Shown: piece by piece, positions 1-33,782 of the stretch
Numbering within the stretch: position 1 is the first letter of the stretch
How the letters are laid out: each line of letters opens with the position of its first letter
From: Deltaproteobacteria bacterium
GTDB lineage: Bacteria > Desulfobacterota > Binatia > Binatales > Binataceae
Length of the DNA stretch: 33,782 nucleotides
Direction of reading: 5' to 3'
Assembly: GCA_021801125.1 (NCBI GenBank)
Contig: JAJYYI010000066.1
Location: forward strand, 1 to 33,782
Position numbers and translations under genes: made by a program
The notes under the pieces: generated by a model
Databases searched by the model: none
What the model was told of the DNA's origin: nothing
Seen by the model: the letters and a program-made list of their open reading frames with translations, nothing else

Positions 1-39
1 TGCGCAAAAAGGGCCACTTCGACAGGCGGCGCGTTCATT

Positions 40-813
40 CTATTCAAGCGCCATCAGCGACTCCGGCAGCACTTGACCGCCGTCGATCACCAGAGTCTGG
101 CCGGTTATATAAGCGGCCTCCTCCGAGGCGAAGAACAGGGCCGCGTAGGCGATATCTTCGACCGACCCCAGGCGCTTCATTGGAATGGAAGCCGCCATCT
201 TATCGAGATATTCGCCGCCTAGATCGTCGAGGCCTTCGGTCTTGATGTTGCCGGGCATGACGGCATTGATGGTGATGTTGTACCGTGCTAGCTCGATCGC
301 CGCCGTACGAATGAAGCCGAGTTGGCCAGCCTTGCTCGCGGCGTAATGCACCCAGCCGGGATATCCAGTGATCGGCCCGGTAATCGAGGAGACCACCACT
401 ATCCGGCCTTTTCGCTTGCTCTTCATCGCGGGCAGACAAGCCTTGACGGTGAGGAACAGCCCCTTGAGGTTCACTGCGAGCACTTCGTCCCATCCCTCCG
501 GGGTAAGGTCGTCGAGCTTCGCCGCCGGGAAAATTCCCGCGTTGGCGCAAAGGATGTCGACCCCCCCGTAGCGCTGGACCGCCGTCTCGGCCATCCGCTG
601 CATGTCGGCCCAATTGCTGACGTCGGCGGACAACGCCGATGCCTCGGTCCCTGCCGCCCGAAGCTCACCCATCGTCGCTTCGATAGCGCCCGCATCGCGC
701 GCCACACCCAGCACGCTGGCGCCCTTTTTCGCGAACACACGCGCGATACCTTTGCCGATCCCTTTGCTCGCGCCTGTTACAACGGCGGACGAACCCTTGA
801 TCGATGTCAGCAC
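40..813 (-). CDS. SDR family NAD(P)-dependent oxidoreductase (FabG-like)
   Basis: Classical short-chain dehydrogenase/reductase of 257 residues, the usual length for the family. The Rossmann nucleotide-binding motif TGASKGIG is at residues 13-20, NAG at 91-93, the catalytic Ser at about 143, and Tyr157/Lys161 lie in YAASK. It ends with the usual ITGQTLVIDGG segment. The start is GTG, chosen because GGAGG lies 6 nt upstream. It is the last gene of the minus-strand amide operon, 146 bp after livM, so it may be co-transcribed or have its own promoter. The substrate cannot be told from sequence: FabG-like 3-oxoacyl reductases and many alcohol or sugar dehydrogenases look alike. The family is certain and the role open. 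Confidence 0.9.
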   Translation of the reverse strand: MLTSIKGSSAVVTGASKGIGKGIARVFAKKGASVLGVARDAGAIEATMGELRAAGTEASALSADVSNWADMQRMAETAVQRYGGVDILCANAGIFPAAKLDDLTPEGWDEVLAVNLKGLFLTVKACLPAMKSKRKGRIVVVSSITGPITGYPGWVHYAASKAGQLGFIRTAAIELARYNITINAVMPGNIKTEGLDDLGGEYLDKMAASIPMKRLGSVEDIAYAALFFASEEAAYITGQTLVIDGGQVLPESLMALE

Positions 814-959
814 GACAACCTCCTACGATTTCACCGTCGAGCCGGTATCACCGTTTCGGTGCGAATCCCCAGAATACGTCGGCCCCCACAGGCCTACCGG
901 CCAACATGGCGCATCGAGCGGGTCCGTTCAGCCTTGCGAAGCCGCCCTCGCCGATGAGC

Positions 960-1991
960 CTATTCTTTTGCTGACGCTACTTCTTCGGGCCGTACCGCGG
1001 CAAACGCGCGAACGCTATCGCGCCGCCACCGCCTTGCAATCGCCTCAACTCCGCCGGCCAGTCCCTTGGGCCACACCACGACGAAGACCACGAGCATCAG
1101 GCCCAACCCGAGAAGCCTCCACTCGACTACTTCTTTCAAAGCCTCGTCCACCAGCATGAGGGCGGCAGCGCCGAGCAGCGGCCCCCATATTTGGCCGACT
1201 CCGCCAATGATCATCATCGAAAGCAAGAACAGAGTCTGGGACAGATAGAGCGTGTTGGCTCCCATGACTCGAAAATGCCCAGCGTAGACCGCGCCGGCCA
1301 GGCCGGTGAAAAGCGCTGAAGCCGCGAATACCAGAAGCTGATATTTGAAGCGGCCGATGCCGCGCGAGATGGCGTACACGGTATTGTCGCGCAGCGCCTT
1401 GAACGCCAGCCCGACAGGGCTGCGGATGATGAACACCGAGAAGGCCGTCGCCGTGCACAGCACTGCAAGCGCAAGGAAATAATCCCCGAAAGCCGCGTAT
1501 TTATGCGGGAGGAGTTGATGGAAGCCGAAGTCGCCATATCCGGTCAAACCTCGCGTTCCGCCGGTGAAGTTACGGCAGGTCACTCCTTCCATGTAAAAGC
1601 ATTCGGTATCCGTAATTATCAGCAAGTACATGGTTTGCGTTATCGCCAGCGTGAGCAGCGCGACGTAGGCGCCGCGCAGCCGCAAGCAAGCGACGCCCAC
1701 CAGCGCGCTGAAAACCACCGCCGCCAAGCCGCCCGCGAACATCGCAAGCCACAGCGACCATCCCAGGTAAAGCCCGAGCATCCCGGTCACATACCCGCCG
1801 ATAGCGAATATGGCCATCTGGGCAAGCGAGAATACTCCCGCCACGCCGAACACCAGGTTCCACTGCGTCACTACCGCGGCCCAGATGAAAAACAGCGTCA
1901 TCTCCTCGACCACGTAGCGTGTCGGCCAGGCGAAAGGCACGACAATCGCCAAAACAAGGAGCGGGAGTCCGATGGCGACGTCCTTTCTCAT
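960..1991 (-). CDS. livM: Branched-chain amino acid-type ABC transporter permease LivM
   Basis: Integral membrane permease of 343 residues with about ten hydrophobic segments. It shows the LivM-type segment WNLVFGVAGVFSLAQMAIFA near residue 44 and GGVGQIWGPLLGAA near residue 263. LivM pairs with LivH to form the channel of HAAT-type importers, which carry branched-chain amino acids, urea or short-chain amides. It follows livH by 16 nt in the same operon. The start is ATG with only a weak ribosome site, so translation is probably coupled to livH. Because the operon begins with DMFase-like genes, the transported compound is more likely a small amide than leucine; that is inference. Confidence 0.93.
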   Translation of the reverse strand: MRKDVAIGLPLLVLAIVVPFAWPTRYVVEEMTLFFIWAAVVTQWNLVFGVAGVFSLAQMAIFAIGGYVTGMLGLYLGWSLWLAMFAGGLAAVVFSALVGVACLRLRGAYVALLTLAITQTMYLLIITDTECFYMEGVTCRNFTGGTRGLTGYGDFGFHQLLPHKYAAFGDYFLALAVLCTATAFSVFIIRSPVGLAFKALRDNTVYAISRGIGRFKYQLLVFAASALFTGLAGAVYAGHFRVMGANTLYLSQTLFLLSMMIIGGVGQIWGPLLGAAALMLVDEALKEVVEWRLLGLGLMLVVFVVVWPKGLAGGVEAIARRWRRDSVRAFAAVRPEEVASAKE

Positions 1992-2007
1992 CGGATAGCC
2001 GTAAGCC

Positions 2008-2886
2008 CTAGAATCGCTGCGTCACGCCGCGGCCGAAAACGCCGTACGGCCGCCACACGAGAGTAAGAATGATCAGCAGCAGCATCGCGGGAAACCCGAA
2101 CCGCACGCCAAGGAAAAACTGCACGGACGCCTCGAGGATGCCCAGCGCGAAGGCCGCGTATAGCGCGCCGTACATGTTCCCCAGTCCAGCCACGACGCAT
2201 ACGATAAACGCCTTCAGCATCGGGTCGTAACCCATGGTCGGGGCCAGCGTCGTTATCGTGCTGAGCATCACGCCCGAAAGCGCCGCGAGCACGCCGGAGA
2301 TCGTCAACACCTGGAGGTAGACCGTGTTCACCGGCACGCCCATCAACAGGGCCGCGGCGCGGTTCTGCGACACGGCTCGTATCGCGCGGCCCATCCTGGT
2401 CCGCGCCAGCACCCATGCAACCGCCATCATCGCTGTTACCGAAGCGGCCAAAATGGCAATGCTTTCATACGGCACATAGGTCGCCGCGATGTTCACGCCA
2501 CCCTCGATTCGCACCGGCTGCCTGAGCGGGTAAGCGCCGAAAGCTTGCAGGATTACGTTCTCGAAAATCAGCGCCAAGCCAACGGTTGCGATGATAACGT
2601 TGGTCTCGAAGTTGTCGCAGTCAAGCATAAATCGGATCACGAAGAAATACGTCGCGGCGCCAACCGCGGCGCCCGCGAGCGCGGACAACGCAAGCGCCAG
2701 CGGCGCGGAAAGCCCCAGGTATGTCGCGCCCGCGTACGCCGCGTACCCGCCGATCACGAGAAAGCCGCCTTGCGCCATGTTGAGCACGCCTACGGCGCCC
2801 CAGGCCAGCGACAAACCGATCGTGCTTATCGCGTACATCGCCCCCAAGGTGAGCCCGCTCACCAAGATCTGGACGGCCGTGTTCAT
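2008..2886 (-). CDS. livH: Branched-chain amino acid-type ABC transporter permease LivH
   Basis: Integral membrane permease of 292 residues, the normal LivH length. It has the signature GLTLGAMYAISTIGLSLAWG near the N-terminus followed by GVLNMAQGGF, and the cytoplasmic coupling region SQNRAAALLMGVPV near residue 173. It ends at a hydrophobic segment followed by RPYGVFGRG, typical of the family. The stop of livF lies 9 nt before its start, and livM follows after 16 nt. It should act with LivM, LivF, LivG and the upstream Tat-exported binding protein as one importer. Confidence 0.94.
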   Translation of the reverse strand: MNTAVQILVSGLTLGAMYAISTIGLSLAWGAVGVLNMAQGGFLVIGGYAAYAGATYLGLSAPLALALSALAGAAVGAATYFFVIRFMLDCDNFETNVIIATVGLALIFENVILQAFGAYPLRQPVRIEGGVNIAATYVPYESIAILAASVTAMMAVAWVLARTRMGRAIRAVSQNRAAALLMGVPVNTVYLQVLTISGVLAALSGVMLSTITTLAPTMGYDPMLKAFIVCVVAGLGNMYGALYAAFALGILEASVQFFLGVRFGFPAMLLLIILTLVWRPYGVFGRGVTQRF

Positions 2887-2895
2887 GAGGCCCGG

Positions 2896-3621
2896 CTAGC
2901 TCCCAAGATAAACCTCGAGCAGCTCTTGGTGATCGAAAAGAGTATGAGGCGCGCCTTCCCACACGATGCGCCCGGCATCGAGAAGGTACACGCGGTCGGC
3001 GATATCGATGATGCGATTAACGTTTTCCTCGACCAGCAAGATCGTCCAACCGCGCTGCCTCAGGCTGGAAATCACGGAGTACACATGCTCTATCGCGATC
3101 GGCGCGAGGCCGAGCGAGGGCTCGTCGACCAGCAAAAGCTGACCGCCGGACATAAGCCCGCGCCCTATGGCGAGCATGCGCCGTTCGCCGCCAGAGAGCG
3201 TGCTCGCGATCTGGAATCTGCGCTCCTGCAACGCCGGCAACAGTTCGTAAACTTCTTTGAGTCGCGTCTCCGCAGCCGCGTTCGCGGAGGGCAGGTAGGC
3301 GCCCATCATCAAGTTGTCCGCCACGGTCATCTCGGGAAACAGCAGATCCCCCTGCGGTATGTGCACCACGCCCCGCGCCACGATTTCATTTGCGCGTCGT
3401 CCTACGATACTCTCACCGCCAAAACGGATCTCGCCGCCGCTGGGCCGAACCAGGCCGGAGATGCATCGCAGCAGCGTGGTCTTGCCGTGGCCGTTGGGCC
3501 CGATCAACGTAACAAGCTCGCCCTTGCCAAGCGCAAGCGACATCCCGCGCAAGACCTCGTGGTCCTGGTAGCCCGCGACCAAGCCGCGAACCTCCAGCAC
3601 TGTCGAAGCGTCGTCCCTCAT
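2896..3621 (-). CDS. livF: ABC transporter ATP-binding protein LivF
   Basis: ABC ATPase of 241 residues. Walker A is GPNGHGKTT near residue 41, the ABC signature LSGGERRMLAIGRGL near 142, and Walker B LLLVDEPSLGLAP near 161, with a family-typical H-loop replaced by EENV. The segment MTVADNLMMGAY is characteristic of LivF. Its ATG overlaps the stop of livG by 4 nt (ATGA), a sign of translational coupling. It should form the ATPase pair with LivG. Confidence 0.94.
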   Translation of the reverse strand: MRDDASTVLEVRGLVAGYQDHEVLRGMSLALGKGELVTLIGPNGHGKTTLLRCISGLVRPSGGEIRFGGESIVGRRANEIVARGVVHIPQGDLLFPEMTVADNLMMGAYLPSANAAAETRLKEVYELLPALQERRFQIASTLSGGERRMLAIGRGLMSGGQLLLVDEPSLGLAPIAIEHVYSVISSLRQRGWTILLVEENVNRIIDIADRVYLLDAGRIVWEGAPHTLFDHQELLEVYLGS

Positions 3622-4409
3622 GACGCGGCCAAGAAATGGAACAGCCGTCGGGCGGTCGCGCTGCCCAGGTACACGGAGACAACCGTGGGGTCGCGCACCA
3701 TGCCCTCGGAGGAACCCTCATATATCTTCTCGCCGTGCTGCATGATGATGATCCGCCGGCATAGCTGAACCATGAAGCGCATGACGTGTTCGATCAGCAG
3801 GATCGTCAGACCGCCCTCTGCTAACGACCGCACAACCGCCATCACTCGATCAGCCTCAGCAGGGTTGAGGCCACCCACCGGTTCGTCCAACAGCAGCATT
3901 AGAGGCTCGGTTGCCAGCGCGCTCGCGAACATCGCAAGCTTGCGATCGAGCACGGGAAGACTCGCGATAGGGACGTTCGCGCGGTCGAGCAACCCAACCG
4001 TGTCGAGCGCTCGGTCGGCCCGCTCCAGAGTGTCGCGATCTAACATGAGCGGCGGCACAAAGCGCAACCGATGGCCGTAGGCGGCGCCGATCACGACGTT
4101 TTCCCGCAGCGTCATACTGTCGAAAGCCACAACCGACTGAAACACGCGGGCAAGCCCACGATGACAGAGTTCCTGCGGCGAGGCCGAGGTCACGTCCTCG
4201 CCGTTGAAAAAGATCGCGCCCTCATCGGCCGGCTGCAGCCCGGCGATTACGTCGAAGAGACTGGTTTTGCCCGCACCGTTGGGCCCTCCGATACCGACGA
4301 TCTCTCCGACGCGCACGTCAAAGCTGATCGTCTTCACGGCCGCCATCGCACCGTAATACTTTGACACGCTGCGGCATGACAGCAGCGAGGAGGGTCGGTC
4401 GGTCGTCAC
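3618..4409 (-). CDS. livG: ABC transporter ATP-binding protein LivG
   Basis: ABC ATPase of 263 residues. Walker A is GPNGAGKTS near residue 40, followed by the LivG-type FNGEDVTSASPQELCHRGLAR and FQSV. Walker B is LMLLLDEPVGGLNPAEADR near residue 170. The ABC signature is degenerate: ASLPVLDRKLAMFASALA replaces the usual LSYGQQRRLEIARAL, which is unusual and could lower activity or reflect divergence. The GTG start sits 1 nt after the stop of the binding-protein gene, so the genes are coupled. Family assignment is certain from the tandem livG-livF layout. Confidence 0.92.
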   Translation of the reverse strand: MTTDRPSSLLSCRSVSKYYGAMAAVKTISFDVRVGEIVGIGGPNGAGKTSLFDVIAGLQPADEGAIFFNGEDVTSASPQELCHRGLARVFQSVVAFDSMTLRENVVIGAAYGHRLRFVPPLMLDRDTLERADRALDTVGLLDRANVPIASLPVLDRKLAMFASALATEPLMLLLDEPVGGLNPAEADRVMAVVRSLAEGGLTILLIEHVMRFMVQLCRRIIIMQHGEKIYEGSSEGMVRDPTVVSVYLGSATARRLFHFLAAS

Positions 4410-4410
4410 G

Positions 4411-5793
4411 TCAGGCCTTTATCCACGGCGGCAGTTTAAAGCTGGCGGTCTGGTATGGCGGCGGAGCTATCAGCTCGGGTTCCTTCTTGTAGTCCTGGAT
4501 CTGCAGATACTGATGCGGCATGCCGAGAGAAGGATCGTTGGTCGCGTCCGGGTACGGAATCGCGGCTTGTTCCGGCACGAAGAAGTGCGTGGTACCCATT
4601 ACGCCGCGATATATCATGGCGCGCAGCCGATCCGCGACCTTGCGATTCTGATCGAACTCGCCCGGTCCACCGGTGCCGCCGGCGATCGCCGCCGCAAGGG
4701 CGTAATAATGCGCGCTATCGTAAACCTGCGCCGCCACCAGCGGACTAGCCGAAGGTCCGAATTTTTTCTTGTAGCGCTGATTGAAGTCCTCGCCAATCTT
4801 GTCGCGCAGCGACGCGATTACGGTCGAGTAGAGCACGCCATTGGTGGCCTTGCCGCCGATTTCACGAAACGCCGCGAGCGACGGTCCGTACTGCATGTAC
4901 ACCAGGCTATTCGTCGGATTGGGCGTGAACTGAAGCATGAACTGCGCCAAATCCTGGGGCACCCAGTGAGTGACCGCGATAACCGCGGGCGGCGCTTGGC
5001 GAATCTTCGCAAGCGTCGGACCCCACTCCGAAATCGGAACCACCACTGTCTCGAACAGGCTGAGATCCCATTCGTAACTCTTGGCCTTCGCTTTGATGGC
5101 GTTGGCGATCACCACGCTGTAGTTCTGGGAGCCTGTCACCACGGCGATTTTGTTGTTCGGCCGCTTCCATTGTCCCGACTTAACCAGCCCGTTGAGGAAG
5201 GCGAGTAGCCCTTCCCCATACCAGTACTCGGCCGGATCGCCCATGAAGATGCCGAAGTACTTTTTCGGATTCTTGCCGACCGTGCTGTGATGAACGATGT
5301 CGGTGTTGTGGTGGATATAGATGATTCCGGCGTCCGCGATCGTGTCGTATTCCGCGGTAACGGCGCCGGTGTTGTAACCGTTTACGATAGCGTGCACACC
5401 GTAACGGTCTATCAGGCGCTGCATCGCGGGGATAATGTTGTCCGCTCCTTGCTCTTTGGTGTCCTCGAAGTGCGGCTCGAGCGGTCGGCCGAGGATGCCG
5501 CCAAGGGCATTTATCTCGCCGCAGGACATCTCGAGCGCGCGCTTGAACTCGATACCATCGGCCGCGGCCCATCCGGTGAGCGGCACGCCGGCGCCTATCG
5601 GGATCGGCTTAGTGTTGGTCGCTTTGCCAGCTTCTTTGGCCTGGCTGTTGAGAGCGGCGAGCATCCCGCTGCCTAGAACGGCACCCGCTCCCGCGGTCGC
5701 GCCTATCGCGCGTTTGAGGAAGCCGCGCCGGCTTGAGTCGGCGACCCCCGTGCTCCGGCCGTCAGTGGTCGGCATTCTTGTACGCATCATCAT
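4411..5793 (-). CDS. Tat-exported ABC transporter substrate-binding protein (HAAT family)
   Basis: Periplasmic binding protein of the branched-chain/amide/urea type, 460 residues. A twin-arginine signal SRRGFLKRA is at about residues 22-30, followed by a hydrophobic stretch AGAGAVLGSGMLAAL, so export is by the Tat route. The mature part starts near PIPIGAGVPLTGWAAADG, the usual first strand of Peripla_BP_6 domains. Three ATG codons in a row (5793, 5790, 5787) follow GGGAGAT; the third has the best spacing to the ribosome site, so the protein may be two residues shorter. It lies 66 bp after the DMFase-like large-subunit gene and just before livG. Its likely ligand is an amide or a product of amide hydrolysis; this is inference from context. 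Confidence 0.9.
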   Translation of the reverse strand: MMMRTRMPTTDGRSTGVADSSRRGFLKRAIGATAGAGAVLGSGMLAALNSQAKEAGKATNTKPIPIGAGVPLTGWAAADGIEFKRALEMSCGEINALGGILGRPLEPHFEDTKEQGADNIIPAMQRLIDRYGVHAIVNGYNTGAVTAEYDTIADAGIIYIHHNTDIVHHSTVGKNPKKYFGIFMGDPAEYWYGEGLLAFLNGLVKSGQWKRPNNKIAVVTGSQNYSVVIANAIKAKAKSYEWDLSLFETVVVPISEWGPTLAKIRQAPPAVIAVTHWVPQDLAQFMLQFTPNPTNSLVYMQYGPSLAAFREIGGKATNGVLYSTVIASLRDKIGEDFNQRYKKKFGPSASPLVAAQVYDSAHYYALAAAIAGGTGGPGEFDQNRKVADRLRAMIYRGVMGTTHFFVPEQAAIPYPDATNDPSLGMPHQYLQIQDYKKEPELIAPPPYQTASFKLPPWIKA

Positions 5794-5859
5794 ATCTCCC
5801 TGAACTTTTCGTTCGACGAAGCGCTCGCTCCGGCTATGCTTTCGGCGCGGACGTCACGG

Positions 5860-8109
5860 TCAAAACGGTCTTTCGTCGAGGAATCTTTTGACTACGTTGG
5901 CTGTGATCCTGGAGACGTTATTGTCGTAGTTGTTGTGGGAGAGACTGCCCGCCCATGCGATCGAGCTGGTCGCGAAAACCGCGCCTCCGCTGGGAGTCTC
6001 GTAAAATACGAGGTCGGCCCGAACGAGATCGCTCTCGCCTCCGCACAGACCAGGCGCGTTGATCAGGATCTCCTCCAGAACAACCATGTAGACGGGCGTA
6101 TGGTTTTCCGAGGAGGCAAGCACGAGCGCGTTTGGCGGCGTGCCCAACAAGCGGTCGGCTCGGTCCACTTCGAGACCCGCCGCGCCCCCGCCGATAAGAC
6201 CGAAATTGCCGATAAGCTCGTCCTTTCCGACGCCCTCGAAGATGAAGCTCGCGCGCGAGTCGAAGCTGTCCTTGGTTCGGCGGTAATACGAAGACAGGTC
6301 GAAGCCCTGAGCCGAGAAGCCGGTGCCCGCCATTTTTTGCGGAGCCAGTCCCTGGCGACGCCAGAGTCCGCCGTATTCACCAGTGAAGCTGTGATAGTAT
6401 TCGCCCGGCTCCGCCGCCCACGCCCGGATGCCGCCCTCGGCGCGCCGCACCTCGATTACGCCCGGTTTGGTCTGATGGTACGCGATGCGCCAGTACCAGG
6501 CGTTGGCACCTGCATAGATAAGGCGCCCACCTGCTTTCTTGAAAGCGTCGAGCGCGTCCCACATCTGCTTCGACCAGTACTCGTGATGGGTCGAGGTCAT
6601 AAAAACGCGATACGGCGCGATCGCTTCGTAGCCCTCGAAGTGCAGGTCTTCGTCGGTGATGCAGTCGTAGTCGAACTTCAACGCTTCGAGCCAGTCCGTG
6701 ATATGGGTATCCGCGTTCATCTGCCACAGCGAAGAGCCCTTGCCGCCCAGCCATGACTGGTACTTCGGGCGCATCGTCAGAATCGGCCGCAGCCGCGATG
6801 AGTAACACACCCCGCTGCCGTCGGCGTGGGTGTCGTAGCACGAGTAGCCGTATTCGCGGTGCTCGTGAAGAAATACGTCGGTCGCCTGAAGCGTCGCGAG
6901 CCGCCCGGTCAGAAGCTCGGCGAGCGTAGCGTCGGTTGCCATATGCTCGTTCGCGTAAGCCATGTAGCTAGCCGTGGGAACCACAAACACGAGCTTAGAG
7001 GTGGCCTTGCCACGTTCGGGCTTGACGACGAAGGGTATGAAGTCCTCATCATCTTCGGTCGCCACATGCGCGGCGTAAAGACCGCTTCGCAGCCCAGCCG
7101 GAACGGTGAATGTAAAATCGGTATCCCATCCGGCGTCGTAGAGGTCGTCGTCGTGAAAATGGATGGCGCCGTACTGTTCGGGCTTGTGCTTCCAGCACAT
7201 CTCCTCGCCGGTCCAATTCCAGCCGGTCATCGCGCGCGCGGGCAGATTCAACGTCTCGCCATGGTGGCGATTTGGCGACACATCGATGATCCGCTCCGTC
7301 GTAATCTCCTTAGAGAAGTCCCAGAGCCCGACCAACGCGGCGTGCAGAGAAGCAGGCGGCCCCCCACTGCGCAGCTGTTCCATTTCGAGCCGCGATAACA
7401 CGCGGCTAGCCAAGATCGGCCTGTCGATTTTGCCGTTATAGTGAGCGCTTGTGCGCTCTCGGCCGTCAGACATCCGGACAGGGTGAGCAGCGATGACGAC
7501 AGGCGCGCCGTTTTCATTTCGCGGTTTAATCGTCACAGTGCCCTCGACCCGAGCCGACGTGTCTACCTTCGCATAGGGCACCATCGGCTTCTGATAGAGA
7601 CAGACCTCGCCGCTTACGGCGTTGTAACTTGCCGCAACGAAATACCACTCTCTGCTGAGCATCGGCTTGCCCGCCCGGACCTCTTCGGTCTTTCCGGTGC
7701 CATCGCTCAGCGCAAGCGCCAATCCGCCACTTTCATCAAGTCCGAAGATGAAGCCCGCGCCCGACTTGGCGTCGCAATGACTCAGTATCGTCTGGCGCCC
7801 TTTCTCGGGAGTGGTTGGCCATACCATCGCTTGCACGGAAAAGCTGCTTAGCTTGTCGAAGGCAGGATGGCTGGGAATGACGGCACACGAGCCGGCGAAG
7901 ATCGCTTGCTTGCGTCCCTTGTAAGTGCCGTCGAATTCGCTTTTGACAGCCTGCTCTTTGTATCCAGGTCCTTCTGGATTGGTATCGCCGTGAATGATAC
8001 GCACGAGGCGCGCCTTGTAGCTCGAAGCCTTTTCGCAAGACACCATAAACCGGATGGCTTCGCCGGGGCGCACACTGATCTTGTCGCTATAACCCATGAT
8101 CTGCTTCAT
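5860..8109 (-). CDS. dmfA2: N,N-dimethylformamidase-like large (beta) subunit
   Basis: About 749 residues, close to the length of the known DMFase large subunit. DMFase hydrolyses N,N-dimethylformamide to dimethylamine and formate. The N-terminus MGYSDKISVRPGEAIRFMVS is family-typical; a LamG-like jelly-roll region lies at about 67-247 and the catalytic half follows at about 370-700. The Paracoccus enzyme holds a mononuclear iron on two tyrosines and a glutamate. Here candidates are Tyr382 in ASYMAYANE, Tyr422 or Tyr425 in EYGYSCYD, and Glu510 in THHEYWS. I chose ATG at 8109 because GGAGG lies 8 nt upstream. A TTG at 8163, overlapping the small-subunit stop by 4 nt, would add 18 residues. Family is confident; the preferred amide is not known. 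Confidence 0.87.
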   Translation of the reverse strand: MKQIMGYSDKISVRPGEAIRFMVSCEKASSYKARLVRIIHGDTNPEGPGYKEQAVKSEFDGTYKGRKQAIFAGSCAVIPSHPAFDKLSSFSVQAMVWPTTPEKGRQTILSHCDAKSGAGFIFGLDESGGLALALSDGTGKTEEVRAGKPMLSREWYFVAASYNAVSGEVCLYQKPMVPYAKVDTSARVEGTVTIKPRNENGAPVVIAAHPVRMSDGRERTSAHYNGKIDRPILASRVLSRLEMEQLRSGGPPASLHAALVGLWDFSKEITTERIIDVSPNRHHGETLNLPARAMTGWNWTGEEMCWKHKPEQYGAIHFHDDDLYDAGWDTDFTFTVPAGLRSGLYAAHVATEDDEDFIPFVVKPERGKATSKLVFVVPTASYMAYANEHMATDATLAELLTGRLATLQATDVFLHEHREYGYSCYDTHADGSGVCYSSRLRPILTMRPKYQSWLGGKGSSLWQMNADTHITDWLEALKFDYDCITDEDLHFEGYEAIAPYRVFMTSTHHEYWSKQMWDALDAFKKAGGRLIYAGANAWYWRIAYHQTKPGVIEVRRAEGGIRAWAAEPGEYYHSFTGEYGGLWRRQGLAPQKMAGTGFSAQGFDLSSYYRRTKDSFDSRASFIFEGVGKDELIGNFGLIGGGAAGLEVDRADRLLGTPPNALVLASSENHTPVYMVVLEEILINAPGLCGGESDLVRADLVFYETPSGGAVFATSSIAWAGSLSHNNYDNNVSRITANVVKRFLDERPF

Positions 8110-8117
8110 TGCTTGTG

Positions 8118-8122
8118 CCTCC
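8118..8122 (-). promoter_or_regulatory. Ribosome binding site deciding the dmfA2 start
   Basis: GGAGG lies 8 nt before ATG 8109 on the minus strand. The alternative TTG start at 8163 has no comparable site, so 8109 is preferred. Confidence 0.6.
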
Positions 8123-8159
8123 GCGTCGCGGCTCGTGCTAGTCGTGCTGAAGTTGCGGC

Positions 8160-8459
8160 TCAATCACTGAGATGCTCGCCCGTGTATTTTGCCCAGCGCT
8201 GCTTGAAGACGTACCATTCGGCTTCTTCGAGCGAATGAAAGACCTCTTCCGTCATACGGATGCGCTCGCCGCGCGTACCGGATAGCACGGCCAGAGTCCA
8301 TTCTCGATGCGGGCGAGTGCAGATCAGCGCGAATTTGCCCGCCATCGGCTCGCCGCGAAATAGATTGAGTATCCGCTGCAAATTGGGAGAATGGTGTCCA
8401 ATAGGCGTTTTCCTGAACTCTTCGATACACGCTTTGTCTTCAGGCCTTATTTGGTACAT
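8160..8459 (-). CDS. dmfA1: N,N-dimethylformamidase-like small (alpha) subunit
   Basis: Small protein of 99 residues directly before the large subunit, the same arrangement as dmfA1-dmfA2 of Paracoccus and Alcaligenes DMFase, though shorter than the roughly 130-residue known alpha subunits. It is rich in charged and aromatic residues, with no signal peptide or membrane segment: HREWTLAVLSGTRGERI and FHSLEEAEWYVFKQRW suggest a compact alpha/beta fold covering the large subunit. GGAGG lies 5 nt before its ATG. It is the first gene of the operon. Assignment rests on position and general resemblance. Confidence 0.72.
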   Translation of the reverse strand: MYQIRPEDKACIEEFRKTPIGHHSPNLQRILNLFRGEPMAGKFALICTRPHREWTLAVLSGTRGERIRMTEEVFHSLEEAEWYVFKQRWAKYTGEHLSD

Positions 8460-8548
8460 ATGAGCCTCCGACCTGCTCGACCCCGGTAACGCCGGCGAGA
8501 AGCCGCTCGGCTAGCGCTCAAGAGACTTCTCTGCATACCGTGAATGAG

Positions 8549-8601
8549 TTTATACTGTGCGGCCTTCGAATCGCTTGACAGACAATAACAAATTCTTGAC
8601 A
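8549..8601 (-). promoter_or_regulatory. Candidate promoter and operator of the dmf operon
   Basis: On the minus strand a TATAAA (8554-8549) lies about 90 nt before the dmfA1 start. Upstream of it are two copies of the heptamer TGTCAAG (8601-8595 and 8580-8574) whose starts are 21 bp apart, two helical turns, with the nearer copy 19 bp from TATAAA and covering the -35 position. No good -35 hexamer is visible, which suits an activator-dependent promoter. This is a prediction from pattern only. Confidence 0.35.
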
Positions 8602-8623
8602 AGCACGAAGCGCAGATGAGTGC

Positions 8624-9631
8624 TCAGGCGAGACGGCGCAAATAGTCCTCCGCGAGGTGGCAGGTAATTTCAGTGAAGGAAACGCCTTGCTGGCGAGCCA
8701 ACTCGGTTTCCGAGTGAGATCCGATCCAGGCGACCAACAGCAGCCGGCGCAGCATGATAAATGTGGGGATTTCTCTCGCCTCTTCCGGCGCTAGCGTCGT
8801 GACCTTGCGATAGCCGCGCGTCCACGCTTCGACCAACTCGGGCACGTCCGCGCGATGTTCGATGAAGCTCAGGGCCGCCCCGAGGTCGTAGAGATGCCAG
8901 CTGAAGCCGCAATCGTCAAAGTCGATAACCTTGGTTCGATCGTCCTCGATCAAGAGATTAGCGAGACGCAGGTCCGCGTGGATGAGGCCGAAGCGCTCGG
9001 GCGCCGTACCATAGGCGTGAAGCCTTCGTTTGATCGTCTCGGACAGGCGTTCCAGGATGCGAATGCGCGCGCCGTCGACGCCAAGTCCATCCTGCCATCG
9101 TCCCCAGATAGGCCTCGCCCCGAGCATCGTTTCATAATCCCAGCGCTGGCGCACAAATCCGCCCGGACGACGCCAAGCCTTCGCATGCAGATGCATCTTG
9201 GCGGTAACCGTTCCGAGCCGCTCGAAAGAGGCGCGCAGGTCGTCCTCCCCTGGCTCGCGCCCCGGCAAGAATTGGAACATGACGGCGTGACGAGCGCCGC
9301 GCAGCTCTGAACTGCGCAAAATCTGAATCAAAGAACCGTCTCGAGCGGGAATCACTTCAGGCGTTTCCACCCCAGCCTCGCGCCGCAAAGCGTCCATCCA
9401 CAGCAGCTCCGAACGAATCCCTTCGAAGCTGTGGTAGCCGACTCGATGCACGCGCAGAATCGTCAGCGACCCGCTTATCGGGTCCTCGACGCGGAAGGTA
9501 ACGTTCTCCGAATGATTAATCGCGGTTAAGATTGTTTCCCGGGAGAGGCCGTAACGCTCCAGCGCCGTTTGAGCCAGGTGATGAATTCGGGCAAGAAATT
9601 CTTGCGCCGCGTTCGACTCCGTGTTACTCAA
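8624..9631 (-). CDS. Phosphotransferase, APH / homoserine kinase type II-like family
   Basis: Soluble kinase-fold protein of 335 residues. The catalytic loop is HADLRLANLL (Asp220) and the metal-binding motif DFDD is at 237-240, both diagnostic of the aminoglycoside phosphotransferase superfamily. The N-terminal lobe has NHSENVTFRV at about 39-48, the glycine-poor nucleotide loop seen in SrkA/homoserine-kinase-II-like members. The start is TTG, supported by AGGAGGG 4 nt upstream. It lies 164 bp upstream of the dmf operon on the same strand. The phosphate acceptor is unknown: homoserine, choline, a protein or an amino alcohol are all possible. I see no evidence that it is an antibiotic resistance gene. 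Confidence 0.82.
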   Translation of the reverse strand: MSNTESNAAQEFLARIHHLAQTALERYGLSRETILTAINHSENVTFRVEDPISGSLTILRVHRVGYHSFEGIRSELLWMDALRREAGVETPEVIPARDGSLIQILRSSELRGARHAVMFQFLPGREPGEDDLRASFERLGTVTAKMHLHAKAWRRPGGFVRQRWDYETMLGARPIWGRWQDGLGVDGARIRILERLSETIKRRLHAYGTAPERFGLIHADLRLANLLIEDDRTKVIDFDDCGFSWHLYDLGAALSFIEHRADVPELVEAWTRGYRKVTTLAPEEAREIPTFIMLRRLLLVAWIGSHSETELARQQGVSFTEITCHLAEDYLRRLA

Positions 9632-10102
9632 TCTGCCCTCCTAACCAACTTCCTCAGCATTCGGGTTGACCTGCGGATAGCATCGCCGAGGGGCTTTCAT
9701 GGCCGCGGTCCGCGATGATGATAGCCGTTGCTTATGTCGCTCTCCCAGAACCGCAATCTCACGAATTGTCGTCCGCAAATTCCGCAAAATCATCACGCGC
9801 CCGCCTTACCTCGTTTGCCGGCGCCGCTTGAAAAATGATCCGGACGCGTAATATAGCCGGTCCCGCGACTCGCCGCTTGACCGCGCGATACGGAGATTTG
9901 ACACTCGCACGCACGCAAGAGCCGCGGTTACACACCCGCGGCGCCACCAGTACGGCTTGGGCGCGCCTGATGACGCCTAAGCGACATCCGCCCCTTTAGC
10001 CATTCACCGCGCTCAAACGCCGTCCTTAGGTGAGTTCCGGCATACGCACAGGATTGAATACTCAGGGGTCATGCCTGGGTCTGACGGGCTTTCCTGCGAC
10101 GA
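9632..10102. other. Intergenic region without a supported gene
   Basis: This 471-bp stretch holds no ORF with recognisable homology. A 62-codon minus-strand ORF (9759-9947) has no ribosome site or known motif. The only structured element I noted is the hairpin at 9921-9942. The promoter of the phosphotransferase gene should lie here near 9640-9760, but no clear -35/-10 pair stands out. Confidence 0.5.
9921..9942. repeat. Perfect 7-bp inverted repeat (hairpin)
   Basis: GCCGCGG (9921-9927) and CCGCGGC (9936-9942) are separated by 8 nt. There is no T-run, so a classical intrinsic terminator is unlikely. It could aid termination after the Nudix gene or be a protein site. Confidence 0.35.
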
Positions 10103-10675
10103 TCAAACGCCGGCCCGCGCCGTATGGCGACCCGCGGTCCAGTCTCGCAGAGCATCGCACGTGGTGCTGAAGGCGATCTCTTCCCACGGGATCATCTCCG
10201 GGCCGAAGTAGGCGACCTCGGAAGCTTCCTCGGAAGTTTTCGGCGCGTGGGCGTTCGGCGTTGCCATATACACGGCAACAACGGCTGCCGGTCGAGGATC
10301 GCTCCAATAAAGACCAAGCAGATTTTCGACGCGAACGTCCATGCCCACTTCTTCCAGCGTTTCGCGGGCCGCGGCCTGCGCCGGAGTCTCGCCCAAGTCA
10401 ACGTAGCCGCCGGGAAACGTCCAGCGACCAAGTTGCGGCTCGATCGCGCGGCGCAGCAGGAGCACTCGTCCCTTTTCCACCACGAGGCAGCCGGCAACGA
10501 GCTTGGGGCTCAGAAAGGCGACGTAACCGCATCGCGTGCAGACCCGCTGGCGGCGGCGATCGGGCAACACGAGCAGCGAAGCCATCGTGCCGCCGCATAA
10601 TGCGCAAAAATTTATTTCGCGCGGATAGCGATGCTGAACGTGATGGTTTACCTCAACCGGCTCATCATTGCCCAT
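10103..10675 (-). CDS. NUDIX hydrolase with N-terminal zinc ribbon
   Basis: A two-part protein of about 190 residues from ATG 10675. The N-terminus has a zinc ribbon formed by CALCG and CTRCG (about residues 24-49). The Nudix domain follows, with a complete Nudix box, GGYVDLGETPAQAAARETLE then EVGM, at about residues 89-112. Zinc-ribbon Nudix proteins of this size hydrolyse nucleoside diphosphates linked to another group, for example NAD(H), ADP-ribose or nucleotide sugars; the exact substrate is not shown. The ORF could extend to 10759, but the extra 28 residues are Arg-rich and unlike the family, while GGGG lies before ATG 10675. It follows the vWA gene by about 150 bp. Confidence 0.85.
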   Translation of the reverse strand: MGNDEPVEVNHHVQHRYPREINFCALCGGTMASLLVLPDRRRQRVCTRCGYVAFLSPKLVAGCLVVEKGRVLLLRRAIEPQLGRWTFPGGYVDLGETPAQAAARETLEEVGMDVRVENLLGLYWSDPRPAAVVAVYMATPNAHAPKTSEEASEVAYFGPEMIPWEEIAFSTTCDALRDWTAGRHTARAGV

Positions 10676-10827
10676 ACGCATCCCCATGCCAGTTCGTTCG
10701 CTTCGCGGCCGAGGCTCTGACCCGCGGCCCGCGCGGTTTGTTCTCAAAACACGCTCCATACGCCACGGCGCGAACCATTTTCCCGGCGCTCCGCGACAGC
10801 GGCTCCTTCCGCGTAGACATCCATGAC

Positions 10828-13404
10828 CTACGCAGTTAGCCGTCGAGCAAAGGCCTCCGCAACCAAAAGCACCATCGCCGCGACCAGCAAGACAAGCCTC
10901 CCGGACACGCGCCGTTCCAGCGTCGGCCGTGACAGCGACACTTCCCCCACTGAAGGGTTGAGACGTCCGCCGGTGACCGAAGCCAGACGCTCGAGCAAAG
11001 CATAGTTGGGATACGGGCGGGGCAATTCGGCCAGGACGACGGGGCTTACAGAGTATGCCATGGGAGGAAAGGTAACCTTCTTATCGCCGGCCCCCGACCG
11101 CAGCGCGATTCCGTAAACCCCCGGGCGCGCAGCATCGATACTCCCGCTGACCTCCCCCGGCGCATCCTGCGACAACGTCATTTGCGCAGTGCTGCCGTCG
11201 GGCCGCTGCACAATTGCGCCGAGCGCGGAGACCAAGCGCTCCGTTTCCTCGCTGTAGGCAATCAGCTTGAATTTAAGCCTGCCGTTCTCGTAGCCGAGTT
11301 CGGCCGCGTAGTTCGATGCCGTCACTTCCGTATTCCCGGTCATCCAGTCGAGGATCTGATCCCAGAGCCGGGAAAAGACGTTGGCGCGCAGCCAGTCGGC
11401 CGCCCAACGCTCGCCGGCATCGGTGGTGACGGCTAACGTTTTGCCGGAGCCGAAATGCCAGCTCGCCACTACAGGTTCGCGCCGACCGTCGCGCTCCACG
11501 TAGGCGTCGAGCTGGGCGCCGGCCTTGAGTTCGGTGCTCACGTAGCCCTTAATCGGCGGCAACGTTTCTCCGCCGGCGCTTTTGAACACCGGATCTCCCG
11601 GCGTAACGCGCGGTCGAAACTGCCTTTCCACCATCGTGACATCCGCGCTGCGCTGGTCAACGTCGCGAAGCGTTATCTCCGGCAGCGTGCTGGGATTGTC
11701 GGTTTGGTAAAACGCGCCACCGCCGTAGCGGCTGATCGCACTCAGCAAATCCACGTTGGCTTCGCGACCAATCGCGATCGTCGAGATCGTCACGCCTCCG
11801 TTCAGGTGCATCTTGGAGACCAAATTGTAGTACATGTCCGCGGTGCCGCCGGTCTTACCGTCGGTGAGGATCACTATATGCTTGATTGCGGTAGGACTCG
11901 AAGTAAGGTTGCGGTACGCTTCCTGGAGCGCGGGCAAAAGGTAAGTCGTGCCTTGCGCGAGCAAGCGATTGACCATTTCCGCGAGGTACGGTCGGCTGGT
12001 CCTGAGCGACTGAAGCGGGACCACGACGAAGGGCTGCGAGTCAAACCCGATCACGCTAAGGAAATCGTCGTCGTTAAGCGAGCGCGCGGCGGCGAGCGCC
12101 GCCGCCTTGGCGTATTCGAGCTTGTTGTCGCGCGCCATCGATCCCGACTTGTCGATCACGATAATCAGCGCGCGCCGCGGCTTACGATGCTGGGGTGGTT
12201 TCATCTCGACGGGCAACGCCCGCGCAGGCTCACTCTGCATCCAGCCGCCCAGGCCGAAGCTGTGATCGCCGCCGACCATCGCCAGGGCCCCTCCACGCTC
12301 GGCGTAGTCGGTTAAGTCGCGGCGCGTGGCGGGAGCGAGCTGAGCAAATGAAACGTTGTTGAGCACGATCGCCGCGTATCGCCCGAGGTCGCCGAGCGCC
12401 AGGCCGGGCTTGGGCTCGACAGTGTCAGTCTCAAGTCCGCGCTGGCGCGCCACGCTTTGCAGGTATCGCGCCTCGCGCGGGCTTCCCGTCAGAATCAGCG
12501 CCTTGCGCTGCGCGCCGATCCCAACCCACCCGACGAGCGAGTTGTCCTCAGTGTAAGCGTCTTGCGCCGGATTGTCGGCGGTGAAGGAGGCGCGGTATGA
12601 ACGCAGCCCGGCGCTCTGCGGGCGAACGGAAAAGTCGATGCGCGTGAATCCGGGCGGCAAGATCACCTGGCGCGTCTCAAGGCGCTTTTCTTTTTCGAGC
12701 AACTCGACGCGTCCCGCCGCCGGCTCGGCGTTCGAGTTAAGCATCGTGACGCTCACCGTGAAGGGACCGCTAGCCGGGAGCGCTCGCGGCAAGCTCATCG
12801 CGGTCATCGCCACGTCGGGCAACGCCGTCGGTGGAGGCGAGAAAATAAACAATCTGCTTTGTGCCGCGGCGAGCGCGTCGAGCGCAAGGCGCGCTTGTCC
12901 GCGGTTTTCCCATCCGTCGGTAACAAGAACGACCGGTCCAACGGCGCGCTGGCTTTGGCTTGCCAGCACACGCAAAGCAGTCTCCAGGTTGGTTTGCTCC
13001 GGCGCGCATCGCGCACACCCGGGGCCCGCGAGCGCCTTTACCGCGTCGCCGAGCACGGTTTGCTCCGCCTGGCCGCCGAAAAGTATCGCCGGGTCGTCGT
13101 CGCGAAACTTAAGCTCATTCCTCAGCAGCTCAGAAACCCACCGGCGCATCGGCGCCGCGATGCTGTGCGATAGGTCGAGCAGCACCGGCCGCGCGTTGCC
13201 TTCGAAGCGGCTGACGCGCTGCGGATCGGCGAGCGCAAGCACCATCAGCGCAACCACGGCGGCCCGCATCAGCGCCGCGACCATGCGCCGCGGCTCGCGC
13301 ACCTGCCACAGCGACCATGCGAGCAAAAGGACGACTGCGAGCAAAAGGTAGAGCACCGACGGATGGCCCCAGCTGACCCCGGGCATTAGGTTGTCCCATC
13401 TCAC
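10828..13404 (-). CDS. Membrane vWA and glutamine-amidotransferase-like protein
   Basis: Large protein of 858 residues. Two N-terminal membrane segments lie at about 17-34 and 45-60 and a C-terminal one at about 835-852. A first, poorly conserved vWA-like segment (VLLDLSHSIAAPM, near 75-87) follows. A class-I-glutamine-amidotransferase-like domain at about 300-400 contains AMVGGDHSFGLGGW; it lacks an obvious catalytic Cys and is probably structural. A true vWA domain has a full metal site DKSGSM at 418-423 and LTDGKTGG near 530. Such proteins occur next to MoxR/DUF58/BatA genes and probably assemble at the membrane facing the periplasm. Its start overlaps the stop of the BatA-like gene by 4 nt. 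The process served is unknown. Confidence 0.85.
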   Translation of the reverse strand: MRWDNLMPGVSWGHPSVLYLLLAVVLLLAWSLWQVREPRRMVAALMRAAVVALMVLALADPQRVSRFEGNARPVLLDLSHSIAAPMRRWVSELLRNELKFRDDDPAILFGGQAEQTVLGDAVKALAGPGCARCAPEQTNLETALRVLASQSQRAVGPVVLVTDGWENRGQARLALDALAAAQSRLFIFSPPPTALPDVAMTAMSLPRALPASGPFTVSVTMLNSNAEPAAGRVELLEKEKRLETRQVILPPGFTRIDFSVRPQSAGLRSYRASFTADNPAQDAYTEDNSLVGWVGIGAQRKALILTGSPREARYLQSVARQRGLETDTVEPKPGLALGDLGRYAAIVLNNVSFAQLAPATRRDLTDYAERGGALAMVGGDHSFGLGGWMQSEPARALPVEMKPPQHRKPRRALIIVIDKSGSMARDNKLEYAKAAALAAARSLNDDDFLSVIGFDSQPFVVVPLQSLRTSRPYLAEMVNRLLAQGTTYLLPALQEAYRNLTSSPTAIKHIVILTDGKTGGTADMYYNLVSKMHLNGGVTISTIAIGREANVDLLSAISRYGGGAFYQTDNPSTLPEITLRDVDQRSADVTMVERQFRPRVTPGDPVFKSAGGETLPPIKGYVSTELKAGAQLDAYVERDGRREPVVASWHFGSGKTLAVTTDAGERWAADWLRANVFSRLWDQILDWMTGNTEVTASNYAAELGYENGRLKFKLIAYSEETERLVSALGAIVQRPDGSTAQMTLSQDAPGEVSGSIDAARPGVYGIALRSGAGDKKVTFPPMAYSVSPVVLAELPRPYPNYALLERLASVTGGRLNPSVGEVSLSRPTLERRVSGRLVLLVAAMVLLVAEAFARRLTA

Positions 13405-15200
13405 GAGAGAATTCTCCCCATCGGGCGCCGGCGCCGATATGCCAGCGTCGCCTCCAATGCGGCAAGCGCCAGCGCAGCGGCAATTAGGATCGGGGCCAGC
13501 TTAAGCTTGGCTTCGGTCGCGGCAGGCTCGGCGGCCGGCGGCGCTTGCGCCACCGCGAACACCGCCGGGTCGAGAAGATTCGATTCGCTCAACGAGTCGA
13601 AATTCACCGCCCGCAAGATTCGATCCTTGCCGTTGAGCAGCTGATAGACCCCCTGCTCAACGGCGCCGTCAAAGAGCCGCGACGGCGTCACGGCGAACGT
13701 GGCGCCGGAAGGCGCGACGATCCGCTCGACGCCCGGGGGAACGCGCCACGGCTGCCCCACGCGATAAGACTCTATCGGGGACATCAGACGACCGAGATAG
13801 CTCAAGACGTTGAGCGTAAACACCGACATCGGCAAATTGCGCTTGCCGAGGTATGGAAACGGCACGAAGCCCAGCGCGATATAGCGTCGGCCGTCACGCT
13901 CCCCGCTTAAAACCAGTCCGCCGTCCGTACCGTCGGCGATCGTTTCCATCCACGGATGGGGAGCGAAGAACTCGCCGCGGCGCGCTTCGAACAAGCGAAA
14001 ATTCACTCCGTCAGTGAGCGGATTCGGCCGCCGCCAGCTCATGATCTCGACGGTGGCGGAACGCGTTGCGAAATCGAAAGGCGGCGTCGCACCGGGCGGC
14101 ATCACCAAGAGCGTGTTCGCCCCGGGCAGCTCCTTGGGCGCCGCGTATTCGAAGATAACGATGTCGGCGGAAAGCGATTGCTCGGGTCTGTATTTGTCCG
14201 GCGCTTCAACGACGAGACGCACGCCCGGCAGGGCGTCGAGCCCGGACGCGTCGTTCGGCTCCGGCGAGACGAACAAAATCCTTATCTCGCCGCCCGCGCC
14301 GGGCACGGCGTAGGCCACGTTGTCAAGCGCGAAGGCGTCGGTAGGCTCAAGCTGCAGGCGGAAGTACGGAGCGGACGGCAAATCGGGAAAATCGACCGCC
14401 CCGACGGTGCCTGCCGCGAGGTTAAGCTCCTTCACGGCGAGCCGCTTTGCCCCGTCGCTCACGGTCAGGCGCACCGGCGCGGCCTGCGAGCTGAAGTTCG
14501 CCGCCACGGCTCGGGCACGCACCGTTTGGCTGCCGAGGCTCCCTCGTTCCACCACGAAAGAGCCAAGCGCGAAATTAGCCACTGAGTCGCCGATTGTAAG
14601 TCCCATCAGCCGCCCGGGTATCACGGGTCTAAGCGGATGGCTGCTGGCGACTACGACCTGCGCGTACCTCGTGTCATCCACAAGCCGCTCAACCAGGTCG
14701 GCGACCGCGCGCGGATCCTCGGCGGCGTCCAGCGGCTTAAGCTTGTCGATCTCAGCCCTGGCGGCATCCTCGCCCGCCAGCGGCGGGCCGAGCGGATGAG
14801 GAAGCGGCGCCGTCAGATATACGGTGATTTCGTCCTGCCCGCCGCGCAGAAAAGCGAATAGTCGACCGCGCGCCGCATCGAATCGAGACTGCCCAGAGGG
14901 CATCTTGGCCCGCATCACCCCCGAGTTATCGAGCACCACGGCGATCGGCTTTTGTCGACGAATGAAATAGGGTTCGGCGGCCGCCAACGCGACCAACAAG
15001 AGAATCAGCAGCTCGGCAAAGAACATCCAGTCGAAGCGCGGACGGCCCCATTTCGCGCGGCCCTGGCTTGCGCCCAGCGCCCTGAAGGCGAGCAGGCTCG
15101 AAACCACGACGCGGTTGGGCCGTTCACGCACGAGGTATGCGAGCGCGAGCACCGGAATCAACGCGGCGAGGGATAAGCCTATGGGGTACAGCAGTCCCAT
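13401..15200 (-). CDS. BatA-like membrane protein with vWA-like domain
   Basis: About 599 residues. The N-terminus has the BatA (aerotolerance regulator) layout: a membrane segment at about 4-24, a linker with a conserved-looking RVVVSSLLAFRAL, then a second hydrophobic segment ELLILLLVALAAAEP. A vWA-like domain starts at VVLDNSGVM. Its metal site is degenerate: DxSxV instead of DxSxS, so metal binding may be lost. A C-terminal membrane segment LILIAAALALAALEATLAY ends the protein. The start is ATG 15200; a TTG at 15224 would add 8 residues, and neither has a clear ribosome site. The next gene overlaps by 4 nt. It likely forms a membrane complex with the other vWA protein. Confidence 0.83.
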   Translation of the reverse strand: MGLLYPIGLSLAALIPVLALAYLVRERPNRVVVSSLLAFRALGASQGRAKWGRPRFDWMFFAELLILLLVALAAAEPYFIRRQKPIAVVLDNSGVMRAKMPSGQSRFDAARGRLFAFLRGGQDEITVYLTAPLPHPLGPPLAGEDAARAEIDKLKPLDAAEDPRAVADLVERLVDDTRYAQVVVASSHPLRPVIPGRLMGLTIGDSVANFALGSFVVERGSLGSQTVRARAVAANFSSQAAPVRLTVSDGAKRLAVKELNLAAGTVGAVDFPDLPSAPYFRLQLEPTDAFALDNVAYAVPGAGGEIRILFVSPEPNDASGLDALPGVRLVVEAPDKYRPEQSLSADIVIFEYAAPKELPGANTLLVMPPGATPPFDFATRSATVEIMSWRRPNPLTDGVNFRLFEARRGEFFAPHPWMETIADGTDGGLVLSGERDGRRYIALGFVPFPYLGKRNLPMSVFTLNVLSYLGRLMSPIESYRVGQPWRVPPGVERIVAPSGATFAVTPSRLFDGAVEQGVYQLLNGKDRILRAVNFDSLSESNLLDPAVFAVAQAPPAAEPAATEAKLKLAPILIAAALALAALEATLAYRRRRPMGRILS

Positions 15201-15320
15201 ACGGGAGCCAGCATCGAACGGCAATAGGGTCTAACGTCATCGGCCGCGCTAAGCCGTCTTGTCACGGCGACCTGGGGCGAACCGAACCTGCGGTGCGTAA
15301 TTAACCGGATGAGCGAAGCG

Positions 15321-16220
15321 CTAATGCACCAGGTCAAGGTGAACAGCCGCCTTGAGAAAGAAATCTTCAAACGAATCGCCGGTGTTGTAGAGGGCATAGC
15401 GCATGCCTTGTTTGAGGCAAACTGCGCGGATCTCGCGCGCCAATCTCAAAAGCGTCTCGCGGTATCGCGCGCGCTCGTTCTCGCCCACCGAAAGACGCAG
15501 CCGCTCGCCCGTTTCGGCGTCAACCAGCTCTGCCTGACCGATTATCCCCTGCGCCTTAAGCTCGCTCGCGCCGAGAACCTGAATGGCGCTGACGTCCATG
15601 TTGGCGGCAGCGAACAGACCAAGTCCGCGCCGGATCGAATTAAACAGCATGAGAAAGTCAGAAATTACAAAGACCTTGCCGGCGCGTTTAATCGAGATCA
15701 ACTCCCGCGCCAGCGCCGCGGCGAGGTCGAGCGCTCCTGCAGGCTTGACTCCAACCAACGCCCGCGCCAAGTCCGCCACGCGGCTTCGGCCCTGGACGAA
15801 GCCGGCGGCGGCTGGAACCACACGCCCGCTCAACATTCGCAGCATCACTCGGTCGCCTTCCGACAAGACCACGTAGGCCAGCGCCAAAGCGATCGCGAGC
15901 GCCGCGCGGAACTTGTTGTCGGCGGCGGGATGCGCCATCGACGCGCTGTCATCGATGAAGATATAGGTGAGCAGGCTTTCCTCTTCTTTGAACAGCTTGA
16001 CATAGAACTTGTCGGTGCGAGCGTACAAGCCCCAATCGATGTAGCGGAAGTCGTCGCCCAGCGCGTAGGGACGAAAGTCGCTGAATTCCAGCGACGAACC
16101 GCGGCGCGGCGACAGATGGGAACCGCGGCCCATGCCAGCGTACTCGCGCTTGGTGCGCAGCCGCAGATGGTCCAGGCGCGAGATCAGTTTGGGCGTAAGT
16201 TCGGGGACCAGATCGAACAT
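15321..16220 (-). CDS. DUF58 domain protein (MoxR-associated)
   Basis: About 299 residues. It shows the DUF58 signature SDFRPYALGDDFRYIDW then YARTDKFYVKLFKEEE, followed by a vWA-like segment with IFIDDSASM as metal site. These proteins are found next to MoxR ATPases almost everywhere and are thought to be their partners or clients. The frame stays open upstream to 16496, but that part overlaps the moxR frame and is Gly/Arg-rich noise. ATG 16220 starts MFDLVPELTPKLISRLDHL, the family-typical beginning, just 2 nt after the moxR stop, so coupling is likely. Confidence 0.9.
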   Translation of the reverse strand: MFDLVPELTPKLISRLDHLRLRTKREYAGMGRGSHLSPRRGSSLEFSDFRPYALGDDFRYIDWGLYARTDKFYVKLFKEEESLLTYIFIDDSASMAHPAADNKFRAALAIALALAYVVLSEGDRVMLRMLSGRVVPAAAGFVQGRSRVADLARALVGVKPAGALDLAAALARELISIKRAGKVFVISDFLMLFNSIRRGLGLFAAANMDVSAIQVLGASELKAQGIIGQAELVDAETGERLRLSVGENERARYRETLLRLAREIRAVCLKQGMRYALYNTGDSFEDFFLKAAVHLDLVH

Positions 16221-16222
16221 CG

Positions 16223-17239
16223 CTATGCGCGGGGCCGCTTGAGCCGCTTGACCACCTGGTCGAGGATCGCTTCCGCGGTCACGTTTTCCGCCTCCGCCTG
16301 AAAGTTGCGCAGCAACCGGTGGCGCAGGGCGGGGACGATGACGTCCTCGATATCCTCGTAGCTCACGCTGACGCGCCCGGCCAGGAGAGCATTCACCTTC
16401 GCCCCCATGATCAATGCCTGGGCGCCGCGCGGGCTGGGACCGAAACGCAGATACTGCGTCGCCTCGGGGATCACCGCCGCGCTGCCCGGCGTGCAAGAAG
16501 TGATTACGGCGATCACGTAGCGCTCCAGCGGCTCGGCGATCATCACCTCGCGCACCAGCGCCTTAAGCCGCTCCACTTGAGCCGGAGCCTGAGACGGCTC
16601 GAAGATGGGCTTGACCTGGGATGCCGCAACGCCCGTGGTCCGGCTGAGAATCTCGCGAAGTTCCTCAGGCCTGGGCGGCGTGATCACCACCTTAAACAAG
16701 AAGCGGTCCATCTGAGCCTCCGGCAGCGGGTAGGTGCCTTCGAGCTCGATCGGATTTTGCGTGGCGAGGACCAAAAAAGGCGGCGCCAGAAGATAGGTGT
16801 TGCCGAACACCGTCACCTGATGCTCTTCCATCGCCTCAAGCACCGCCGATTGGGTTTTGGGCGTTGCGCGATTGATCTCGTCACCGAGCACGATATGCGC
16901 AAAGATTGGCCCGGGCTTGAACTGAAATTCGCGCCGCCCGTCCTCCTCGACCAAGATCTGGGTGCCTACAATATCGGAGGGCATCAGGTCCGGCGTGAAC
17001 TGAATTCGCTTGAAGGTGAGCGCGAGCGTCTCACTCACGGTCTTCACCATCAGGGTCTTGCCCAAACCGGGGACGCCTTCGATGAGCACATGGCCGCCGC
17101 AGAACAGGGCGGCCAATACTCGGCGAACCGTTGCCTGGTTGCCAACGATGACCTTACTGACCTCGGCTTCGGCTCGCTTGAAGATTTCTCTGAACTCGGC
17201 CGCTCGTTCGGCCGGTGTCATTCTTGGCGCAACTCCCAT
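16223..17239 (-). CDS. MoxR family AAA+ ATPase
   Basis: AAA+ ATPase of 338 residues. Walker A is GVPGLGKT at 55-62, Walker B is LGDEINRA at about 118-125, and the MoxR-specific segment KTQSAVLEAMEEHQVT follows, then LATQNPIELEGTYPLPEAQ and RFLFKV. It probably acts as a chaperone that remodels or loads metal-dependent vWA proteins, here encoded by the next three genes. AAGGA lies 7 nt before the ATG. It heads the conserved moxR-DUF58-batA-vWA series and follows the stop-interrupted membrane gene by 28 nt. Confidence 0.94.
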   Translation of the reverse strand: MGVAPRMTPAERAAEFREIFKRAEAEVSKVIVGNQATVRRVLAALFCGGHVLIEGVPGLGKTLMVKTVSETLALTFKRIQFTPDLMPSDIVGTQILVEEDGRREFQFKPGPIFAHIVLGDEINRATPKTQSAVLEAMEEHQVTVFGNTYLLAPPFLVLATQNPIELEGTYPLPEAQMDRFLFKVVITPPRPEELREILSRTTGVAASQVKPIFEPSQAPAQVERLKALVREVMIAEPLERYVIAVITSCTPGSAAVIPEATQYLRFGPSPRGAQALIMGAKVNALLAGRVSVSYEDIEDVIVPALRHRLLRNFQAEAENVTAEAILDQVVKRLKRPRA

Positions 17240-17267
17240 TCTTTAGTCCTTACAATTTTGGGTGCCG

Positions 17268-17960
17268 CTAGCGCAGCACGTCGCGATAGCGCGGCGGAAC
17301 CAATTGCCGCTCCTCAAGCTTCGCCGGGCCGGGCCCTACGGGCAAGGGCAAGTTGGCGTACGGTGTCGTCGCCTTGGACGGCGGCGCGCCGGTGACCAAC
17401 CTGCCGCCTTCGCCGGCACGCGCCGCTTCGGGGATGTGCACCATTACATAGCGCGCGTCCTTGATTCCCAGTGGCGGTCCGTTTTCGCCGGGCTTATAGA
17501 ACCGCGCATAAGCCTTCTGCGCGGGAGTTTCACCAAGGCGGGTGTCGCCGGAGCCCGTTTTGGTGTTCTGCGGTGCTTGGCCGGGTTTGGGCTTTCCCTC
17601 ATTGCCGGCGATATCGGGAGCATGCGGACCGGGTTGATCCCCCTTTGCCACACGGTTTTTGGGCGACTCGCCAGACTTTTCTCCGGCGAGCGACTGGTTC
17701 TCTCTTCCACCACCACCCGTCTGATTCCCTTCACCTTGGGGACGATTTTCGCTCATTTCTTTAGAAGGCTTTCGACCTTCGGTACTTTCGGTTTCTAGCT
17801 GCTTTTCACTTTTGGCAAGCTCGTTTCGCGCCTGTGCGACGAGCTCCTTGCCCTTGGCTTCGCCCTCTTCCGGTCCTTTTCCGCGACCGCGCCCCTGGCC
17901 TCCGGACCCGCCTTCACCACGGCCGGGGCGCTCCTTTCCCGCACCTTCACCGCTCCCGCC
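17268..17960 (-). pseudogene. C-terminal part of the interrupted membrane-protein gene
   Basis: The reading frame of the upstream ORF continues after its TAA (17963-17961) for 230 more codons without another stop. The first 68 codons are low complexity (Gly, Glu, Lys, Arg) and join the Gly/Ser-rich end of the upstream part smoothly. They contain no NTG start codon, so the first possible restart is ATG 17756, with no clear ribosome site. From there 162 residues follow, ending with a more conserved-looking part: ETPAQKAYARFYKPGE, RYVMVHIPEAA and EERQLVPPRYRDVL. The last block resembles the C-terminus of proteins in MoxR operons, but I do not recognise a named family. It may still be made as a separate 162-residue protein. 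Confidence 0.6.
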
Positions 17961-18785
17961 TTAGGAACCCGCTCCCGAGCCGCGCGCAGCCACAGCCATG
18001 TTCCGCGCCTGCGCCGCGCTCTTCTCCGCCGACCCCCTTTGCTCCAACGCATGCTTTATGGCAACGATCCGCACAAGCTTTTCCTTCAGGCTTATATCGG
18101 GATCAGTCAGCACGCTTGCGGCAGCACGCAGATGGCGCGCAAGTTCCTGTGCGCTTGGGTCGGTCTTCGCGATCTCATCAGCCAACCGCACCAGCCGGCG
18201 CGCCTCGCCCTGGTACGGCGACCGCTCAAGGCGCGACACTAAAACCAACGTTCCAAAAAGCAGGCCCGCCGAGGCAAGGCCAAGCAGAGCCGCGCGCGCC
18301 AGCACCCGCAGCTTATTCAGCTGAAACCGCCGCACGGGATCAAAAGAAGCGAGATACTCCGCCACGCGCCGCCAGAGGATCGGAAACAAAGGACTACGCG
18401 CCGCGCCGGCAGAAGCGACCAAACCGGCGAAGGTCAAAATCTCTTGTTGAGCGTTCAGCTCTGCGTCAATTCGCGCGGCCAAATGCTCTAGGTTGTCGGC
18501 CTCATGATAGGCGCACCACGAACGCCAAGCGGCGAAGCCCAGGGCTAGCCCCGCCAGCATCAGAAAGGCGACATGAATGCGGGAAAGCGCGGCTGAACCC
18601 ATCGCGATACCAATTCGCTCTCCTAGGGCCCGGGCTGCGCTCCATTTAAGGGTCAGCGCTAAAAGTGCGGTCAACAGGGACGCGGGCAACCAGGTGAGTA
18701 TCGGCTCAAGTGCGGCAGCCTTGCTCGCGCGCCGGCGCGCCAGGTTGATGATTTCAACTGGATTAGTCACGGGTCGTCGTAACAA
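17961..18785 (-). CDS. Membrane protein of the MoxR operon, ended early by TAA
   Basis: 274 residues from TTG 18785; GTG 18770 is an alternative. There are three hydrophobic segments, at about 29-47, 68-85 and 163-187, with a helical region between (AYHEADNLEHLAARIDAEL, a coiled-coil-like stretch). A charged region then ends in GSGAGS just before TAA. It starts 5 nt after the mltG stop, in the operon order mltG, this gene, moxR. The same frame stays open downstream for 230 codons, so the intact gene probably covered 17268-18785 and about 505 residues. No named domain is recognised; the layout (membrane helices, helical part, low-complexity tail) suggests a scaffold for the MoxR/vWA complex. 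Confidence 0.65.
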   Translation of the reverse strand: MLRRPVTNPVEIINLARRRASKAAALEPILTWLPASLLTALLALTLKWSAARALGERIGIAMGSAALSRIHVAFLMLAGLALGFAAWRSWCAYHEADNLEHLAARIDAELNAQQEILTFAGLVASAGAARSPLFPILWRRVAEYLASFDPVRRFQLNKLRVLARAALLGLASAGLLFGTLVLVSRLERSPYQGEARRLVRLADEIAKTDPSAQELARHLRAAASVLTDPDISLKEKLVRIVAIKHALEQRGSAEKSAAQARNMAVAARGSGAGS

Positions 18786-18790
18786 CGCGC

Positions 18791-19861
18791 CTAACGCGTC
18801 GCCGTGACTGGCACTCGCCGGACGGGTGCGGCATGTTTCGACCCCGCCTGGGCGCGGTTATGCGTGGCCGCCGCCTTGCGCAGCGCGGCAATTGCACGTT
18901 GATGCTCGGCGAGCGATCGCGAGAAAACGTGCGTGCCATCATTACGCGCCACAAAGTAAAGATACTCGGTATGCGCAGGATACAGCGCCGCCATGATCGC
19001 CGCCAACCCGGGGTTGGCTATCGGCCCCGGCGGCAGGCCGGCGAAATCATAGGTATTAAAGGCCGACGGCGTATGTACCGCCTCGTAGGGCGACCGAACC
19101 ACGCCGTCGCGGTCATATTCAGCCGTCGGATCCGACTGGAGCGGCATGCCCAGACGTAGGCGATTATAAAACACGCCTGCTATCAGCGGCCGTTCCGGGG
19201 CGAGCGCCGCTTCCTTCTCGACCATCGAGGCCAGGGTGACCATCTGATGGGTCGTGATTCCGAGCGCGAACTCGCGCTCCTCCACCGCAGGCGTCAGGAT
19301 CGAATAGAAGCGCTCCAGCATCGCGGCGACGATCTGGTCAGGCTTGACGGTAGGGGAAAAACGATACGTCGCCGGGAAAAGATACCCCTCGGCGCCCGTC
19401 GGTTTTAACTGCAGCGACTCGACGATCTCACCGGCGGTGGCGGCCTTGACGAAATCGTCGGCGCAAACCAGATGCGCTCGTTCAAGCCGCTCGGCTATCT
19501 GCCGCACCGTGAACCCCTCGGGAATCGCGATTACTAACTCTATCGACTGCCCCTTGGCGATATGGGTTAGCACTTCATCGATTCGCTCGCCGCCGGAGAA
19601 CGCATATTCACCGGGTTTGAGCAGCCGATCCAGGCCGCTAAGCGTGGCGTAAGCCATGGTCAGCCAACTGCTGCGAACCACGTGCGCCCGCTTAAGTTTC
19701 AGCGCGATCGACCTAAGCGAGTCGCCCGGTTTAATCGAGACGGTTCGCGGGTGCTCGAGCGGCGCGGGCGGCACAAACCATAGAAAGACGACAGAGGCGA
19801 CGCACAGTGAAACCCCAACCAGGCATAGCGCGATCGTCAGGCGTAGCGAGAAACGGCGCAT
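18791..19861 (-). CDS. mltG: Endolytic murein transglycosylase MltG
   Basis: 356 residues, the normal MltG length. There is an N-terminal membrane anchor at about 8-30. A LysM-like part follows (VSIKPGDSLRSIALKLKRA at 41-59), then the YceG catalytic domain. The catalytic glutamate is Glu215 in ASMVEKEAAL, matching Glu218 of E. coli MltG. Also typical are GVFYNRLRLGMPLQSDPT, NTYDFAGLPPGPIANPG and YLYFVARNDGTHVFSRSL. MltG cuts nascent glycan strands in the periplasm to end their elongation. It lies downstream of ruvX on the same strand, about 220 bp away. Confidence 0.95.
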   Translation of the reverse strand: MRRFSLRLTIALCLVGVSLCVASVVFLWFVPPAPLEHPRTVSIKPGDSLRSIALKLKRAHVVRSSWLTMAYATLSGLDRLLKPGEYAFSGGERIDEVLTHIAKGQSIELVIAIPEGFTVRQIAERLERAHLVCADDFVKAATAGEIVESLQLKPTGAEGYLFPATYRFSPTVKPDQIVAAMLERFYSILTPAVEEREFALGITTHQMVTLASMVEKEAALAPERPLIAGVFYNRLRLGMPLQSDPTAEYDRDGVVRSPYEAVHTPSAFNTYDFAGLPPGPIANPGLAAIMAALYPAHTEYLYFVARNDGTHVFSRSLAEHQRAIAALRKAAATHNRAQAGSKHAAPVRRVPVTATR

Positions 19862-20082
19862 TTATAAACAATCTATCCTGCCGGGTGGCTCAAACAGCCC
19901 AATTGACGCGCAACATTTCACGACTGCGGCTTAATCGCAACATCACCGGCAAGATTCCCATCGACAACCGCGACCGTATACGCACCGATCCCCGAAGCCT
20001 CATTGCGGCCTCGGCCCGAAGCCACTGCCGCCATTTCGCCGATAAAAGCACCGGCAACGGCCCTATTGCCTATCAAACCTAG

Positions 20083-20610
20083 CTAAGCGCCGGCTTGCGA
20101 GCGAAAGGCAAGCCAGCCCTCCAGAATAACCACCGCCGCCAGCGCGTCCACGTTAGCGCGCCGGCGCGACCGGCTGCGGTAGCCAACCTTAAGCCGCTCT
20201 CTCGCCTCAAAGGTGGTGAGCCGCTCGTCATGCATCTCGACCGGTATATCCAGCGTTTGCGACAGATGCTCGGCGAAGCGGCGCGCCGAGCGGGCCGAGG
20301 GGCCCTCGGTGCCGTCGAAGTTCAACGGCAATCCGACGACAACCCGACCAGCGTCGCGCTCGGCAACCATAGCCTCAAGCGCCTGCAGATCCTGCGTCTG
20401 CGAGCGCCGGACGACGACTCCGACAGGATATATTCCTATACCCAGCGGATCGGTGGCTGCGACGCCGATCCGGCGCCGGCCGAAATCTAGACCTACCACG
20501 ACCGGTCGATCGCTGCGGCGCGAGTTGCTTTCCCCTTGGCGCACCACCTCCGGACTTTCGACGTCGTTTACGCCCTGCAAGCGCCTCATATAGACACTAA
20601 ACCTTATCAT
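20083..20610 (-). CDS. ruvX: Holliday junction resolvase-like RuvX (YqgF)
   Basis: RNase H-fold nuclease with the family motifs GLDFGRRRIGVAATDPLG, VVVGLPLNFDGTEG and HDERLTTFEA. The Asp in GLDFG and the Asp-Glu pair in HDERL are the expected metal ligands. The protein is involved in Holliday junction processing or 16S rRNA maturation. The ORF from ATG 20610 gives 175 residues with about 38 residues before the GLDFG motif, longer than the usual 3-10, so the true start may be further in, for example a GTG near 20547. It is followed by mltG; yqgF and mltG are neighbours in many genomes. Confidence 0.92.
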   Translation of the reverse strand: MIRFSVYMRRLQGVNDVESPEVVRQGESNSRRSDRPVVVGLDFGRRRIGVAATDPLGIGIYPVGVVVRRSQTQDLQALEAMVAERDAGRVVVGLPLNFDGTEGPSARSARRFAEHLSQTLDIPVEMHDERLTTFEARERLKVGYRSRSRRRANVDALAAVVILEGWLAFRSQAGA

Positions 20611-20954
20611 GTCGCCGCCGGCTCACCCACCGCGCGGCCTCATGCTCCCGCCGCCTACGAGACGGCCGCTGTCAGGAGACGCCTCTGCGCGCAAAGCGTC
20701 GGCTGGAAAGCACGGCTTGACGCATCAGGGGGGCTGCAACGGCGGCGGTTTAAGTCTCGGCGCGCGTGCGCTATTCTTCTTAGGAGAGGCAAGTGAATCG
20801 CGCAGCTCAGCTTATAAGCGACCGAGCATGAATTAGCCGACATACTTCCGAGACCGAGTGCAGACACGTTAGTACGGGGATCCGCGGCCCACACTTTTAG
20901 CGCACTCCGATAGACAGCGCCGCAAACCTCTGGTAACTAGAGCGACAACCCTAA
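20611..20954. other. Divergent intergenic region between ruvX and the fur operon
   Basis: This 344-bp region separates minus-strand ruvX from a plus-strand gene and should hold promoters for both. I see no confident sigma-70 pair. The notable element is a short plus-strand ORF at 20793-20831 with a strong ribosome site. Longer ORFs here are biased in composition and have no recognisable homology. Confidence 0.5.
20793..20831 (+). CDS. Possible 12-codon leader peptide ORF
   Basis: A strong Shine-Dalgarno stretch TAGGAGAGG (20781-20789) lies 3 nt before GTG 20793, which opens a 12-codon ORF (starting MNRAAQL) ending at TGA 20829. It lies 124 bp before the next plus-strand gene. It could be a leader peptide or the relic of a gene start; there is no evidence of function. 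Confidence 0.2.
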   Translation: MNRAAQLISDRA

Positions 20955-21254
20955 ATGGCGATGACGGCATCGAAGGCAAAAGCAAATTCCTCGATGCAGG
21001 TTTTGGACGAGTTGGTCGAGGTTGCCAAGCGCTGTGGCATAACTGTGCGACGCGAACGCCTGCTGCGCGAGATAGGTTATCGGGCGCGCAGCGGCGCCTG
21101 CCGGCTCAAAGAGAAGAACTACGTAATTCTAGACCGTGAGCAAAGCTCGGTGGAACAGCTAGAGGCCCTCGCCGACATCCTGCGCGAACATCCTGTACAG
21201 GGCTTGGAGCTATCGGCACGCGCCAGGCGCCTGTTGGGACTTAGCCAGGAGTAG
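20955..21254 (+). CDS. Small conserved hypothetical protein upstream of fur
   Basis: 99 residues, soluble, with no signal peptide. The core from about residue 14 on has LDELVEVAKRCGITVRRE, then SGACRLKEKNYVILDRE and a helical end with VEQLEALADILREH. I recall similar small proteins of Desulfobacterota-like bacteria with a consensus of the kind sGgLCrlrGk.vvilnk. No function is known to me. The first 13 residues are low complexity, and Met14 (20994) is a possible start; neither has a clear ribosome site. It is followed by fur after 16 nt, so the two are probably co-transcribed. Confidence 0.7.
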   Translation: MAMTASKAKANSSMQVLDELVEVAKRCGITVRRERLLREIGYRARSGACRLKEKNYVILDREQSSVEQLEALADILREHPVQGLELSARARRLLGLSQE

Positions 21255-21270
21255 CAGCGTCAGTGAAGCA

Positions 21271-21774
21271 ATGAGTCACCGGCGAGAGACCCTGGTCCTT
21301 GAATACCCCGCGCACGAGTTGTCAGGCCGACCCAGCCCCGAGCAATGGCTTGAGACGTTTCACGCTCGGCTCAAGGAGCGGGGTCTTAAGTCCACAGCGC
21401 AGCGCGATGAGATCGCGAAGGCGTTTTATCGGATGGGCCGGCACGTGAGCGCGGAAGAACTTTACGGCGAGGTCAAACAGTCGAACTCACACGTCGGCTA
21501 TGCGACGATCTACCGCACGCTGAAGCTGCTCAAGGAGTGCGAGCTGGTCTCGGAACGGCACTTCGACGAAGGCCAGGCGCGTTACGAAGTGTTCGGCGAG
21601 CGCCATCACGACCATTTTATATGCGAGCGGTGCGGGCGAATCATCGAGTTCGAAAGCACGCAGATCGAGCGGCTTCAACAAGCGATCGCACACGAGATCG
21701 GCGCCACGCTAACGCGGCATAAGGTAGAATTGTACGGGTTTTGCCGCGATTGTCGCGGGACCGAAAACAAGTGA
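21271..21774 (+). CDS. fur: Fur family transcriptional regulator
   Basis: 167 residues. The winged-helix domain has LKSTAQRDEIAKAFY at 39-53 and the recognition helix VGYATIYRTLKLL at 75-87. The metal-binding part HHDHFICERCG is at 112-122, and the second cysteine pair CRDC at 158-161, together forming the structural zinc site. Fur members repress genes when loaded with iron, zinc or, for PerR types, respond to peroxide. His/Asp residues at the regulatory site fit Fur or PerR. There is an N-terminal extension of about 25 residues before the domain. It lies in a plus-strand series with the preceding small gene and the following acyltransferase. Confidence 0.92.
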   Translation: MSHRRETLVLEYPAHELSGRPSPEQWLETFHARLKERGLKSTAQRDEIAKAFYRMGRHVSAEELYGEVKQSNSHVGYATIYRTLKLLKECELVSERHFDEGQARYEVFGERHHDHFICERCGRIIEFESTQIERLQQAIAHEIGATLTRHKVELYGFCRDCRGTENK

Positions 21775-21861
21775 AAGTCGTAGTCGATTCGATGGTCGCG
21801 CGCGATTGCATTCAGCAAGCTCGTTCCTCGTTCATGCCGGTGACGGTGGTGGAGGTGTGTG

Positions 21862-22959
21862 ATGAGCGTGGAAGGCACGACAGGTGCGATGAACGCCTTT
21901 AGTTCTCAAAGCTCCCAGCAGGCAAGCGCGCCGCTCAAAGCCGACGGGCTGCCCCGACCATCATCATTGCGCAGGGCGCCGCAGGTTGAGCGCAACGGGG
22001 GTTCTGCGACCGGCGACCCGTCGCCTGTAGTCGAACTGGACCTGAAGCTCTGGGAGCGGATCCTCTTCTACTGCATGGTAGGGGTCCTGCACGCCATCAG
22101 CCTGCTGCCTGACTTCCTGTTGTGGCGACTGGGAGAACTCGGCGGCAAGCTTGCGTATATCCTCGACAGCCGCCACGTGAAGATCGGTCTTATTAACCTG
22201 AAAATCGCCTTTCCAGAGCGTTCAGAAGAGCAGCGCCGGCAGATCCTAAAAGCCTCCTACATCAATCTCGGACGCGGGGCAGCGGAGTATATCAGGCTGG
22301 GAGGCTTCTTTTATCGGCGTCTTTTGCAGCGCGTGCGCTACGAGCGTTTCGAATACTGGGAAGAACTCAAGGCCCGTTACCCCGGCCGCGGGCTGATTAT
22401 CATTTCTGCGCACTTCGGCAACTTCGAGCTGTTGCCCGCCGCCCATGCGATGCATGGCTATCAGATTGGCCTTGTCCATCACACGCAGCGCTTTCATGCC
22501 GGCGACGCTTTGACCACCTTCGTGCGCCGTCGGTTAGGCGTTGAGTTGTTCCGCAAACATTCCGCGGCGCGCGCCGTGTTGAAAGCGCTGAAGGACGGCA
22601 AGCTCGTCGGCGTGTCCTTCGATCAGAACGCCAAGCGCAGCGAGGCGATTTTCGTGCCGTTTTTCGGCGAACTTGCGGCCACTTCGCGAGCTCTGGCGCG
22701 ATTGGTCTCGATGGCGCGAGTGCCTGTGGTGCCGGTGTTCATCCTGCGCGAGGAAAACCCTCGCAACCATCGCATCATAATCCTGGAGGAAATTCCGATT
22801 CAGCGCACCGCTGACGCCGAGGCTGATATCACAGTCAACACGACGCGCTTCGTGCGCGCGATCGAGGAGACCGTGCGGCGCTATCCAGAGCAGTTCCTCT
22901 GGACCCATCGACGCTATCGCACGCGGCCACGAGGCGCCGCGAAAATTTATGACGATTGA
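21862..22959 (+). CDS. Lysophospholipid/lipid A acyltransferase (LpxL/HtrB family)
   Basis: 365 residues from ATG 21862, chosen because GGAGG (21851-21855) lies 6 nt upstream; GTG 21859 is the alternative. About 58 N-terminal residues are variable, then come a membrane segment (near 68-87) and the LpxL-like domain. The catalytic motif HFGNFE (His about 184, Glu about 189) fits the HX4D/E rule, followed by VSFDQNAKRSEAIFVPFFGE, which is typical for the family, and WTHRRYRTRP at the end. Members transfer acyl chains to lipid A precursors or related lipids at the inner membrane. Its 3' end overlaps the convergent protease gene by 13 nt. Confidence 0.9.
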   Translation: MSVEGTTGAMNAFSSQSSQQASAPLKADGLPRPSSLRRAPQVERNGGSATGDPSPVVELDLKLWERILFYCMVGVLHAISLLPDFLLWRLGELGGKLAYILDSRHVKIGLINLKIAFPERSEEQRRQILKASYINLGRGAAEYIRLGGFFYRRLLQRVRYERFEYWEELKARYPGRGLIIISAHFGNFELLPAAHAMHGYQIGLVHHTQRFHAGDALTTFVRRRLGVELFRKHSAARAVLKALKDGKLVGVSFDQNAKRSEAIFVPFFGELAATSRALARLVSMARVPVVPVFILREENPRNHRIIILEEIPIQRTADAEADITVNTTRFVRAIEETVRRYPEQFLWTHRRYRTRPRGAAKIYDD

Positions 22960-23870
22960 TGCCGGCGCGGAGTTCCGCCACTAAGCGGGCCGATCGCCAG
23001 AAGTATCGCGAGCAATAATCCCCAGGCCGTAACACCGCTCACCAGCGGCGGCCAGCCGTATCCCACGACCCATCCCGCGGAATCACCAGGCGCGACGACA
23101 AGGTAGCGCCACGATTTCAGCCCGAACACCAAAGCGGCGTGAAGGCCGAGCGAGAAGTACACCGTACCTGTCCTCTGGAATGCCAGGCCGAGGACGAGGC
23201 CCAGCAAGGACAAGCCGACAAAGCCGGCAAGCGCCTGCGCGCGCAGGAGCGTGCCCAAGCCGTAGGCAAGGTTGCGCAGGCCCGCCCCCATGTCCAGGCG
23301 GTTTAGCTCGAATCGGCTCCGCGACCTGACCAGATGCGCGGCGGCGTAGACGGCCGCGCTGGCGATAAGGGCCGACGGCGCACCCAACCCCTCTTGAAGT
23401 CCGTCGAGGAGCAGTGCGCGAAAAAAGCCTTCCTCGATTACCCCCACGGCGACGCCCGTGGCCAGTGCCGACGGCGCATGGGTCAGCATTGCACGGAGGT
23501 CGGCTCTCACGATCAGGTTTTGCGTTGCGGCAAGCGCCCATAACATCGCGACCCCCAGCAGTCCGAGACCCAAGCCGCGCAGCGCCCGGGTGAGATTCGC
23601 ACGCGGGGATGCAAAGCCGCGCTCAAGACGCGCGGCGAGCTTGAGTCGGCGCCGTTGCCAGAGCAATCCCCAGACCAGCGCCGCCATCGCCGCGCGGTCA
23701 AAGATGCGCGAGAAGGGGAAGTGAAAGCCGAGGCGGCTTACGCCGAGAGCCAGCGGCGGCGCCAGCAGAACAGTTGCCAGCGCAGCGCCCGCAACCAAGA
23801 GCACGAAAGTTGCGGCGAACGTCCTGGAACGGCAGGCCCCATCCCCGCGCGCATTCGAGGACGTCATCAC
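22947..23870 (-). CDS. CPBP family intramembrane glutamic endopeptidase (CAAX protease-like)
   Basis: 307 residues with about eight hydrophobic segments. The CPBP motif EEGFFR is at 146-151, followed by AAHL and GLHAALVFGLKSWRY, which supply the histidines expected of the family (Abi/Rce1-like). The substrate is unknown; bacterial members take part in peptide maturation or signal processing. The ATG overlaps the stop of the upstream SDR gene by 4 nt, so the two are translationally coupled. The end overlaps the convergent acyltransferase by 13 nt. Confidence 0.87.
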   Translation of the reverse strand: MMTSSNARGDGACRSRTFAATFVLLVAGAALATVLLAPPLALGVSRLGFHFPFSRIFDRAAMAALVWGLLWQRRRLKLAARLERGFASPRANLTRALRGLGLGLLGVAMLWALAATQNLIVRADLRAMLTHAPSALATGVAVGVIEEGFFRALLLDGLQEGLGAPSALIASAAVYAAAHLVRSRSRFELNRLDMGAGLRNLAYGLGTLLRAQALAGFVGLSLLGLVLGLAFQRTGTVYFSLGLHAALVFGLKSWRYLVVAPGDSAGWVVGYGWPPLVSGVTAWGLLLAILLAIGPLSGGTPRRHQSS

Positions 23871-24610
23871 GAGCGCTTTCCGCCGGGGCCAACCGGACCC
23901 ATCGGGTCGTACAGCGGCTCCAAAATGATTTCGAGCGGGCAGGCACCGGCTGGCGCGTCGAGAATCTGCATCACGGCAGCGGCAACATCTTCGGGCGCAA
24001 GCATACGCCCTCTATCCAGCGCCCGGTTCGGCGGGATTAAAGACGTGTTCACGAGCCCAGGTATGATGGCTGAAACCTTGATGCCGTACGATCTGAGTTC
24101 GGCAAACGTCGCGCGCGTGAATGCGATCAGTCCCGCTTTGGCGGCCGCATAGATCGCCTCTCTGGCGGGAGCCTTGAGCGCGGCGACGGAGGCGACGCTG
24201 ACGATCGTGCCGCCCTGGCCAAGCCGGATCATTTCGCGTGCAGCAATTCGGGTGAGCGAGATAGGTGCGCGAAGATTCAATGCCAACATGCGGTCTAACT
24301 CGCCCTCGCTAACGTCTACCAACACCTTTCGCGCCGTTGCCCAGCCGGCGTTATTCACGAGCATATCGATGCGCCCGAAACGCCGGATCACCGCGCCGGC
24401 CAGCTCGTTGGGACCTTCAGCACGGGCGAGGTCCACAGGAAAGACGAGAACTCGGTCCGGAGCAAGCTTGGCTAGACTGCAGGTCTGCTCAAGCTCTGCG
24501 GACGTGCGCGCGGCCAGGCAAAGATTCATATCGCGGCGCGCCAGCGCTAACGCGATCGCGCGACCGATTCCGCGCCCGGCTCCGGTGATAATTGCTACCT
24601 GCTCGCTCAC
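23867..24610 (-). CDS. SDR family oxidoreductase
   Basis: 247 residues. The nucleotide motif TGAGRGIG is at 9-16, NNAG at 86-89, the catalytic Ser at about 141, and Tyr154/Lys158 in YAAAK. The end, ACPLEIILEPLYDPMGP, replaces the usual ITGQ..vDGG and is typical of SDRs that are not FabG. The substrate is unknown. It is the first gene of a two-gene operon with the CPBP protease. Its start region faces the phosphomannomutase gene about 400 bp away. Confidence 0.9.
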   Translation of the reverse strand: MSEQVAIITGAGRGIGRAIALALARRDMNLCLAARTSAELEQTCSLAKLAPDRVLVFPVDLARAEGPNELAGAVIRRFGRIDMLVNNAGWATARKVLVDVSEGELDRMLALNLRAPISLTRIAAREMIRLGQGGTIVSVASVAALKAPAREAIYAAAKAGLIAFTRATFAELRSYGIKVSAIIPGLVNTSLIPPNRALDRGRMLAPEDVAAAVMQILDAPAGACPLEIILEPLYDPMGPVGPGGKRS

Positions 24611-25011
24611 TTGGCTTCCGTGAGAGTGTCCGTTTAGCAGATTTCGCTCGAATTGAGGACGTCATTGTCCGGGCGGCTATATTGCCGCAGGGTCGCGCGT
24701 AGAGCGCACAACTCGCTTCCTCTCGCTTTCTCGCGTGCCACGCAGGCTCAGCTGCCTCTTTTCGATCGACGCGCTCACCGTAGCCGGCAACGCTATATGG
24801 GCCGGCGCCGGCGTCATTCTCCGGCGTCACACGCTTTTTTCCGTTCGTAACGCGCCCTTCTCTTGTTCCCTGCCGCGCCACGAGGCGAGCGAACAGCGCG
24901 CGCGCCCACGCCGGCCGCCCAAAGTGGCAATCTCGGCCGCTGCTGGTTAGGATAAGGCAAAGTTCGTTTCCATCTAAGCGGTAAGGCGACCTCCAGACTA
25001 ATGAGCGCAAA
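24611..25011. other. Divergent intergenic region before the GDP-mannose genes
   Basis: A 401-bp stretch between diverging genes. Both promoters should lie here. A weak plus-strand sigma-70-like pair, TGGCAA and TAGGAT with 17 bp between (about 24925-24953), is the best I see. ORFs crossing the region have Arg/Ser-rich composition and no homology. Confidence 0.45.
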
Positions 25012-26367
25012 ATGAATCCCGAAGTTTTCCGCGAGTATGACATCCGTGGCGTCGTCGAGCGAGATTTCGATGACCGCTTCGTAACCGATTTGGGGCGCGC
25101 GTTCGGCACGATGTTGCAGCGTGCAGGCTGCCGCACGATTACGCTGGGCCGCGACTGTCGCCTTTCTTCAGATCGCTTGCATGGGCTATTGCTCGACGGC
25201 CTGCTGCGGACCAGCATCAACGTGATCGACATCGCCGTCGTCCCCACCCCGCTGCTCTATTTCTCGGTCGCGCAGTGGAATGTGGACGGGGGCGTGATGA
25301 TAACCGGCAGCCACAACCCGCCTGAATACAACGGCTTTAAGCTCGGCATCGGCCCGTCGACTATTTACGGTGCGCGAATTCAGGAATTGCGCCATATGAT
25401 CGAGCGCGAGGATTTCGTCGCGTCCCCCGCACACGGCCGCGTTGTTACACGAGCGATCTTGCCCGAGTACCAGGAACTCATCAGAAGCCAGTTCAACTTT
25501 AAGCCGGGACTCAAGGTCGCGGTCGACGGCGGGAACGGATGCGGCGGGGCCGTCGCGGCGCCGCTGATGCGCGAGTTGGGAATTGAAACCGTCGAGATGT
25601 TTATCGAGATGGACGGGCGCTTCCCGCATCATCACCCGGACCCGACGATCGAGGACAACATGCGGGATTTGATCAAGACGGTCGTGAGCAGCCGAGCGCG
25701 CGTCGGCATCGCTTATGACGGTGACGCAGATCGCTTGGGCGCCGTGGACGAGACCGGACGCATCGTATGGGCCGACGAAATGATCGTGCTCTTTAGCCGC
25801 GTTATTCTCAAGCGGCAACCCGGCGCGACGATAATCGGCGACGTCAAATGCTCGCAGCGCATGTACGACGACATCGCGCGGCGCGGCGGGCGCGCGATCA
25901 TGTGGAAGACCGGCCATTCGTTGATCCGCAGCAAGCTTAGAGAAGAACGCGCCGCTTTTGCCGGCGAGATGAGCGGGCATCTGTTTTTTGCCGACCGCTA
26001 CCACGGCTTCGACGACGCAATCTACGCCTCATTTCGGCTACTCGAAATAATCAACACCGAGGGCAAGGGACTCGGCGCGTTGCTCGCCGATTTGCCCAAG
26101 GCGTCGGCGACACCCGAGATCCGCGTCGACTGCCCCGACGAGCGAAAGTTCGAGATCGTGCGGGCCATCGCAACCGAATTTCGCGTCGACCATGAAGTCA
26201 TCGAAGTTGACGGCGTGCGCGTGAAATTTCCCGAGGGATGGGGATTGCTGCGCGCGTCGAATACCCAGCCTGCGCTAGTGATGCGCTTCGAGGCGCGCAA
26301 CGAGGCCGCCCTCGCGGCCATCCGCACCCAATTCGAAAATAAGCTTAAGCCGTACGGCGTCGTCTGA
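25012..26367 (+). CDS. manB: Phosphomannomutase/phosphoglucomutase
   Basis: 451 residues, the normal length for the alpha-D-phosphohexomutase family. The phosphoserine loop is TGSHNPPEYNG with Ser100; the metal loop DGDADR is at 235-240; the sugar-binding loop is GEMSGH near 322; and the phosphate-binding loop RASNTQPALVMRFE is near the end. It converts mannose-6-phosphate (or glucose-6-phosphate) to the 1-phosphate. The next gene, 5 nt downstream, uses mannose-1-phosphate, which supports the mannose role, as in AlgC/ManB. A four-codon ORF, ATGAGCGCAAAATGA, overlaps the start; I consider it chance. Confidence 0.93.
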   Translation: MNPEVFREYDIRGVVERDFDDRFVTDLGRAFGTMLQRAGCRTITLGRDCRLSSDRLHGLLLDGLLRTSINVIDIAVVPTPLLYFSVAQWNVDGGVMITGSHNPPEYNGFKLGIGPSTIYGARIQELRHMIEREDFVASPAHGRVVTRAILPEYQELIRSQFNFKPGLKVAVDGGNGCGGAVAAPLMRELGIETVEMFIEMDGRFPHHHPDPTIEDNMRDLIKTVVSSRARVGIAYDGDADRLGAVDETGRIVWADEMIVLFSRVILKRQPGATIIGDVKCSQRMYDDIARRGGRAIMWKTGHSLIRSKLREERAAFAGEMSGHLFFADRYHGFDDAIYASFRLLEIINTEGKGLGALLADLPKASATPEIRVDCPDERKFEIVRAIATEFRVDHEVIEVDGVRVKFPEGWGLLRASNTQPALVMRFEARNEAALAAIRTQFENKLKPYGVV

Positions 26368-26372
26368 ACGTT

Positions 26373-27446
26373 GTGATCCGCAAGGCCGGTCCCGCTCGCC
26401 TTCCCAGAGCGGCGCTGATTATCGCAGGAGGCTCAGGCTCGAGACTTTGGCCGCTAAGCCGCGCGCAACGGCCTAAACCGTTGTTGACGCTCGACGGCAA
26501 GGCGACCTTGCTCGCGCAGACGATCCTGCGCCACCAACCGCTTATCCCTCGCGAGCATATTTTTGTCATCGCACCGACCGCCTTACAGCCCGTCTTCAAG
26601 CCCGCGACTCACGGCCTCATCCCGCCGACGAACCTGATTTTCGAGCCGCACGCGCGGGGCACCACCGTGGCGATAGCGTATGGCATCGCTCAGATCGCGC
26701 GGCGGCTCGGCGATTGCGTCGTCGCCGTTGCTCCCGCTGACCATTACCTGACGCCGCCGTCGGCGTTCCGCGCAACGCTGCGGGGAGCATTAAGCCTCGC
26801 CGCTTCGCAACTGGCGATCGTGCTCGTCGGCATCGTCCCCAGCAGCGCCGATGTCGGGTACGGGTACCTCAAGATGGGCCGGCCCATACGCGGCGGCTTC
26901 GAGGTCGAGCGCTTTGTGGAAAAGCCGAACCGCCCGGCCGCCGAGCGTATGCTCGCCAAAGGAGGGTTTCTCTGGAATGCCGGGATCTTCGTGATGCATA
27001 CCGAGGCGCTCGCGCGCGCGCTCAAGACGCATTGCCCCGGCCTGCCGGAAGCGCTTGACCAGATTTCGCGGATGGCCCCCGACAAAGCCCGCGCGCGGTT
27101 CTCCAAGTTGCGCTTCGATTCCTTCGACTACGCTGTGTTGGAAAAAAGCCGTGGCCTGCTCGCCGTGCCAGCGCGGTTTAGATGGCATGACGTGGGGAGT
27201 TGGGAAGGGCTCTGGAAGGCCACACATCGCCCCGACAGCAACGCCCTGCAGGGCAGCGTGCTGAACTTGGACACCCGCGGCGTAATTGCTCACAGCCCGC
27301 GGCGCCTGATGGTGCTGTTGGGCGTCGAGGACCTGGTCGCGGTGGACACCGGCGACACTATCCTGATCGCGCGCCGCTCTCGCTCCGAACAAGTGCGCAA
27401 GGTCGTCGAGGAGCTTAAGCGGCGCGGCCTGCGGGACTACCTGTGA
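26373..27446 (+). CDS. manC: Mannose-1-phosphate guanylyltransferase
   Basis: 357 residues, so it is the single-domain form without the phosphomannose isomerase extension. The nucleotidyltransferase motif AGGSGSRLWPLSRAQRPKPLL starts at residue 18 (Lys35 in RPKPLL); FVEKPNRP and GGFLWNAGIFV are the other family signatures. It makes GDP-mannose from mannose-1-phosphate and GTP in the cytoplasm, for glycan or lipopolysaccharide synthesis. The start is GTG, 5 nt after the mutase stop, so the pair is an operon. Confidence 0.93.
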   Translation: MIRKAGPARLPRAALIIAGGSGSRLWPLSRAQRPKPLLTLDGKATLLAQTILRHQPLIPREHIFVIAPTALQPVFKPATHGLIPPTNLIFEPHARGTTVAIAYGIAQIARRLGDCVVAVAPADHYLTPPSAFRATLRGALSLAASQLAIVLVGIVPSSADVGYGYLKMGRPIRGGFEVERFVEKPNRPAAERMLAKGGFLWNAGIFVMHTEALARALKTHCPGLPEALDQISRMAPDKARARFSKLRFDSFDYAVLEKSRGLLAVPARFRWHDVGSWEGLWKATHRPDSNALQGSVLNLDTRGVIAHSPRRLMVLLGVEDLVAVDTGDTILIARRSRSEQVRKVVEELKRRGLRDYL

Positions 27447-27648
27447 ACGGCTAGGTCACCACGTCATCAAATGCCCGGCTGCGCCTTGGCGTGGCATGCC
27501 TCACCCGCGGTGGCTGTCGTGGGTACTAACAAGACGGTTGTCACCGAAAATCACACCGAACGACAGTCAGCCCCCGCCAGCTGCCTAAACACCAGCCCCA
27601 AGGAATCGCTCCTACAGGACGTCGTGTTATCCTCCCAAGACGTGCAAT

Positions 27649-27676
27649 TTGAGTGTTTTGCGGTCCGTCTTATATT
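27649..27676 (+). promoter_or_regulatory. Candidate sigma-70 promoter in AT-rich stretch
   Basis: TTGAGT (27649-27654) and TATATT (27671-27676) are 16 bp apart on the plus strand. It points to the degraded repeat-protein gene about 130 bp downstream and could be its former promoter. Confidence 0.35.
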
Positions 27677-27804
27677 AAAGCGCGGAGTCAAAATCGGCAT
27701 CATTTATAACCATTCAGATGAATTGCACCGGCAACGCGCTCAAATATTTTTTTAAGCGTAGTTAATATTCTCTAAATTTAAACGGCTCGAACTCGCAGCA
27801 ATGA

Positions 27805-28098
27805 AGGCGAACCGAAACGTTTGCTGTCGCCTCGTCATTTTCAGGGAAGACCGAGGAAATTTACGGCAACAACATCGACGGTAATTTCTACTTTGACGAC
27901 AACTCAAGCAGTGAAGTCGAAGTGATCGGAAATCACATTGGCTGAGCTCTTCAGTTCAACAGAAATACGTCCGGCGCCAATTCGGTCACGGACAATCACG
28001 TTGGCGGCAATGTCCACTGCTCTGGCAATAATCCGGCGCCGACGGTGTCGGGAAACGCGGCTGGCGGCGTGGCCTCCGGCCAATGCGAAGAGCGCTAA
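27805..28098 (+). pseudogene. Remnant of an Asn/Gly-repeat protein gene (beta-helix-like)
   Basis: One frame reads through from 27805 to TAA 28096-28098 with a single TGA at 27943-27945. The product has repeated GN units: IYGNNIDGNFYF, EVIGNHIG, then after the stop LQFNRNTSGANSVTDNHV, GGNVHCSGNNPAPTVSGN and GGVASGQC. This resembles the C-terminal part of exported bacterial proteins with repeated GN.V.GNl.C..N.PaP...GN units that probably form a beta-helix. No start codon or signal peptide is in this frame; an upstream TGA at 27802 closes it. The 5' part is therefore lost or frame-shifted. The two flanking pieces fit one protein, so I call it a decayed gene. Confidence 0.6.
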
Positions 28099-28173
28099 GC
28101 GGGCGACGCGCGGTGTCTAGGAGGCTGGCGCGGACGCCGGCAATGGTTACCGAATACCGACCGCGGCTGCCTC

Positions 28174-28857
28174 TCAGGTCGCCTTCGCCCGCCGAGTAAT
28201 GGACGCGCTCTGCGCGGGCGTTACTGCCGGCGCGGCCTTGCCGTTTTCGACGAGCAATAGAGCCCTGACCAGGAATGATTCGCGCTGGAAAAAGCCGCTG
28301 GTGTGAAAGGACGTTCCGAGCTTCAGCAGCGCGTAGTCGAGGTGATGCACCAGCTCATGGATTAACGTGCGCAAAAAGGTCTTGGGCGCGACGAGATCGT
28401 GGCGCTTTGCGGTGCGCGCCCAGAGCACGATATACGGAGAGCGCGGGCGCGGATAGAAAATACCGTGGAGTTCTCCGCGTTGATTTCGCGGCCGTACGCC
28501 GCGCACCTCAACCATGGGCGGCCCAACGCCAAGAGCGTAGCAGAGCGCGTCGACCAGCCGCTGCGAGGCTTGAGTGATCGTTCCGAGGCGCTGTGTCGCC
28601 AGAGCGGCGCGCAGATTCTCGGCCTTGGCCCTTATGTCCGGGGTAACCGTGAGCCGAAAGCCCTGGACACCGTCGCTGGCTAGATAGCGCTTTTGATCGG
28701 CGGCCGAAAGGCGGTAAAAGTACGCGGGCAATTTCGCCTGGGCCGCAGCCTCCGGATGCGCTTGCGGCTGAGCCAGCGCTCGGGGTTGCACTCTCGCCGA
28801 CATAGAAGGCAGGCGGGCCTTATCGGCTTGCTGAGGCGGTAACGTCGGCTGCCGCAT
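28174..28857 (-). CDS. Putative HExxH metalloprotein of unknown family
   Basis: 227 residues. The motif LIHELVHHLDY gives an HExxH zinc site near residue 170; a downstream SFHTSGFFQRES could supply the third ligand (His near 189). The segment before it, FYPRPRSPYIVLWARTAKRH, resembles the strand that precedes the active helix in SprT-like and similar peptidases. The first 40 residues are Pro/Gln/Ala-rich. ATG 28857 and ATG 28803 are both possible starts; neither has a strong ribosome site. No signal peptide is seen. I do not recognise the family by name. It lies about 250 bp downstream of the coenzyme M-like operon on the same strand, probably as its own unit. Confidence 0.68.
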   Translation of the reverse strand: MRQPTLPPQQADKARLPSMSARVQPRALAQPQAHPEAAAQAKLPAYFYRLSAADQKRYLASDGVQGFRLTVTPDIRAKAENLRAALATQRLGTITQASQRLVDALCYALGVGPPMVEVRGVRPRNQRGELHGIFYPRPRSPYIVLWARTAKRHDLVAPKTFLRTLIHELVHHLDYALLKLGTSFHTSGFFQRESFLVRALLLVENGKAAPAVTPAQSASITRRAKAT

Positions 28858-29068
28858 ACTTCGATCCCAAACTTTGCGTATTCTTCCTCAAAAACCTCGC
28901 GCGGCAAGCGCTTTTGCGAGCGGTCCACCGGTTAAGGCCAGGCAGATTCGAACAGCCTTGGCGCGGCAAATCCGCGTCCGAATAGCCGACCTTTTATTTG
29001 TGACGCTGCTCTCGGGCAAGCCACCGGCCCGCGTCTTCCAGCCTCGAGTCCTTCAGAATTGGGCCAAC

Positions 29069-29095
29069 GCGCTATCGCGAGAGGTCGAATAGCGC
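29069..29095. terminator. Inverted repeat after the PLP-enzyme gene
   Basis: GCGCTAT (29069-29075) and ATAGCGC (29089-29095) are perfect inverted copies with a 13-nt loop, 14 nt past the stop of the last gene of the minus-strand operon. There is no T-run, so it could be a Rho-dependent or RNA-stabilising end rather than a classical terminator. Confidence 0.35.
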
Positions 29096-29109
29096 AGCTT
29101 GCCGATTGC

Positions 29110-30111
29110 TTACAGGACCTCTGCGCGAGCCGTAAAAAGCGCCGGCGCGCCTCCCGTATGCACGAAAATTACCGTGTCCTCACTGGCTACGCGACCTCGG
29201 GATATAAGCGCCGCCAGACCCGCAAACGCTTTGCCCGTGTAAGTCGGGTCGAGAAAAATTCCCTCCGTTCGCGCCGTAAGGCGAATCGCTTCCATTCCTT
29301 CGGCACTAGCAATCCCATACCCCTCGCCGATAAATCCGTCGTGCACCACCACGTCGCCATCCGACAGCGCGACAGGTAGATCGAGCGTCTCAGCGGCCGC
29401 GTCGCCAAGCGCCAGCACGCGCCGCCTGACTTCAACGGCCGGGCGACTCACCGTAACGCTCTCCACGCGCCAGGGTAGGTGAAGACTTTTCACTCCCAGA
29501 AGCCATCCCGCGTAGGTTGCCCCGGAACCGGCCGCCAGAAGCACCAGGTCGGGCCGGATGCCGCTTTCCGCGCAATGCGCGGCCGTTTCGTAGACAGCTA
29601 GAATGTGCGCGGCCACGCCAAGAGCGCACGCTCCACCGCGCGGAATTCCGTACGGCCGCCGGCCGGCGCGGGCCATGTCCGCGACGACCGATTCTATCTC
29701 AGCGTCGACCGACGCGCGGTCCGGATTTCCGGTGAAACGGACTTTGCCGCCGAGCATCCGAGTCAACAGATAATTGCCTTCCGTGCGCGGCGGCGGCGAG
29801 CCCCACAAAATCGCGAGGCTTTCGATTCCCGCGAAAGCCGCGGCAGCCGCCGTAGCCCTCACGTGATTCGACTGCGGGCCAGCCCCGGTAACCACGATAT
29901 CAGCCTGCCGAGCTATAGCGTCGGCCAGCAGAAACTCAAGGCCGCGAACCTTATTGCCCCCGAAACCGAAGCCGATGAGGTCGTCACGCTTAAACCAGAG
30001 ATGCGCTATACCGAGACTGCGAGCAAGCCTTTGGGCCGGGCTCATCGCAGTCGGCAGGCTTGCCAGTCTCACTCTGGCGAGCGCACCAAGCTTGGCTTCC
30101 AGAGGATACAA
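29110..30111 (-). CDS. PLP-dependent D-cysteine desulfhydrase/ACC deaminase-like enzyme (XcbE1 candidate)
   Basis: 333 residues, fold type II PLP enzyme. The PLP lysine is Lys54 in GGNKVR, and QSNH at 80-83 is the usual substrate-contact motif; LLAAGSGATYAG binds the phosphate and FVHTGGAPALF ends the domain. On its own it would be called D-cysteine desulfhydrase. In the Xanthobacter coenzyme M cluster the gene xcbE1 encodes a member of this family, and the published pathway uses a PLP enzyme in its thiolation chemistry. Here it is the last of four tightly packed genes starting with a ComA homologue, so that role is more likely. The start is TTG, 3 nt after the preceding stop, with AGG 7 nt upstream. 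Confidence 0.85.
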   Translation of the reverse strand: MYPLEAKLGALARVRLASLPTAMSPAQRLARSLGIAHLWFKRDDLIGFGFGGNKVRGLEFLLADAIARQADIVVTGAGPQSNHVRATAAAAAFAGIESLAILWGSPPPRTEGNYLLTRMLGGKVRFTGNPDRASVDAEIESVVADMARAGRRPYGIPRGGACALGVAAHILAVYETAAHCAESGIRPDLVLLAAGSGATYAGWLLGVKSLHLPWRVESVTVSRPAVEVRRRVLALGDAAAETLDLPVALSDGDVVVHDGFIGEGYGIASAEGMEAIRLTARTEGIFLDPTYTGKAFAGLAALISRGRVASEDTVIFVHTGGAPALFTARAEVL

Positions 30112-30114
30112 AGC

Positions 30115-31476
30115 TTACCTGCGTCTTAATTCTTCGACGACGCGGCCAGCCAGCGCGGAGCATTGGCCGGCGTTTCGCCGATAGTCAAACAAATCCGAAA
30201 TCTCCTGCGCCGAGAGATGCTCGCGGACCGTCTGAGAGTTACACACAATCTCCTTGAAGGGCCGTGCGTCGCGCTGAGCCGCAAGCCCGAGTTCGTACAC
30301 CAGTTCGTGCGCGCTCTGCTTCCCCATCTTGGGTGCTAGCGCAAGCATAAGAGCCTCCGAAGACACCAGACCCGCGGTCGCGTCCAAATTGCGCCGCATC
30401 CGCTCTGCGTCAACTTCAAGATTCGCCGTGACCGAGACCAGCAGAGACAACAACCTGCACGCCGCTGCGGAAATTTCCGGGACGGCTTCCCATTCGACCT
30501 TCCACGAGCGTCCGTCCCGCTCATGATCATGAACCATGCTTTCGCCTAATAGCGCCGCGTTGTGTCTAATGACACGCGCCAGAGTCCCTAGATGCTCGGA
30601 AATCTCCGGGTTCCGCTTGTGAGGCATCGTGATGCTCCCCACGGCGCCTGACGAGGAGCCTTCCCGCACCTCTGCGATTTCGAAGCGCTGCAGGTTGTAG
30701 ATCTCGTGTCCAATCCTGTCGGCGGTGGCACCGATGAGAGCCAGCAGGTTGGCGTAATCAACCACGCTGTCGCGCGAGTTCGTCCAAGAAATCAACGGAG
30801 GCTTAAGCCCCAGCCGCACACAGAATTTTTCCTGCACTTCAAGCGCGCGAGGGCCAAGGGCAGAGAGGCTGCCAACTCCTCCGCATAGCTGGCCCACGCC
30901 AAGTTGCTGCGCTGCTCTGTTCAGGCGGTCGCGATGGCGCCTGACCTCGGCGGCCCATCCGGCCACTTTGAAGCCAAACGTGATTGGCAGTCCGCATTGC
31001 CCGTGGGTGCGTCCGACCATAACGGTGTCGCGATGCTCGCTGGCGAGCTTCAGGAGATTTGACTCAATTTGCTCCAAATCTCTTGCGATCAGCGCCTGCA
31101 CCCTCATCAGCGCTCTGCCCATCCAGGTGTCCGTCACGTCCTGCACCGCGGCTCCGTAGCATACCCACTCGCCGAAGCCGCTGGGACAGCGTTGCGCAAC
31201 AGCGTTAATTATGCCCACTAAGGAATGATTCGAGGCCTCGAAACCGCCGCGCACCTCCGCCAAGAACCGCTGGTCGACAGCTATGGCGCGGCAGACATCG
31301 GCTACCCCTTTTCCTGCCTCGGCGGGAATCAACGCAAAGTCAGCCTCGACCTCGGCCAACACAGCGAGGATCTCTAGCCAATCCCTGGTACGGGGCACGT
31401 CGTCGAAGATCGCCCGCAGCTTCTCTGTGCTCCAGGCGCTGCCGAAAATGGCAGAGTCAATTATGTGGAGCGCCAT
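30115..31476 (-). CDS. Aspartase/fumarase-superfamily lyase, PurB/CMLE-like (XcbD1 candidate)
   Basis: 453 residues. The superfamily signature SITMPHKRNP is at 281-290, with the flexible catalytic Ser281, and the first conserved region GRTHGQCGLPITFG is at 155-168. It looks most like adenylosuccinate lyase or 3-carboxy-muconate cycloisomerase. It is not in a purine or aromatic cluster. Instead it overlaps the preceding lyase gene by 20 nt and follows a ComA homologue. The bacterial coenzyme M pathway uses aspartase/fumarase members after phosphosulfolactate synthase, and by position this is the second. Its reaction (decarboxylation step or another) cannot be fixed from sequence. Confidence 0.83.
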   Translation of the reverse strand: MALHIIDSAIFGSAWSTEKLRAIFDDVPRTRDWLEILAVLAEVEADFALIPAEAGKGVADVCRAIAVDQRFLAEVRGGFEASNHSLVGIINAVAQRCPSGFGEWVCYGAAVQDVTDTWMGRALMRVQALIARDLEQIESNLLKLASEHRDTVMVGRTHGQCGLPITFGFKVAGWAAEVRRHRDRLNRAAQQLGVGQLCGGVGSLSALGPRALEVQEKFCVRLGLKPPLISWTNSRDSVVDYANLLALIGATADRIGHEIYNLQRFEIAEVREGSSSGAVGSITMPHKRNPEISEHLGTLARVIRHNAALLGESMVHDHERDGRSWKVEWEAVPEISAAACRLLSLLVSVTANLEVDAERMRRNLDATAGLVSSEALMLALAPKMGKQSAHELVYELGLAAQRDARPFKEIVCNSQTVREHLSAQEISDLFDYRRNAGQCSALAGRVVEELRRR

Positions 31477-32998
31477 CTATCTCGATCCCGAGCTTAACTA
31501 CACGGCACATTAGCTCTTGATGGGCGGCCGCGATTCGCTCCTCGGCGCTTCGCCACCACTGCGCATACTCTGCCAGACTGCCGCGGCATTCGTCGCACAT
31601 CGCGGCTATCGCACCCGGCCCCGCACCTCCCAGGTTTTCGCGCGCCGCCACGGCTTTTGCGGGATTGAGCGCTTGCTCTAATACGTTCACCGGAATCTTG
31701 AGCGGTTGGCCGGTCATCTCCGCGGCAACCGCGTCGAGGTCGGGGCCGGTTAGCGTCGACAGGCTGCGCCCGCACGCCACGAACTGACGCACCAAACGAG
31801 CGACGATTTGATGGGCCGACCTGAAATCAACACCTGTATGTGTCGTGATCGTCTCAGCCAAGTCCGCCGCCATCACAAATCCGTCAGCGGTTGCAGCCTT
31901 ACCCCTGGCGCGATCAAAGCGCATTTCCCGCAATACTCCGGCGATCAGGCTCGCGACGTTAGCAACCTGCTTCAGCGCATGGGGGACCTTTCCATATACG
32001 AAGATCCGGTTGTCCATTTGGCCGGTGGCGGTGCGGTTCAACGCGACGACGGCGGCCTGGGTTCCGACCATCTCATTGGCGACGCCCCGAACGTAGGCTA
32101 GCGCGTACGGGTTTTTCTTTTGCGGCATCAGCACGCTCGCGCGCGCATACCGGTCCGGTATTTCGATCAGGCCGAACTCTGACGTAGCAAATATCTGGAG
32201 GTCTTCCGCAAAGCGCGCAAAATTGATCGTTGCGGCTGTCGCCACTGCCATGGTCTCGATCGGCACGTCCGCCTGCCACATCGCGTCGCGAGCATGAACC
32301 ACGCATCCGTCGAAGCCGAGAAGCGCGGCCAACCTTGCACGGTCTTGCGGCAACCGCGAGCCGTTAATCCCTCCGCATCCCGCGGGGCTGAGATTCACGC
32401 GGCGGAAAAGATTCTTGGCACGGTCGAGATCGCGAAGAATCGGATAAACGAAGGCGATTAGATAATGGCCGAACGTGGTGGGCTGCGCTGCCTGAAGGTA
32501 GGTGTAGTCCGCCATGATCGCTTCGGCGTGCTCCTGCGCGCGCTCGATCAGCGCCGTCGCTGCCTTTACCAGCTCTTTGCCAACGGCCAGGAGTTCCGAA
32601 CGCACGACAAGATGGTAGGCGACGGTAGCGGCTTCGCGCCTGGTTCGTCCGACGCCGAGCCACCGCGCGGCGTCGGTTCGGCGCGCCAGATACGCCTCGC
32701 GATTAGTATACAGATCGCCTCGTGCGGGGTCCGGAGCGAAGTCCGCGGGGCGTCGGCGCAGGTGTTCGAGCGCCGCAAGCAATTCGCGGCCCGGCTGCTC
32801 TGGAACAACGCCCGCCTCAATCATGACGACGGTATGAGCCAGGTCGGCATAACTCATCCCGTCGAAAAGAACGGCCTCTTCGGCAAGCTCATGCGCGAAG
32901 GCGCTGGTAATCAGTTCAGGCGCCGGCGCGGAAGAAAGACGGCCCCCTACGCTGAGAGAAACGTCCTCCGGCTCTGGCCGGGCGTCACGATTTCCCAC
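31457..32998 (-). CDS. Argininosuccinate lyase-like superfamily member with altered active site (XcbC1 candidate)
   Basis: About 513 residues from GTG 32998, overlapping the end of the ComA gene by 14 nt; the frame is open to 33118, but that part overlaps comA and is Arg-rich. It starts with [15 protein letters not shown], like the WGGRF region of argininosuccinate lyase. The signature [10 protein letters not shown] is at about 288-297. Two key sites differ from true argininosuccinate lyase: the SRNDQ substrate motif reads TRREA, and the catalytic His of YTHLQ is Tyr ([15 protein letters not shown]). It is therefore unlikely to make arginine. By position after comA it matches XcbC1, which removes phosphate from phosphosulfolactate to give sulfoacrylate. 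Confidence 0.82.
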
Positions 32999-33782
32999 TT
33001 CTGTTAACCAGAGGAGGCTCCACCTTCTCGGGAACCCACTGCCCCGTGCGCAGCATGTGTTCCGCCGTCTCCTCCAAAGTCTCAAAGCGCAGGCCCGCGC
33101 GCAGCGCTTCAACCGCAAGCACGTGGTCGGGTGCGATATTCCCCAGACTCGCGTTGGCGCCGAAACGGCGCACCAAATAAGCCTGCTGGCTCGGCAGTGG
33201 CGCCTCCCAGATAATTCGGTCTAGCTTGGCTCCCATCAACTCGCAGAACTCCCTGAGCATCGGCTCGCGCACGGCACCCCCGGCATCATAGATACCCACG
33301 CCTTTCCCTGAATCGCGGGCTTCGATGACCACCCACGCGGCTCCCCACTCCAGGTCAGTCAGCGCCTGCTCTGCCATCTCAACGGCCGTGGGTTGTCTCG
33401 TCGGAGCCTTCTTGCCGACCTCGGTGACGGGAGTCAGCCCCGCGTCAAGCGCGCAATTGATAACGTTGCGCCGCCGCTGAGCGGGCAGAGAAATCGTCCC
33501 ATCCGAAACCTCAACGGCAGTAAAGCCCACCTCGCGCGCGCGTCTCATGAACGCCCGACAGTGCTCCTGGATCAAGGCGACCTCGAGCAGCGTTCCACCC
33601 GGGTACGTGAGTACGCCGAGCTCGCGCAACATTTCGAGTTTTTCACACAACACCTTTTTTGGCGCCAGCGCGGAGGTGCCGAACCCGCACTTCCAATGGT
33701 CTATATACGCGGCGGCCGCATCGAGCGCATCGTGCGTTCGCATCACGCCACAACCTGTTTCGATAACCATCGTTACCCCTGT
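32985..33782 (-). CDS. comA: Phosphosulfolactate synthase (ComA/XcbB1 family), 5' end outside window
   Basis: TIM-barrel enzyme that adds sulfite to phosphoenolpyruvate to make phosphosulfolactate, the first step to coenzyme M. Family motifs are clear: [85 protein letters not shown] and [18 protein letters not shown]. The last ATG in the frame is at 33770, but the four codons before it read TGVT and join MVIETG into the family pattern G-L-T-V-V-L-D-K-G. No stop lies between there and the edge, so the true start is probably beyond 33782. ComA relatives also exist without coenzyme M (YitD, Hsa32); the neighbours decide the role here. Confidence 0.9.

What the first reader, a model, noticed from the sequence alone, without database searches (positions are those of the whole stretch)
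17268..18785. In-frame TAA splits a MoxR-operon membrane gene
The ORF ending at TAA 17961-17963 continues in the same frame for 230 codons, with Gly/Ser-rich sequence on both sides of the stop and no NTG start in the next 68 codons. A single base change would restore a 505-residue protein. It may be a recent nonsense mutation, a sequencing error or a read-through site that yields short and long forms.
Basis: seen in the sequence. Interest (0 to 1): 0.5.

Follow-up and report, generated by a model that had tools for sequence, protein, structure and literature searches.

The report
Private stop codon in bacterial gene
In this one draft genome a stop codon interrupts a membrane-protein gene that is a single unbroken gene in all complete relatives compared, so it is most likely a recent mutation or a sequence error and not a special read-through signal.

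Summary
On the minus strand an in-frame TAA (17963-17961) cuts a frame that stays open for 230 more codons, with no ATG/GTG/TTG in the first 68. The window lies in a 3.5 Mb, 150-contig draft related to Candidatus Binataceae. Both halves belong to one protein family without a Pfam or NCBIfam match, between mltG and moxR. In 32 of 32 other genomes holding both halves, one frame crosses this place without a stop (31 complete, 1 cut by a contig end). The stop falls in a Gly/Ser-rich linker predicted to be disordered; 22 of 30 invariant family columns lie beyond it. The second half shows no decay: its divergence from the sister species is like that of the first half. The stop is therefore very young or not real. 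Programmed read-through is unlikely: the relatives lack the stop, TAA ends other genes here, and no unusual RNA structure follows. Reads would be needed to tell a recent nonsense mutation from a consensus error. Ordinary, low interest. In passing: a second isolated in-frame stop in the same assembly, and a probable coenzyme M gene cluster.

The parts
17964..18770 (-). First part of the gene (269 codons from the likely GTG start): hydrophobic helices that look like three membrane spans (by eye, no predictor run) and a helical region
   Evidence: start by alignment with the sister species; helices by the AlphaFold2 model of the sister protein
17961..17963 (-). In-frame TAA, found in this assembly only among those compared
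17268..17960 (-). Second part of the same gene (230 codons and TAG): Gly-rich linker, one helix, conserved C-terminal tail (GDTRLGE, DARYV, PPRYRD)
18791..19861 (-). mltG (YceG-like) upstream neighbour
   Evidence: PF02618, 1.3e-82
16223..17239 (-). moxR (AAA_3) downstream neighbour
   Evidence: PF07726, 2.2e-62
15321..16496 (-). DUF58 protein (listed frame; the true start is probably further in)
   Evidence: PF01882, 6.4e-35
13401..15224 (-). BatA-N / VWA protein
   Evidence: PF07584, 4.4e-7
10828..13404 (-). VWA plus GATase1-like protein
   Evidence: PF00092, 3.7e-18; PF07090, 1.1e-13

Best explanation
This is one ancestral gene of the mltG - X - moxR - DUF58 - VWA - VWA cluster of this family of bacteria. 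A nonsense codon seen only in this assembly interrupts it in its linker. It is either a very recent nonsense mutation or strain variant, or a wrong consensus base in a draft metagenome assembly. If real, translation would give a 269-residue protein that keeps the hydrophobic helices and loses the conserved C-terminal tail, probably a loss of function (inferred). That one gene is interrupted privately is shown by comparison; the choice between mutation and error is not.
For: 32 of 32 other genomes with both halves have one frame without a stop between them, 31 complete and 1 cut by a contig end. Against the sister species, differences per codon position are 0.305/0.242/0.509 in the first half and 0.272/0.228/0.518 in the second. 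Synonymous-only versus amino-acid-changing codons are 75:115 and 62:96. Changes private to the window versus private to the sister, with one outgroup, are 23:22 and 22:17. The 230 codons have no further stop and align with the sister without a frameshift. In the same region, 24 of 25 matched frames have no stop after the window frame's own start.
Against: No reads, no second genome of this species and no expression data were available. The relative-rate counts are small (69 and 55 columns in which all three differ were left out) and cannot exclude decay over part of the branch.
Confidence: 0.93

Rival explanations
1. Recent real nonsense mutation or strain variant in the sampled population (one arm of the best explanation).
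For: The stop is private and isolated. Among 77 frame pairs compared with the sister species in six matching stretches, the target is the only stop in the window's genome with 100 or more aligned residues on both sides, so the stretches compared are not riddled with errors.
Against: The second half shows no decay, so a real lesion must be young. The six stretches are the window and 5 of the 15 sampled contigs; the contig with the second known stop (L077) was not among them.
Confidence: 0.52
2. Consensus or base-call error in a draft metagenome assembly (the other arm).
For: Draft of 150 contigs, 96.01% complete, 4.21% contaminated. A second isolated in-frame stop exists in the same assembly in a DUF499 gene; six relatives have it in one frame of 1114-1169 codons. 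The second half is as constrained as the first.
Against: Only one such stop in 77 pairs. Depth at this position is unknown.
Confidence: 0.41
3. Programmed read-through of TAA giving short and long forms.
For: The frame beyond the stop is conserved, and the stop lies in a linker where a junction would be tolerated. The base after the TAA is G, not the U of the strongest bacterial signal (PMC5289835, passages).
Against: Absent from all complete relatives compared, sister species included. Downstream RNA folding is ordinary: z = -0.87 with the stop, -0.74 without. Read-through is reported least at UAA (PMC5289835, passages). TAA ends 23 of 126 long frames in the sampled DNA (the target's own frame may be one of them).
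Confidence: 0.02
4. A recent split into two separately translated genes, the second starting at ATG 17756 or at a rare start.
For: A 162-codon frame starts at ATG 17756.
Against: That Met is not conserved in the sister. No good ribosome site was seen just ahead of it (read by eye). No relative among 32 has two genes.
Confidence: 0.04

Closest known systems
Isolated nonsense lesions (nascent pseudogenes) in bacterial genomes (recalled as a kind)
   Same: A single in-frame stop in an otherwise intact reading frame, private to one genome among those compared
   Different: Not yet shown to be a real base; no further decay
Consensus errors in draft metagenome-assembled genomes (recalled as a kind)
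   Same: One codon, draft assembly, no sign of lost constraint
   Different: Cannot be shown without reads
MoxR AAA+ / VWA gene clusters (NorQ/NorD, RavA/ViaA seen in a search listing only)
   Same: moxR followed by DUF58, BatA-like and VWA genes
   Different: Here a protein without a Pfam or NCBIfam match sits between mltG and moxR

Membership tests
Private nonsense lesion | Relatives have one uninterrupted gene | tested here: met
   32 of 32 other genomes with both halves, one of them cut by a contig end; 28 of 30 loci complete and unbroken, 2 cut by contig ends
Private nonsense lesion | The base is real in the organism | not testable with these tools
   no reads
Pseudogene | Relaxed constraint or further lesions | tested here: not met
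   codon-position pattern and relative rates are alike in both halves; no other stop or frameshift
Programmed stop-codon read-through | Stop conserved at the same place in relatives | tested here: not met
   no complete relative has it, sister species included
Programmed stop-codon read-through | Leaky stop context or stimulating RNA structure | tested here: inconclusive
   UAA is reported as the least read-through stop, but the next base is G, not the U of the strongest signal; folding is ordinary, z -0.87 and -0.74
Programmed stop-codon read-through | Protein product across the stop | not testable with these tools
   no expression data
Stop codon reassigned genome-wide | TAA not used as a terminator | tested here: not met
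   TAA ends 23 of 126 long non-overlapping frames picked by length, TAG 33, TGA 67, 3 run off an end; the target's own frame may be one of the 23
Two adjacent genes | Own start for the second part, in relatives too | tested here: not met
   no NTG for 68 codons; Met at 17756 not conserved in the sister; no relative has two genes
MoxR - DUF58 - VWA cluster | moxR, DUF58 and VWA genes in a row on one strand | tested here: met

The most novel reading that the evidence does not exclude
The TAA is real, fixed and partly read through, so that a short membrane form and a long form with the conserved tail are made in this one lineage.
Probability: 0.02. Interest if true: 0.5.

Novelty: new member of a known kind. 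Interest (0 to 1): 0.08.

Why it matters
Little. It is an annotation caution: a gene caller would make two proteins, or one short one, from a single family member. If the stop is real, it is a natural truncation of an uncharacterised MoxR-cluster protein that removes its most conserved part.

Tried and rejected
Read-through, two genes and codon reassignment were considered and rejected as above.

A composition-based scan for split frames in 274,056 bases of this genome did not discriminate. It gave 4 rows without the target at the first setting, 20 rows with it and, with a filter on late starts, 13 rows here against 17 in 302,849 bases of the sister. The target scored low. I did not test the other rows by homology except one, the DUF499 stop.

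The two-way homology scan compared six stretch pairs: the window and 5 of the 15 sampled contig stretches, picked because a long protein led to a matching place in the sister. The contig with the DUF499 stop was not among them. Looking for stops in the window's genome there were 77 pairs and 25,923 aligned residues. Six stops passed my rule of 40 residues and 40% identity on each side: the target, two overhangs of 43 and 51 residues ahead of window starts, one in a frame antisense to an ABC-transporter gene, and two in one frame of 46.5% identity. The target alone has 100 or more residues on each side. In the other direction (75 pairs, 25,780 residues) nine stops passed: five in one window frame antisense to transporter genes, these with more than 100 residues on each side, and four with 51-93 residues upstream.

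Structure: the model is confident only in its helical parts (mean pLDDT 63.7). Foldseek against PDB gave no match at E <= 0.001. Pfam gave nothing for either half at E <= 0.001, NCBIfam nothing at E <= 1. No tRNA and no Rfam family at gathering score was found in the window. Papers: listings only; (four terms on premature stops in metagenome-assembled genomes) found none holding all four; of PMC5289835 I saw passages.

Full report
Observation. The finding lies on the minus strand. The frame from 18785 runs 274 codons to TAA at 17963-17961 and then 230 codons to TAG at 17270-17268. No ATG, GTG or TTG occurs in the first 68 codons after the TAA. By alignment with the sister species the start is probably GTG 18770-18768, which makes the first part 269 codons.

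Setting. The window is contig 57 of a 3,497,987-base draft in 150 contigs, 96.01% complete and 4.21% contaminated. The gene sits between mltG (PF02618) and moxR (PF07726), followed by DUF58, BatA-like/VWA and VWA/GATase1-like genes. Neither half has a Pfam match at E <= 0.001 or an NCBIfam match at E <= 1. No promoter-like site was found in 17200-18900, and two terminator-like sites were found where shuffles give 2.5.

Relatives. Of 57 genomes searched, the first half matches in 35 and the second in 33, the window's own genome included in both counts. The stop reported inside the match for G001 and G009 lies just ahead of their frames, which are unbroken over 505 and 491 codons. In all 32 other genomes that hold both halves a single frame crosses the place; G024 is cut at its 5' side by a contig end, the other 31 are bounded by stops on both sides. 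G011 and G013 could not be judged: G011 matched only with the first half, near a contig start, and G013 with neither. G038, outside the family, matched only with the first half, in an open frame of 495 codons. In a second collection, 28 of 30 loci are complete and unbroken and 2 are cut at contig ends. Among all these no relative has two genes here and none has a stop at this place.

Where the stop falls. In the family alignment the stop lies in a gap-rich Gly/Ser linker and its column is variable. In the AlphaFold2 model of the sister protein residues 1-250 are mostly helical and confident, 253-304 have pLDDT below 50, and a helix at 307-331 follows; the stop aligns at about residue 271 of that model (renumbered). 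The conserved tail itself is not modelled with confidence. Of the 30 invariant columns of the 25-sequence alignment, 22 lie after the stop. A truncated protein would therefore lose the most conserved part (inference: loss of function).

Age of the lesion. Codon by codon against the sister species, differences by codon position are 82, 65, 137 in 269 codons of the first half and 62, 52, 118 in 228 codons of the second. Synonymous-only to amino-acid-changing codons are 75:115 and 62:96. With G015 as outgroup, changes private to the window and to the sister are 23 and 22 in the first half, 22 and 17 in the second; 69 and 55 columns in which all three differ were left out. The second half shows no loss of constraint. 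The lesion is very young, or not in the organism, or without effect. The counts are small, so a period of decay on part of the branch is not excluded.

How prone is this assembly to such stops? In the window, 25 best non-overlapping matches to the sister species include one stop inside a gene, the target; the other stops lie in the first 53 residues of a stop-to-stop frame, ahead of the window's own starts. Over six matching stretches (77 pairs) the target is the only stop in this genome with 100 or more aligned residues on both sides. One further case came from the sampled contigs, outside those six stretches: a TAG at L077:7001-7003 splits a DUF499 gene. For its second part 9 of 9 other matching genomes show no stop inside the match; six lie in frames of 1114-1169 codons, three in shorter ones (846, 550 and 986), at least one of them beside a contig end. 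Other rows of the mechanical scan were not tested by homology. Isolated stops are thus uncommon but not unique in what I sampled of this draft, which fits young mutations and scattered consensus errors alike.

Read-through. TAA is used as a stop here: it ends 23 of 126 long frames in the sample, the target's own frame possibly among them. RNA folding after the stop is about that of shuffled sequence. No complete relative keeps the stop. In bacteria read-through is reported least at UAA, though the strongest signal is UAAU and here G follows (PMC5289835, passages seen). I put this at 0.02.

Verdict. The feature is ordinary.

Noticed in passing
L077 (G000:C100) 4904-8224, + strand, stop at 7001-7003: A second isolated in-frame stop (TAG) in the same genome, in a DUF499 gene; 9 of 9 other genomes matching the second part show no stop inside the match, six in frames of 1114-1169 codons.
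   Followed up: partly
window 29110-33770, - strand: A PF02679 ComA (phosphosulfolactate synthase) gene, an argininosuccinate-lyase-like gene, an adenylosuccinate-lyase-like gene and a PALP-family gene in a row: it resembles the bacterial coenzyme M cluster xcbB1-C1-D1-E1 of Xanthobacter (name and order recalled). ComA matches 12 of 57 genomes including its own; the sister's match (60%) lies on another contig than its mltG-moxR region.
   Followed up: partly
G000:C59:108556-108627: A 24-residue match to the start of the window's ComA at 88% identity, in a 64-codon open frame; perhaps a strain-variant or contig-end fragment.
   Followed up: no
window 17268-18770 and relatives: The family itself (hydrophobic helices, Gly-rich linker, conserved tail with GDT, ARYV and PPRY motifs) has no Pfam match at E <= 0.001 and no NCBIfam match at E <= 1.
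   Followed up: partly

Follow-up and report, generated by a model that had tools for sequence, protein, structure and literature searches.

A complete bacterial coenzyme M operon linked to nitrogen-metabolism genes, with a probable role outside epoxide use

The analyses presented here indicate that two genomes of a Binataceae genus carry a complete coenzyme M (CoM) operon, xcbABCDE, and that CoM probably has a nitrogen-linked, non-epoxide role in these organisms. The window, that is, the whole stretch of 33,782 bases that was analysed, corresponds to one contig (C57) of the genome G000 (3.5 Mb, 150 contigs, 96% complete), and comA runs off its end. As judged from sequence comparison, the comA-xcbC-xcbD-xcbE genes of the window are the 3′ four fifths of the operon, while xcbA lies on a second contig, C59. 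The initial annotation had described four minus-strand genes in this order and the list of open reading frames agrees with it, including a 14-nt overlap between comA and xcbC (with the GTG at 32998), a 20-nt overlap between xcbC and xcbD and a 3-nt gap between xcbD and xcbE (Table 1). A terminator scan returned 7 sites, too close to the 5.6 in shuffled sequence to be informative.

Table 1. Genes of the window and of the linked loci in G000 and G001, with their predicted products
Gene(s)	Location	Coordinates	Strand	Remarks
comA/xcbB, phosphosulfolactate synthase	window (G000, C57)	32985..33782	-	5′ end lost at contig end, start codon on C59; TIGR03849
xcbC, phosphosulfolactate phosphate-lyase (aspartase/fumarase superfamily)	window (G000, C57)	31457..32998 (GTG start), or TTG at 33118	-	NF052535
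xcbD, 3-sulfopropionylcysteine synthase (aspartase/fumarase superfamily)	window (G000, C57)	30115..31476	-	NF052536
xcbE, PLP-dependent enzyme of CoM biosynthesis	window (G000, C57)	29110..30111	-	NF052537
allH-like, sigma-54 activator	G000, C59 (locus L003)		-	upstream of xcbA
allG, fdrA, MSMEG_0567 GNAT, sll0787 AIR-synthase-like, carbamate kinase, MSMEG_0572, amidohydrolase	G000, C59			next in order
MSMEG_0568 radical SAM, CoA-disulfide-reductase-like (CoADR), glycosyltransferase, short FdrA-like protein	G000, C59			then
short FdrA-like protein, glycosyltransferase, sigma-54 activator	G001		-	divergent from xcb run
xcbA-comA-xcbC-xcbDE-allG-fdrA-GNAT-AIRS-arcC-dsrE-amidohydrolase-dsrE-rSAM-CoADR	G001		+	14 genes

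The window proteins were scored against the curated NCBIfam models and each of them passed the cut-off of its own family, with scores that chance would not produce. Specifically, ComA reached 289.7 bits despite its missing N-terminus (cut-off 280), XcbC 667.6 bits (cut-off 575) versus 279.8 with the ArgH model, XcbD 637.3 bits (cut-off 600) versus 444.7 for an adenylosuccinate lyase subfamily, and XcbE 480.9 bits (cut-off 450) versus 280.5 and 240.7 for CuyA and the D-cysteine desulfhydrase family, respectively; in each case the protein's own Xcb model clearly outscored those of ArgH, PurB/PcaB, CuyA and D-cysteine desulfhydrase. ComA also aligned with the solved Methanocaldococcus ComA (1qwg) over 235 residues, including the motifs TEVGKK and IEARDSGKG / GRESGKG. 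The same five families are found in Xanthobacter autotrophicus Py2 (pXAUT01, Xaut_5051-5055 and 5067-5070), whose first operon has the A-B-C-D-E order. The best Xanthobacter copies were 50-62% identical to the proteins described here (XcbA 59%; ComA 61-62% to both XcbB copies; XcbC 50%, with 44% for the second copy; XcbD 54-56%; XcbE 57%). Trees were built for XcbA and XcbC, while ComA, XcbD and XcbE were assigned by model scores and identities. In the XcbC tree, the Xcb proteins split from the ArgH-like proteins of the same class with a support of 100/100, and in the XcbA tree the G000 and G001 proteins grouped together (100/98) inside a radiation of Pseudomonadota sequences. By all sequence tests run, ComA, XcbC, XcbD and XcbE are members of the bacterial CoM operon family, as had been proposed, and the two lyases and the PLP enzyme side with the Xcb proteins and not with catabolic relatives.

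The missing fifth gene was located at the end of C59, where XcbA scored 450.5 bits with NF052538 (cut-off 150). At the extreme end of this contig, a second ComA fragment begins with an ATG that overlaps the xcbA stop by 8 nt, and the C57 and C59 ends share an 84-nt overlap that is 91.7% identical. We infer that both contigs join in G000 and that the imperfect overlap is most simply explained by variation between close strains, because G000 contains one xcbA and one long comA and the operon is contiguous in G001; the same observations rule against an assembly artefact or a second copy. In G001, which belongs to the same genus and is also 96% complete, xcbA-comA-xcbC-xcbDE are contiguous and show the same 8-nt xcbA/comA overlap, which removes most of the doubt on the G000 join. 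This genome likewise encodes one XcbA, and its XcbD and XcbE constitute a single read-through reading frame. The G001 ComA, XcbC and XcbE pass their family cut-offs, while for XcbD, which is truncated where the locus ends, the remaining fragment reaches 586 bits (cut-off 600). Following the step order of the Xanthobacter pathway, and with individual steps as commonly known and as named in NCBIfam, ComA would produce phosphosulfolactate from phosphoenolpyruvate and sulfite, XcbC would convert it into sulfoacrylate, XcbD would form the cysteine adduct and XcbA together with XcbE would yield CoM. For Xanthobacter, PMC12068725 calls the CoM pathway completely determined and states that CoM formation by these enzymes has been shown. 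The G000 organism presumably makes CoM as well.

A 2024 paper named methanogens and aerobic alkene-utilizing bacteria as the sole groups in which CoM genes had been known (PMC11507031). The G000 genome, of an uncultured-looking bacterium, contains no 16S gene. Its RpoB shares 54-59% identity with representatives of Pseudomonadota, Nitrospirota and Chloroflexota, compared with some 72% or more among members of its class, so the known taxonomic range of bacterial CoM widens, as the initial annotation had anticipated for the case of an uncultured phylum. Further xcb operons were found in Chloroflexota and in a single MAG labelled Nitrospira. Within the class, XcbA is rare (2 of 148 genomes), indicating that the operon was probably acquired. 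ComA-XcbC pairs also occur in G039, G045, G051 and G053, which belong to other families within the class; these pairs are arranged differently, come with no XcbD or XcbE matches and were set aside.

To our knowledge, the opening of epoxides by epoxyalkane:CoM transferase (EaCoMT) is the sole bacterial use of CoM. Alkene or epoxide use had been put forward as a possibility for this operon. It is the use known from Xanthobacter and Mycolicibacterium, and the one expected from the closest characterised relatives; of the 48 named xcb loci, the majority are likewise of the epoxide type, and most have a CoA-transferase gene adjoining xcbA. In contrast, a Xanthobacter EaCoMT query at 1e-5 matched nothing in either G000 or G001, and the Methylocapsa aurea control was recovered at 77% identity. 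Similarly, neither genome encodes a member of PF01717, the Pfam family of EaCoMT (controls G440 and G591 were positive), nor does a CoA-transferase gene lie beside xcbA in either of them. The gene context also differs, since the Xanthobacter Py2 operons adjoin 2-hydroxypropyl-CoM lyase, 2-oxopropyl-CoM reductase and CoA-transferase genes, whereas nitrogen-metabolism genes occupy this place here. Because both genomes are 96% complete, the loss of EaCoMT by incompleteness in the two of them is unlikely, and we regard it as very improbable that the partner genes of an epoxide pathway were missed in two independent genomes. Epoxide use of CoM thus does not hold here. A role of CoM as methyl acceptor of MtaA-type enzymes was also judged unlikely and rejected for this genus, since no MtaA-type CoM methyltransferase was found in G000 or G001 and the single URO-D protein of each genome is HemE-like by score.

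The linkage between the xcb and the nitrogen genes is direct in G001 and would extend across two contigs in G000. Both genomes share the gene content but differ in its order, and the 14 genes on one strand in G001 are separated by overlaps or by gaps of at most 189 nt. The Nit1C families MSMEG_0572, MSMEG_0567, MSMEG_0568 and sll0787 were all over cut-off on C59. As in the Nit1C cluster of Pseudomonas (PMC11049912), we found MSMEG_0572, radical SAM (NitD), GNAT (NitE) and AIR-synthase-like (NitF) genes together with a divergent sigma-54 regulator (NitA-like). Unlike that cluster, G000 and G001 lack a Nit6803-type nitrilase (NitC), the best match scoring 225-227 bits against a cut-off of 502.6 and lying elsewhere in the genome in G000, but carry xcb, AllG, FdrA, carbamate kinase and CoADR-like genes. 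The FdrA, AllG and carbamate kinase genes, joined by AllH in G000, resemble the E. coli allFGH-allK oxamate carbamoyltransferase operon (PMC11326118); FdrA, which is related to succinyl-CoA synthetase alpha, scored 439 bits with NF004760 (cut-off 433). In contrast to E. coli, BLAST gave no AllH-like match in the G001 cluster, and the genes are linked here to CoM synthesis, which is foreign to allantoin breakdown. In the stretches read from other members of the phylum, AllG-FdrA appears without Nit1C or xcb, in G265 with carbamate kinase, so AllG-FdrA could be a separate oxamate pathway. The amidohydrolase had no PDB match, no plasmid match and no other match at 1e-40 among 395 phylum genomes, G001 not being among those drawn. 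Regarding regulation, the region that separates xcbA from the divergent regulator in G001 contains a sigma-54 promoter-like site, TGGCACAGGTTCTGCA, matching 10 of 12 positions. Six sites with at least 10/12 matches were detected in the 86 kb scanned (171,624 positions), with about 0.02 expected in the xcbA upstream region; the top site (11/12) is upstream of the glycosyltransferase gene, and the site before allG in G000 is weaker (9/12). The xcb operon is part of a larger cluster, probably under sigma-54 control, that would assimilate a nitrogen compound.

A divergent version of this linkage was found in Methylocystis. On a Methylocystis iwaonis plasmid (NZ_CP143315, NZ_AP027143), an xcb set lies beside FdrA, AllG, CoADR-like and Nit1C genes, the first three products being 42%, 41% and 50% identical, respectively, to those of C59. 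This cluster also contains radical SAM, GNAT, AIRS, MSMEG_0572, glycosyltransferase and Nit6803 nitrilase genes, and Methylocystis sp. G591 carries the same cluster. It differs from the Binataceae clusters in that its Xcb proteins are 34-42% identical to theirs and, except for XcbA, below cut-off, in the presence of the nitrilase, and in that neither carbamate kinase, amidohydrolase nor an AllH-like match was found in the Methylocystis clusters. Chance proximity of the xcb and nitrogen genes, for instance on a shared mobile element, would fit with an operon that was probably acquired, but the content kept in a changed order between G000 and G001, the same-strand run in G001 and the recurrence in Methylocystis make it highly improbable. 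Moreover, a second, ordinary epoxide-type xcb operon with a CoA-transferase gene is present in G591 and in G616, a genome in which contig C2 corresponds by position to the M. iwaonis plasmid. Since each of these cells carries two xcb operons, one per context, the nitrogen context suggests a separate need for the xcb product. The Nit1C-linked Methylocystis proteins scored 212 bits for XcbE (cut-off 450), 502 for XcbD (600), 419 for XcbC (575) and 267 for ComA (280), so a CoM relative is possible there. That the linked sets generally make such a relative, either another sulfonate thiol or a sulfonated cysteine, would be in line with this divergence; we consider it decidedly unlikely, as every window protein passes its curated cut-off and the trees place XcbA and XcbC of G000 and G001 inside the radiation of epoxide-type Xcb proteins.

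Altogether, CoM most likely serves nitrile/carbamoyl nitrogen metabolism in this genus, and it would be both made and used by the linked enzymes. In a tentative scheme, the likeliest of the mechanisms considered but in itself rather unlikely, CoM could carry one-carbon nitrogen groups, either cyano or carbamoyl, on its thiol. A group derived from cyanide, a nitrile or an amide, the substrate being a guess, would bind the CoM thiol and end as S-carbamoyl-CoM; AllG/FdrA would then exchange CoM for phosphate, and ATP, ammonia and CO2 would be formed when carbamate kinase acts on the resulting carbamoyl phosphate. Cyanide is put forward as a source of the group because Nit1C has been tied to cyanide assimilation in Pseudomonas (PMC11049912), and the E. 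coli relatives of AllG/FdrA interconvert oxalurate and carbamoyl phosphate (PMC11326118), while the S-carbamoyl-CoM step comes from chemical reasoning only. The Methylocystis clusters contain no carbamate kinase or amidohydrolase and G000 and G001 no nitrilase, and the genes common to all of them may therefore have a substrate that is not a carbamoyl group. In the same scheme, the CoADR-like flavoenzyme, which has a single-cysteine SPCGIP motif in G000 and in Methylocystis, would reduce the CoM disulfide and keep CoM reduced. This enzyme could also belong to a system in which CoM is a general low-molecular-weight thiol that helps the nitrogen cluster indirectly, for example under cyanide or disulfide stress, and the epoxide-type xcb loci of Xanthobacter, Nocardioides, Mycolicibacterium and others do have CoADR-like genes nearby. 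Such a general function, however, leaves the AllG-FdrA-carbamate kinase genes of the same run unexplained, and we consider it unlikely.

The xcb operon itself was already known, and its nitrogen-gene context is new. In the literature searched, which stopped short of the primary CoM pathway papers, where an earlier mention is possible, no link between Nit1C and CoM was found. The presence of a complete operon inside a run of nitrogen genes, in two genomes without the epoxide enzyme, undercuts the practice of inferring alkene use from xcb genes and suggests that bacteria may use CoM for a purpose not yet described. The xcb linkage also offers a way into the Nit1C cluster, of which little is understood, and M. 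iwaonis provides a cultivable organism with both kinds of xcb operon. If true, the carrier role would add a third biochemical function of CoM to the two in methanogenesis/alkane activation and in epoxide opening, and part of Nit1C would be accounted for.

Downstream of xcbE in the window lies an ORF that carries a metallopeptidase-like motif and returned no match in Pfam and NCBIfam searches. In the same-genus genome G001, XcbD and XcbE are joined in a single reading frame. The most conserved protein of the nitrogen-gene cluster was a PF04909 amidohydrolase, with 87% identity between the window's genome and G001. It had no match in the PDB and plasmid searches, and no further strong match was detected in 395 genomes of the phylum, a sample that did not include G001. 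The coordinates are listed in the table.

Positions of the features described in this section
Feature	Location	Strand	Remark
ORF downstream of xcbE, 227 aa	window 28174-28857	-	HELVHH metallopeptidase-like motif
XcbD-XcbE fusion	L025:3-2252 (G001)		single reading frame
PF04909 amidohydrolase	L003:12778-13623 (contig C59)		
PF04909 amidohydrolase	L025:8598-9443 (G001)		
EaCoMT-like fragments (L103, L104), n=2, short	NZ_CP143315.1, about 175033-175373		in-frame stop in one

In four genomes from other families of the class (G039, G045, G051 and G053; loci L026, L027, L028 and L029), an XcbC-like lyase adjoins a divergent ComA (33-38% identical), and no XcbD, XcbE or XcbA orthologues were found near the pair, which possibly belongs to a different sulfonate pathway from phosphosulfolactate. 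On the Methylocystis iwaonis plasmid, roughly 20 kb separates the Nit1C-linked xcb genes from the fragments resembling epoxyalkane:CoM transferase (EaCoMT), which represent a decayed copy.

In an Anaerolineales genome (locus L060), xcbA adjoins xcbC, the sole XcbD-like match is weak and lies 4 kb beyond them, and comA and xcbE were not found nearby. On four other Chloroflexota/Anaerolineales contigs (L048, L050, L059 and L063), xcbA, comA and xcbC adjoin URO-D superfamily proteins; xcbD and xcbE are also present in the last three, while the L048 contig stops after xcbC. Two of these URO-D proteins were scored, and their top models, below the cut-off, were MtaA/CmuA-type and methylcobalamin:CoM methyltransferase. 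RACo-type activators were found on these four contigs as a group, together with FolD in L059. A search of the L050 genome did not find EaCoMT and gave 16 URO-D matches. CoM may serve as a methyl carrier in the Chloroflexota/Anaerolineales bacteria that bear xcb beside URO-D genes.
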